NCBI GenBank assembly: GCA_964035015.1
Contig: OZ035997.1
Location: forward strand, 10,639,473 to 10,703,472
Origin: Corallium rubrum
Taxonomy: Eukaryota > Cnidaria > Anthozoa > Scleralcyonacea > Coralliidae
Reading direction: 5' to 3'
Length of the DNA: 64,000 nucleotides
The notes beneath the pieces were generated by a model that was given only the letters and a program-made list of their open reading frames with translations, ran no database searches and was not told the DNA's origin. Shown one piece after another: positions 1 through 64,000 of the stretch; the first letter of the stretch is position 1, and each line of letters starts with the position of its first letter. The position numbers were made by a program, and so were the translations under genes.

Positions 1-153
1 ATAAAAAATGTGACAGCTAATGAGACATGAGATCATTTATCGCAAAAAAATTCTAAAATGTAATTTCAGTCACATGAAATTGCCTTGAGCAATATTCAGT
101 TGATAGTTGTATAATATATAGTCTCTATTTTGTTCTTGTCATATATCTTATCT

Positions 154-462
154 CATAGTCAATCGAGATATATGGTCTGGAAACTCAGCTAAAGTCTTTG
201 GTCTATCTTTTTGTTCGCCTTTATGCATTTTTGTGCACGGTGTACGGTCACTGAACACATTGTATTTTAGTATAATGAACGAATTGTCCATGCAATAGCA
301 ACGTTTCAGTTCAATCACTCAACCGTGCTATTTAAATATTAATACAGTAAACCTAAAACAAAGGATGTGCACCGTGTAAGGTACGGTTCAACATAAAATC
401 ACAGCTCATTATAGGCGCTTTGAAGTTTGCCGAGTTTCCAGACCATATCTCAATTGACTATG
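154..462. mobile_element. 309-bp MITE-like element, 7-bp TSD
   Basis: The ends are inverted repeats of about 32 bp, starting CATAGTCAAT and ending ATTGACTATG, with GGTCTGGAAACTC and its complement further in. CTTATCT sits directly on both sides (147-153 and 463-469), which looks like a 7-bp target duplication. There is no coding potential, so it is non-autonomous. The superfamily is not clear. Confidence 0.75.
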
Positions 463-463
463 C

Positions 464-702
464 TTATCTCAGAACCCGGGTGTAGAATCTCAACATGTGT
501 GGAGTCATTATATTTACACGCATGTAAAAAGCGAGATAGGGAGAATATTTGTTGGTTACCAACAAATATTCTCCCTATCTCGTCGAGATAGGGAGAATAT
601 TTGTTGATAACCAACAAATATTCTCCCTATCTCGCTTTTTACATGCGTGTAAATATAATGACTCCACACATGTTGAGATTCTACACCCGGGTTCTGAGAT
701 AA
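464..702. repeat. 239-bp near-perfect palindrome
   Basis: The two arms mirror each other around base 583. I see one mismatch, inside a smaller hairpin carried by each arm (GTTGGTTACCAAC against GTTGATAACCAAC). Each arm holds AGAACCCGGGTGTAGAATC and a sub-palindrome GAGATAGGGAGAATATTTG. The whole can form a cruciform with two side hairpins. It is probably a foldback element or an inverted duplication. Its left tip overlaps the target duplication of the MITE at 154-462. Confidence 0.9.
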
Positions 703-797
703 AACGACTCGAGTGAATCATGCCATGTTAATGCATGCATGGTAGGGACTGCACGGTGAAGATTGTGGGGCACTGGAAACAATATACTATAGTTCTT

Positions 798-1120
798 TTT
801 TTGGTCTGCCATCATACTGAAAATATATTGACACAATGCAACTTGTAGCCCAACAAGTACTTATGACACACATATGGATTGGCTAGTTCCCAGGTGTATA
901 TTAAATATCAAAAACAACCTTGGTCTGCCATCTGAGTTCCAGTGGTCTAATGGTGAGAGTGTCCAGCTGGTGTTTGGGGGTTGTGGGTTCAAGTTCCATC
1001 TGGGGCTCAGAGTTTTTCTCTGTGTTTAGCTTGCGACAGCTTGTACAGCAAAAACATACAAAAAAACTTTACCAACTCAAGCTCAAATCACTAATAATAA
1101 TTAATATAATAATTATATAG
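798..1120 (+). mobile_element. tRNA-derived SINE-like insertion
   Basis: A 12-bp direct repeat ACTATAGTTCTT flanks it (786-797 and 1121-1132), as expected from target-primed insertion. Around 940-1010 lies a tRNA-like region. TGGTCTAATGG fits an RNA polymerase III A box, GGTTCAAGTTC fits a B box with one mismatch, and GTTCCAG/CTGGGGC can form a 7-bp acceptor stem. A poor D stem and no CCA argue against a functional tRNA. A second direct repeat, TTGGTCTGCCATC, at about 800 and 920 suggests the 5' part holds an extra inserted piece. Confidence 0.6.
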
Positions 1121-1132
1121 ACTATAGTTCTT

Positions 1133-1484
1133 GACAAAAAGATATTCAGATCGACAAAAAGACTCGAGAAAAGGGCCTTTGGGATACATACATGTACAAT
1201 ATCCTAGCTTTGAAAAGAATAGAAACAAATCAAAAAGTATAAAGCACATGCAACAACATCTTGAGCAGAAGGAAGCCCATCAAACCAAAACTCAAAAGGA
1301 GGAAAAAGCAATAGTGAGAAAAACCAATGAACAAAAAAGCTGAAAGGTTTAAAGCTTACGATAAAAATATAGAGTATTAAATCACAAACTTTAGTTGCAA
1401 TAATTTTTTTAGTTTTCTTGTTTACATCCTGTCACTGTTAATTTTGTATATACTGTATATTAATTGCTGATGTTTTTGTTCACC
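1133..1484. other. unassigned AT-rich sequence
   Basis: Between the SINE-like insertion and the PLE I recognise no gene. A 70-codon lysine-rich open frame lies at 1131-1343 on the plus strand, but it begins inside the SINE target duplication and matches nothing I know. Confidence 0.5.
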
Positions 1485-1545
1485 CATTGCTTTTTATATG
1501 GTCGTATAAGCACTAATGTTAAAATAAACTTCAAATAAACGACAA

Positions 1546-1608
1546 AATTTTTAATGGTATACATGTTTCGGCAAAGCTTATGCCATCTTCAGTACGAGTA
1601 ATTATAGA
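1546..1608 (-). ncRNA. hammerhead ribozyme-like motif (left PLE arm)
   Basis: On the minus strand this is the same motif as at 4694-4750: CTGAAGA, a GGCA/TGCC stem, then GAAAC, a two-base loop and GTA. The predicted cut lies between 1560 and 1559. Hammerhead motifs with a very short stem III are known from Penelope-like elements. Assignment is by eye. Confidence 0.6.
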
Positions 1609-1838
1609 ATATTTACAAGTGATATTTATATGCTAACTAACTAACTAAAGGCTAATTAAAAATACAGAGGTATGACTCATCTAATGGATTTGTTAGGTGT
1701 TACGCCACGTATAGAGATGTTAATTACAGAGTTGATAAATCCAGACAATATTCACAAACAAGGTATATAGAGATGCTAATTACAGTGTGACAAACAATCT
1801 TACAAAAAAAAATAAAATAAAAAAATAGACTATGTGAA

Positions 1839-2714
1839 TTATAAACTAAAAATCGTGTTCAAATGATGGACTTGAATATTAAGTTCAGGTTTGAGTTTCT
1901 TAATGTGTAGAGCTTCTTTAAGTTTAAGAGATATAATAGAGTTAGCAGAGTCTAAGATTTTAAAGCAAGAGAAGTTATACTGATTTTTGCAAGAAGATGA
2001 TTGTTCGAGATGTTTAAATATGTGTGAATTTTTGTCGGTATGAGTGTGTTCCTTCATCCTAGTGGTAAGGTGGCGAGTGGTTTCGCCAATATAACGGGAG
2101 TTACATCCCGCGCAAGTGAATTGATACACCACAGAGGATTTAAGTTCACTGGGAATTGGGTCTTTGAAACTAAAGAGGTTCTTAATTTTATACGAGGAAA
2201 AAACAAGTTTGATATCTAAGTCAGTGCATAACCGTTGAATAAGGGATCTCAGTTTGCGTTGTGTAATTTTGGACTGAAAGCCAATGTATGGAAGTTTGAA
2301 ATAGCGTGGTTTTTGTTTTTCATCGGCTGTCACGGTATTGGTTTTGTTGGAAACGTTATTCTCATTGAATTTTCGAATGACATGGTCAATTACATGAAAA
2401 GGAAATAAGTTACGTTTGAGCGTAAAAATGAGTTGTTTGAGATCTTGTTTGAAACCATTTTCTGTGTTATTTATTTTCCGTATCCTATCAAGTAATGTGT
2501 TGATTAGGCCAGTTTTATAATTTAACGGAGTAAGACTTAAAAAATTCATGAGGAGCCCTGTGTATGTTTTTTTATGAAAGATAGATGTAGTACAAGCAGG
2601 ATTCGATGATTTAGTCACTAACACATCTAGAAAGGGAAGTTTGTCATTTTTTTCTTTTTCAAACGTAAATTTGATATCATCATGTTGATGGTTTAAATAA
2701 TCAAAAAATAGCAT
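1839..2714 (-). pseudogene. PLE: RT thumb and GIY-YIG endonuclease region
   Basis: This 291-residue open frame is the C-terminal part of a Penelope-like polyprotein. It begins just after the RT active site, runs through the thumb, and ends with an endonuclease domain whose signature CAGCNSRYIGETTRHLTTRM fits the GIY-YIG type of PLEs. The same C-terminal residues appear on the opposite strand at about 3660-3866. The true upstream frame is separated by a frameshift near 2740, so this frame's Met is internal rather than a real start. Confidence 0.85.
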
Positions 2715-3595
2715 GGCATCATTCTCGTTGTTAAATACACAGAAGTGTCGTCAACATACCTACGATAAAATAAAACACTGGGGCCATCGTAACTGTTTAA
2801 CCAAATTCGTTCATAATAACCCATGAAGAGATTGGCGAGTACTGGTGCTAAAGGGGAACCCATATATAGCTACTCCATCGATTTGGTCATAGAATAAACC
2901 ATCAAATAAAAAGTGGGTTTGTGAGGTGGCAAATAGAAATAGTTGTTTGAGATCTTTTCTGCTAATTGGAAATTTTGGTTGGTTTTTGAAAATAAGATTT
3001 AGCGCGATCTCAATTGTTTCAGTTAACGGAATGTTTGTGAACAGGCTTTCTACATCGAAAGATATGAAGAATTTGTTACTGGAATCAAAATTTAAAAAAT
3101 CTTCAACGAACGAAAAAGAGTCCTTAGTTGTATGATCGTCAGGTATGAGTAGTTTGTAATTGTAAGCGTTAGTAGATGATACGATAGGTCTAAGAGGAGG
3201 TGCTTGGTTAGATTCTCGATATTTATGAAGCTTAGGTAAACCATAAAATCTCGCTGGTTGTGAGCCTTTAGGAGATATTTTGATAAGTGCTATCACCTAA
3301 AGAACCTTGGTTTTTTAGTTTCCTAAGACGTTGAACTTTGGCTTCTCTAAAGAGCGTAGGATCCTTATCTAATCGTTTAAACTTTAACTGATTGTTAATA
3401 ATACTAAGACAAGAGTTCTTATATACCTGGCGTTCCGTAATGACTACTCCATTTCCCTTGTCAGGCTTCAGAATAATAATATTTTCATTGTTTCTAATGT
3501 TCCTTAAAATATGGTGTTTCTTCAGGTCCGCTGGAGTGGGACGATATGACGAGATGTAACTTTGAGCGATATGAGCAAGTTCATTCTGGTCTATG
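2715..3595 (-). pseudogene. PLE: RT core, frameshifted
   Basis: Two overlapping frames carry the RT fingers and palm. 3595-3268 holds the PDKGNGVV motif. 3296-2811 holds ARFYGLPKLHK and SFDVESLFTNIPL (motif A), then breaks in the conserved GVA(M)GSP stretch, apparently by a 4-bp insertion near 2865. The YVDD catalytic motif survives in a third frame near 2755. At least three indels therefore separate the parts. The 5' end is cut at 3596 by the junction with the inverted copy. Confidence 0.85.
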
Positions 3596-3866
3596 AATTC
3601 ACTTGCGCGGGATGTAACTCCCGTTATATTGGTGAAACCACTCGCCACCTTAATTACCACTAGGATGAAGCAACACACTCATACAGACAAAAATTCACAC
3701 ATATTTAAACATCTCGAACAATCATCTTCTTGCAAAAATCAGTATAACTCCTCTTGCTTTAAAATCTTAGACTCTGCTAACTCTATTATATCTCTTAAAC
3801 TTAAAGAAGCTCTACACATTAAGAAACTCAAACCTGAACTTAATATTCAAATCCATCATTTGAACA

Positions 3867-4442
3867 CAGGGGCGTAGGAAGCAGGGGGGTCAGGAGGGCC
3901 CGCGGCCCCCGCAATATTTTATAAGGGGGGGCCGGAATAGCTTTCGGCCCCCCCAAAATACAACTGGTTCTCACAGATGTTGCATTATAAGTGCGACTTC
4001 GATTGCGCTGATTGGCCAATTAATAATAATAATCCATCCTGACTCACAGATAGCATAGACTCACAAATCATAATGAAAGGGCCTAACGAAAGAGGTAGAG
4101 AAGACTCTGAAAATGCCATTTCCGACGATCTAGAGAATATTTTAATAAAATTCTGATGCCTGCTTCAGTAGTGTGGTAACATCGTCGGTTTGCACGCGAG
4201 TGAGAGTGAGTTCAAACCACTGACCTGTATATAACTGGACCACTTGCTCCTATTATCTTTGAGTTCAGGGGCGTAGGAAGCAGGGGGCCGGCCCCCACAA
4301 TATAGGTAGAGAAGACTCTGAAAATGCCATTTCCGACGATCTAGAGACTCCAAATTTTCAAAATTTTTCCGATCGGCGCCAACCATGGTGGCGCCTCGTG
4401 GGAGTCAGCCCCCCTAACTTTATCAAGCTACCTACGCCCCTG
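3867..4442. mobile_element. hAT-type MITE, composite copy
   Basis: Its ends are CAGGGGCGTAGGAAG and its complement, flanked by the 8-bp duplication TTTGAACA (3859-3866 and 4443-4450). Eight-bp TSDs and CAGGGGCG ends are typical of hAT transposons. The same family sits at 40568-40942. This copy is longer (576 against 375 bp) because a second left end starts at 4265. It reads as a partial element, ~130 bp of other sequence, then a shortened element, all inside one pair of TSDs. It interrupts the inverted arm of the PLE. Confidence 0.88.
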
Positions 4443-4693
4443 TTTGAACACGATTTTTAGTTTATAATTCACATAGTCTATTTTCTTTTATTTTTTTTTT
4501 TTTGTAAGATTGTTTGTCACACTGTAATTAGCATCTCTATATACCTTGTTTGTGAATATTGTCTGGATTTATCAACTCTGTAATTAACATCTCTATACCT
4601 GGCGTAACACCTAACAAATCCATTAGATGAGTCATACCTCTGTATTTTTAATTAGCCTTAGTTAGCATATAAATATCACTTGTAAATATTCTA

Positions 4694-4750
4694 TAATTAC
4701 TCGTACTGAAGATGGCATAAGCTTTGCCGAAACATGTATACCATTAAAAT
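4694..4750 (+). ncRNA. hammerhead ribozyme-like motif (right PLE arm)
   Basis: The conserved core is visible. CTGAAGA (4706-4712) is followed by a stem II made of GGCA and TGCC around a 6-7 base loop, then GAAAC (4729-4733), a two-base loop and GTA. Cleavage is predicted after 4738. Stem I can form from CGTA and TAC next to the cut plus TAAT/ATTA farther out. The very short stem III matches the minimal hammerheads described in PLEs. Whether it is active cannot be judged here. Confidence 0.62.
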
Positions 4751-5021
4751 TTTTGTCGTTCATTGCTTTTTACTTTTTTTTAAATAGTTTTCTTATTGTA
4801 AAACCACTTGTGACTTATAGTGTAGCTTGTCTAAGTGTATGATTTGGCATAAAAATAGGAAAAGGAGCAATTTTTCTTCTGTAAAATTTACAAATTTATG
4901 CTGGTGAATTACTTATTAAAGGTGGTCTACAGTCGGTTCTGCGCATGTGCCAAGTGGGGGGCTCCACCGGAAATCGGTTTATCGTTCCCAGTCTAATCGG
5001 CTGTGCGCGTTGTTTACATCG

Positions 5022-5391
5022 TAGGGAGCTTAAGCAAGCTAGGACGGCAACGGCAATCTAAAGTTCAGTATCTAGCAGAAACCAGGAATCATTTGCGTAG
5101 TACTGAATACATAAACTACGTTTTCCGACATTCAAAAGCTTCAGAGTTCTAAAAGGATTTTTGTCGCACAGTTTGAAGTCAAACTCAACTAACAGGTTTC
5201 TCCGTTTCACGAGTTAACGTCGTCGTGAAGACGTGAAAATGATCTGAATAACGTTGTGTGTAGAACGGGGACGGCGTTAGGATTACTCTTGGGACTAAAA
5301 ATTATTCATTTTCTTTGTTGTGTGAGGAAAAATCTATTGTATTAAGGACCTTGTCAGTTGACGTTCACGTTGTATTTGCTTAAGCTCCCTC
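5022..5391. repeat. short inverted-repeat element
   Basis: AGGGAGCTTAAGCAA at 5022-5036 is mirrored by TTGCTTAAGCTCCCT at 5377-5391. The enclosed ~370 bp has no gene. It is probably a MITE; no target duplication was resolved. Confidence 0.55.
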
Positions 5392-5410
5392 GTGTCAGTG
5401 CTCGAGGAGG

Positions 5411-5640
5411 ATGACCGACGCATCGACTTCGAATCCTAACCCTCAAGTCAAGACAAACGATACATTGAAAAGAGTACTACGCTAGAAGAGATGCCTCTAG
5501 AGTGTGCTTACTTGATGCTTTTGAGAGATGGAAAACGGTAAAGTTAGAAAATAATCTAAAGAACGAAGTCGATTTATACGCTGCTGATAAATCCATGTCG
5601 GACTCACTGATTTTATCACTAATATTTCTTCAGTGACAGT
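5411..5640 (+). pseudogene. degenerate helical ORF fragment
   Basis: An ATG at 5411 opens 24 codons (MTDASTSNPNPQ start). After a frameshift near 5480 the text continues as an arginine- and leucine-rich segment containing RRDASRVCLLDAFERWKTVK, then a stop at 5633-5635. 'FERW' segments of this kind occur near the N-terminus of some animal transposon-associated proteins, as far as I recall. It may be what remains of the element's original protein. Assignment is weak. Confidence 0.3.
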
Positions 5641-6199
5641 GTTTCCTAGGCATGCTGATGAGCCCTGACATTGGGTGAAATAGCTAAATACTATGGATCT
5701 ATAAGTCAACATGTTAATTCAGTGATTAACTGTACTTGTATTGCATGTTATTTCACTTGTTTGTATATAGGGAAAAAAATATAGACAAACCATTCTCAAT
5801 ATTTCCAAGACAATACAGATTCATGACCAAAGTTCAAAGAATTTATTAATTTAACTTCTCCAACTATTATTAATCTAACCCTGCTGGCTGAATATGTAAA
5901 TACCAATATAATCCATTGTTTAGTATCAATAGAATTACAGTGCAAGAAAAGTAGTGTTTTAATACCCCAGATAGTGTCAAAAAATGTACATCTAAAATGA
6001 AGGTCTAACATTTAGGCAAACACTCTTCGTCAGAAAAATATGATTAGGGCCATCGTTCGAAACATCGATATTAGACCTTCCATTTCGATTTCTGATACAC
6101 TGGTTGCTTATATCATTGACTGTTGGGAATTCACTGACAAAAGTATATGTATACTAACATGTATATATATTATACATGTATATAACTATAATGCACGAG

Positions 6200-6966
6200 T
6201 CAATTCCATGAGTGACAATCCCCCCCCCCCGGGAATACCCCCGGGAATTAGCATTTTTTTGTAAAGATAGTTCAAATTCCCGGCCGCGGGGCAATGACTA
6301 GTGGGTAAATGTCCTACCCCCAGGCGGTAGGTAAGTGGCGAATTCCCCACCCCCCGGGAACACAAAACAGCTGAAGGTACAATAAATTAGGCAGACAATG
6401 ATTATCATAAAGAATTTCTATTTTTTATTCCAACATCAGGCAACAGAATATAAATGAAATGGCTGTTGGAGCCATCAAAACAATTAACTGCATTATTAAC
6501 AGTTATAAGCAATAACTTGTGGAAACACCGGTCCACATATATAATTTTATATTACTGAGCTTTCAATGCGGTCGGAACCTTTGAAGTTTATATCCTCGCG
6601 CATGTCGCCTCGCGCATCTTGATACCTCGCCATCCTACGCCATCCTGGCAAGTTCCCTCGGCAGTTTGGACCTTCAAAAGAAGGTTAAAACTGCCGGGGG
6701 AACTTGCCAGGATGGCGTAGGATGGCGTAAAATATCGCGCCTGCGCATTGAAGAAATGCGGACAAGTTTTCACTCGAGTTGGACTCCCACAGTCCTTTGC
6801 GGATTTCAACAGTGTCAAATTCCCGGGGGTCGTTGAGCCCTAGTACAATGTCCGGCCCCCATGCACCGCTTGGCAAGCAAATTCCCAACCCCTGGGAACA
6901 GTGTACCAAGCAAATTCCCGGGGGTGTCCGGGGAAGGGGGGGGGGGATGGTCACTCATGGAATTGA
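6200..6966. mobile_element. nested inverted-repeat element (MITE)
   Basis: TCAATTCCATGAGTGAC at the left is mirrored at the right (6950-6966), each followed inward by a C or G tract and a CCCGGGAATT-like motif. Inside, 6628-6667 and 6687-6727 form a strong hairpin around CGCCATCCTGGCAAGTTCC. No target duplication was found. It lies just downstream of the ballast-domain gene; the minus-strand frame of its last exon runs into this element and stops at 6955. Confidence 0.6.
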
Positions 6967-9309
6967 TTCATGCATAATTTCGACATATTTGTCAACATAT
7001 GCAATACATGTAATAGTGTGTGAATTCCTTTGTGTTAAAATACATGCAATGATATAAGCAGCACAGTATTGAAGAGTGTAGAAAATAGGAGTTACAAAAT
7101 TAATGTAACATATATAAAAATATTCATAAATCACATGATTCATACTAAATCTTGCAGGCCTATACCCAGTGTATAAACCATTTGGTGAAGGGTACGGAGC
7201 ACGTATAGCAACTATGCAACAACTGGGTACCATGTTTATTTTTATTTTATTTTATTAGCTTTGCCAGTTACACATTACAATTACAATTACAAACATAATT
7301 ATACAGAACGAAAACATTTTGGCTGGGACACTGCAACAGCAAAAGCCAATTACCGCAGGCCCAAGTTATAATACTGTCTATATGCTGCATGTTGAAAATT
7401 TTCATTATTTCGAACATTACAGACAAGTACATCCTCACAATAGCACATAGCAATGTCTAAAACATTGGCATCAAGAATAAGCTGTTGAAAAAGTGGAGTT
7501 AATGATATGCAGGGGCATGCTGTTCTGGTACAGCATTTATTTTCTTCTTGAGTGGGCATAGGTGTGCAGTGACCACAATAACACCATAATGGAACATTGT
7601 TGTCAGGTGGGGGGTTAGGTGGTTGTAGTCGAAGAAGCTCTAACACAAGCCTTCTTAGCATCCCAACATTTAGGGCTTCCACTAAGTTCTGAAATATGGA
7701 GATATTTTTCTATTAGTGAAAATTCAAGAAAACATGGGATATTATATAAACTTATCACTGCCACACTCCACATTGGTGTTGAGAAAACATGCAGCATAAA
7801 AGTTAGGTTTACTGTAGTTGCACTTGTGACAAGAAATGAATGCTGTAAACTCACATAAACCCCATTAAACCAAAAGTACATTGATTGGTTACAATATTAT
7901 TATTATTTATCAAGAATATCTTACCATTAATTGTTGTTCATGATTTGCCTGATTTTGAGCAGCATTCTCTGCTGGTACCAGTTGACCGCTTCCTCTTCCA
8001 TGCCCTCCTCTTGCACCATCCCTTCCTCTTGCACCACCCCTAATTGCTTGTCCTCTACCATGTCCCCTAGCTTGTCCTCTACCACCACCCCTTGCTTGTC
8101 CTCTACCACCACCCTTTGCTTGTCCTCTTACCACCACCCCTTGCTTGTCCTCTACCACCACCCTTGCTTGTCCTCTTACCACCACCCCTTGCTTGTCCTC
8201 TACCACCACCCCTTGCTTGTCCTCTTACCACCACCCCGTGCTTGTCCTCTTACCACCACCCCTTGCTTGTCCTCTTACCACCACCCCTTGCTTGTCCTCT
8301 ACCACCACCCCTTGCTTGTCCTCTTACCACCACCCCTTGCTTGTCCTCTTACCACCACCCCTTGCTTGTCCTCTTACCACCACCCCTTGCTTGTCCTCTT
8401 ACCACCACCCCTTGCTTGTCCTCTTACCACCACCCCTTGCTTGTCCTCTACCACCACCCCTTGCTTGTCCTCTTACCACCACCCCATGCTTGTCCTCTTA
8501 CCACCACCCCTTGCTTGTCCTCTTACCACCACCCCTTGCTTGTCCTCTACCACCACCCCTTGCTTGTCCTCTTACCACCACCCCTTGCTTGTCCTCTTAC
8601 CACCACCCCTTGCTTGTCCTCTACCATGTCCCCTAGCTCTCCCACATCCTCTCCCTCTCCAACGCCCTCTTCCTCTTCTTTCTTCTTCAGAATCCTAAAA
8701 AGGTAAACACACCATGCTAAATATTTATGATGTGCAAAGGCAAACGCAACAGAAATTACCCGATTTTCGCATTATAAACAAAGTATAAAACATGAATAGC
8801 ATGAATGAATTTATATTTATAAATACAACTTGTTTTGATTATTTGATGCTTGACAAAAGCCATGATTTAGCCTATCAACCTTCAACATTGCCCCTTCATA
8901 AACAATCAATCTGAAAATATTCTATTTATAATTATAATTATGTAATGCAGCTGCTAAAGGCTGAAAATTACGTCTATTGAAACCCAGACATACACTAAGT
9001 CTTTATTCAAAACAAAAACATTCAATATGTTTTTGACTGATGGAGGTTGAGACTGTATACAGGCTAACTTCGCGTGAATTTGTGGAGGAGAAATAACTAA
9101 CGATGCATTTAGAATCATATACTAATATACAGAATGTTTTATTCGCGGATTAAGCCCAAATATTTAGCGTCACTTGCTACAAAGATTCCAGTCCCGATTT
9201 AGTCCGTTGCCCAGAAATAAATTACATATAGTTGGATACAAAAAAAAATAATAAACGTACCGCCATATCACTGTCGCTGTCGCTTTCTTGAACTCGTCTG
9301 TTGTTCATA
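6955..9309 (-). pseudogene. RG-repeat protein with P2X7 C-terminal (ballast) domain
   Basis: Exons on the minus strand: 9309-9262 (starts MNNRRVQESDSDSDMA, donor GTACGT); 8694-7925 (acidic start then RG-rich repeats, ending HEQQLM, donor GTAAGA); 7688-7354 (core domain); and a last piece near 7233-7150. The first two junctions are in phase. The core has WCYCGHCTPMPTQEENKCC, then a Cys-rich stretch and HAAYRQYYN. The last piece has VPSCCIVAIRAPYPSPNGLY. These match the zinc/guanine-nucleotide-binding cytoplasmic domain of vertebrate P2X7, here without any channel part. Stand-alone copies are known in invertebrates. Exon 2 is frame-broken by 25-bp repeat units, and the last intron acceptor is unclear, so this copy is probably defective. 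Function in invertebrates is unknown. Confidence 0.82.
8048..8628. repeat. 24/25-bp minisatellite within the RG-coding exon
   Basis: More than 20 tandem units of (plus strand) CCACCACCCCTTGCTTGTCC plus TCTA or TCTTA. The 24-bp form encodes eight residues, GGRGQARG, on the minus strand. The commoner 25-bp form has one extra base and shifts the frame; any shift soon meets a stop. So the array probably grew from a coding RG repeat and then spread a frame-breaking variant. The plus-strand open frames here are shadows. Confidence 0.92.
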
Positions 9310-9649
9310 CATTGACCGAAGTCTTCGCCATGGCACGCGCTTGAACAAACATTTTTCAGACTTCTACAGGAAAAAAAATTCTGGCCCTTTTCTCTCAGAC
9401 AGTGGCCACGACATCTTCACGTAGTTATGTTATCGATGTTAGGCAATACCGCGAACTGTTCTACTTGACTGAATTCCAAATCTTCAAGCGTGAAGCTTTC
9501 TTCCGCTCTTCGAGTAAGTCAGCCATGACGGTGAAAATACCTCGCGGCCGCATGAGGTGTACTTCATGCTGTGACATTTATATGGATCAAAACAAAAACG
9601 TAAACAAACCTTCGCACATGCGCAGAACCGACTGTAGACCACCTTTAAC

Positions 9650-10470
9650 ATGTACAGTACTAAGGTGAAAACAGTTTAATCAGTACTTCAGATTTCAAAA
9701 TGAAAAATTGGTTTTGTTATATTAATTTGAAGGAATTTGAAATGCCACCAGCCAGTTGTTTGAGTAGTTTTCAATCAATTCAATGCCTTTGGAAAATACA
9801 AATATTTTTAGATGCTCTAGCAATGTTTTTTGTAAACATGAAAAGTAAGTAAAATATAACTCTAATATTTTGATACATTTTTAGGGGTGTTGCGGTTGAG
9901 GTCTGAGAGGTGGGACTTTCTCCCCGGAGGGATATGGTTAGGTTTAGGCCCATTGGAGGGTTGTGGTTAGATTTTGGGTTGTTGGTGGGTTGTCAATTAG
10001 TTCTTTAAAATTCACTAAAAAATGAATTATTAAAATTTTTTAAAAATATTTGTATTTTGTTGTTAAGGTTTAGGCCAACTGGGGGGTTGTGGTTACATTT
10101 AGGGTTGGTGGTGGTTGTGGATTAGTTCTGGCATAACCTGATGCAAACACTCGAGTGAGTTTGGGAGAATTCGAAAGTTCTTATAAACCCTCACCATGGC
10201 TTGGGTTCACATAAACTTTGGAATTCTCCCAAAATGATTGCACTGAGTATAATATGGGATATACCACAAATTATGCTCTAATAGACAAATACTCGATTAA
10301 ATTTATGTTATTTGACAGACTGGCTCAAGAGATCTCCTTGCGACCTTACCACTCTCCTCAGACGAAGAGCTTCGCCAATCGGAATTCTGATATCAGAGGC
10401 CCAACACAATTTTCAGGTATTAACTAGAAACACAATTTTCAGGTATTAACTTGCGGTTTGATACCGTGGA
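9650..10470. other. unassigned; degenerate GGTTGTGGTTAG repeats and a hairpin
   Basis: No gene is seen. Around 9895-10125, diverged units like GGTTGTGGTTAGATTTNGGGTT recur. TTTGGGAGAATTC at about 10160 and GAATTCTCCCAAA at about 10232 form a ~75-bp hairpin that may be a small MITE. Confidence 0.5.
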
Positions 10471-10474
10471 AGCA

Positions 10475-10665
10475 AAGTAGTGTGCTGCGTATGCAGTGTT
10501 GAAACACAAATCAGAATATAGTAAGATTAAGTTGGATATCATAATGATACTGCCGAAACATGGAACGTAGAAGTCTAATACGTGGTTTCGAGCGAAGGCC
10601 CTTCGTCAGAGAGGTTTCCCTCTTCTGACTCACTCTGAGTCTGACGAAGGGTTGTTTCCGCAGTT
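10475..10665. repeat. PLE/retrozyme-like end with hammerhead-type motifs
   Basis: This block resembles the foldback insertion at 27827-28048 in inverse orientation: a GTAGTGTGCTGCGTA segment, then ATATAGTAAG, a TACTGCCGAAACA segment and a CGAAGGCCCTTCGTCAG segment. On the minus strand CTGACGA, GGGCCTTCGCTC and GAAAC give a hammerhead-like core. A second CTGACGAAGGG lies on the plus strand at about 10641. It is likely a decayed PLE terminus. Confidence 0.55.
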
Positions 10666-10757
10666 ACAATATCTGATATATCTTCAACAGTTTTAAATAT
10701 GACCTCAAAGTGTTTCTACAGTATATTAAGTATTATTTACATGAGGTCTGAGAAGCT

Positions 10758-12272
10758 ATGTCTCTGAACGAATGTATCGATTATTGTTCAAATATACTTA
10801 AGTCTTTAAAGTTCCAACCCGACAAACATGTTAAAGACTTAGTAAATATGACCTATGATGGAAAACGGCTGAAGTGGGTAAATGACTTCGAGTCTCTGAA
10901 GAAAGTTATACACGATTCGTTTGGTTTACGAGGAAAATGGTCGTCACCTGGAGGTGGTTCTAAAAGATTTAAGAGTACAAATGCCGACGTAACTATAACT
11001 TGGTACTTCAAGAAACAGAATACTCTGTTATTCCAAGGGAGAGACGGATACCTTCTACGGGATAAATGTGTTCATATATGTCAAACAAGAGAGCAGCATG
11101 ATTTGAAACCACCCGACAAAAGTAATGAACTAGCAAACGAATCGTTCGGTGCCTTGGACAGCTCATTTAATTTGTCTGCTCGAAAGACCACTAAGTCTGA
11201 AGATGTCAATGAAACAGTAGCAACAACAACACCGACCAAAGGATCTCCCGAATTTGAGGCCAAATCTAAGGCTGATTTTATAAATCTTATTGATGATTAT
11301 TCATCATCGTCCTCCAGCTGTCGATGTTCATGTGGAGTGCTAGCTGCCGAACTTGAGGGTGTGAAATTGGATGTTGTCATTCTCCAGAAAAGAATTGACT
11401 CACAAGTGCAGAACTCGGCGACTGTGGGAATTTCAAGCGATAATGAAGAAATGAATCGTCAGAAGCGGGAAATCCTCGAAGAAAGAGAAAAATCAAAACG
11501 GTTAGAAGAAGACCTTCTTTTGATTGTAAAAGAGCGAGACAATGAGGTCAAAGAGTTGAAGAATACCATTATTTCTCTTGAGACTAAAGTCATTAAACAC
11601 GAAGAGGAAAATGATTCTCTGAGGTGCGCGCTGGATTTAATTATACAAGACAAGACAAACAGTGCAAAGATGAATGACGTAAATGTAGGTAATGAAACTG
11701 AACAATGCAGAATAAATGAGCAACGTTGGACAACTATGAAGAATAGATTCCCGCAAAATCGACTACCACAGGGGAAAAGACGACAATGCGAATTAAAACC
11801 ACCCACCAAGTCAAGCCTCAGTCATAATCAAGTCTCTGGTAACAGATTTTCTGTTTTGAAAGACCTCAACGACAATATTCATGAAGACCGAGAAGATAAT
11901 GAATTTAACCATCGTAACCAAGACGATCGAGTAGAAAATAGATCCAACCACCGAGACCATTTAAAGCCCGTATATAGTTGTCCTTCAGATAACCAATTTG
12001 GAAATAAGGCTGAATCTGACAAGCAACCTGGCCAATCAATACAACCACTGCAGCGTCTAATTCAAAACCAAAATCGACAGAAATCGATAATTGGTTTAAG
12101 TAATAATAGGGGTGATAACAATTTGCACAACAGCAATCCACGTAACGAGAGTGTATTTTTGAAAGGAAAGAGAAAGATCACAATCGGAGAACAATTTTTG
12201 AATATTCATAAAGTATCAAAATGGCCAAAAGGAGGGAGTCCTTTTCGTTGCTTAAAATCTTTACCCTTATGA
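10758..12272 (+). CDS. LINE ORF1 protein
   Basis: A 504-residue protein upstream of the RT-encoding ORF. Residues 1-120 form a compact, basic, moderately hydrophobic region with WYFKKQNTLLFQGRDGYLLR, perhaps nucleic-acid binding. A Ser/Cys cluster (CRCSCG) near residue 190 is followed by a predicted coiled coil (about 195-310, Glu/Lys/Leu rich). The rest is a polar, Asn/Arg-rich tail. This layout suits an RNA-binding, self-associating ORF1p, but I identify no named domain. The start is the first Met of a long open frame. Confidence 0.75.
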   Translation: MSLNECIDYCSNILKSLKFQPDKHVKDLVNMTYDGKRLKWVNDFESLKKVIHDSFGLRGKWSSPGGGSKRFKSTNADVTITWYFKKQNTLLFQGRDGYLLRDKCVHICQTREQHDLKPPDKSNELANESFGALDSSFNLSARKTTKSEDVNETVATTTPTKGSPEFEAKSKADFINLIDDYSSSSSSCRCSCGVLAAELEGVKLDVVILQKRIDSQVQNSATVGISSDNEEMNRQKREILEEREKSKRLEEDLLLIVKERDNEVKELKNTIISLETKVIKHEEENDSLRCALDLIIQDKTNSAKMNDVNVGNETEQCRINEQRWTTMKNRFPQNRLPQGKRRQCELKPPTKSSLSHNQVSGNRFSVLKDLNDNIHEDREDNEFNHRNQDDRVENRSNHRDHLKPVYSCPSDNQFGNKAESDKQPGQSIQPLQRLIQNQNRQKSIIGLSNNRGDNNLHNSNPRNESVFLKGKRKITIGEQFLNIHKVSKWPKGGSPFRCLKSLPL

Positions 12273-12401
12273 CGCCGTCCTATACCCACGAGGCAAACAA
12301 GAAGAAGCGAGAATGACAAGCTAAGAAATGGAAAAAGCAATTCAAATAATTTAATTCATGTCCAGTGCCATCTAAATACACCGAAGAATCAAAATAACCC
12401 T

Positions 12402-15098
12402 ATGTTCGTACCGGGACTTATTTTGTCTAATGTTATGTCCTTATCTCCGAAAATGGACGAAATAAGACCATTCGTTTTAAACTCGAACGCAGAAGTTGCC
12501 GCCTTTACCGAGACGTGGTTGAGGGATTCCATCCTAGATTCGATAGTTGATATTCCTGGCTACCAAATAGTGCGAAAAGATCGCGTTAATAGAATCCATG
12601 GTGGAGTTTGCATCTATATCCATAATCAGGTAAAATTTTCTATTTTACATGATTTACATAACCCATTGTTTGAAGTTCTTTGGACGAAATTACAACCTAA
12701 AAGACTTCCTCGTGGGATAACTAGTATTGTCATAGGAACAATATACCACCCACCAGGTTCAGACAACCTTTCAATGATCGACTATCTCATTAATTCCTTA
12801 ACCAGTATTGAAGCATTGTATGCTAATTGCGGAATTATCTTAATGGGCGATCTAAACAGGCTGAACACTTCCCGTATTAATCGCCAGTTTAAGTTGAAAC
12901 AACTAATAAAATTTGCTACTAGAGGAGAGAGAACTCTTGACGTTATTTTAACCAATATTAGCCAGTTTTATGACAGTCCACAAAAATTTTCACCCTTCGG
13001 TCTTTCCGACCATTTTACAATAAAAGTCCTTCCTAAGGCTAGAACTTTTACCACCAACAGTTTTAAAGTTATCAAGACACGAGATCTGAGACCAAGTAAC
13101 AAAAAAGCCCTCGGTAGAGTCCTTTCAACGGTGGATTGGTCATGCTTAGACAAAATCTATTCTTGTGAGAATAAACTAACAGTTTTCAATAATATTTTGT
13201 CTAAAACTCTAGACACAATTATGCCAATTAAAGATAAGAAAATCCATGTAAATAATGCCCCCTGGATGACGGAAAAACTTAAATCCGCAATAAAAAATCG
13301 ACAACGTGCGCTGAACACTGGAAATAAAACTGCCTTTAAGTACTATCGGAATCAGGTAAACTCTGAACGAAAGAAATGCAGACAGTTTTACTTCCATGGT
13401 AAGATCAATAATCTAAAACATACTAAGCCCAAAGACTGGTGGAGTGCTGTTAAAAAGATTAGTGGAATGGATCCTGTTACAAAATCTGACATTTTTTCGA
13501 CATTACAAGTTGACAAACTTCACCAGATGAGTAATACGGCGATAGCTAACGAAATTAATGACAGTTTCTTAGAACCTTTGCGAACGTTTCAACCGTTAAA
13601 AGCTCCTAATTATGTGCGTATCTCGGATAATATCAATAATTTTAGCTCTGAATTACTGTCGGTGTCAGAGGATGAGGTTTATAAATGCCTGAAATCGCTC
13701 AATCCTTACAAATCTTCAGGCCCGGACGATATCCCATCTTGGATCTTCAAAGAATTCGCAGAATTACTCTCGCTGCCCGTCAGCAAAATCTTAAATTGTT
13801 CCTACAAGGAACAACAATTACCTCCAGTCTGGAAGATGTCCAACACTGTCCCAATTCCAAAGACCACACCAGTAAACAATATAAATAAACATCTTCGCCC
13901 TATTTCCTTAACACCTGTTCTTTCGAAAATAGCTGAAGAATTTGTGGTAAGGGAACATTTGAAACCAGCAGTACTCGAAGTGCTGGATCCAAACCAATTT
14001 GGTGTCATCCCAGGCTCATCAACAAGCCAAGCTCTGGTTAAAATGTTCCATAAATGGACTGAAGCAACGGACGGAAATGGAGCTTCTGTTCGAGTTATCA
14101 TGTTTGATTACCAAAAAGCTTTTGATTATGTTGACCATACCATTCTTTTATCAAAACTTAATCGTCTCCGTGTCCCCACTACGACCATAAATTGGATTGC
14201 AGATTTTCTCTGCAATAGGAAACAACGGGTAAAAATGGGAAATGATTGTTTTTCTGAATGGAGAAATGTTCCTGCTGGTGTCCCACAAGGTACTAAACTT
14301 GGACCTTGGCTCTTTATAATAATGATCAATGACCTGTCTCCAAATAGGGATGATCAAGTTAAATTTGTTGATGACTTAACTATTTCAGAAACAGTGCCAA
14401 AATTTAGTCACAGTAAGGTCCAAGATTATGTAACGGATATCCAAAAGTGGTCTGACACTAACTTGTTCCGCTTGCACGACGATAAATGTAAGGAACTAAG
14501 GATCGATTTTAAAAAGAATAACAGCATTTTCACTCCAATCCACGTAAATGGAAAACAATTAGAAGTCGTTGAGGAGGCAAAATTACTTGGTCTCACTTTT
14601 ACGTCCGATTTAAAGTGGAATAATCATGTGCATAACATTGTGTCGAAATGCTCAAAACGTTTATATCTGCTTGTGCAATTAAAGCGCGCCAAAGTTCCTG
14701 CTAAAGACATCACTCAATTTTACTCTACATGTATCCGTCCAATATTAGAATATGCTTCCACTGTTTTTCATTATTCACTCCCGAAGTACTTGAGTGATGA
14801 TATTGAGCGCATTCAAAAACGTGCTCACTCCATTATATACCCACTACTTAAATACGAAGGCGCGTTAGTGGAAAGTGGCTTAGCAACACTTCATGACAGA
14901 AGGAAACAAGCATGCGAAAAACTTTTTAAACAAATTTTAGAAGACCCTAATCACAAATTAAACAATCTTATTTCAAAAGTAGATACGTCTCTTAATTACA
15001 ATTTGAGAAATATAAAGAAGATTCATATTCCTAATTTTAACACAGTTCGTTTCAAGAACTCATTTTTAGTAGCAAGTAGTCTTAATATTAGCAATTAA
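12402..15098 (+). CDS. LINE ORF2: endonuclease-reverse transcriptase
   Basis: An 898-residue protein. The N-terminal third is an apurinic-type endonuclease: AAFTETWL, GGVCIYIHN, MGDLNRLN and the SDHF motif are present. The central part is a reverse transcriptase: SSGPDDIPSWIFKEF, LRPISLTPVLSK, MFDYQKAFDYVDH (motif A), PAGVPQGTKLGPWLF (motif B) and FVDD (motif C, a variant of YADD). A C-terminal domain follows. It acts by nicking DNA and copying the element RNA at the target. ORF1 ends 129 bp upstream. The closest match is the CR1/L2/Jockey group; the exact clade is not determined. Confidence 0.9.
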   Translation: MFVPGLILSNVMSLSPKMDEIRPFVLNSNAEVAAFTETWLRDSILDSIVDIPGYQIVRKDRVNRIHGGVCIYIHNQVKFSILHDLHNPLFEVLWTKLQPKRLPRGITSIVIGTIYHPPGSDNLSMIDYLINSLTSIEALYANCGIILMGDLNRLNTSRINRQFKLKQLIKFATRGERTLDVILTNISQFYDSPQKFSPFGLSDHFTIKVLPKARTFTTNSFKVIKTRDLRPSNKKALGRVLSTVDWSCLDKIYSCENKLTVFNNILSKTLDTIMPIKDKKIHVNNAPWMTEKLKSAIKNRQRALNTGNKTAFKYYRNQVNSERKKCRQFYFHGKINNLKHTKPKDWWSAVKKISGMDPVTKSDIFSTLQVDKLHQMSNTAIANEINDSFLEPLRTFQPLKAPNYVRISDNINNFSSELLSVSEDEVYKCLKSLNPYKSSGPDDIPSWIFKEFAELLSLPVSKILNCSYKEQQLPPVWKMSNTVPIPKTTPVNNINKHLRPISLTPVLSKIAEEFVVREHLKPAVLEVLDPNQFGVIPGSSTSQALVKMFHKWTEATDGNGASVRVIMFDYQKAFDYVDHTILLSKLNRLRVPTTTINWIADFLCNRKQRVKMGNDCFSEWRNVPAGVPQGTKLGPWLFIIMINDLSPNRDDQVKFVDDLTISETVPKFSHSKVQDYVTDIQKWSDTNLFRLHDDKCKELRIDFKKNNSIFTPIHVNGKQLEVVEEAKLLGLTFTSDLKWNNHVHNIVSKCSKRLYLLVQLKRAKVPAKDITQFYSTCIRPILEYASTVFHYSLPKYLSDDIERIQKRAHSIIYPLLKYEGALVESGLATLHDRRKQACEKLFKQILEDPNHKLNNLISKVDTSLNYNLRNIKKIHIPNFNTVRFKNSFLVASSLNISN

Positions 15099-15283
15099 TG
15101 TAATTAAACTTTATTCTATTTTAATAATTCTGTAATTTTTATACATAACTATTATGATCTGCAAAATTTTGTAATCACCATGTAATTCAGTAATTTCTAC
15201 TGTAAATGTGTGAATTATTAAACTATCTATCTATCTATGATATATCAACGGTATCATTGGAACATGAAGAAATTTGAAAAATT

Positions 15284-15475
15284 CTACCTTCCTTTCGGCA
15301 GCTCTTCCGTAGACTTTCTTTTGGTACTGCCTGAAGAATCATCAGAAGTGTTACTACTAGAAGTGCTTGTATCGTTTTGGGAAATATCCACTTCACTAGT
15401 ATGGGTAGTATCATCAAGATCCGAGACATTACCGTGGACATTACTCGTTGAATTCGTGGTGGCCATTGTATTCAA
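15284..15475 (-). pseudogene. Ser/Thr-rich ORF fragment
   Basis: On the minus strand an ATG at 15475 opens about 60 codons: MATTNSTSNVHGNVSDLDDT, then a Ser/Thr/Asp-rich stretch ending STEELPKGR. The low-complexity acidic composition is reminiscent of an ORF1 N-terminus of another retroelement, cut by the LINE that ends at 15237. No family recognised. Confidence 0.3.
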
Positions 15476-15529
15476 TTTTGGCGCCTTTATTGAAACGGTT
15501 ATCAGTTGTTTCCATGTCATACTAATTAC

Positions 15530-15608
15530 CGACAAAAACCGACAAAAACCGACAAAAGCCGACAAAAACCGACAGAAGACCGACAAAAACCGACAAAAGA
15601 CCGACAAA
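15530..15608. repeat. CCGACAAAAA minisatellite
   Basis: About eight tandem copies of a 10-11 bp unit, CCGACAAAAA, with variants. The same motif in inverse orientation (GTCGGTTTTT) occurs at about 19635-19672, just before the second LINE. Confidence 0.85.
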
Positions 15609-15639
15609 AATCGCCATAGCACAACGAAGCGCCTGATTT

Positions 15640-18428
15640 GAAGAAATCTAAAGCTCGCAAACGCTTGGTCGACTATAAAAGTAAATCTAACCCGCTACGG
15701 GTTAAATTTACACAGAAACATATTGCAACAATCACTCAACTGACCACTCACATTTTTTTATAGGAATATATAGCTCACATGAAAGTCATCACAACCAGTT
15801 TGAAATTGCCAAGGTTTCTCTTCTTCAGCTTACCAAATATTTCAGCTAACAAAACATTCAAACCTGAACAAACCTCATTTCGAATTTCGAACAAAAAATG
15901 TCAAAAATAAAGAGACAGAGCAAACGTGCCCGCGATTTTTGGTCAGTTAAGACAATTTTCCCACCATATGTTCCCCACCCAGAGGTGGTTGGACAAGTAC
16001 CACGTGAATATCTCGACCAATGAAATGGCTTATTTTCTCATCGTTTGATCGGCTGAAAATTTTGCATTGGACTTAGAATACCGAATATTACGCTATTGTC
16101 ATTTATTTTTTTCTTTAAAAAAGCAGCGATATCGTTTGATATATTGTTGGACTATCCATATCTGCCGGATTTTGCAAGGTAAATGTAGTTTTCTACTTTA
16201 TTTTGATGGTTTATGTAGGTCGTGTCGCCCTAAGCGAAGACCCGACTTCCGGTTTGTCAACAATCTTCAAAGCAAAAAATCTCGAATTCCAACGGTTCGA
16301 ATTCTCTAATTTTTGCGTAATAAGTTGAACAAATGTCTAATCTTGGATTCTATCCAGACGACCCCCGGTGACCTCTCAACCGTTTTCGAGATATTCGCCT
16401 TTGAACCGACCATGGTATTTCGGCATTTGCTAAGATGGCGCCTAATAAATTTAAGAGGGCCTTTGACGCCTTTCGCCACTAAAGCTTGTTTTTTTCTCAA
16501 GAATTTTGGAAGTTTCTTAATATTTCGAGCTTTATTCTTTAGAGTAAGTGTAGAATGAGTAGTGGACAATTATTAAAGAGTAAAATTTGATATTTGTCTG
16601 TTTTTATGGTCCAAAACGCTTGACCTCGCTGTATAAAAACACCATTCTGGAAAAAATGTATACATATCAGGCCTACATATATTCTGTAAATATTATTACA
16701 GAATGTACTAAAGATCTGCTATATATGTATACAGGCCTGATATGTATAGATATTTTTTTATATATTAATTAACATTGTGTTCCATGACAGCATATGATTA
16801 TTAAAATTGATATGTGGATAATTATTTGTAGTTTATTGTTGTTGGTCATTGTTATTGTGAATAATATATTGTAGTTGTAGTATTAATTTTTTTTTTTTGC
16901 TAATCTGTTGTTGTTCGTATTGTTTTTTAGTATACAAATATTTATTATAGGACTTTAGCCAAGTGTGTGTGTGTGGGGGGGGGGGAGGGGGGAGGGCATG
17001 TGCCCTTGTGTCCACCCCTTGATTTGTACACCCATGAAGTGAATACAATAGTTAGGTATTGGCTGTACAGTCACCTTTTAAGACATGAAAGGGTTAATAA
17101 TTCCATCTCACTTCCTATTTTTTACAGGAAGCGAAGAGATACAGTACAGATGTCAGTGTTGGAATAACTTGCCTGGGCACAAGCACCGATCTGAACAGGA
17201 TTTTTATGATTATAAATTGATGGATTCTCTTTTGCCAAATAACATTCAAATATGTAGTTTGATGTTTTGCATGTTATCAGTTGTATAATTACATCATAAC
17301 AATGCATAATTGTGGATATAACTAATAAAATTTTAACAGAGGTATTATCTCACATAGCGTACAATTCAAATGTTGTGTCTCAAAGCCTAATTAAATGCCT
17401 GGATATTATTCATCCCTTTGCCTTTGAGTGCTACTGCATGTACATACTGATAGACAGACTGTGAACTCTGTCTAAGACAGACACCCTTGGGCTGGACTTT
17501 GTCTGTCTTATAGTTCATTTATTGGACTTTGTCTGTCTTATAGTTTGATTAACCCATTCACTTTCCTGATGCCCTCTCTAAAGTTGATGTTTTCTTGGCA
17601 GGGGGGGGGGGGGTATGCTTGAATGCAAAAATGTAAGATCAATATTGAGCAACATTTTAATTTTATTCAAGTTCCTTATTTACATATATTATTAGGATAC
17701 AGGAAATACACTTTATTTGATAAAATAACAATATTTGAACATTTGACCAGTTATATACCAAGTTTATCAATAGATTCTGGAGCCAGGAGGCAATTATTAA
17801 ATCGACTTTGGATTTTGAATTCACCTTAATACAAAGAAAAATACAAGATAGTTATTGAATAATAAATTTTAGGCTAGCTTTCACAATTTTATAAAATTTG
17901 GGATACAAGTAAGCTAAAGTATGAAGGAAGAGGGAAATCATAAACCACTAAACAACAAATAATGTTGATTTCTCAAATCTCACCTCACGCTTTTCTCCAG
18001 TTGTAACGAATCACACGTTGCACCACACAACCAAATATCCTTCATTGTAAGTATCTAAATTCATTTCTGATTTGTTCCATTATTTGTAACGTAAAATGCG
18101 TCGAATCCGAAGGATTGAGCAGTCCTTGAAAACTATCTTGAATGCCCATCCGCCATTGTCATGAATATACGCCAAATAAAGCACAATCTGATCATATTAA
18201 TTGTCTATGATCGTCACGGATGGTTCTCATATTTTCCTGCCCATCAGATTTATAAATTCTGGATCAACTGTGACGAGTTTTCAACAGTTTTTGTGCATCT
18301 AGTTCACAAGGGCGAGTTCGTTCCTCGTCTGCGGTCAGATGCAAATGAATCGATTTTAGCGTTAGGACCATGATGCTTTGCGTGACTTGTCCAACCTCCT
18401 CTGTTTCCCATTTTTCCCACCCGTTCCG
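15640..18428. other. unassigned; inverted repeat and mononucleotide runs
   Basis: No gene is supported. TATACATATCAGGCCT (16659-16674) is mirrored at 16733-16748 with an inner ATTCTGTAA hairpin. G runs lie at about 16974-16997 and 17601-17611. Several 60-90 codon frames on both strands show no recognisable motifs. Confidence 0.5.
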
Positions 18429-19434
18429 CAACCTCGTACCCAGGGTCTTATCTGCTTTCAAAATGGCGAGATGAGAAGACCCTGGCAAAGGCTGGTCACG
18501 TGATTCCAAAATACTCCCAGATTCTTGGAGTATTTGGTCACGTGGATAATTTGAGCTTCGTCCGTCCTGGGGGGAGCGGTTGATTCGGTTCTTACAAATG
18601 TAGCAAATTCTGTAACGTTAAATTCGAGCGGTAAATAAATTAGATATATTTCAAAATTTACGACATTTGCTGGATAATTCATATTTGTTGCCGTCAATCG
18701 CCAGAAATGAAGCTGAAGGTGACGAACGATCATAAACTGATAAACAGAAACCCGCTTTCAATAGAACTACTGCGGACTGCGGTTTAATACAGGTACTGCT
18801 ACATACACTTAAAATATTCGAATGTTTGTTGGAAGTTTATTTACCGTCCAGTATAGCACATTTATGTTTCTTGTCCACATGTTAAGTTTGGGATTTGTGG
18901 AAATTTAATTGTTGTATCTGTCGATTTATACTCAAACGGCTTAACGGCATATTCGAATCTGCTGTCCTCGTTGACTTTGAGGTTGTACTTTAATACAAAT
19001 ATTCGATCAACAACAATACTACGATTGACGAACAATATAGATCAGCACTGAAGATTTTGGCTTTGTATATTTCTAAACTTTTTAAATTAGATTTGGAAAG
19101 TCCAGAAACCGAAATATTAAAATACTTCTTGCTTGCATATTAAATAAGCAAATATGTTGTAGTGTAGACGCTTCTTACTAAAGATGGTCATTAACTGATT
19201 TTATAAATTTGTTAAGAGAATGTCTTGTTATTTGTACGGTTTTTGTTATTCTTGGTTGCTTAAATAGTTCGCTGAATAACAAACTATACTTCTTTATCAG
19301 TGACTGTATCGCGCCCCCCGGTACAGTGTGAGTCACTCATCAAAATATTCCAAAATTATTGGTGTCACGTGACCAGCCTTTGCCAGGGTCTTCTCTCCGC
19401 CCGCCATTTTCAGAAGGCCCTGGGTACGAGGTTG
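18429..19434. mobile_element. 1.0-kb Mutator-like nonautonomous element, 9-bp TSD
   Basis: The ends are inverted repeats of about 75 bp starting CAACCTCGTACCCAGGG; each contains AAAATGGCGG-like text and CCAGCCTTTGCCAGGGTCTT. CCCGTTCCG borders both ends (18420-18428 and 19435-19443). Nine-bp duplications are typical of Mutator-like elements. Each terminal repeat is itself partly palindromic. The ~850-bp interior shows no transposase. Confidence 0.82.
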
Positions 19435-19739
19435 CCCGTTCCGTAGGCAAGTCTTCAAAGGGCCTGGTACTATTAATGGCGGCGTTCAAATTTCCTCGCA
19501 TTTTTGGCCCCGATGCCCCCTCTAGTGCTTATATTATGATCTATATGGAGCATACCCCCGGAAATTGGACAGTCTATACTGCTCCCCTGACTAAAGAATC
19601 CTGCCTAACGAGGTTGTGCCTATGGCCCTGTTTGTCGGACTTTTGTCGGTTTTTGATGGTTCTTGTCGGTAGTTAGACCATATTAACAACAGCTAACTGC
19701 ATTCCTAGCTTTTGAAGTATGCTATTTTATTTTATTTAT

Positions 19740-22700
19740 TTCTTGAATTCTTAATTGCCATAAAAAATGAAGGAACAAAATACTAAGCAAAACGCAAGAT
19801 CTTTGAGATCTTTACTTAAAGAACTACCTTATTTTAACTTTACGGGTGATTTAAGTTCTCATCTAGGCCAATTCAATAATAGTATTTCTTCTGATTTTCA
19901 AACCAAACGTAATTTAAATAAATTGACTAGCCTATATGACCTAGATTTATTTAGTTTGAATGGCCGAATCGATGATAACTTGAATGTTAATAGTGACTTT
20001 CCAAATCAATGTACACAAAATCAAAGTCGCTACTTTTCTCCTCATAGTTTTAGACAACTTAGGACTAAATTACCTAAATATCAGTTGGACTCTAGTCTAT
20101 CAATATTTCACAATAATATTGTGAGCTTAAATCGTAATCTGGAAAATCTACAGACTCATATATTACATGAGAACTTGATTTTCACTTCAATGTTATTGGT
20201 TTAACGGAGACTAAAATTACCAGTGTAAATGACAGTACATGTCATCCTACAATTCCAGGTTATGATTTTGAATATGTGCCCACGCCTTTAGCTTGCGGAG
20301 GGGTTGGTGTCTTTGTTGACACATCGCTTAATTACTTTGTCATTGATAAGATTTCTAATGAGTACTTTCAAGCATTATGGATTGAGATTCCTTTTATAAA
20401 AAAGAAAAACGTAATATGTGGCATTATTTATAGACATCATAATTGTCCAGATCGTTTTCAATCTTATTTTGAAGATAATTGAAAAACTGACGGCTAGCCT
20501 ACTGGAAAGACTATTTATATCATGGGCGATTTCAATATTGATCTTCTAAAGTGTCAAACATCTCGTTATAGCCATGAATTTTTGTTATCTCTACAGAGTT
20601 GTTGTCTCATTCCAACAATCGATAAACTAACACGTGTCCGTAATACTTCAGCAACCCTCATTGACAATATCTTGGTTAATAATCCTGACCAAGTGATTGC
20701 TAGTGGAAATATTATAACAGATATAAGTGATCATTTTTCACAGTGTTGTATTATTAAATCCTCAAGGGATAAAATTATACCAAAAAAAAGTAAAATGCGT
20801 GATTTTTCGCGATTTTCGGCTGAACGTTTTTATAATGATCTTTCCCAAGTGAAATGGAATACCATCGTTTCAAATGGTGGCAATGATATAGATAAAATAT
20901 TTTCTTCTTTCTATAATAGTTTTAATAAGATAGTCAATAAACATGCACCAATGAAAACAATTTCGCATCGTAAAGCTAAACAATTATCTAAACCCTGGAT
21001 TACAAAAGGGTTACGAGCTTCAATTAGAATTAAAAATAAGTTATTTGTGTCCGATAATGAAAAATATAAACGTTATAGAAATAAAATATGCGAATTAACA
21101 CGATTGAGTAAAAAGCAATATTTTTACGAATATTTCAACAATAATATACGTAATATGAAAACAACATGGGAAGGAATAAATAATTTATTAAATCGTAAAC
21201 CGAGAAAATATAAAGCAATAAATGCACTCAAGGATTATAAAAATGATAACAAAATTACTAGGGATTATACACGCATTCCAAATATCCTCAATGAGCATTT
21301 TGCATCAGTTGGATCTTCACTCGCAAGTAATTAAACTACCACAAACGGAACAATATTATAGGGATTTTCTCGGTAAATCAGTATCCCCTGATGCATCTTT
21401 CTTTTTTGATCCTATTACTTCAGATTAGATTAAATTTGAAATATTATCTATGCCTAACAATAAATCCCATGGTTTATACTCTTGCCCTGCACAGTTATTA
21501 AAACATGCGTGTGATATTGTATCAGATGTATTAGCTAGGATATTTAATATATCTATAATAGTTGAAACTTATCCTGTAAAACTCAAAATGTCCAAAATAA
21601 TACCGATATTTAAAACTGAGGATGAGACAGATTCAAATAACTACAGACCAATTTCGTTACTGTCAAATTTTTACAGACTTTTTGAAAAAATGATGTATAA
21701 AAGAATGAAATCGTTTATTGAGGAAAATAAGATATTATCTTCTTCACAATACGGTTTCCGTAAGGGTCATTCGACACAACACGCAATTATTGATTTTGTA
21801 GAAGCAATACAAACTAACATGGATAAACGATTGTTTACCTGTGGGTTTTTTATCGATTTGAAGAAAGCATTCGATACAGTGGACCATGATATTTTGATTG
21901 GTAAACTCAATTACTATGGTTTCCGTGGAATTACAAATACCTGGTTTTCTTCTTATCTAAGTGAAAGAACACGAACAACACAAATTGGTTCTTACATATC
22001 AAACAAAGCTAATATTAATTGTGGTGTACCTCAGGGGGCTATCTTGGGTCTACTTCTATTTTTGTTATATATTAATGACATACAAAATTGTTCAAATGAT
22101 CTTAAATTCTATTTGTTTGCCGACGATACTAATATTTTGTATGCTGATAAAAATCTCAAAAGTTTAGAAACGGTAGTAAATCGTGAGTTACGTAAACTCT
22201 ACAATTGGTTAACTTCAAATAAATTAACTCTAAATATAAAAAAGTCAAATTTTGTTATATTTCGTCCTTATCAAAAGAAACTTAAAATTCAACCAAAACT
22301 TAGTATATATGATAATGATAAACAGAAGAATGTTCCACTTGAATGTAAAGAGTTTATAAAATATCTTGGTCTAATAATCGATAAGAGCCTCTCATGGAAA
22401 CAACATATTGATCATATAGCCACTAAGATTATAGTAAAATCGTGGGATTAATTGCTAAATTGAGACATTTTATTTCTTTACGTACCCTTTTGAACATTTA
22501 CCAATCATTAATTCATCCTTATTTATCATATGGATTGATTCTTTGGGGACAGGCATTTAAATCATATTTACAAAAAATCTTAAAGCTACAGAAGCGAGTA
22601 CTTCGCTTTATTTTCTTTGGTAATAGAAATGAACATGCAGTCCCGTTATTTATTGATGCAAATATTTTACCAGTGAGTTTTTTATACTGCGAATCTGTGT

Positions 22701-23310
22701 CTAATTTAATGCATGATGTTAGTAATAATTTAACTCCAACTAATATATCAGATTTATTCACCAACACCTCCCGTATACACTCCTATAATACGCGATCATC
22801 CACAGTAAAACACTTTTATATTAAACCCTCTCGCCTTGAAATTCAAAAACTTGCTTTTTCGAGATTTGGCGTTAAATTATGGAATGGGATAGCGTGCTCT
22901 GTTAGAGAATTACCTAAAAATAAATTTAAACGGAAGATTCATCAAATACTACTTGATGTATTAAAAGAAGAGGATCAATATATTGAAGTCTCTACGATCA
23001 TTAAAAAATTTTTAAAAATTTAAGTATGTATGTGCATGTGCACGTATATACAAGCATATGTGATAATATACACATGAATATATATGCCTATTGTTATGAT
23101 TTATCTATAACACCTTTATTTGGCATCTTTTTCTTTTTCTTTTCTTTTTCCTACAAAAAGGTTTTCTTTTTCGTTTAATTGTATTATTTGGACTGACCCT
23201 CCTAGATTAGCTAAAGCTACCTGTGGGCAAGTCTTATCTTGTATATATATTATTTTTGTGTATTTCTAATAAAAGTCTAAAAAAAAAAGTCTAAAAAGTC
23301 TAAAAAAAAG
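19740..23310 (+). pseudogene. decayed LINE (endonuclease-RT), AT-rich
   Basis: Plus-strand pieces of a single ORF2: 19767-20204 (N-terminus and endonuclease start), 20205-20480 (YDFEYVPTPLACGGVGVFVD), 20522-21334 (MGDFNIDLLK and SDHF endonuclease motifs), 21336-22451 (RT: NYRPISLLSNFYRLFEKM, FFIDLKKAFDTVDHD, GVPQGAILGLLLF, FADDTN) and 22442-23023 (C-terminus). In-frame stops near 20480, 21334 and 21428 and shifts near 20190 and 22440 separate them. The 3' end has GTCTAAAAA repeats (23270-23311). It is non-LTR, of the Jockey/CR1 type, and inactive. Confidence 0.88.
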
Positions 23311-23460
23311 TCTAGTTAGTATGACCGGTTTCCATTTATCAAAGTGACATAGTTACGTCATTTTATAAAAAAATTCACTAGATAGCCCGAAAAGCTCTAT
23401 TCTGATTGGTTTGTGTATGATTTGATTTGATTGTGATTGACTTGTTTACAATAGGCTACG

Positions 23461-23784
23461 ATGTTTAGTGAAGTTTTTAAAATACTGAGCTGTACTCCGT
23501 TCTGGTTATGGCAAGAGTTTAATATACCAACTTCTCCCAAGCGTGAAGGAATTAAGGGTGAAGCATGCAAGCTCGTGAAGGAATTTCTGAAAAAATTCTG
23601 GATATTTGTAGTCGTGAGTCCGCTTGAATATCTAAGGAAACAGCCTCTGGGTCTTGCTGTTTCCCAGAGTCTGAGAAACAGCAAATATTTCTTGGAACGG
23701 CTGGATTGTGCGATTAAAGCTTCGTCGATTGGAGATTCAGAAAATTCATTTGGGGGCGGAGAACGGCCAGGTAAAGAACACTGA
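23461..23784 (+). other. unrecognised 107-codon open frame
   Basis: The frame starts MFSEVFKILSCTPFWLWQEF and is followed by basic and hydrophobic stretches. GGCCAG|GTAAAG near its end could be a splice donor, so it might be a first exon of an unknown or transposon gene. I recognise no domain, and chance is possible. Confidence 0.2.
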
Positions 23785-23859
23785 TCTCAAATAATTAATA
23801 ATATACTCATTATACTGGATAGTATGGAACGCCATGTGTCCAAAAATTATTTAGCGTAA

Positions 23860-24700
23860 ATTATATGATATAATGACTAAAAATGTCATTATTTATAAAC
23901 AATGAAGAAAGAACACTTACTTTATATCATACCATGAATTGTTATTTTGGTAATATGATATAATGTGGGTTGCGAAGTTCGTTGGGAAGTTCCATCAGAT
24001 ATTCGTTCGGAATTTCGGAATTACGTTGCTAAGGTTGAAAAATTATCCAATCAGAATGGGTTTTGGTCCAAAGGTCGCAATTTGATTGGATAATTTTCAA
24101 CCTTGGCAACGTAATTCCGAACCTGAACTTCCGATCGAACTTCGCAACACACGGCGGTAAAGTAATGTGAAATCAACTGTAACATTATATCAAACCATGA
24201 ATTGCCATTTTAGTCGTTGGGCAAATCACTCCTGAAAAAGTGTACGTGATCAGAAAATCATCTGATTTTTTTCATGATTTTTTTACTTTTCTTGTGATTT
24301 TTTGATTTTTTTCATGATTTTTTGTGATTTTTCTGAAGTTTACATGATTTAAATCGGTGATTTGCACCTCGGGACAAACCACTCCAGAAAAAGTGTATGT
24401 GATCAAAAAATCATGTGATTTTTTCATGATTTTTTTATTTTTCTCATGATTTTTTTATGTTTTTCATGATTTTTTGTGATTTTTCTGAAGGTGTACGTGA
24501 TTTAAATCAGTGATTTGTCCCTCGGTTTTAGCCATGATTTGATATAATATAAATGCAATTATGCAAAGACGGCAATTTCATTATTTGAAATCATGGACCG
24601 CTGTGTAAGTCATGATTTGATATAATGCAATACAACTCTCTCATTATATCAAACCATGACTAAATGAAAAGTCATGGTTTGATATTTAACAAATAGATTC
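23860..24700. repeat. clustered hairpin MITEs and a tandem duplication
   Basis: TTGCGAAGTTCG (23970-23981) mirrors CGAACTTCGCAA (24136-24147), with inner arms CGGAATTACGTTG and GGTTGAAAATTATCC: a 178-bp foldback. Around it, copies of ATTATATCAAACCATGA and its complement recur (about 23925, 24185, 24610, 24640, 24670). From about 24220 to 24525 a ~150-bp unit with TCATGATTTTTT runs is present twice in tandem. Confidence 0.75.
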
Positions 24701-24934
24701 CATTTTGCCATTGTCTGTTCAGTTATAGATGCACAGATGATGTCACAACGTGGTAAGAACAAAAAAATCAAAGAAAACCATGAATATTTGACAAATTTCA
24801 AATGCCATTATTACCATGGTAACAGCAGATATTAGCACTATTCAGCTAATAATTCATAAGTGTGGTTCTCCTTTTGCAGTTCAGTATACAGAATAATTAT
24901 GTATTAGTTATTTTATAAACAGCAATAACCATAG

Positions 24935-25875
24935 ACTATGCAATGCAATGCAATGCAATACAATACAATACAAATACAATACAAATTTATTCACACTTTT
25001 TTTTCGTTTTTTTTTTACAAATGGAGAGATCACATCTGGAGGTGCCCTAGAAGCTAAGTTAACCGTAAGGTTTTCTAGTTGGCCCCTAGCCAATACTAGT
25101 TTCTATTTTAACATGTAGCTAAATTTAATGAAATAATATAACAAAGATGAAAATCATTTAACTTTTAAATTGTTTTGCTAATAAGAACTGCTTATTATTT
25201 TTAGAGAAAGAGAAGACATTGAGTTCTTTTATTATAAAATCTGGAAGTTCTTGCCAATATTCACTTGCAATATGTGATAAAGTTTGTTTGCCAGTGTTTG
25301 TTCGAACATGAGATTTATATAAATTTTGCTTAGAAGCATATCTGGTATTGTAAGAATGAACATCAGTGGCATAGAGAAAATAATTTTGAAAAGAAAGAGG
25401 AATTTCTTTTTATGCCATAAATGAGCAAATTTTAAAACATGTAGACGAAACACATTTTTTACAGTAAGAATATTTAGTAAGTTTAACAACGGGAGAGCAC
25501 TTTCTGTATGTTTTCCATAAGAAACAGCAAAGAACATTGACCACCTTATAACTTTGTTTTGATTTATTTGTACTTTTTGTATACGAGTTTTATAAGCACT
25601 ACCCCATGCCACGATTGCATAAGAGATATAAGGATAAATTAAATTGTTAATAAATTTGTTTTAATTGTAGAATGGATAAATAATGTCTAAACGTATGAAT
25701 TATACCTGAATTTCTTGCAATACGAGAGCAAACATATGATATATGATGTTTCCAGGATAAAGTGTCATCTATCATTACACCTAAGTACTTTATATGATCT
25801 GTTCTTTGCAGTGAGTAAACTTCCCCATCTTTGTTGATTAAATTGATATCAATATTTATATCTTTTTTTCTCTCA
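24935..25875 (-). pseudogene. 5'-truncated LINE fragment
   Basis: Minus strand. A segment near 25730-25850 encodes HIKYLGVMIDDTLSWKHHI, the region just after the RT palm. 25612-25232 encodes a C-terminal domain starting AWGSAYKTRIQKVQINQNKV. The 3' end carries an (ATTGT)n-like tail, seen as CAATACAATA at about 24940-24980. Frames are interrupted near 25640. The RT core and endonuclease are missing, as usual for truncated LINE copies. Confidence 0.8.
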
Positions 25876-26481
25876 GTTTACGTTTTGAACTCGAACCCGT
25901 CAAAGCCAGACTAGTGTTCGAACCTCGAGGACTTTTCTTATATTTGTTTTGTTTATTGTATTATTATATTTTGTATATTTGTATTAAAATGGAAAGTCTA
26001 TTACAGGGGGGTGTAAAAAGGATGAGCGAGAGTAAAAATAGATGAATTAATAAAGTGAAAACGCTGTTTATGTCCGCAGTGGTGTGCTGGCAGGGGGGGC
26101 TGGGGGGCCATGGCCCCCCCAGTGAAGATTTTTTAGTGGGCGCCAAAATTGCCCCAAGGACACAAAAGCGTTAGTCGGTATTTGGTCATGTACCTACGAG
26201 CCACGACTATTGCTGTATTGCATTGTTGTTAGTTGTCACACGCAATCGCTGAATAGAGCATTGGAGTTGAGCTTGGCACATTTGTCATTTGTGGCTTGCT
26301 AGCCAAATTAGGCAATAGGTATATATACTGTGTTGTTCGATGGCTTCAGCCTCGCTCGCTGCGGCAAAATTTACATTTGAAAATCAAATCCAAAACCTTT
26401 CAACTTACAATAAAAACCCCACTTATTTTCAATTCTCCTAATCTGATCATCTGCATTATGCTACTATAGCCTGTAGATATG

Positions 26482-27640
26482 TCCGACAAACGACAAAAGT
26501 CCAGAGCTGAATGCAGAAAAGCAAAGAAAGCTAGGCAACATGAGAACTAGCAGCTTAGTTCTTTCATGCTAAAGTACTTCCAACACAAAAATGAGACTCG
26601 GTGAGAGTAAATCTAGAGCCTGAAGCAAAAACTGTTCAACGTTCAGATGTAGAAGGGGTGGAAGCTGTGAAGGTGAAAGGCCTAGATCTCCAGCAGATTC
26701 TCCAGAGTCCGAAAAAGATTTGGATGTCAAGCAGTAAACCAAGGCGAGGAAAGTTCAATAGTTGATGTTCATCAAGAATTCTGCAAGGATCAGGATGTTG
26801 AGAACTTGCGCGAGGTTGAAGAAATGGCAGAGACGACACTGCAAGAACAAGATGATGTCGAGGAACCAATTAAGCCACTGGCATGAGAAATGTCGCAGGG
26901 AACCAGTGTCGATTGTCGAAGCCAAGAATTGTTGTTGATGAAGTCAGTGGAACATCCGATCCTGCATCACTTGTTGGCTTAAAGCTAAGCACAGAAGATA
27001 AAGTAAAATTACTTTAAAAAAATGGAGCCTTGCCAACCAAGTCAGTCGACATTAGAGTTGAGAAACAAGCAGTTTGACGAACGTTCCAGATATTGTTCAC
27101 AGCAAGTATTTTTTCACGATGACGCTACAAGACGGAAATGGATTTCCTATTCATTGAGCGCGGATAGCCCGTTTTGTGTACCTCGTCTCCTGTTCACAGA
27201 TGCATTATCACGGGGCGAGTTAACACGCGCAAATCAAGGAAACGCCTTTACGTTTGCTAGTGCTTGCCGGGTTTCCAATTGGAAGAAACAACACAGCGTT
27301 GTTGACAAACACGAGATGTCAGTAGCTCACGCAAACGTCGAAGAGGTTCTTTTCTTGCAAGAGATAACTATTGCTTCATGCTTGGGGTAACAAGAACACG
27401 AAGAAGCTGCACGAAGAAAGTTATTAGCAATAGGAATGTAATGACGCGCATCGTAGATTCTATAATCTTCCTTGAGAAGCAAGGACTTGCATTTAGAGGC
27501 CATCGAGAATCATTTGAAAGTGAATTATTAAACACCGGAAATTTCTTGGAAGTGTTGAAGCTCTTTTCTGTTACCATCCGCGATCATCTTGAAAAAGTTC
27601 GCACGCGCATCATGAAGCACTCATAAGCACTCAGTCGTAA
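26482..27640 (+). pseudogene. hAT transposase remnant (TTF zinc finger part)
   Basis: An ATG at 26482 opens MSDKRQKSRAECRKAKKARQ, which soon stops. 27022-27390 encodes RSRYCSQQVFFHDDATRRKW, then a Cys-containing TTF-like zinc finger region with RVSNWKKQHSVVDKHEMS. 27390-27626 continues in another frame with NVMTRIVDSIIFLEKQGLAF and GHRESFESE. This order is typical of zinc-finger MYM/TTF hAT transposases. Stops and shifts (26548, ~27385, ~27600) and loss of the catalytic and dimerisation parts make it inactive. Confidence 0.82.
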
Positions 27641-27826
27641 CGGCTGGACAGCGATCAGTAGCCAAGCAAAAGTTCTATACGACTGTTGTAGAGGCATAAA
27701 AGTCTGAAGGTGTCATCTTTGGTAAGGTACTTGCACAGACGTATAGGATGGGGCTTCAAATATGAGTGGTTGCTATAACGGGCTACACGCAATCATGAAT
27801 GATGAAATCGGCAGTCATGTAGTATA

Positions 27827-28048
27827 AACAATCGAAATATAGTAAGGTTAGATATACTGCCGAAACAGAGAACGTAGGAGTCTAACATTTCGAGCGAAGG
27901 CCCTTCGTCAGAGAGAAACGAAGGGCCTTCGCTCGAAACGTTAGGCTCCTACGTTCTCTGTTTCGGCAGTATATCTAACCTTACTATATTTCGATTGTTG
28001 TTTCTACACTGCCTACGCAGCACGCTACTTTTATTACACTATTTAATT
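27827..28048. mobile_element. 222-bp foldback insertion with hammerhead-like motifs
   Basis: AGTCATGTAGTATA is duplicated on both sides (27813-27826 and 28049-28062), a 14-bp target duplication. The first ~170 bp are two inverted arms containing ATATAGTAAGG, TACTGCCGAAACAGAGAACG and GAGCGAAGGCCCTTCG. They are followed by a single-copy tail, TTTCTACACTGCCTACGCAG and beyond. On the minus strand of the left arm CTGACGA, GGGCCTTCGCTC and GAAA give a hammerhead core; the right arm lacks the CTG. Size, tail and TSD suggest a PLE-derived or retrozyme-like retroposon. Confidence 0.7.
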
Positions 28049-28212
28049 AGTCATGTAGTATACACTCATTGCTATGCTCATGGGCTCAACTTCGTCTTTT
28101 CGGACTCGGATATGATGCTTACAAAGATACATGGAAACTTGGGGGCTGGGGGTGCCAAATTCACTGTTGGCCTCCCCTGACGAACAAAGGCCAGCACGCC
28201 ACTGTATGTCCG

Positions 28213-30484
28213 CCCTTGCTAAACCGAAACAACGTCTTCAGAGGTGTTGAATAAAATTATAAAAGAAAAACGTTCGTTGAGTCCGTGAGGATGAATGTTA
28301 CCAATTTTTAAAATGAGACGCTTTTCTAGTCTTTGGCAGCTGACATTTATTACCACCTGAAATGGGTGAGGTGGTGTCGCAGTTAATTGAGACTACCCGG
28401 GTCCAAATCTACTAGTAAATATGGACCTCCATTGGCGGCCAAAAGTTAAATATATGTAGTGTGAACACAACAGTATAAACGAAATTCATAATAGCAAACA
28501 GTCTGAAGGTTTTTTTGTCACTTTATATTAGTGATAAAGAACACAAATCAACCGTAAAATAGAAACCACTACCAGAGTTAGTAAAAGCGATCTCCACGCT
28601 CTCCATTTTTAGCGATGTTTATTTATCCTTGTAGTTGTATACATATTTTCCATTTGGTAACTTTCTAGTTTTTTGTGTAGTTTTTTGTTACAATAACAGT
28701 GTTAAGATTTTTGAATTTAGATAATGTTACTGGCAATAGAATTTTATTTGATGCATGTACGTCAACAAACCAAATTTTCGAACTATGAAAATGTCGCCCA
28801 ACAAAGTTTTTTATTCGCTATTGCAACACAATAAGCTCGACTATGTGAGGTTTATAATAACTGGCTTTGCATATAAAAATTAATGAATGTCGTTTTCTGG
28901 GTTTTCTGGGTATAAAAAATGTTTAAAAAGGGGGGTCCAAATCCGCCAACGGGGGTCCATATTTACTAGTAGATTTGGACCCCCCGGTCCAAATCTACTA
29001 GGAGATTTGGACCGGGGGGTCCAAATCTACTGGGGGGTCCAAATCCGCCGTAACAGTGGCACAAACTTTCATGTCCGGAATACAAGACGCCTGCTTAGTA
29101 GCCTGTGCACAGCCTGAAATATCCCTGTAATACAGGGATATTTCAGGCTGTGCACAGGCTACTGCTTAGGCGTTCACTCGGGCTACTGATTTCTGCAAAT
29201 ATTGGCGTATATACCTTAATTAGCGCTCGACACAAATTCTCTATATATGGTCTTATACGAAGTACTCGGTTCTATGAAGCGATTTGGTGTAAACAAGCTT
29301 ATTAGCCGAAAAATTAAACGATCTTCATACTTTCAGTAGACTAGACAAAACCACAAAACCTATAGTGCTGAATTCGGCAGATTCAAGCGATGGTTCCGAT
29401 ATAGAATCATGTAAATCGTACCAACAGAAACTATTTAAACATGTTTTGAAAACACATTTCCCAAATGAAATACGACACCTTCACGATAGGCGATTTGTAG
29501 ACTATAAACATATCTAAACCTATTTTTGCATTATTCGGTGCCTACCAGGTAAACATGTATATCTTCTTTGATATTCTGTGGCTCTTTCTTGTATCTCTAC
29601 TAGTCCTCAAGTCAATACGGCATTTTCTCGCGTCTGTAATATACTCGTCTATTCTGTCTTCATGGACAAACCTTTGTCAGCAACATTACTGATCCACGAC
29701 TGATGAATTCACCAATACCGTGGAAATCAGCTCCACTCAACTATTAAACACTCGAAATCTTCAAGAAACACACCAACGCCAAGATGTTGTCGAAAAGAAG
29801 AACACGCTGTATACTCGCTATGGCCGTCGCGGCCGCAAAGCTTTACCGCAAGTAAAATGTGCAAAAATGCAATTTTGTGACCCAAAAACTAAAAAAAAAA
29901 CCTAGACTCGGCCGACCACAGGGCACAGGTCGCCCGAGTAATTAATAGTTGGCTGTTACCACTGTGGTGTTACATGACCGCTATACGCAACAAAAAGTGT
30001 AACCTTAGCTAGCTGTTTGGTTTTTACAACTATATATTTAATTAACAAGAAACGTAGAACAAATATTGAAAATGTATATAAAGATTAAAACTAAACTAAA
30101 ATTCAGAAACTTATCTGTCGCTGCACACAACGAAACAGTCAATAGGATATTCCGGCAACAGGTCTTAACAATCCGTGTGGACTTGAAAAAGGAAACGGCA
30201 GGAACTCCAGGCCTGACTTCGTAACCACTTTGATACATATAGCTCACTCTCATACATATGCATGCCTGAGAACTGTTCGATGGCTGTTTATATAGTTATA
30301 ATTTCTAGAGTATATAATTATAGTAACATATACTTCATGAATTCTATATATAATATATTTACGTAATTACTAAATGATATCATAGCTGACTCATGCTAAG
30401 TCAGAACATTTACTAATTGGTTACAAGTACTTGTTAAGTGTTCAGTGATCAAATAACGTCTAATTAATTAACTCTCTTAGGATA
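28213..30484. other. unassigned; inverted-repeat element and a perfect hairpin
   Basis: GGTCCAAATCTACTAGTAAA at 28400 is mirrored at about 28950-28985, delimiting a ~590-bp MITE-like unit, with further GGTCCAAATC copies up to 29052. A perfect 67-bp palindrome lies at 29097-29163. A 61-codon frame at 29720-29905 (ending in RYGRRGRKALPQVKCAKMQF) is not recognised. Confidence 0.5.
29097..29163. repeat. perfect 67-bp palindrome
   Basis: AGTAGCCTGTGCACAGCCTG at the left is mirrored exactly at the right around base 29130, with 33-bp arms and a one-base centre. It could extrude as a hairpin. It is probably a tiny foldback or MITE remnant. Confidence 0.95.
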
Positions 30485-31000
30485 GGCATATCCGTAACAC
30501 TTGTCAACATCATTGTTCCTCACGGAACGAAGATGTTCAGCAAACCTGTCAGATAAACGTCTGCCAGTTTCACCGATGTAAAGCATGCAACATTTATTGC
30601 AAGAAATACAGTAAATGATGTTGGAAGACATGTAAAACAAGTAAAATTATGCTGAATAACAAAATTATGATTTAAGGTCCCAAAATACATGTAGCGGAGT
30701 TAAGAAAGGAACACGTGTAACAACGGGTACGGGAACAAGAAAAGGTACCTGCTGGTGCCAGTAGATTTTTACCAAGGGCACTACGCACTAAACCATCACG
30801 AATATTTTTATTACGCCGAAAAGAGATTAAAGGGTTATCGGTGAAAATAGCCGACGTTTCAGGATCATTCTTTAGGATATGAAAATTGCGGCTAATGATA
30901 TCCTTAACTTTGTGGTTGAAAGGATGAAATGTGAGAACTAATGGTATTTTATCATCAGAAACTCTTTCTAAATCTAAAGGTTGTTAAAGGTCACTTAACA
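30485..31000 (-). pseudogene. Penelope-like element fragment (second family)
   Basis: On the minus strand, 31000-30680 reads LVLTFHPFNHKVKDIISRNF and SFRRNKNIRDGLVRSALGKN, then a Cys pair region (SRTRCYTCSF). After a frameshift, about 30640-30490 gives IYCISCNKCCMLYIGETGRR, a GIY-YIG endonuclease signature. This order of thumb, zinc-binding segment and GIY-YIG is known in Neptune-like PLEs. It differs from the PLE at 1497-4760. The RT core is absent. Confidence 0.8.
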
Positions 31001-33830
31001 ACCTAGACGAATCTTAACAACCTAATCTTTTACTTAGACGAAATTTTCACCTATCATTTTTATTTCATCATTGTAAAGTATACCCATCTACAACCTACTG
31101 TACGAAGTCTTAACTCGAAATTCAAAAAAGAGGCGCTGCTATTGCGATTAGAAATCTTAAATTTGACGGCCTCCATTAAAATTTCCAAAGTGCACTCTAG
31201 TGTAACGCGAGAAGGCCTTTGACGTCATTTTCTTAACAACAAGATCTCATGCTGTAGACTTACTGTGGCATACAAGAGGTTGTCAGTGAATGAAGAATAA
31301 AATATTCCATCATTCCGTCAACGCACCGCAGTTATACAGGATTGTAGTAATGAATGTGATTATTCTGCAGGGATTGCGCAGCATATAAGCCCAATTGACA
31401 AATCGTAGGAGCAAATTGGGTTAGGTTTGTTCAGAGCATAACGCGCCGACACGCGATGATGATTCATAATTTGTTCCAATCAATTTTCCTGAAGATTTTT
31501 AGAGCGACCTTACTACAAACAAGTGTTTTTCAGCGTAGTAATGTACCTACTATTTGAAAGATTAACAAAACTCTGGAGGCAGAGCAGTCAGTGTCGAGGT
31601 CCAAGTGAACCGTCGGAAAATATTAAAGCGAATATTTCTTGTCTCCTCACACCATACCATGCCACCATGGTACATAGTAAGTTCCACTTTACTTTTATTT
31701 AAGATTATAAAATATATCATCATGTAAGTAAAGCAAACGACAATGAAGGTTGAATTTGATGTATAATTGTATGTATAAAATACATGTATGTACTAACAAT
31801 TCATTTAGTATTTTAATTAATACTTAAAAGAAATGCTATTAGATGTTACAAAATAGATAGCATATAAACAAACTCAATAAATATGCAGTCTGATTTGCAA
31901 AGCAACAAAGCGTAAATACTAATCTAAATATTTAGCGGTAGAAAACCTAAGAAATTTAACCAAAACAATTTTACAAGCTGAAGCAGTTCAGCACATTATT
32001 GATGCGCCAGCTTTGTGAGCCACATCAACAGACCATTCATGCAAATTGACAGAATTATATATACTGAGGCCAACTAGTTTTCTAACTTTTTCTTTTCTGT
32101 CACTGTATAATTTCCAACATGAGAAAAATGCTCTCAAACTTTGAATTTCTATGTACTTCACCATCTGGCGTCAAATACAAGCACAACATACAGATACAAA
32201 CGAGCCGCGCATCGTGAAAAACTTCTTCCTGTCTCTAGCAGACTAATGCTGTCTTTCTCAAGAAGAAACCACGACGTCAGAATTGAAATGTTGCAGCTAT
32301 ATAGAAAATTCAATGTACTTTTCTTCGGCAATATCTTGTTAGTATTGGGCGATTATCGATCTCGTCAGCCGGAGCAATACAGTCATCGTTCTGGCAAATT
32401 CCGAAACCAGATCTGTCAAAATGGGCTACCAATACTCCAAACATATATTGGATGATTCCGTTTCAATCCACAGTCAGAACAACAACTAAATGATGATGAA
32501 TTCGACATTTTTGTTGTCAAATTTTATGCGCTCTCGTTGTTTCTTCCTTCACAACCTTTCTCAGGTATCAGTATTCACAGTGAACGGAAAATTTTAATGG
32601 CGGACGCAATTTTCAGCATTTCAAACGTTTATAACTTTAAACCTATTGGTTTATATCGGTTCAAATTTTGTACACGGGGTATTTATATCCCAATAAAGTT
32701 CGTCAAAGTTAAATTTTCGCAAAATTTTATGCGATTTTTCGTCTTAGTGACACTTTAAAGTGTCAGGACGAGGAATACTAGATGCTTTGTTAATAGCAGT
32801 GTCTAACAGTATTGGAAGTTTGTAGTTACTTTAGTATTTAACAGGCAAATTTATAAGCATTTGACTCACTGTTTTACTATTATTGATGAAGTCGGATGAA
32901 GACTTGTTACTATAATATTGACGAAGATAATTCCTGTAGTTCCTGTTCACCTAGCATTTATGGTGTGCATTTTCAATAAGCTTGCGGGAGAGACTTGCCA
33001 AGGGTTTTCTATTTGACAAAGTCAAATTGTTTGGTATTTGAAAGAGTAGAATCATCTGAGATTGAAGTAAAATTATAATAAAGGGGCATGGTTTGGCCAG
33101 TTCTGATTCACACACAGAAATAATTATTTATTGGTTATAATCTACTATATTCTTTTATATTTTATATATACTTCAGTGTACTGACACTATACTGTACTTT
33201 GTGTAGACTTATGTGTGAAACAGATAATAAGTCATGAGCTTTTTTCTAAAATAAACAAAGAGAAGGATGATTCCAAACTATTATTTACTGCAGAAGTGCT
33301 TTCATTTCAAGATATTTTTGAAACATTTTCAATCTTTACTATACATTCATCATACCTCAATTATTATCTTGCATCATACAACTTTTTAGGTTTCATGCCC
33401 ATCTATGTCTTTACCTTATTAGATCCACACGGTGACTTATTTATGCACAAATCTCACTAGCTGATCTTGGCAGAAGACAAGATCAGCCTTTTTTTTTTGA
33501 GATGAGTGATCATACAGATGTTTATAAGATTTTAGTTTAATTGAAGCTATAGCGTAAGCCACTCTGGATAGTACAAACAATTTTATTGAAATTAATTTAA
33601 GTTTTCTCTAATACAGTACAAATGCACGCAAAGGACTAAAATGTCCAAAAATTTTAAACTGCTATCTTGCACCAGCAGTGGCTGGAGCACTGGCACGATC
33701 TTCCCTCCAATGCCCACAAATCAGGATTGCCGGTTTGAAACGTGGTTTGAAATTATCCATACTTCCAGGCTGATAGTTTGCTACATTCAAAATGTCGATG
33801 AAAGGAAACGTTTGTTTAGTTATACACTGA
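31001..33830. other. unassigned; possible first exon at 31658
   Basis: No gene is firmly supported. CCACCATGGTACATA followed by GTAAGT at 31658-31673 has a good start context and splice donor, but I could not join it in phase to another exon. A 10-bp stem hairpin followed by a T run lies at 33460-33498. Confidence 0.4.
33460..33498 (+). other. hairpin followed by T tract
   Basis: GCTGATCTTG and CAAGATCAGC form a perfect 10-bp stem around an 8-base loop (33460-33487), followed within one base by ten Ts. In animal DNA a T run can end RNA polymerase III transcription, so this might be the 3' end of a small RNA or of a SINE. No promoter boxes were recognised upstream. Confidence 0.35.
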
Positions 33831-33839
33831 TGGGTAAAA

Positions 33840-33966
33840 CTCGGGGCTTGCAGTGTTGTGCTTTTGGCTGTAAGAAGCGTAAAAAAGAAGGCAGCAGAAA
33901 TGATAGTGAAGGAAGCACTGACGATGAATCATCTCGTAAATGACAACAACCAAGAACGTTCCATTT
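33840..33966 (+). pseudogene. THAP-like zinc finger exon, broken
   Basis: From ATG at 33840 the frame reads MGKTRGLQCCAFGCKKRKKE and continues with an acidic Ser/Asp stretch, then hits TGA at 33941. The same frame resumes QPRTFH before a splice-donor-like GTAAGT at 33967. CCAFGC near the start, a basic patch, and an intron after an RTFH-like motif resemble the first exon of THAP-domain genes. The in-frame stop suggests decay. No second THAP exon with CxxH was found downstream. Confidence 0.4.
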
Positions 33967-33970
33967 GTAA

Positions 33971-35470
33971 GTGCAGTTTTTATTTTGTTGATTTTGTTAT
34001 ATCAGTTTATAATGGTTTTGAGACTCCTGGAAAAAATAAATCGTCATTTTTATTAATTATTTGCACAATTGCACCTACAAATACAGTGTGGAAGAACCTT
34101 ATCAGTCATATGTAAACTGCATGTCCTTCCTAAAGGTCTAGTACAAAAGAAAACTGAACTAAACTAACTTTATTTATACTGGATACTGATAACTCTATCA
34201 GTCAATGGCAGTCATGCATATCTAAACTGTTCTTCCTAGAGGTCCTGCAAGAGTCATCCCTCATTGGTCAGTGTTACTACAGGAGGAAACTGGAGTACTA
34301 TCCAGAAGAAATCTCTGGTGTTTGGTAGAGTCAAACTAGAAGCACTCCTAATGTACATCTAAGGTGAAATTTTAATCTGATAAGTGCGTCAAGTAGGAGT
34401 TAAACCGAGATTACAGGGTAACATCCTTAGTCTTAGATCTACAGTAATCGTGGATGCATAACTGGAAATACTTTTCTTGCTTTCAGCAAACTAGATAAAA
34501 TTTTAATCTGCTAAATGTACAGTAAATTTTAATCTGCCAAATGTACAGTAAAACTGCATTGATCGAGTATAGGAATCCAACTTGGGTGTAACTTCTTAAT
34601 GGCTAGTAAGATGCTCTAACCATAATAAACTACCACTAAGGCACTAATTCAAAATGTTATACAGTATGTACATATTTTGTTTGAGACAAGACTGTAGACA
34701 GAATGAATGTGTTGCTTAAACAAAAGTTGAATCGATAGTCGAATTGAAAATACTGCAAGGGACAAGGGCTTGGGCAAAATACACACTGTACTGTAACCAT
34801 AATAAAACCATCTGAACCGGCGGAAGATTAGCCCAAATTCGACAAAACTAAGTATCGTTTGTCACCTTATCACATTAGAAAGCAAATATACTACAAGACA
34901 AGTCAAGCACATTCTATCATGGCCATGAATTCATTTACTATTAGTCAATAACCAAACTTGGTTGTGAAAGTGTCCAACTTAAAATATTAACAGGAAGACA
35001 ATGAGCACAAGTCAGACTCAACCATGTTTCACCGAATTATAACCACAAAGAACTGAACAAACCGTTCCATTCAAGTTCGAATTCATGTGAACAGTATCAA
35101 CAGCGGGTAAGTTTATTAGTTTAAACAGACGCAGTTAATAGGACTTTTTGGGTTTAATCGGCATGAAATAAAGGAGCCCACTTTCTCCTAAAGCTTGCGT
35201 AGGTCGGAAAGGGGCTCTGACTCACAGGGTACTGAATCTCAGACTGGACTTGTGAAAACGATCTTTTTAGTAAAAACACTGCAACCGGTCTGAAGTCAGT
35301 CCGGCCTCATATATACACCCCTTAAAGGCGGTTTTCCACAAGGCGAAAAATGTCGCGCGAAGCGACATTTTCTTTTGTCTCGTAAGCTCTCGGGTGGAAC
35401 TAATTAGGTGGAAATAAACCGTTTTAGTTAGCTTGACATGCAAAAGAGACAAAAAGCTCTATTGGACTAG
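33971..35470. other. unassigned AT-rich sequence
   Basis: No gene is recognised. CTGAACTAAACTAACTTTATT near 34155 looks like a dispersed repeat. AATGTCGC/GCGACATT forms a small hairpin at about 35349-35370. The 3' untranslated region and poly(A) signal of the minus-strand TLDc gene begin near its right edge. Confidence 0.45.
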
Positions 35471-35625
35471 TTTAATGCTTTATTTCTTACAAAGAAAAAT
35501 ACAAAACCGTCGTCTAGCTACAAAAAATTGTCTAACTTTAAAGTATGCTAAAATGTTCATTGCCTGTCTTGTTTAATTATATAGTAGGCCTAATCCTGGT
35601 TATTTACAAAAGAAAGTGCTAAAGT

Positions 35626-36110
35626 TCAACGCAAGTAATAGACTTCGACTTGGTTTGGAAGAAATTTGTAGCTTCCTGCTAAAAGAGCCCGAACTTCTGC
35701 AGTTCCATAATTGTACTTTGGAGGCCGGTAAGTGTGACCAAAGTTACTGTAAGAGCCAGCAGTGGTATAGGCATTATCTCGAATGTGAAGATCATGACCG
35801 CCTCCAAATGTTGGTCCATAACTGGGATTGGTATAGATGGCGTTTCCGCTATTCCGATAAACGGGGGATTTGAATGGCGGCAAATTGTCTTTGTTGAGAA
35901 GGGAGAACAAGAAAGATTTAGTCGATGCTTTGTAAGCAGCCGATCCTAAAAATTCAAATATTAAAGCAAACCGTAAACAATAATAAACTGCAACTTCAAT
36001 GATTACCCTAATCATATCCCAAGGTCGGAGGAATATATCTCTCAGAAATAAGCTCCACATTATATATACATACACACACGTGTATGTATATATAATGTGG
36101 AGCTTATATA

Positions 36111-36171
<61 letters not shown>

Positions 36172-36603
36172 CATGCAACACACATATGTAAGTGACCAAG
36201 TAAGATCGCTGCATAGAATTGTTGGGATCCTTTGAAGTGAGTATATATAGCAATAAGTTGTGCGCACGTTGATCAGGCCTGTTCTTTAGTGCCGACGATG
36301 TCGATGGATGTTGGATAAAATATCAAAAGCGTTTGGCCAAGACTTTAGAATTGAAACTGATAGATAATTAGTATTCAAACCTCCCCAAGGTAGATCCGCG
36401 TATCCACCAAAGATGTAGTCTCCTACACGAACAATGGTTACGGTTGGTCCTTTGTAATCACATCTAGAATGAAAGTCAGCAGCCCTCCATCCATCTCGTG
36501 TGGCTCGATAGCAAAGACCCCAATCGTATTTATCACCTAACCATTCTTGAAGTTGTTCGACATAGTCGTTATTTCCTGCCAGAATTTGACGAATAAAGGG
36601 CAT
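35626..36603 (-). CDS. TLDc domain exons
   Basis: Exon 36603-36381 encodes ILAGNNDYVEQLQEWL, WGLCYRATRDGWRAADFHSR, KGPTVTIVRVGDYIFGGYAD. Exon 35945-35626 continues FLFSLLNKDNLPPF, YGPTFGGGHDLHIRDNA and ALLAGSYKFLPNQVEVYYLR. These are hallmarks of the TLDc fold (RDGW, GPT, FGGY, GPTFGGGHD, VEVF-like end). The split codon W-G-G-S across the intron is in phase. The domain appears complete, with no internal break. Confidence 0.93.
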
Positions 36604-39600
36604 CTAAAATTAGAAATGAATATACTGGTTAGGAACGGAGTTAGCCTGCTCGAGCAGGCTCTTGCAGGATCGAAGAAAAAGGAAAGAGCCTGCACGGACT
36701 CCATACAATTTTGAACATCCGCCCCCATTTGAGATAAAGCCAATCAAATAAATACATGTCAGACGTGTGCTTGTTCGTGTGTAACTGAACAAAGCAAATC
36801 AAATAGCATTTCTTTCTTGTCGACTGCGAGAAACTGATCAAACGGAAAATTTCCATTGTGCGTGCATATTGAATATTTTGTTATTCTTATCCTTAATATA
36901 TGGTTTGCATACTGGTATTTTTGGCAATTTTCTCTTCCTTTTTACAAGATTTACTGAACCATTGCAATAAGTACGCTGTTTCTTCGTTTCACTCCAAGTC
37001 TAATGATGGTTTGATTGTATACTATTTCGCATTTTCAAATTTCATTCGAAAATCCAATCTTTTGCCTCTTGAGATTTAAGTACACAACATCCAACTTCAT
37101 GAATAAGTTAATAACCCACTTTAAGATTGTATTTATGATTGACGTTATAAGACAAACCGACCAATGAGAATTTTGCGTCATGATTTAGGACGCAGATATC
37201 TAAAATTCTATAGCATCCGTGCAGGCTCTCCCTCTCTCCCTCCCTCTTTCTCGCAGGCTAGAACGGAGTAACTATATAGAACTACACTGTATAAGTAGCA
37301 ATTATATTACTAAACTAAGACGTACTGGATGGTTTTAGTAAAATTTCATAAACTATATAGTGCCAGTGTTACCAGCGATTACAAACACGAGAGGACAATG
37401 AAAATCACGAGGGCGTTAACCGAATGACTTGAGTGTGTGTAAAATTTAAATTCTTGCATGGGGAGTAAAACTTTAGTCAGTTTTAGTTACAGAAACTTAG
37501 TCTGAAACTAGATTTTTGAGCCTTCTCTATTTAATTGAATGTTTTACCCTGTTTCAGACTACAGAAAAGCACCCTGTCCTGCACTAAATAGAATAAGCCT
37601 TTAAAAACCATCCCAGGCCTAAAAACAATGTGTATACTGAATTAACCTGTTTAAAACCAAAACTAGCAAAAAACCGCATGTCAAGCAGCACATTTCCATG
37701 TACGCGAGGAGCTCCCACCCGGGAATAAAATGCTAAATAACGTATACAAATCAAGATTACGTTTGAAGGCAATTATTTTGTTAAACACTCTATAGTCATT
37801 TCAGATGATTTTTTCTTAAAATCTCGAAGTATTTTTCTATAGCATTCGAGGTTTAAAAAGGAATGGAATTTTGGGGTGAGGAAAGCCGTCTCTGAAATCC
37901 GAAACCAATACATGCATATGAGAGACAACAACATAATTAAGTGTTACCTTTGCTATTGCATAGTACCCCACCATATCCATTCTTGCAAGCACATTTGAAA
38001 CCACCTTCTTTCAAATCGGAGCAAGTCCCTCCATTTTTGCAAGGAGAAAGCTCGCAGGGCAATACTGCAAAAAAAGAAACAACAGTATTTTACTTAAAAA
38101 TAGTTAACGAAGTAAATAACAAATTAAAAAATAGATAAGATATATAAATCAATACCGAATAAAAAGACTTCTTTTCAAACATTTTAATATAAAAGTGAGC
38201 GATAAAAGATTTACACGACGTTTCGATGTCATCATAGCACATTATCAAGTGAATAAAAACTAAGTAAAACATGCCCTTATACACTAGAAACCCAAACGTG
38301 TTGTAAGAACACGCATTTTTGTCCGCTATAGTGACACGCCAAAAGCGTGTTCAACACGGCTTTGGCGTGTTGTAATACAAGCGTGTTCTGTGTAGAAGCG
38401 TGTTGCTAGAACACGTTATTGTGTTGTAACAACACGTCAATTTTGACACGCTAAAAGCGTGTTGTAATACAAGCGTGTTCTGTGTAGAAGCGTGTTGCTA
38501 GAACACATTACATTAAGTGTGTTGTAACAACACGTCAATTTTGACACGCTAAAAGCGTGTTGAACACTTCAGCGTGTTCCAAATTCACGTGTGTTGTAAG
38601 AACACACTATAACGTGTTACGGTAACACACATCATGTTTTCAGAACACGCACCCCAAAATGGCGTGTCACTATAGCGGACAAAAGTGCGTGTTCTAAATT
38701 AACACGTTTGGCGTGTTGTATTTGGCGTGTTGCAAGTTTTAGCGTGACACACTTGCCGTGTTGCAGCTCGGACATTTTTGGTGTGTTGCCGATCTCTGAA
38801 GGCGTGTTCTGCACCACAGACGTGTTGTGACCTGATGTGTTTCGTTCGAAGGCGTGTTCTGCACCACAGACGTGTTGTAACCTGGTGTGTTTCGTTTGAA
38901 GGCGTGTTCTGCTTCTAAATTTAAACGCACAAAACAGAATGGAGGCAAACAATATACATTTATTAATCTTATACTGATCTATAGTTCTGGAACATAATGC
39001 AAGACAGATGTGTCTTTCAAATGTCAAAGTTCAATCCTGCCAATTTTAGGCGTCCGTAAAATGTCGGAAGTATGTTTGGCCTGGTAGCCTTCGTTGATTT
39101 AGGGGCAATTTCTTGTGGAATATACGTCGGATAGTATTTTGTCACTTATCCCCAATCAAAAACAGCATCCTCCAGAAGTAGTGCAGTATTAAGTGTTTCT
39201 TTGTCATATTGGATATTAAACACAGTGTCAGCTGCCAACCACAGTTTCAGTAATCCTATGACAGTTCGACTTGTGACTAAATGGCATACAAGCATTTTCC
39301 ATCGTTTGAGTTTGAAAATTGATTCCTTGTCTGTTATCAATAGGCAGTGAGTACCCCAGCCAATGAGAGAACAGTACAAACTATATACAAACAAAAAGAA
39401 GATAGTGTAAATGAACAGTATATAAGTACTGTATACGTGTAAAAAATATTAAATCTTATAACATTTTAGCCTCCTCCGCAGGCATCTCAAATCAGAAACG
39501 GCAGGCTCAAGCTGCGAATGGAAGTCAGGGAAGGAAGACTAAGGTGAGGGAAAGGGAGAGGAGGAAAGGAAAAAAGGGGGGAGGGGAAGAGAAAAAGAAG

Positions 39601-42600
39601 AGATGCCTGCCAAAAATCGACAAGGTCATGGCGCATATAGCTTCGCGCATGATAATTCATGGTTGACAGGGGTAGGGAGCGGCAAAATAGACAAACGAAA
39701 AACAAACAACTGGGGTAGGGTTAGAACCTTTACTGTGTAAATATACCCGAATTTTTCGCGTCCCTCTCCCCAGTTCCCTAGCCTCCCTCGCCCACTAGTC
39801 CTCGCGCGCAGAAGAGGCAGAGAGACTAGAGAGTTGCCTGCGGAGGAGGCTAATAACATTTGTAGTGCTACGTCACTTCCGGTAAGCCTCGTGCGAGGCA
39901 CTAGCGAGGAGAGCACTAGTGAGGAAGGAGCAGAGAGATTGTAAGCGAACTTGAGTGAATAAACGAGTAAGAACGAAGATACAACATTGGCGACGAGGAT
40001 GGCGACGATGCCCATCGTAAACCCAATGCCTGCATTTGATCCTGACTCGGACATTGGAGCAAACATCGGCCCCAAATGGAAAATATGGATGGAAGACTTT
40101 GAGATGTACATTACCGCGAATGGCATTACAGATAAAGCCAAGAAGCGAGCGCTGCTTCTATATCAGGCAGGCGCTCGAGTCCGCGAAATCTTTCGACAAA
40201 TCCCCGATAATGGTGAGAACAACGACTATGACAAGGCGGTTGAGAAACTAAACGAATATTTCGAACCGCAAAAGCATCGATTGTACGAGGTGTACAAATT
40301 TCGCGAGGCACGACAAGACGCCAGTGAAACTTTAGACAAATATTACATACGATTGCGGACTTTATCTCCACGCTGTGAGTTTGCTGATCCAGATTTTGAA
40401 ATAATGGCCCAAATTGTCTTATGTGGCCGCTCGAGCCGACTCCGAAAGCAAGCTCTACGGGATCCCAAGTTGACGTTGAAAGACCTACTAGTCCTGGGCC
40501 GCCAATTTGAACGAAGTTGTCAACAAGCTACAGAGATCGAGGAACATACGAGAAACAATCAAACCGTCAGGGGCGTAGGAAGCGGGGGGGCCGGGGGGGC
40601 CGCGGCCCCCCCAATATTTTATAAAGGGGGGCCGGAATAGCTTTCGGCCCCCCCAAAAAATAATTGAATTTAAAAAAATTGCATTATAAGTGCGACTTCG
40701 ATTGCGCTGATCGGCCAATTAATAATAATAATCCATCCTGACTCACGGACAGCATAGACTCGCAAATTATAATGAAAGAATTAATGAAAGGGCCCAACGA
40801 AAAAGGTAGAAGAGACTCTGAAAATGCCATTTCCGACGATCTAGAGACTCCAAATTTTCAAAAATTTCCCGCTCGGCGCCAACCATGGTGGCGCCTCGTG
40901 GGAGTCGGCCCCCCTAACTTTATCAAGCTTTCTACGCCCCTGCAAACCGTTATGAACGAGGAGGTTGTTCTGGATGCTGTTCGCAACACCTCCGCTGAAG
41001 AGACACGGCCGAAAGGGGTTTGCAAGAACTGTGGTGGTGAATGGCCACACAACACGGGAATATGTCCAGCGAAGGGCAAAGAATGCCGAAATTGCTCAAA
41101 AACAAACCATTTTGCGAGAGTATGTCGATCTGCGCCTGCGGTGGCGCGAGGCCAGCAGCAAAATCGTGGACGATGGCAAGGACGTCATGAAAAGAAACCT
41201 ATTCGGCCCCTCAATGTCTCGGACAATGACAATGAATCAAGTGACTCAGACAATTATTGTTATGCAGTCAACAATCCAAAGGCAAAAAATCCTTACACAA
41301 AGGTGAAGATTAACAATCGAAATGTAAAGTTTACTGTTGACACTGGATCCAGCATAAACATAATCGATCAACAAACCTTTGAGCAGTTGGGGCAGTATAC
41401 GTTGTCCAAAACAAACATCCAAGCTTATGCATTTAATTCAAAGGTCCCTGTTGAAATGAATGGGAAATTTACTACCATCATGGAATCACGACGCAAAATT
41501 ACGGTGGCAACCATCTACGTCACAAAAGAAGACGGTGGTCGTCTTTTGAGTGGGTCAACTGCAGAAGAGCTAGGCTTAATCAGCTTGCACTTGAATGCGG
41601 TCCAAACAACCAAATCATCGCAAACATCACCGACGGGTACATCAATTAAAGATAGGGGAGTACAATGTGTAGTACAGAAGCATCCCAACGTTTTTCGTGG
41701 CCTCGGGAAACTACGACATCAAACCGTTGAACTGCTTGTTGACAAAGATGTAAAACCAGTTACTCAACGCCAACGTCGCATACCATTCCATCTGAGAGCT
41801 AAAGTCGATGCGGAGCTAAGCCGTTTACAAGATGAGGACATCATCGAACGCGTACCAGACACAGAAGCAACTGAATGGATATCACCAATCGTCATCGTGC
41901 CAAAGAAAGAGGATAAGATTCGTTTATGTATTGACATGCGAGCGGCCAACACAGCTATCAAACGCATTAGGCACCCCATACCAACTGTGCAGGACATTTC
42001 GCATGAATTAAATGGTGCCAAATTCTTCACAAAATTAGACCTTACGCAGGCATATCACCAACTTGAGTTAGCCCCTTCCAGCCGGCAAATCACAACATTC
42101 ATCACACATGCCAGACTGTATCGGTTTAAGCGTTTAAACTACGGCACAAATTCGGCAGCGGAGATCTTTCAACATGCGTTGCAACAAGTTTTGCATGACA
42201 TCCCAGGAGTCCGCAATATTGCCGATGACATTTTAGTCTTTGGATCGTCTTACGAAACACATAACAAAGCTTTGGATGAGTGTCTACATCGCCTTGACAC
42301 CCATGGTTTGACCCTCAACTTCGACAAATGTCAGTTTCTACAACCTCAGCTAGAGTTTTTGGACTCAATTTTTCAAAGGACGGAGTTCGTCCAGACCCTA
42401 AGAAGGTCTCTGCCTTGGCTAAGGCTGCTATGCCCACCACAGCAAGTGAGGTCCGAAGCCTCCTTGGCATGGCTAATTATAGCTCACAATTTATTCACAA
42501 CTTTGCCACTATCACAGAACCACTACGTCAACTCACCCACAAAGGAACACCCTTTACATGGAACCAGGAACATGACAACGCGTATACCACCCTTCGAGAG

Positions 42601-45600
42601 GCTTTAATCAACCGTCCGGTGATGAGTTACTTCGACGTCAACAAAGCCACGGAAGTGACAGTGGATGCCAGTCCAGTGGGGCTGTCAGCGATCCTGGCTC
42701 AGCGCGATTCGAATTCATCCTCCCCAAATATAGTCGCTTATGCTAGTCGTACTCTTACCCCTACCGAGCGACGGTATTCGCAAACCGAGAAGGAGGCGCT
42801 GGCCGTGGTGTGGGGTATTGAGCATTTACATATATATCTATATGGGGCAACCTTTACCCTATATACCGACCACAAAGCCCTCGAAGTCATTTTCGAGAAC
42901 CCGACTTCAAAACCACCAGCCAGAATAGAGCGTTGGTTCCTACGCCTCCAGCAATACAAATTTCGGGTTGCTTATAAACCAGGCAGCACAAATCCGGCAG
43001 ATTATCTCTCTCGCCATCCCCTGGAGACCGTAAGCAAACACACGCTAACATTGCGGATAAGTATGTGCATTTCATAACGCACACAGCGGTTCTCCCTGCA
43101 CTTACAGTCGAGGAGGTGCGCAAAGCAACCAGCAAAGATACATTACTCAGCTCGGTATGTACAGCCATCCAGACAGGACAGTGGTCCAATCGTGAACTGA
43201 AACAGTTCAAGCCCATCAAAGATGAACTATCTATCGATTACACTAACAATGTGGTGCTTCGGGGCACCAGAATCGTACTACCATCATCGTTGGTACAACA
43301 GGTCATTCAGCTGGCCCATGAAGGTCATCAAGGGCAGGTCAGGACAAAGGCGTTGCTACGGGAACACGTCTGGTTTCCAGAAATGGACAAAAAAGTTCGA
43401 GCGGAACTAGAAACGTGCCTTGCCTGCCAAGCGACTGGGCAACCAAACCAACCAGAACCCCTCCGGTCCACCCCACTACCCAATAAAGCATGGGACAAGC
43501 TCAAAATTGATTTATATGGACCGGACAGTATATTTTGGTGATCCTCGATTGTTATTCTCGATTCCCGGAAGTAGAAGTGTTGTCTTCGATCTCTGCCAAG
43601 ACTGTAATCCCAAAACTTGATGCAGTCTTCGCCCAGCATGGGGTCCCTGCGCAGGTTACCTCAGACAATGGGCCACCGTTCCAAGGACACGAGTTCAACA
43701 GATACATGATCAAAATGGGAATCCAGCATACTACCTCCACACCTCTTTGGCCGCAGGGGAATGCGGAGGTCGAGGCATTCATGAAACCGCTGGGCAAGGC
43801 CATTCGAACCGCGAACCTCGAAGGCAGGCCCTGGAAACAAGAGCTCTCCAAGTTCTTGTTGGCGTATCGATCCACACCTCATTCAACAACAAAGGTACCA
43901 CCGGCCCAGTTGCTATATAACCGAGAAATTCGCGGAAAATTGCCTACACTTCCCCATAACAGCAAGGTTCTTAATCGACACAGCGAAGCCAGGCACAACG
44001 ACCAAGAACAAAAGAAAAGGGGAAACAGATATGCAGATGCTCGACGACATGCGAAAACAAGTGAACTACGGGTTGGAGATAGTGTTCTGGTGTGGCAAAA
44101 GAAAAAGAATAAATTTTCAACTAATTTCAGTCCTACGCCATATACTATTATTGCCATCAAAGGGTCAAAAGTAGTCGCGAGAAACCAACAACAACATGTC
44201 ATCACGCGAAATGTCTCGTTTTTCAAGAAGATAGCGGGGCAAGCAGTTGGCAAAGACGAGGGTGAGGAGGACGTTGTTAGCAGGAGACGAGAGGAAGACG
44301 GAGAGCAAGTACAGGAACAAGGCCAACAAGAACAGCAAGAGCCGAGAAGATCTACGCGAAATACACGTCAGACAAACTTTTATGGACACCCAATGAACTC
44401 GGGTGAGACTCTAAAATAAACACTCAAACAATAATCTCATAGAGAAATTGTTGACACTTGCGTGCCCAGTTTCCAAACAGTTGACATTCGTTTTGTTATG
44501 TTAGAAAAAGGGGGTGATGTAGTGCTACGTCACTTCCGGTAAGCCTCGTGCGAGGCACTAGCGAGGAGAGCACTAGTGAGGAAGGAGCAGAGAGATTGTA
44601 AGCGAACTTGAGTGAATAAACGAGTAAGAACGAAGATACAACAACATTTAAAAGAGAAACAAAAATATATTTCCTTGAAATGTAATACATTAGTTAACAG
44701 TACTATTTAACCATGTAAATTAATTAATTAATCATTAATTAATTTACATATTTAAAACTTAAAATGGTATTGTTAACTAATGTTTTAAATTTGTGAAGAT
44801 ATTTTTTTGTTTCCACTTTTAAATGTAATAAGTATAGGGTATTTTTTCATTAAATTTCAAGTTTTAGGAAGAGCATGTTTTTAGATAATTTGTTCGTTTA
44901 TAAGGCTTATGTAGTTTTAATGCATTTCTTATGTTAATAATGATCATGATAAATTTGATTATTTGCTACAAAATAAATTGTGAATATTTCTGGTAAATTC
45001 TTAATATGATAACGAATTTATGGATTCAGCATGTNNNNNNNNNNNNNNNNNNNNNNNNNNNNNNNNNNNNNNNNNNNNNNNNNNNNNNNNNNNNNNNNNN
45101 NNNNNNNNNNNNNNNNNNNNNNNNNNNNNNNNNNNNNNNNNNNNNNNNNNNNNNNNNNNNNNNNNNNNNNNNNNNNNNNNNNNNNNNNNNNNNNNNNNNN
45201 NNNNNNNNNNNNNNNNNNNNNNNNNNNNNNNNNNTTCAGCATGTTAAATATTGTAAATAAAACTTAAATATGTTATTTAAATATTTTCTTTGAGCTGTTT
45301 ATCATTCTTATTTTTTCATTCCTAACCTCCTAGTATAGTGTAATAACACTGATTTAGGAGTATTTCATTAAAGCATTAAAGTGTTCCTGTTTTGTGTTCA
45401 TAATTTTCTTGGAATTTTCAATTGAATATTTTTCTTAAGGGAAAATACAGGTTTGAGGGTCCAAAATACATGCATAAACATTTCGGGGAAAGAATAAAAC
45501 TAAATGTTACGCATGGTTTAAAAGTCTGACAATCAAAAACTGTTACCAAATAAATAGCATCAGTTGTTGCTATGGCAACAATGACGTTTCAAAATGGCTG

Positions 45601-48600
45601 CCAATTACACTCAAACTAATTTAATTCGAAAAAACACGATGGTGACCCAATTTTTTTCTCATTAAAACTTTTCTTAAAGTATGAATAATGCATAGGCCGA
45701 TTTTGAAAAAAATTCTGTGGAATGAATAATTTTTTTTCTCGGTAAAATCATGTTCGTTAATTTTTTAAGAAAATTGGATTTACAGAATTTTTTTTAAAAT
45801 CGGCCTATTCCTTACTCATACTGCAAACGAAGTATTAATGGGGAATAATAAATAAAGTTTTTTTCGAATTAAATTAGTTTGAAGGGTAATTGGCAGCCAT
45901 TTTGAAACATCATTGTTGCCATAGCAACCATTTATTTGGTAACAGTTTTTGATTGTCAGATTGTTTAACTATGTATAACATTTAGTTTTATTCTTTTTCC
46001 GAATTGTTTATGGACGTGTTTATGGACGTGTTTTGAACTCCCAAACTAGTTGTATTTTTCCATTTTTCAAGAAACTGTATGGAGCCACCTTAAGATTTGT
46101 CCATGTAAAAGTAGAATATAATATATGCACGGAGAGTACATATCATAGGCATAGAGTATGGGGAGGACTGAGGGGCTTTATCCCCCCCCCCCCGAGAAAT
46201 CTTAATGGGGGAACTCAGCCCCTCCACCATTCACAAATTATAGGTACTTTATACTGGTTAGAGTAAAGTAACTGTTACAGCCTCATTCCTGCCAGCCAAA
46301 AGCACCCATGTACACATAAGACAACCCAGTAAACACAACATCAAAAAATAGTTGACATGTGTACTTGTATTTTAACTAGTTTTTATGATATTTCATGACC
46401 TTCAGTCTTCTTAAAAATCACCCCTCAGAATGCAGGACTTTTCCGGGACTCTAAATTTCAAAAATTCCCAAGGGGAGGCATGCTCCCAGACTCCCCATGG
46501 GAAAATTCTTTGAAAGGCCCTGTTCAGCCCCCCTGGACAAAAACAAAACTCTATGCATATGGTACATATACGCATGGTTTGAAACCAGGCAGCCTACTTA
46601 AACTCTCTCTATATTGATATATTGTCTATTTACACGCCGTCTGCATATTTGTGCTGATTAACTGGTGAAAATGATGATCACATTAGTACAGACTGTCTGG
46701 CCACCTCACTTATGATCTTCATTTTCACCAGTTAATATAGAAATAAAATAAAATAAAAAAATAAGATGAAAAGGAAACTATATGGGTCACCTGACATTGG
46801 GTCATTCCAGAAAACATCCACACCTCCCCCACGGAGGAAATGTGAAGTTGACCCCCTCCCCCCTTCAGATGTCCTGGTACATTTTACTATTATTAGTAGA
46901 TTTACCCCCCCTCCCCTCCCCTCCCTGGATGGCACAAATTTCCTCTGTGGGGGAGATATATGGATCTTTTCTGGAATGACCCATTGAGTGGTATCCACAA
47001 AACTATATTTTTTGCAAAATTAGGGTGCAGGGTACCTCCCCAATACTAAAAAAGTGTAAATATAAAATATAAAAATATGGGGTCACCTGCAAGACTTAAG
47101 TAATTACATGTATAACTATAAAAATATGGGGTCACTATATATATATATATACTTAAATGTGTAGTCTTTCCAAAAATATCATAGTGGGGGAGATATCCCA
47201 CATTAAGTAGTGACCCCATATTTTTATAGTTATAATTATTTAATTTAAGTCATGATGGTGACCCCATATTTTTATATTTACATTTTTTTTAGTATTGCGC
47301 ACATAACCCACCCTAATTTTCAAAAAAAGATTGTTTGGGGGAGACACCCACTCAATGTGGTGCCCCCGTGTAGTTTCCTTTTCATCTAATTATCGATGAA
47401 AATTAAGATGATATCATCCACAAAAGTTAAATTTTTTACACCTTAAACCAGAGTCTGTAGAAATATACACCATTTGACTGGCATTAGTGAATAGTGCTAA
47501 ACATTGTTTTGAGCCAAAAATGTACACAAGTTCTTAGCATATATGCAATAATTAAATTAAATAAGAATTGCAAAGAATAATTATTTACAAACAATTTTCA
47601 TGCAACACAAAATTAATATGTACTCACTTGTAATTCAGTAATTGTGCATGAATAAAAACCAAAATGTGAGGGAGATGTACTCAGACCACTTCAGTCATCA
47701 AATAAGCATGATCCACTTCTGATTTGAACTGAAGAACAATTAATTATAAAATTAAACTTTGAAATATTAATAAACTAGGATACTATAAAAAATTACAATT
47801 GTTTGGTTACAAATATTGATTGGCTATATTTAATACTTGGTAAGCTTTATGTTTTGAAGATGAAATCCAGTCATTACAATATTTAAGCTTAAATAGTAAA
47901 ATGTTTGTTTCCGAAAAATAATACATAGTAGTTTATTGGTTTAGCAGCATGAGCCATCTAACTATCAAACTATCAAAACGAACGACAAAAAAGTTTGCTG
48001 TCAAGTTCCAACCACACAAAAGCAGTAAATACGAGTTAATATAAGTTGAGAGTAAAATGGCTATAAAATGGTTCAAATTTTAGAAATTTTTCCACTAAAT
48101 AAAAGTACAGAAGCAAGGAAATTACTTAGGATTAACTCTAGTCAAGTACAGTACCTTAAACTATAGTTTTAGGCTAGAGTCGACGACGTCTGGTGTTACT
48201 TGCGATGTCTTGCTTTTTCGTCTTCACTTTCAAAACATGGCGGCTTGTCAGGACTCTACTTCGGGGTATTTCTCTACAGAAACCAGTTTTATCTTGACAG
48301 ATAAACATCAAAAAATCTCTCGTATACGTAAAACTGCTTGCACTGTTCCAGCGCGCTGTTGTTTCTTCCTCCGCGTAGCTTTCCTGACATTAAAATTGAA
48401 AGGAATACTAGTAGCTCTCGTTGTTTCCTCGGCCTTCTTCTTCGAGTGTTGAAAATCTCTTTCAAAAACTTCTTTTTGGCGGCAATCTGTTCTCGCATTT
48501 GATTGGTCGAGCTACTTACTGTCCCTACCCCTTTCCCGATAGTGTTAAAAATGTCTCCCTTTTCACACGCATAGTGTGTTACAAAATGTCTGACTTTTTA

Positions 48601-51600
48601 CACGTCAGCGTGTTTTGGACTGGTTTGCAACACGTTTTGTGTGTAGCAAGCCGTGTTGAAGGCGTGTTGTAACGGATATTCGCTTATAACAACACGTTAG
48701 TGTGTTCTGGCGACGTGTTGTTACAACACGGCACAACACGTCTAACATATCGCAACACGCCAACAACACGCTTACGTGTATTTAGAACACGCCTACGTGT
48801 CTTTGGAACACACATCGATGTTTTTAAAACACGCTTACAACACGTTAAGTTTTCTAGTGTATATGTACGTATTTGTCCTGAACAAAAACTAGTCAACCGT
48901 GACTATATACAATAAAAGTTCTACAACGCATAATTAAACGCGTTATGAATAAAGAATGAAGCTGTGGTGTAATAACGCATGATGTACAACATAAGTCTAA
49001 TTAAAACAATTTAGATTTAATAGAATCCGACTGAGGCTTTAGTTCTTTAATGAAAAGCATTTCAAAAGTTTGATTGTCTTTATTTCTGGTATTATATCTG
49101 TGTCTTTCCACGTACTTCGTGAGATCCTTATTTAGTCCTTCAATGTCACAATGTAAATATTTGTACATTAAGATAGCTTTATGTTTTTGTCTTCTATCAC
49201 TCAGAGGAATCCACCCCAATTGGTGTAGGGCTATATCGGAAGGTGTAGTGGAATTTACTCCGAGGATTAATCTTGCGGCCCGGTTCTGTAAACCCTGTAG
49301 TTTTGTTGCTGCTGTGGTACCACAGCTATCCCAGACAACTCCACAATAATCAAATACTGGACTGATGGTTGTGTTGTAGACAAGATTAGCTGTTGATTTT
49401 GAGAGGAAAGGCATTATGCGTTCAGTATGCGTTCAGTTCAGCGTGCTTATTGGCCAGAACATGCAGTTTACTGGCTGAGCAACATGCGTAATGCGACATG
49501 CGCGGAGACAAAAACTTCAAAGGTTCCGACCCGAGTGGCCCTTCTGTATAGTCTTTATTCTGTGACACTAGTGAAAATACTGATTGCAGGATTGCAACGT
49601 TGGAAGAAGGCACTTTGGACTACAGAATAACACTGAATTACGTCCACATTAACAGTCTACTTCGGATATAAAATAGTCTTACATTATTTTATATTCTAAT
49701 AGAAATGTAGCGCATGTTCACATCGCAAAATTCTACACTGATTTGGCAAATGATTTTTTTGTTACGCAATCTTATATTGACCGGTCTTTACAGATATAAA
49801 AATATATCATATAACAGATTTTTGCACCGAGAAGTAAACACTCATTTTTTTTACACTTCACGTGACAAAAAACGTTTTCGAGCCCCAGACGGGTCATGTT
49901 TATGTAAATTAGTTGGCAGTAGCCATTATTAAGTTTTAAATTTAAACTTAACCTACAAGTGCGTTTTTGACTTCATTCAATTTTTTCGCAAACTACAAAA
50001 AATATATTAAGTATTTTATTTGTTGCTCGACGGTTAGCTTCCCTCGGTTACCTGTCAGTACCCACTTTAAAAGCTTTTCGTCTTGTTCTTTTTTTTTTTG
50101 AGCACATCTTCAGATAACAAATTTTTAGTTTGTTTTATACAATTTACACGAGTGGTGAGCTAGTTGTTTATTTAAAAAATAGATAGTTGTTTTTTTTTTA
50201 AATATAAAAACAACTTACTCTTTTCCGAGCAATCAAATCCCCTGAATCCAGAAGTACATTCACATTTGAAGCACTTTACGCCATCGTCTGTGCAGTTTCC
50301 TCCATTTTGACAAGGCTTCCTGTCACAAGGTCGCACTATAAAAAACATTAATTTAAAATTAATTGAAATTGACTTTCTGATTAAAAAAGTTCGTGATTGT
50401 TGAAATAAAGATTAGTGACTGTTGAAAGTTAATTATTTCAAGTCAGTAAAAACAAGTTATACAATTTTGAATTGAAGACAACCACAAAGGTGACTTGTTA
50501 ACGAAAGGATAAATGTAGAACTGAGATGTTTTATATAGGCTCTCCTCCATTTTTAATTCTGTTTACCGAAATGAAGCGCTTTTAGAACTAAAGATTTCTT
50601 TTGGTCATCTACACCTTTTTCAGGTCAAATTCAGAAACTTCCAAACGAACTTCAGATAATTCAGATCAATTTCAGAACTTTCCAAGTGAATTTCAGAAAT
50701 TTCCAAATGATATTCAGATTTTCCAAATGATATTCCGAAATTTCCAAATGATATTCAGATTTTCCAAATGATATTCAGACATTTCCAAAATGAAGCGAGA
50801 GGCTTGCACAGTAAATAGTTCGGATCAGCTGAGGGAACACATATACCTTTTTTGCCCTGCATTACTCAATGAAAAACATTCAATTGCACTCATTGAAATA
50901 AAAATAGCACTTTATGTAATCAATGCTATTGATGTTACAGAAGCGTTATTGAATGTCGTTTCGCGCTAATAATAAAGTGCTATTGTTATTTCAACGAGTG
51001 CAATTGAATGTTTTTTATTGAGTAATGCAGGGCAAAAGGTGTATGTGTTCCCTCAGCTGATCCGAACTATTTACTGTTCAAGCGAACTTTAGCCTCTCGC
51101 TTCATTTTGGAAATGTCTGAATATCATTTGGAAATGTCTGAAATTCATTTGAAAATGTCTGAATATCATTTGGAAAATCTGAATATCATTTGGACAATTT
51201 TAATATCATTTGGAAATGTCTGAAATTCAATTGGACAATCTGAATATCATTTGGAAGTGTCTGAAATTCGTTTGGAAGTTTCTGGATTTGACCTGAAAAA
51301 GGTGTAGTCTTTTCAAAATAGTTTTATTACTCTCCGTAGATACAAGTGGCTATATTAATAGCTATAAATTTAGATCGACGTTTTTTCTTGATAACCGCAA
51401 ACCGCAAACCGCTAGAAACCCACTTGACCAACGTCCAGCGGTCAGGTTACATGTTTGCGGTTCACGTTTGTACTGCTAGAACGGCTTTGAGGTAAGTGAA
51501 TTACGGCAAGGTTTTTATGTAACTCTTACTCAACCAACCCACGTTTGGTGTGTAAATTTATGCTCTTACATGTCTGTTGTTCTTGAATCACAACGGTTTT

Positions 51601-53084
51601 GAATTGAACACTGAAGCTCATGTCAATTTTTGGTGGCAGCTCGCAACAAGTGAAAATACGAACACCAATCGGAATGCTCTTTGACATCTTAACGTCAAAC
51701 GTCTAACCGCGGTTTGCATTTATAAAAAAGAGCGTCAATCTAAAACTCTCTAATGGCGGTTGTTTTGAACGTCTTTTTACGCAACTGTTTCATGTTTTAG
51801 TTGAAATATACTAAAATTGCCCTTGATCGTCAGCTAAATTCTTACCTCGTTTCTCGCACAGAACTCCTTCATAATTTTCTCGACATTCACAAAAGAATGT
51901 CCCATTTACGGTATCCTCGCATTTTGCTAAATTTCTACATGGTTCTCCTTCACATGGAGTTACTAAAAAAGAACCAAATTACAATTGATCAGGAACAGTA
52001 AATCATAATAAATATAGGTTGGACCTTCACTAATGTCTGTAAAACATACAAACTCTCTCTTAATAAGAAACTTTAGTCAAAACATGAATTACCTTTAAAT
52101 AAACGTCTCTTAATTAAATGCCACGTTTGGAAATATTAATAGTTTTACGATATCTGCTCTCCTACTCGAGAAATGACCTTATCATTCTTAATTTTATGCT
52201 GCCATTTTGAGTTTGTCAAGCCAAGCTAATCTATTGAAAACGCTCTATAATGCATTGAGCTACACGAGGCTTGAATGGGGAGAAGATATTGTAGATTAGT
52301 TGTATGTTCCTAAACGGCAGCGTTTGCATTCGAGTGCCAACATATGCATGCACTACGTTAGACACGACTCCATTTTGTTAGCTTGACATTGATACGCACA
52401 AATTTAAGCATACGTTAAACAGGAAGTACACAACATTTTACTCATGCAATTTCACAATGCCCGACAGTTTCGATCGTCATCGACATCTACATGCATATGC
52501 AGAAATTCATGGGCTACACATAGTCCGCGACGCCATTTTTTGTCGTCAAGAAAAATTTGAAAGTTTTCACCAAGAAAACCTCGATTCAACCTATAGATCG
52601 TTTTCACTCACGTGACCGGTTGCCCATTGGGTGGTGAAACAATACGAAATATTTGAATAAGAAAGAGCTAATTCCCATACCGTACACCAATATGGCCGCC
52701 ATTTCATTGTTTTGGTACACCAATATGGCCGCCATTTCATTGTTTTGGTACACCAATATGGCCGCCGTGACGTCAGATGAAAACGATCTATATTTTACTC
52801 CCAGTTCTGAATTAGATTTCTAGATTTCCCTTCCAAAGATTGTTTTCTAGTACAGATAAAACCCCAACACGTCATGCATGTAAATAATAATAAATAATAA
52901 AATGACATATATTCAGACTTCTTCTATATATAGCTTCTGTATTTTAACTGTTTGCTATACTTGATACCTTTCTGACTGCAATCATATCCTTTATATCCAA
53001 GAGGACACGAGCATTTTTGGTGGTCGCCAATTAATGGTTCTCCCCCATTTCTACAAACATCTTCATCAGCTTTCATTGTTTGCG
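35626..53084 (-). CDS. EGF-repeat / TLDc domain protein (5' end missing)
   Basis: Seven minus-strand exons join in phase: 53084-52968, 51963-51846, 50335-50219 and 38064-37948 (EGF-like, all phase 1-1), 37732-37647 (linker AFYSRVGAPRVHGNVLLDM and more, phase 1 to 0), 36603-36381 and 35945-35626 (TLDc, stop at 35626). An AATAAA signal lies at 35484-35479. EGF modules are extracellular; TLDc is usually cytosolic and linked to oxidative-stress and V-ATPase functions, but EGF-TLDc combinations occur in cnidarians. So this is likely secreted or cell-surface; its role is unknown. The upstream exon with signal peptide was not found. The 12-kb intron at 38065-50218 is filled with transposons. Confidence 0.82.
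36050..36167. repeat. 56-bp hairpin next to a (TA)n tract
   Basis: AAGCTCCACATTATATATAC at 36050 is mirrored to 36105, with 26-bp perfect arms and a four-base loop. It is followed by a (TA)n microsatellite of about 60 bp. Both lie in the intron between the two TLDc exons. Confidence 0.92.
36642..37260. mobile_element. Mutator-like MITE, 9-bp TSD
   Basis: The short ends TAGCCTGC and GCAGGCTA are bordered by GAACGGAGT (36633-36641 and 37261-37269). Further inward both sides share GAGCCTGCACGGA. The 619-bp body has no gene. It sits ~40 bp upstream (minus-strand sense) of the first TLDc exon, within the intron. Confidence 0.85.
37647..37732 (-). CDS. linker exon of the EGF/TLDc gene
   Basis: The acceptor is TTATTTAG and the donor CAG|GTTAAT. 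It encodes 28 residues plus a split codon, starting AFYSRVGAPRVHGN. It converts phase 1 (EGF exons) to phase 0 (TLDc exon), and without it the frame would fail, which is the main support. Confidence 0.7.
37948..38064 (-). CDS. EGF-like exon 4
   Basis: A 117-bp exon between TTGCAG and GTAACA. It encodes PCELSPCKNGGTCSD, then FKCACKNGYGGVLC: six cysteines in the EGF spacing. No calcium-binding consensus is evident. Confidence 0.9.
38282..38930. repeat. CGTGTT/AACACG foldback array (left end)
   Basis: Dense interspersed copies of GCGTGTTGTAA and AACACG in both orientations. GTCCGCTATAGTGACACGCC at about 38321 is mirrored by its complement at about 38661, so the block folds on itself. A shorter related array is at 48575-48859. 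Confidence 0.85.
39467..39852. mobile_element. Mutator-like MITE, 9-bp TSD
   Basis: The ends TAGCCTCCTCCGCAGGCA and TGCCTGCGGAGGAGGCTA are inverted repeats, with ATAACATTT on both sides (39458-39466 and 39853-39861). It is 386 bp long with a purine-rich interior. The Gypsy element begins inside its right target duplication, so the Gypsy insertion came later. Confidence 0.88.
39861..39986 (+). repeat. 5' LTR of the Gypsy element
   Basis: 126 bp, TG...CA termini, identical to the LTR at 44518-44643. This is unusually short for Gypsy elements. Confidence 0.95.
39988..40002 (+). promoter_or_regulatory. tRNA primer-binding site
   Basis: TGGCGACGAGGATGG begins one base after the 5' LTR and would pair with a tRNA 3' end ...CCATCCTCGTCGCCA. 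From memory this matches animal tRNA-Ser(GCT). It overlaps the start of gag. Confidence 0.7.
39999..40567 (+). pseudogene. Gypsy gag, interrupted by a MITE
   Basis: From ATG at 39999: PAFDPDSDIG, then a capsid-like region (WKIWMEDFEMYITANGITDK, VEKLNEYFEPQKHRLYEVYK, FREARQDASETLDKYYIRLR). This is the retrotransposon gag domain that assembles into particles. A hAT MITE enters after 40567; gag resumes at 40951 in another reading context with a zinc knuckle region. Confidence 0.9.
40568..40942. mobile_element. hAT-type MITE inside Gypsy gag, 8-bp TSD
   Basis: The ends CAGGGGCGTAGGAAGC and (complement) CAGGGGCGTAGAAAG are bordered by CAAACCGT (40560-40567 and 40943-40950). It belongs to the same family as 3867-4442, sharing GGCCGGAATAGCTTTCGG, ACTCTGAAAATGCCATTTCC and TGGCGCCTCGTGGGAGTC. 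It is 375 bp long with no gene. It turns gag into two pieces. Confidence 0.95.
40951..42400 (+). pseudogene. Gypsy nucleocapsid, protease and RT (frameshifted)
   Basis: After the MITE the frame encodes two zinc-knuckle-like clusters (CKNCGGEWPHNTGIC and CRNCSKTNHFARVC). An aspartic protease follows (FTVDTGSSINIID). The reverse transcriptase has WISPIVIVPKKEDKIRLCID, KLDLTQAYHQLEL (motif A) and IADDILVFG (motif C; IADD instead of the common YIDD). The frame is lost near 42360-42400, and the text continues in another frame. The plus-strand Met at 40772 lies in the MITE and is not a real start. Confidence 0.92.
42360..43060 (+). pseudogene. Gypsy RT connection and RNase H
   Basis: The sequence continues GLNFSKDGVRPDPKKVSALA, SEVRSLLGMANYSSQFI and the RNase H signature: EVTVDASPVGLSAILAQRD, RRYSQTEKEALAVVWGIEHL, LYTDHKALEVIF. 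It ends PGSTNPADYLSRHPLE before a frameshift near 43040. This degrades the RNA strand during reverse transcription in an intact element. Confidence 0.92.
43045..44419 (+). pseudogene. Gypsy integrase (frameshifted)
   Basis: 43065-43541 holds the zinc-binding part (HEGHQGQVRTKALLREHVWF, LETCLACQ) and the first catalytic aspartate (KIDLYGP). A frameshift near 43530 precedes 43535-44419 with the second (VTSDNGPPFQG) and the catalytic glutamate (PQGNAEVEAF). A basic C-terminal domain and a Gln/Glu-rich tail end at 44419. The DDE residues are all present but not in one frame. Confidence 0.92.
44518..44643 (+). repeat. 3' LTR of the Gypsy element
   Basis: Identical to the 5' LTR. It is preceded by a purine-rich stretch, AGAAAAAGGGGGTGA (44503-44517), which serves as the polypurine tract for plus-strand priming. 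Confidence 0.95.
44645..44830. repeat. AT-rich inverted repeat
   Basis: ACATTAGTTAACA at about 44688 and TGTTAACTAATGT at about 44772 are mirrored, with weaker pairing outward (AAAAATATATTTCC against GAAGATATTTTTTTG) and a central TTAATTAATTAATCATTAATT core. It is probably a MITE. Confidence 0.6.
45035..45234. other. assembly gap (200 N)
   Basis: Exactly 200 Ns, so a placeholder size. TTCAGCATGT occurs on both sides (45025-45034 and 45235-45244), which suggests overlapping contig ends rather than missing sequence. Frames crossing it are meaningless. Confidence 0.97.
45450..46046. mobile_element. ~600-bp palindromic MITE
   Basis: Long inverted arms: ACTAAATGTTACGCATGGTT, GACAATCAAAAACTGTTACC, GTTGCTATGGCAACAATGA and TTTCAAAATGGCTGCCAATT on the left are all mirrored on the right up to about 46046. 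The arms are about 250 bp each with ~85-90% identity by eye. No coding potential. Confidence 0.8.
46131..46560. repeat. inverted-repeat element with C tract
   Basis: ACATATCATAGGCATAGAGT at the left is roughly mirrored by ACTCTATGCATATGGTACAT at about 46547. Two blocks inside resemble each other (GGGGGAACTCAGCCCC, CAGCCCCCCTGG). Probably a MITE. Confidence 0.45.
46658..46735. repeat. 78-bp hairpin
   Basis: TTAACTGGTGAAAATGATGA at the left is mirrored by TTCATTTTCACCAGTTAA at the right, with ~22-bp arms. Confidence 0.85.
46764..47387. mobile_element. 624-bp MITE with nested hairpins
   Basis: AGATGAAAAGGAAACTA is mirrored at 47371-47387. Inside, CCAGAAAACATCCACACCTC pairs with the CTGGA-ended segment near 46975, and AAAATATGGGGTCAC recurs several times in both orientations (about 47075, 47125, 47215, 47265). 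Confidence 0.75.
47388..48574. other. unassigned AT-rich sequence
   Basis: No gene is recognised. A GC-richer patch at 48180-48500 contains short open frames on both strands and an AAAACATGGCGGC motif; nothing definite can be assigned. Confidence 0.45.
48575..48859. repeat. CGTGTT/AACACG foldback array (right end)
   Basis: The same motif family as 38282-38930, in the opposite sense, ending TTTTCTAGTG at 48859. Confidence 0.8.
49005..49414 (-). pseudogene. LINE C-terminal fragment
   Basis: An open frame of 137 residues on the minus strand: NTTISPVFDYCGVVWDSCGT, LQNRAARLILGVNSTTPSDI, ALHQLGWIPLSDRRQKHKAI. This is the region after the RT domain of Jockey/CR1-type LINEs. Nothing of the RT core or endonuclease is nearby, so it is a 5'-truncated copy. 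It lies in an intron of the EGF/TLDc gene, in the same orientation. Confidence 0.82.
50219..50335 (-). CDS. EGF-like exon 3
   Basis: A 117-bp exon between TATAG and GTAAGT. It encodes PCDRKPCQNGGNCTDDG, then CFKCECTSGFRGFDC. It has the six EGF cysteines plus one extra, which might pair between modules. Confidence 0.9.
50609..51307. mobile_element. 699-bp palindromic MITE with 19-bp subrepeats
   Basis: CTACACCTTTTTCAGGTCAA at the left is mirrored to 51307. Each arm holds several copies of TTTCCAAATGATATTCAGA (or its complement), then TCAGCTGAGGGAACACATA. The central part is again an inverted repeat (AATTGCACTCATTGAAATAA). It lies between EGF exons 2 and 3. Confidence 0.85.
51846..51963 (-). 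CDS. EGF-like exon 2
   Basis: A 118-bp exon between TTTTAG and GTAAG. It encodes PCEGEPCRNLAKCEDTVNGT, then FFCECRENYEGVLC: a complete six-cysteine EGF module. The NGT sequon is a possible N-glycosylation site. Confidence 0.9.
52592..52792. mobile_element. 201-bp MITE with a 33-bp tandem repeat
   Basis: TATAGATCGTTTTCA is mirrored at 52778-52792. Inside are two full and one partial copies of a 33-bp unit starting GTACACCAATATGGCCGCCA. It lies between EGF exons 1 and 2. Confidence 0.82.
52968..53084 (-). CDS. EGF-like exon 1 (degenerate)
   Basis: A 117-bp exon between ATCTAG and GTATCA. It encodes DVCRNGGEPLIGDHQKCSCP, then LGYKGYDC. Only four cysteines are present; the cysteine expected after NGG is replaced by GEP. 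The exon length and phase match the other EGF exons, so it is probably real but atypical. The upstream exon must end in phase 1. Confidence 0.75.
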
Positions 53085-54342
53085 CTAGATTAGAAGTAAA
53101 ACGCAACAAAGTTAACACCGCCTTTCTTGTTTAAGTAAAATGTCTTTGGTAATACTAATAGAAACTTTTTCGTCAAAAAAGTTGTTCTAAATCATGTGGG
53201 TTTTTTTAATTTTGGGAGTTAAAACCAGAAATTATGCTCTAAAGTCTGAGAATTAGAATGATAATCAAGCCCCACGCACTTCCCTTATTTTGTAGGTCTA
53301 AACAAATACTTTAGTAAAATTTGTTTAAAAATTATATCGTTTTCGCACAATGAATTCCACAGCTCATGTAAAACGAATTTAAATCCTCACCCGCTCTTCA
53401 GGTTGTAAGTCATAACTCCGATATACCTTATTGCTATTATAAGCAAGCAATAACTTTTTGCTTTTTGGCATTGCAAGCTTAGCTTTTCAGAATGGATTTG
53501 TGTTGTTGGGGTTGTTATAGTGCAATAGTTAATCAGTAAAATATTGGATTATTTGTGATATCTTTGTATAACAATGATGTCATTGTTCGGTTAGTTTGCT
53601 ACAAGTCTGCAGCTAGTTTTGCCCACGACTAGTCAGATAAAGCTTCATAAAATAACGTTTATCTAAACCGATGTAGGTGCCAATGCATGATTGTTGTTTT
53701 AAAGTACCATAACTCCTAAGGAGAACGTCCAAAAGGCCACCGCTTTAAACACTGATGTGTTAGCTCATATTCTGTTTAAACGCAGCATGAAACGGATTTG
53801 GTTTTTGGTTTGGACTGTCCCAAGTTATGCAAAGGACAACTACCCAGATATTCAAAATAACAAGAGCATGTTTTTGTTCCTAACTGAAAGAGAAAAAATC
53901 ACAAAGACGTTGAAATACTCACTGATATATAGCATTATACATGATAAATGCTTTGTCTAACAAAATAGCCGAAAATGCGCCTCTGGCTCTGCAGTGGGCC
54001 TGCATGTGGGCTTTATTAATTTTTTAACAATTCAATTTTCTCTTATTTTCATTTTAATGTACAAAACTAAAAAGAATGTCACTCTAAAACAAGGTCATGG
54101 AGTCCCCGTTTACACGCGGTACCGAACGAATTCGAAACTGTCTCGAATTCGTATGGTTCCGCCTGTTTACACCGAGAAAAAGTCGGAACCGGTCTCGAAT
54201 TCGTCTGGTTCCGCCTGTTTACACGGCGAAATAGGACGAATTCAAGACCGGAGGCTAACTATATGCATAAATAAATTATAAACGAATATTGAATTATCGG
54301 TCAGTTATAAACAAAAAAGGCCTCGGTTCTCGGTAATTAACT
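53085..54342. other. unassigned; short direct repeats
   Basis: No exon of the EGF/TLDc gene was found here. At about 54100-54260, CTCGAATTCGT and TGGTTCCGCCTGTTTACAC recur twice, with GGAACC-type inverted motifs, likely a MITE remnant. Confidence 0.4.
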
Positions 54343-54348
54343 CTTACA

Positions 54349-54650
54349 TACGGAGCCCCAGAAGTGCCATCCATTAACACAAACGTTTTATTTTAGAATA
54401 CGAAACTTTTCTTTTGAACACACACTTTTTTTTTGAAACACAAATATTTTTTTTGAACACAAACTTTTTTTTGAACACACACACTTTTTTTTTTGCACAC
54501 ACACTTTTTTTTTTGCACACACTTTTTTTTTGAACACACACACTTTTTTTTGAACACACACACTTTTTTTTGAACACACACACTTTTTTTTGAACGCACA
54601 CACTTTTTTTGAACACACACACTTTTTTTGAACACACACACTTTTTTATC
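54349..54650. repeat. left terminal inverted repeat of the 7.6-kb element
   Basis: After ~70 bp of unique terminus, tandem GAACACACACACTTTTTTTT units (about 15-20 bp each) run to about 54646. They are mirrored at 61644-61988. Lysine/cysteine/valine-rich open frames here are repeat artefacts. Confidence 0.92.
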
Positions 54651-54692
54651 GTTTCGTTAAATCGCGGGCTCAAGCGCAGCCTTGTTACAACT

Positions 54693-57600
54693 ATGGCGGA
54701 CAAAAGGGATCACGAAGTTACAAAGGTGAGTTTAATATTAACATAATCTCCGTTGTGAATATATTCTCAACAATATTCTGCTCAAATATTCCAGGGTAAT
54801 GATTTGCTGTGAACTTTTATGTCGACGTTGTTTGTTAGCGTTTAATAGCGACGTCGAGTCGTCGATGAGACGACGATATGTTTGTCGATCGCCGATCTTT
54901 TCTGACAGTGTCACGTTCTGTCATACTTAATATCAGCAGAGTTTAGATCACAAAAATATTACACATGCCGATTTGTGTTGTCGATTTGTGTTACTACGGC
55001 ATTGCAAGATATATCGGCGTGTGAATTACCTCACAAATTACAGTACATGTATATAGTTGATCACACAACTAAATGTCAAATCGGTGACATATTCACCCAC
55101 ATATTATGTAAACCGTTGATAACTTTGTTTATTTCAAGGTTTGTACGTTTTTACGTGATAATGACATTGACGACAAAGTGGTGGAAACTGTCCGTGAACA
55201 AAAGGTGAGCAACACTACAGTAACTGATTTGTATGAAGTCTCGAGTAAATAAATAAATTTAAATCATATGTTTACCACAAAATTTTTTTAACAAAAACAC
55301 TGTTCGTGCAGGACTTGCAGCAAACACAATCAGTTACCTTTTTGTACCATCAATTTATAGATTGAAATGTTATATATAGCCAGCTGTTTTATTGTAATTC
55401 ATGTCAAGAGGTTTAAAGGGGAGTGAGAAAGTATGAATCACAGCCAGTTATATAGATAGGTATAAAAAACACAATTGCTTTCTGAGATTCAAAATAAAAC
55501 TATTTCCACTTGGCGACAATGAAAACAGCAACGAGGCCATTGTTCTTAAGATTTAGTGACTGTAATACCCGAACTGTCACATTGAGCTAATAATAGTAAA
55601 CCTTTTTAGTATTCTTTTTGGTGAAGAGTTCACCAAAAATATGTAGACGTTTGTTCAACAACGAGCAAGTGGCTTTGTTATTCATGCACTGTACAACCAG
55701 CCCAGCTGAAAAGACTAAACGTGTGTAATAATAACAATAATTGACCAACATAATGTAATAAACGATTTTAAATATTAAATTTAAAATGGGTTGTTTTCTA
55801 ATAACAATGAATGGGGGGGGGGGGGGGGGGGCAAATATCCTAGGAAATTTGCACCTTTCCCAGGGGATGAATTTCTTAGAAATTTTTTTGCCCAGCAAGG
55901 GTAGGTGGATGAATTTCTTAGGGAGTAAATTTCCTGTAACACTGGTCCACCTACATGTAACTACAACTGTAGCTACTGTAACTATAAATATAATATTCTG
56001 GTTTAACAATCATAATTGTTACAGACAAGTCTACCTACGTTCTTTTGAAAAGTTCAGGCTTCAAAAACATAATTTAAAGATTTGATGCTTTGGTGCTGTT
56101 AATACAACGCAGTAAACGTTTGTGGAGTACATGTGATCAGCAAAGATGGGCTCACAATGTTCTATTGTTACATTTATTAGATGGGATTTGATGCTGTTTA
56201 CATAGCCAGTGATGTCCAACTAAAAGATGAACTTGGAATTAAAGAACTTGGTGTCAGATTGTCTCTCAAAGCTTATTGTGAACGTGGTATTAAAGACAAA
56301 AAGAATACTGATTCAGATAAAGAAAAAGAGGAGAGAAAACGAAGGCTACTGGAAGAAATAATCAACCCAAAAAAAAGCAAAGGTACAAATGCAACTAAGC
56401 AAGAAAACCCTAAAAAATCCAGTAACAAAAAACCTCTCACTGAAAGAAATGTTTTAATGGGTTGGATACATTGTGGTAAAGGTGCAGATGAAAAGCCAAA
56501 AAGAGTCGGCCTAGAAAAAGGAGGGGGTACTCGACAACTTACTGCAACTACTGAGACAACTTATGAAGAATTGATTGAAGCTGGGAAAGCATGGTATTTT
56601 CCAAATGGAGTAAGCCAGTTTGGTAAAGATAAAGAGATGCATTTTGGACTAGCTGATTTTCAACGCCAGGCATTGGAGAAAGAACAGGAAAATCTATCTT
56701 TTACAGTAGGAAATTATGCTGAGAAAAATGGATTTAAATCAAGAATTAGAGTTTATTTAACCAGTCAACTGGCAGAGACTATCATAAGCGATAGCAGTAG
56801 TGAGAGTGAAGACGATGAAAACACCACTGGAGTAAGTACTATCAGTTTACCCCAAGCACAATTTCTTGAGAATGACGAAGAACATGTCGTTGACAACTTT
56901 ACAAGCTTAATCGGAACACACGATGAACGTATCGCATTACAAGAAGAACAAGATCGAGCCTATGCAGAATCTTTACTAAAAGGTCAGGAAAAAGACCAAG
57001 CAAAGAAACTGCTTTTAGAGAAAGAGCTGAACGATGTTGAACACCAAGAACGTTTGAGGAGCATTAGAGATTCCCGTGTATTACCTGAACCAGATATTAG
57101 CGAAAATCATGTTCTTGTGTCGGTTAGACACGTTACCCAAGGAATTGTAACCCGTTCGTTTTACCCAGGATCAAGCATGATGCAATTGTATGACTGGGTT
57201 GGTTCACTGCAGCTGGTTCCTGAATATTTTAAACTTGTGTCACCAATCAGCGGCAAAGTATGGCTACCTGAGGATAAAGCGGATGATGCATGTAGATGCA
57301 TTTTAAACATGATCGAGTGTGATGAGCCACTTCCCTTGTTGACTGATGACGATGTAATCACTACTGCAGGATTTTCAGAGTTGAATGAAACACCTCCTCA
57401 GATGATCCCTCCAGAAGCCTCTCATGAAATAGTAGTGAATAGTACTTCTGAAGTGCCGGAATATATCATGGAAGATGATGACTTTGATAACAATTTGTGG
57501 TATGTTGCAAGCTACACAGTAATTGTTGAATACAGTATAATACGTACGCATGCATGTTATTTATTAAATGTCTATGAAGTGAAAAATGCGTTGGCATTTT

Positions 57601-59531
57601 TGTTGTTTTATTGTAACAGAGAAAGAGTGCAGCTCACTGAAAATTTCAATGAGAATCTGATGCGTACATGTAGTTTTCGCGCTATCAACTTTCAAAATTT
57701 GCCATGGTTAGTTCGTTTTTGGATAAAAATTTGGCTTTCGGTAACAATGCTGACGACGTACGCAAATGGACAACTTGCATGAGAACAATAGATAATATGA
57801 TATTAATCTATTCATCTGGCATTAAACCAGTATTATTACTTGTAAAACTAGGAGTTACTATCGCAAGGGGAGTGCTGCCTTTTTGATTGAGGGTTGTCAC
57901 CTGGGTGGGTTTAATTTATGAGTAGAAAAACTTGTAACAGAATAATTTTTAATAACCAACCAACTAACTACAAGAATTATCACCAAACAATTATTAAACC
58001 ATAATAAGTAATAGATTGACTTATTGTAACTGTGCTTCTCTGCTTGAAAGTTATAGCATGCGTGTGGCTATATTCATGAATTGCAAATAGACAACAGTGA
58101 ATGTCTACTAAGATATAGTATGCTATATAATAAGATATATGATGATATGATATTACATTATATATGATGATATGATGTATGATGATATATCATATATGAT
58201 ATGATATTGTATAATGAATGATATTGTGTTATACAGTACAGTACAGTATATGATATATGATATGATATGGTATGGTGTGGTATATAGTATGGTATTGTAT
58301 GGTATGGGTGTTATATAGTGTGGGGTATGGTATGATGTGGTATGGTATGGGTATTATATAGTATGGAGTATGGTATTGTATGGTGTGGTATATGATAAGA
58401 TATGATACCATGCATGAAACAGGTATGACACATGGTACTGTATGACATGACATGATACAGTAATATGATATTACTTTTTTTTGCAGGAGAAAATCTGCTC
58501 TCAATATGTTGCAGCCAACACCAACAATCTCTATCCATCGTTTGCAGGTTGTTAAGAAGCTGATGGAATTATATTCCCGCCCAGAGTTCTGTAAAACTCT
58601 TCCTAAATTTCATTTTCAAGGGGAATTCGCGAATGATCTAGACGGCCCTAAACGAGCTGTTTATAACTTGTTTTGGGACGAGATCTTCAAAATGCATTTC
58701 GAAGGTGGCGGTGCTGTGGTGCCGAGAGTTGGTCCTGATATGTTTGACGATCTTATTACCATATTAGGACGCGTCGCCCTTCATGGATACATTTGCAGCG
58801 GTCTATTTCCTATCAGAATATCAAAGGTGTTTCTCAAGGCAATGATGTTTGGCGGGAACACCATTAGTCAAGATGAAATGGTACAGGGCTTTCTGGAATT
58901 TGTTACCGATCATGAAAGAGAATTTCTATCGCACTGCCTACGTCAGACAGTCTACACTCCAGAAGAGAAAGAAGAGCTATTAGAAATTGTCGCACAGTTT
59001 GGCGTTCGCTCAATCCCTACACCTGAAACCCTTCATGAGCAGATAGCGAAAATGGGAAGATGTGAGCTACTACAAAAATCGATGTGGGCATGCAGACCTT
59101 TCCGACAGGGTATCACTGACGCCGGTTCTGAAGATCCAATCTGGAGGAATCCAACCGACGTCGATGAGTTTTACGACAACTTATCAGTTTCAGCGGAAAA
59201 GGTCGTTCGAATTACATGCGTCGATGACGAAAATAGTCTCACAAAGTCACAAGTAACCGTGTACGGTTTCTTGCGGCGATATATGAAATCATGTAACAAA
59301 GAGAAAATTAGAGTTCTATACCGCTTTTTCACAGGTGCAGACGTCTTGGCTGTTAAGCAACTGAAAGTAATCTTCCACCTTAACCTTGGGAATCTCCCGC
59401 ATATATCAGCACACACGTGTTCTGGTGTTATCGATTTGCCGTCAGAAGGGTATGTCGGTTACCATGATTTCCACACTCAGCTAGATGCTTTGTTAAACAA
59501 TCCCGATTCCTGGAAATTTTACTTAAGATAG
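54693..59531 (+). CDS. SAM-like / ubiquitin-like / HECT E3 ligase (transposon-borne)
   Basis: Four exons join without a break: 54693-54725, 55139-55204, 56181-57499 and 58487-59531, giving 820 residues. Residues ~12-68 look like a SAM domain (VCTFLRDNDIDDKVVETV, ASDVQLKDELGIKELG). ~145-235 is a conserved block (GGGTRQL, AWYFPNGVSQFGK, RIRVYL). ~281-310 has EEQDRAYAESLLKGQEKD, seen before UBX domains, and ~341-415 is UBX/ubiquitin-like. ~485-820 is a HECT domain with the TC motif in HISAHTCSGVIDLP; Cys784 would be the thioester cysteine, 36 residues from the end. HECT ligases pass ubiquitin from E2 to substrate. The start ATG lies ~43 bp inside the left inverted repeat, so the terminus may act as promoter. 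Confidence 0.87.
58090..58470. repeat. ATGATATG microsatellite in intron 3 of the HECT gene
   Basis: Degenerate tandem ATGATATGATAT and TATGGTATGG units fill the 3' half of the intron before the acceptor TTTTGCAG (58479-58486). The minus-strand frames rich in Tyr/His/Ile/Pro are artefacts of this repeat. Confidence 0.92.
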
Positions 59532-59812
59532 CAAGATTTCATAAACTTGATAAAACTTGGCGCAAGTGTCTTTATTTGGTTTCTTGTTTATATTTTAGTG
59601 TCGCATACTTTTTTTATGTTAACATGCAATGAAACATGTAGTTCGGTTAAATTATAGTTTTGTTTACAATTACTTGTAAAACACATGCATGTACAACGAT
59701 GAACTGGAAAGCAGCACAAATGCTATTTTAATGTTATTCTTATGCTAGTATTGCAGTGGGTGCTAAATATTATGTACAGTTGTTTTGCTAAACGGGTAAT
59801 CATATTACTTAT

Positions 59813-59922
59813 AAGTAATAGCATAAAAAGAGGTGTATTCGCTATTAAACGTCCCGCTCGGTGAGGGTCATTTGTCATTTAGTAAATCTTTAGTAAATCA
59901 CCTCTTTTTATGCTATTACTTT
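59813..59922. repeat. hairpin between the two convergent genes
   Basis: AAGTAATAGCATAAAAAGAG at 59813 is mirrored by CTCTTTTTATGCTATTACTT ending at 59922, with ~23-bp arms. It lies between the HECT stop (59531) and the transposase stop (60223). It may be a tiny MITE or a structure at the shared 3' region. Confidence 0.8.
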
Positions 59923-60222
59923 GTAATATCATGTTTGGGAAAGTACAGTTATCGTATCTATAATGATTTGCCACAACAAAACTAAAGGCGTGTTGGATTA
60001 GCCAATCAGCGTCGATGGTACTTTTCTCCAGGCGAAAGCGAGGGGAAGGTACACTTGTCACTGTTTGGCAAATCTAACGCGCCTTTACTCTTTAGTTATA
60101 CGTGACGAGTTCGCATATACTTTTCCTGCATATATATTAATTGTTTAAATTTGTTTTAGTAGTTCTTTGCCTAGGTACTTCAGTTGGAAATACTTATGAG
60201 TTATGTAAGAAACTGTTTATAC

Positions 60223-61507
60223 CTAGTTATCGACATTTTCAATTAGTTGAAGCAATAATAAATACAATTCTTCAGCCTGCTCTTTATTGTTTGGTCTAAC
60301 AAGTTCGTTTTCCTCCATAATGATCTCAGCTAGTTCTTTGAAATCGCGCGAGCACCCTGATGCAGGTCGTTGGACAGCGCACATCTCAGTTGCAACTTCG
60401 ATTTCTTCTACATTTACTTTACTGCCGTAATCTATAGTTGCAGTTGTCAAAGGTATATGATACAGCGTGTCAGGTCGGCCATGTGGTGAGTCCGCATTAG
60501 TAGATGGTCTTATTTTATGTAAGTTCCATAGTCTCGCTATTCTGTGAAGTTCTTTTTGAATAAGATCACTGAAGCAAAATTTAAGGCACTCCACGTGAAT
60601 ATTGTTTCCATCATCATACATTCCTCTATCCCTTGCATTTTTAAAATAAGTTATCCACCAATCTATACATTCTCTGCGAAGCATGCTCCACCACGCTTCA
60701 ATCCGTTGGTTTGAAACGGATTTACCATACACGAAACTTTTATTGCCCGCAAATTCGTCGTTATCAACTCTTCTAAAATAGCGTTGTACCGCTGCCACAT
60801 TCTTGTTTTCAGTCCCTTTGTCGCTCCGAATAATTTGAGCTGTACAGCCAACTTGTTCAACACAGTCCAAAAAGTACTGGCATATTATTGCAGGGTTATT
60901 ATTTGATGGCCCAACTTCTAGCCACATAATCCGTCGGCTATAGCCATCAATACAACCGTGAATACAGAACCCAAAGGGTTTTAATTATGCCGTCAATATG
61001 CCATATACGATTAGGTCCTTTCCCTCGATATTCCCTTCTTCTTAGTCGATGTCTGAGTCTTGTTTCTACACCCTCGGGATCTAAAACTCTTAATGCTCTT
61101 CTTACAGCTTCTTTACGAACGACCAAACCGTAATCAGTAACGAGTCTTTGATACATTGCACGATATCCAATGATGTTCCCACTTCCGTTTAGTTCTCTTT
61201 CGACAGCTCGAACGACCTCATCAGTAGAGCTATAATTCTTTCGTCTACATAACCCTCGTTTTGTTAGAATCCTCTTTAGCTGTCGTAAACTTAACTGAAT
61301 GCCGTGCGAAGATGCAAGAAACAGCAATATCTCAGTGTACTTCATTCCCAAGTGAAAGTATTTTACAATCAAATCATCTCTTCCATGATCTTCTTGCGAT
61401 GATGGAAGATATTTCGGCAGAACACTCTGCACAATACCAATATGTGCAAGTAATATTACGGGCAGGATCATGACAAAATGAGAAAAAGACTTAAAACGAT
61501 AATCCAA
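60223..61507 (-). pseudogene. IS3EU-type DDE integrase/transposase (one frameshift)
   Basis: The first part, 61507-60947, has a helix-turn-helix-like region (LIVKYFHLGMKYTEILLFLA, SLRQLKRILTKRGLCRRKNY), then GPNRIWHIDG with the first catalytic Asp. After a small deletion near 60985 the frame shifts; 60927-60223 continues MWLEVGPSNNNPA. It carries the second Asp (IIRSDKGTEN) and the Glu (SNQRIEAWWSMLRREC), 41 residues apart, then LKFCFSDLIQKELHRIARLW and an acidic tail. This integrase-core family occurs in fish and cnidarian genomes. It would cut and join the TACGGAG termini. All three catalytic residues survive, but the frameshift makes this copy inactive unless the break is a sequencing error. 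Confidence 0.85.
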
Positions 61508-61643
61508 GAAGTGACTTAACCCTGGTAATATTTGGATTTCAACCGTGGCCGACGCTGTCCTAGAAGCTTATGCTATACTGTAGCCGGGCAATGCTACTTC
61601 GATACAAATAAACGTTGTGCAACAATTGCAAAAGCTTTTTTAA

Positions 61644-61988
61644 AAAAGTGTGTGTGTTCAAAAAAAAAGTGTGTGTTCAAAAAAAAAGTGTGTTCAAAAA
61701 AAAAAGTGTGTGTGTTCAAAAAAAAAAGTGTGTGTGTTCAAAAAAAAAGTGTGTTCAAGAAAAAAGTGTGTGTTCAAAAAAAAAGTGTGTTCAAAAAAAA
61801 AAGTGTGTGTGTTCAAAAAAAAAGTGTGTGTTCAAAAATAAAAGTGTGCAAAAAAAAGTGTGTTAAAAAAAAAGTTTGTGTTCAAAAAGAAAGTTTGTGT
61901 TTCAAAAAAAAAGTGTGTGTTCAAAAGAAAAGTTTCGTATCTAAAATAAAACGTTTGTGTTAATGGATGGCACTTCTGGGGCTCCGTA
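61644..61988. repeat. right terminal inverted repeat of the 7.6-kb element
   Basis: AAAAAAAGTGTGTGTGTTC units run from 61644 to about 61930, then the unique terminus ends in GGGGCTCCGTA at 61988. It is the mirror image of the left end, slightly longer in unit number. Confidence 0.92.
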
Positions 61989-61994
61989 CTTACA

Positions 61995-64000
61995 TAAACG
62001 TTGGAGTTCAATCCCTCAACTTAACTGGACAATTGAATAAATTATTGTACAACAAAAACTTGTCGCCCTCCAGGATCAGCGTCTTTCCAGAATAATTACA
62101 GCTCGTTTGTCAGCTGTGGGCTAGACGACCTTGCATGAATGATCTCCCAACCTTTGTCGTTAGAGTCGTACGGTTATGCAACGTTAAAGCATAATAAACT
62201 CAAATTATATGTACGTAATTGATTAACTATATGAGGCAACTGTTAACCCGATGTGTCATGCAGTTGACCCGGCAAATTGAGCCTCCTATAATATTTAATT
62301 GCGCCATTATTTGAAAAATTCAAATTCTACCCCCAGGTCAGCATTGGCCAACATTAAATTCCAAGCAAGGTAGCTGACAAATTAGCGCTCGTGTAAAATA
62401 AATAACTATATTTTCAGCTGCTTGACGTCCTGGCAAACCAGGCAAAAATCAGTTACAATTTTATTTCGCTCAACCAAGTTGGCTCTGCATGCAAACAGCA
62501 ATAACAACGCCGGCTAACCGGTTGGTTCGTCTTTCATGCATGTAATCGTCTTTCATGCATGTAATCGTCTTTCATGCATGTAATCGCAAAGTGCTTTCGT
62601 ATATAGCCATGCACTGGGGACCTAGGATAAAATCGCCCATTAAATGTAATAATATTTATACAAACGATACGCTCTTTATATTAAATACCTGTGAAGATAA
62701 CGACAATTTCGCACAAAATGAAAAACCCAAACGTTTTCATCTTGAATAGTTCGGATTAAAGTTGCCGATTAAAAGTTGCTTGACGTTTTCTGTTAAAATA
62801 TAATAAAAATATTTATTAATGATCGATATTAACAATTATATATATTAAGGTTAGTTCGATGACGCATGCATGCTTGCACGCCTTTGCCTTCTACAGGATA
62901 AAACAAGAACATATAACAACGCCCATCTATAAATTGCAATGTGCATGCAACTGAACTATAATTACGAGATGAAACTGGACCAGAAGCATGCACGAGTACG
63001 GATTTAAGTTTAGAAAGAATAAGATTGTCATGAGAAAGAATAAGATTGTCAAGAAATGCGTAAATCCATTGTTAACAGGAGATCAGAATTGAGAGTTAGG
63101 GCGAATTGACGCAAAAAGGTTCAGTTATTATATTCAGTTAAGGTTGGCATGCAAGTATAAGAAGTTTTAAATGCTTAGGAAGGGGGAGTATATTTTTTCA
63201 ATCTCGATCGAATTTGACAAGGTTGTTTGGCCATGCACTCAGTGTTATACGCCAAAGAAGTGTCCATGCACATATATAGTCTTTGATTAAACAAAACGAA
63301 AACAGTAAAGAATTGTGAGCCATACATACATACATATATATACACTAGCTATCGGCTATATATTTCAACACTAAAGTTCAACTTCGACATGGATGTTCAA
63401 CCATGCATTCAGTAATGCATAGAAAATGAGCTAAATAAACTATAAATCCGAGGAATTACGAGTATAACTTTGACGGTAAAAGAGATGCTCAAATGAATGG
63501 CAGCGACTGCCGGTTTATATACTGTACATATACAACGTTAGTAGTCAGAGAGAATGGTGGCAGAAAGTTAAGAGTTCACTAAAAGTAGACGGCTATATAT
63601 CATTATATATACACACATTTTAAAGAGAAATATTACACCCAACAGCATTCTAGCAGAAGTTCGTAGGCCTATAGCTTATAAAATAGCTAGGCGATGAAAA
63701 TTATCGATTAAGCAAGACGTATATAAGAGCTGAATTGAACTTAAAACATAAAGTATATTATATATCGAGCCTACCTGAAATCTTGGCTGTTCGTAGTTAA
63801 CTGGTGGCTCTTGCTTCCTTAGGCGTTGTTTGACTTTTGGTGAGCTGGGTGGAGGCACGTTTCTTAAATACAGTTTGTTCGTGAATTAAGAAGTTATCTT
63901 GCATCTCATTTAGCTTGTGTTAAATACCCATGGTGATTACTGATTGGCTAAAATTGGTTTTAAGAATGATAAGTGCATCCCAGATCATGAATATTAAAAA
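61995..64000. other. unassigned; short tandem repeat and one doubtful exon
   Basis: GTCTTTCATGCATGTAATC occurs three times in tandem at 62529-62587. On the minus strand 63870-63775 has CAG|GTAGGC after an open stretch (PKVKQRLRKQEPPVNYEQPR) that could be an exon, but it lacks an ATG and does not match the phase of the EGF exons. Nothing else is recognised. Confidence 0.4.

Follow-up and report, generated by a model that had tools for sequence, protein, structure and literature searches.

A 7,640-bp segment of the red coral (Corallium rubrum) genome, lying at positions 54349-61988 of the 64,000-nucleotide stretch analysed here (the window; contig OZ035997.1), represents one insertion as judged from its termini and flanks within the window. 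It carries an integrase gene together with a gene whose sequence and predicted fold support its identification as a HECT ubiquitin ligase. One pair of inverted termini, flanked by a 6-bp duplication, encloses both genes, which were therefore inserted together. Taken as a whole, this is probably a cut-and-paste transposon of the IS3EU type in which the ligase is the second gene and acts in trans.

Boundaries and termini of the element

The boundaries proposed in the earlier note (the 6-bp duplication CTTACA, inverted ends and long repetitive termini) proved exact to the nucleotide (Table 1). The 37-nt tip, TACGGAGCCCCAG..., starts with TACGG and occurs twice in the window, in inverted orientation and with no mismatch (37/37), against an expectation by chance of 0.00 (100 shuffles). 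The inverted termini extend over approximately 300 bp at 88.9% identity (306 alignment columns, 54349-54647 vs. 61988-61700), and each contains a repeat array, of 12.4 units on the left (Tandem Repeats Finder) and of 15.5 units of 19 bp on the right. The genes begin close to these arrays, the HECT gene 45 nt and the integrase gene about 170 nt inward of them. A search for an empty site within the window found none.

Other transposable elements are abundant in the window. That richness could be taken to favor a pair of elements that overlap or are nested, or genes without any relationship enclosed by chance termini, but such readings are extremely improbable and effectively ruled out by the perfect inverted tips, by the inverted arrays of 300 bp, by the presence of the 6-bp duplication exactly at the outer ends, and by the short distances from the arrays to the gene starts.

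Table 1. Features of the inserted element (window positions)
Feature	Position	Strand	Remarks
Target site duplication CTTACA, left	54343..54348	.	Same hexamer abuts the tip at each end
Left terminal inverted repeat	54349..54647	+	Tip 54349-54385, then array of ~20-bp units at ~54405-54647
HECT predicted exon 1	54693..54725	+	ATG start; GT donor, in frame with later exons
HECT predicted exon 2	55139..55204	+	AG/GT borders, in frame; SAM-like region with exon 1 and start of exon 3
HECT predicted exon 3	56181..57499	+	Linker; possible UBX-like module at ~56940-57300
HECT predicted exon 4 and stop codon	58487..59531	+	HECT domain
Catalytic cysteine codon (AHTC)	59418..59420	+	Aligned with Cys of the E6AP HTC motif
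Long hairpin between gene ends	59798..59936	.	38-nt arms, 82% complementary
Second long hairpin between gene ends	59981..60098	.	From fold of 59790-60110
IS3-like DDE integrase gene	60223..61471	-	PF24764; start codon at 61471; frame-broken near 60980
Signal-peptide-like N-terminus (MILPVILLAHIGIVQS)	61424..61471	-	From integrase family statistics and the window's own leader
Right terminal inverted repeat	61700..61988	-	Array of 19-bp units, continuing to ~61642
Target site duplication CTTACA, right	61989..61994	.	Same hexamer abuts the tip at each end

Between the termini, the integrase gene (minus strand) and the HECT gene (plus strand) are both read toward the middle of the element, with their 3' ends facing each other, so that the facing arrangement described previously stands. 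The region between the gene ends contains two long hairpins, and its fold (59790-60110) has a z of -9.31.

The integrase and its classification

The integrase gene matches PF24764 (E 7.8e-22). The DDE integrase-like gene of the earlier note is confirmed, with the correction that a frame break near position 60980, directly behind the codon of the first catalytic Asp, splits this copy; the relative P0018 matches it in one frame at 85% across 234 residues and in another at 82% across 164. The catalytic D, D and E are present in all 17 aligned relatives. NF033516 (IS3, best 1.8e-11) and NF033577 (IS481, best 1.8e-8) are both matched by 17 of 17 chosen relatives, with the integrase member shown scoring below the curated cut-offs of the two models. 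For the window's own integrase pieces, the best NCBIfam match is IS481 (E 0.024). An HHCC-like pattern, in our own wording, precedes the core in none of the 17 aligned relatives and in none of 100 relatives among those listed with a readable core start. No zinc-finger Pfam family was found in the 17 aligned relatives, and the integrase profile had no match in PDB at E up to 1.

According to the available text of PMC10045372 and PMC12730594, IS3EU elements have TA..TA termini, usually a 6-bp target site duplication, and a DDE transposase related to IS3 and IS481, the fungal members having the termini TAYGG..CCRTA. The coral element has TACGG..CCGTA tips, the CTTACA duplication, an IS3/IS481-related DDE transposase and no HHCC motif before the core. 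These features, including the IS3-like transposase in all 17 relatives, support the assignment to the IS3EU type that had been made from the sequence alone.

Unexpectedly, a signal-peptide-like N-terminus is found in 70 of 89 non-redundant integrase relatives. Signal-peptide features occur in 66 of 89 N-terminal 30-mers of the family vs. 12 of 1020 internal ones, and the -3/-1 small-residue rule holds in 49 of 56 cases, compared to 11.5% at random places. Acidic residues are depleted in the leaders, and 46 of the 63 basic residues in 46 leaders sit in the first nine positions, with 14 of the 46 having no basic residue at residues 2-9. The window's own leader has a hydrophobic stretch of 2.55, with V and S at -3 and -1, and no basic residue in its first 16 positions. 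Could this N-terminus be an intron, or T-rich DNA, read through by the ORF caller? The leaders of P0018-P0021, like that of the window, lack basic residues, as such a reading would allow. Nevertheless, we are inclined not to accept it: judged by eye, close relatives keep the hydrophobic N-terminus ungapped from the same Met, P0073, P0103 and P0136, which are named proteins of corals, also start there, and across the family the basic residues cluster at the start while acidic ones are depleted. In the one paper examined that contains both terms, IS3EU and signal peptide occur unrelated to each other. Besides the ligase, this conserved leader poses a puzzle in its own right, in that an enzyme expected to act in the nucleus is seemingly addressed to the secretory pathway.

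The HECT protein

The second gene is predicted to have four exons encoding 820 aa, with the HECT domain at the C-terminal end. (In the relatives P0004, P0006 and P0016, extra translated letters upstream of ~58487 look by eye like an intron.) A search with the whole predicted protein gave no match at E up to 0.01. On one point the earlier view had to be corrected: the window sequence alone gives no Pfam match to the HECT domain (PF00632), which is clear only through the relatives and their predicted model. PF00632 is matched by 7 of 17 family members (E up to 1, best 1.5e-4), and the profile built from the HECT relatives finds the E6AP HECT domain in PDB (E 1.8e-7), covering nearly the whole domain. 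The predicted model (mean pLDDT 76.9) has a fold that matches solved HECT structures, with high rmsd and Foldseek TM scores by query of 0.38-0.62 among the matches listed; its least certain stretch, with pLDDT under 50, is residues 293-316, the part of the C-lobe that holds the catalytic Cys. This Cys is kept in all 12 sequences that reach the column, the window included, the other 5 of 17 rows having no residue there. Together, the relative profile, the predicted fold and the conserved Cys support the HECT identification, which passes both profile and fold tests.

For the rest of the protein the assignments are more tentative. Residues 1-69 had no SAM match in Pfam up to E 10, and their four weak PDB matches are all SAM domains of SAMHD1 (E 0.15 to 1.5), which is only suggestive of a SAM-like N-terminal part. 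A UBX-like module in exon 3 is possible, given a pairwise BLASTP match (E 0.009) to a stretch of FAF2. The same stretch had no Pfam UBX match and no UBX structure among its three PDB matches, and when folded alone it gave an unusable model (pLDDT 42).

Relatives and linkage of the two genes

The searches, which were unequal in reach, yielded 722 clusters of integrase relatives and 17 of HECT relatives. In view of these numbers, the ligase is perhaps limited to one branch of IS3EU, which it may mark, and the proposal that a ubiquitin ligase is standard cargo is probably wrong for the superfamily. Several members are present in 9 of the 17 HECT clusters. The identities of the two sets run roughly parallel, being 70-77% for the near-full-length HECT relatives P0002-P0005 and 62% for P0006, and 75-78% for the integrases P0018-P0021 and 58-59% for P0024, P0025 and P0033. 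A candidate pair elsewhere consists of one HECT relative, P0005, and one integrase relative, P0019, on contigs of equal size (22,804 bases); it was the only such case among the 17 HECT clusters when these were compared with 120 of the 722 integrase clusters, those that were listed. The three named integrase relatives are from stony corals. Viral contigs scanned with the HECT and integrase alignments, and genome contigs scanned with the integrase alignment, contained no relative.

A possible role for the ligase

What would a transposon gain from a ubiquitin ligase? In the scheme that we consider most plausible, promoters in the terminal repeats would drive transcription of both genes inward, and integrase from an intact copy (this one being frame-broken) would bind the 19-20-bp subrepeats, excise the element and insert it at a target cut with a stagger of 6 bp. 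As an active ligase, the HECT protein would work in trans, its SAM-like N-terminal part selecting the substrate. The likeliest substrates would be proteins of the host that restrict transposition or the repair that goes with it, the main alternative being the element's own integrase. Removal of silencing or repair factors, as suggested in the earlier note, is a conjecture. The presence of the ligase hints that the element may alter host protein turnover.

The integrase as target would turn the ligase into a regulator of the element itself, limiting or timing transposition rather than acting on host factors. This is possible, though we favor it less. A trans-acting partner convergent with the transposase is a plausible regulator, the present data fit host and integrase targets alike, and the deubiquitinases of Helitrons have been suggested to protect proteins needed for transposition (available text of PMC9741609). 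On the other hand, the accessory genes of other transposons are also seen as anti-silencing factors (PMC12730594) or repair aids (PMC2836005), although this is an argument by analogy only. Somewhat less likely still, the HECT gene could be a passive host gene, captured once by an IS3EU element and playing no part in transposition. The full element was seen in one copy, its integrase is broken, and the disparity between 722 integrase and 17 HECT relatives would fit such a capture; a single passive event is harder to reconcile with the several members in 9 of 17 HECT clusters, the retention of the active-site Cys in 12 of 12 sequences, the pair on equal-sized contigs and the parallel identities.

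The sequence of the ligase is divergent, which, along with the missing Pfam match of the window sequence and the low model confidence around the Cys, might indicate a decayed, inactive enzyme retained just for binding. We regard this as unlikely, because the residues HTC are found in 11 of the 12 sequences that reach the catalytic column and TC in all 12, and the profile spans nearly the whole HECT domain. A quite speculative idea, to which we give little credence, would unite both puzzles: if the signal peptide were real, it would direct the integrase into the endoplasmic reticulum or the nuclear envelope, and from there the integrase or host factors would be dislocated and ubiquitinated by the HECT protein with its SAM-like and UBX-like (p97-adaptor) parts. 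If so, the transposon would possess its own ERAD-like step, timing the arrival of the transposase in the nucleus. Under the preferred scheme of a trans-acting ligase, the notion that transposons control the protein turnover of their hosts would become open to direct test through the binding partners of the predicted enzyme.

Comparison with known systems

Among the papers listed by the literature searches, which did not extend to the Repbase Reports, none was recognised as describing a transposon-borne HECT gene, and the term HECT has no occurrence in PMC10045372 and PMC12730594, the two papers that mention IS3EU most often. With the IS3EU superfamily as outlined in Repbase (with GingerRoot), the coral element has in common the TA..TA termini, the 6-bp duplication and the IS3/IS481-like DDE transposase; it differs in its HECT cargo, and also in the 19-20-bp subrepeats of its long termini and the signal-peptide-like integrase start, both of which may also occur in other members. 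In its layout it resembles MuDR of maize, where two convergent genes, for a transposase and a helper, are read inward from long terminal repeats. The MuDR transposase, however, is unrelated to that of IS3EU, its target duplication is 9 bp, and its helper is not known to be a HECT ligase.

Known transposon cargo includes enzymes for the removal of ubiquitin or SUMO and others that act on DNA methylation. The fungal TET+ IS3EU elements (transposase, TET/JBP and alpha-kinase; PMC12730594, in part) likewise have an enzyme gene opposite to the IS3EU transposase, but theirs are a dioxygenase and a kinase in fungi, whereas here it is a predicted ubiquitin ligase, and the named integrase relatives are from stony corals. 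Ginger1 elements with OTU or Ulp1, which have Hydra among their hosts, are also integrase-type DNA transposons with an enzyme of the ubiquitin/SUMO system (PMC2836005, in part). Their protease domains, unlike the separate ubiquitin-adding gene described here, are fused to the transposase and remove ubiquitin or SUMO, and their targets are 4 bp. Helitrons with VTD or OTU deubiquitinases provide another case of a transposon-borne ubiquitin-system enzyme, with VTD activity demonstrated (PMC9741609, in part), but these are rolling-circle elements that catalyze the opposite reaction, in contrast to an integrase-type element with a predicted ligase. A separate gene for a ubiquitin-adding ligase would thus provide an activity opposite to that of the known ubiquitin/SUMO-stripping transposon enzymes.

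Structure and classification of the element

Between the two CTTACA copies, which are the 6-bp duplication made on insertion, lies a single element of 7,640 bp, in which the integrase gene is broken and the HECT gene is open. Its 37-nt tips, in inverted orientation, are identical to each other, a result obtained in none of 100 shuffled sequences, and the inverted termini as a whole share 88.9% identity across 306 alignment columns. The left terminus contains 12.4 units of 20 bp and the right of 15.5 units of 19 bp; inward of these arrays, at distances of 45 nt and about 170 nt, start two convergent genes. Within the window there is neither an empty site elsewhere, searched for with the joined flanks, nor a further copy of the element. 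The region with the paired hairpins, between the gene ends, folds with z -9.31; the hairpins are perhaps miniature elements nested there, or else structures formed where transcription ends.

IS3EU elements are described as having TA..TA termini and as lacking an HHCC motif, with duplications that are usually of 6 bp (PMC10045372), and those of fungi as having TAYGG..CCRTA ends, inverted repeats >30 bp and 6-bp duplications (PMC12730594). All of these characters are found in the window's element. An HHCC-like pattern, as worded for this analysis, occurs in none of the 17 aligned integrase relatives (hand-chosen from the 120 listed of 722 found) and in none of the 100 listed relatives whose core start is readable. 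The IS3 and IS481 transposase models each match all 17 aligned relatives, with best E-values of 1.8e-11 and 1.8e-8, respectively; the integrase relative P0018, the one member detailed in full, scores under the curated cut-offs of both. Together with the termini and the duplication, these matches support the IS3EU type proposed in the earlier note.

Coordinates of features in the window
Feature	Position	Strand	Remarks
tRNA-Thr (GGT)	936-1008	+	lone; close to Rfam threshold
Frame ending in GIY-YIG domain	1842-3296	-	adjoining second frame without Pfam match; by eye, presumably Penelope-like
Reverse transcriptase with endonuclease	10752-15095	+
Reverse transcriptase	20498-23020	+
LTR-retrotransposon-like genes, several frames	39963-44416	+	gag (weak), protease, reverse transcriptase, RNase H, integrase
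Assembly gap	45035-45234		200 N, after LTR-retrotransposon-like genes
Repeated GAATTCG and GTTTACAC motifs	54120-54250		short stretch outside left end; by eye
Target site duplication CTTACA, left	54343-54348		identical hexamer on other side
HECT gene start	54693	+	runs towards integrase
Last predicted HECT intron	57500-58486		imperfect TATGG and ATATG type repeats, long runs at 58125-58391
Long hairpins, two, back to back	59798-59936, 59981-60098		between converging gene ends
Signal-peptide-like leader	61424-61471	-	integrase, MILPVILLAHIGIVQS ahead of VLPKYLP
Integrase gene start	61471	-	runs towards HECT gene
Target site duplication CTTACA, right	61989-61994		identical hexamer on other side

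Elsewhere in the window, the two plus-strand stretches with reverse transcriptase, one with an endonuclease, are probably two LINE-like elements.

The integrase and its signal-peptide-like start

P0018 is matched by two minus-strand frames of the window, with 82% identity over 164 residues and 85% over 234. The break lies near 60980, directly after the first catalytic Asp, and because the two frames differ there, the window's copy, barring an assembly error, would be unable to yield a complete enzyme. The PF24764 integrase core is matched by the later part of the integrase (E 7.8e-22) and by all 17 aligned relatives, in which the three catalytic residues are invariant; among the transposase models, the window's own pieces alone match only IS481, with E 0.024. 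The three organisms named among the 120 listed relatives, Montipora capricornis, Montipora foliosa and Desmophyllum pertusum, all belong to the stony coral order (M. foliosa placed by genus), a hint that the window may be cnidarian.

The family's proteins start in a way that is unexpected for a nuclear transposase. The region behind the leader is retained in 116 of the 120 listed relatives, the other four being truncated, and a strongly hydrophobic stretch precedes it in 96 of the 116, in 86 as the most hydrophobic of the protein. With near-copies removed, the stretch is present in 70 of 89, absent in 8, and in 11 the N-terminus is too short; at an equal threshold, 66/89 N-terminal 30-mers pass, compared with 12/1020 internal ones. 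A loose -3/-1 rule at the likely cleavage point, set, like the hydrophobicity threshold, within this analysis and applied to N-termini that are ORF predictions, is obeyed by 49 of 56 (those of the 70 leader-bearing relatives where the motif was located), whereas random positions give 11.5%. Across 55 sequences, the 14 residues ahead of the motif, compared without gaps, share 15% identity, versus 65% in the body. Leaders of 15-32 residues (n=46) hold 63 basic residues, 46 of them within the first nine positions; 32 leaders have one at residues 2-9, and nine have an acidic residue within the first 15. Counting against a signal peptide, the predicted leaders of the window's integrase and its nearest relatives, P0018-P0021, have no basic residue. 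On the tree, sequences with the trait occur to either side of the midpoint root, and at least 12 changes are needed; it is absent from two clades of four, including the one most closely related to the window's branch as its sister group, and the remaining 11 rows that lack it are scattered. A limited literature search found no printed mention of IS3EU with a signal peptide; two papers contain both terms, which in the one examined are unrelated.

The HECT protein and its possible association with the integrase

For residues 1-69 of the HECT protein, Pfam gave no family and the matches are four SAMHD1 sequences (E 0.15 to 1.5), so that the label "SAM-like" in the earlier note would be sensible as a lead only. 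The end of exon 3 resembles FAF-type p97 adaptors, in which EQD..AY..SL is combined with UBX. Its identity to a provisional FAF2 stretch is 23% over 124 alignment columns (E 0.009); neither Pfam nor a PDB sequence search supported the UBX-like reading, and a single-sequence structure model of the piece was unusable.

Do the two genes travel together? The longest contigs of P0005, a HECT cluster, and P0019, an integrase cluster, are equal in length, both 22,804 bases, the only such coincidence among 17 HECT clusters and the 120 listed of 722 integrase clusters. Jittered trials gave a coincidence of any length in 4.6% and of at least 10 kb in 0.18%. Identities run roughly in parallel: 70-77% for HECT clusters P0002-P0005 and 62% for P0006, with shorter HECT pieces in between, and 75-78% for integrases P0018-P0021 and 58-59% for P0024, P0025 and P0033. 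The integrase tree places the window beside P0018, P0020 and P0021, and next to these come P0024, P0025, P0033 and P0061. We infer that the HECT gene is probably a property of the window's integrase branch, not of IS3EU at large, as judged from a search blind to HECT genes elsewhere that are split by introns or more divergent.

Proposed mechanism and comparison with known elements

From what is known of the families, the integrase would cut and paste the element via the terminal subrepeats, promoters would lie inside the termini, and the HECT protein would transfer ubiquitin, to substrates at which one can only guess. Ubiquitin-system cargo is already known in transposons: Ginger1 transposons carry OTU or Ulp1 (PMC2836005) and Helitrons carry VTD or OTU (PMC9741609). 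Fungal IS3EU elements carry TET/JBP and alpha-kinase genes, with kinase and transposase oppositely oriented (PMC12730594). Since the ubiquitin-system cargo of Ginger1 and Helitrons is on the removing side, whereas the HECT gene here is predicted to be ubiquitin-adding, and since the IS3EU cargo described in fungi consists of TET/JBP and alpha-kinase genes, an IS3EU element with a separate ubiquitin-adding gene is, as far as our searches show, a novel form of an established type of element.
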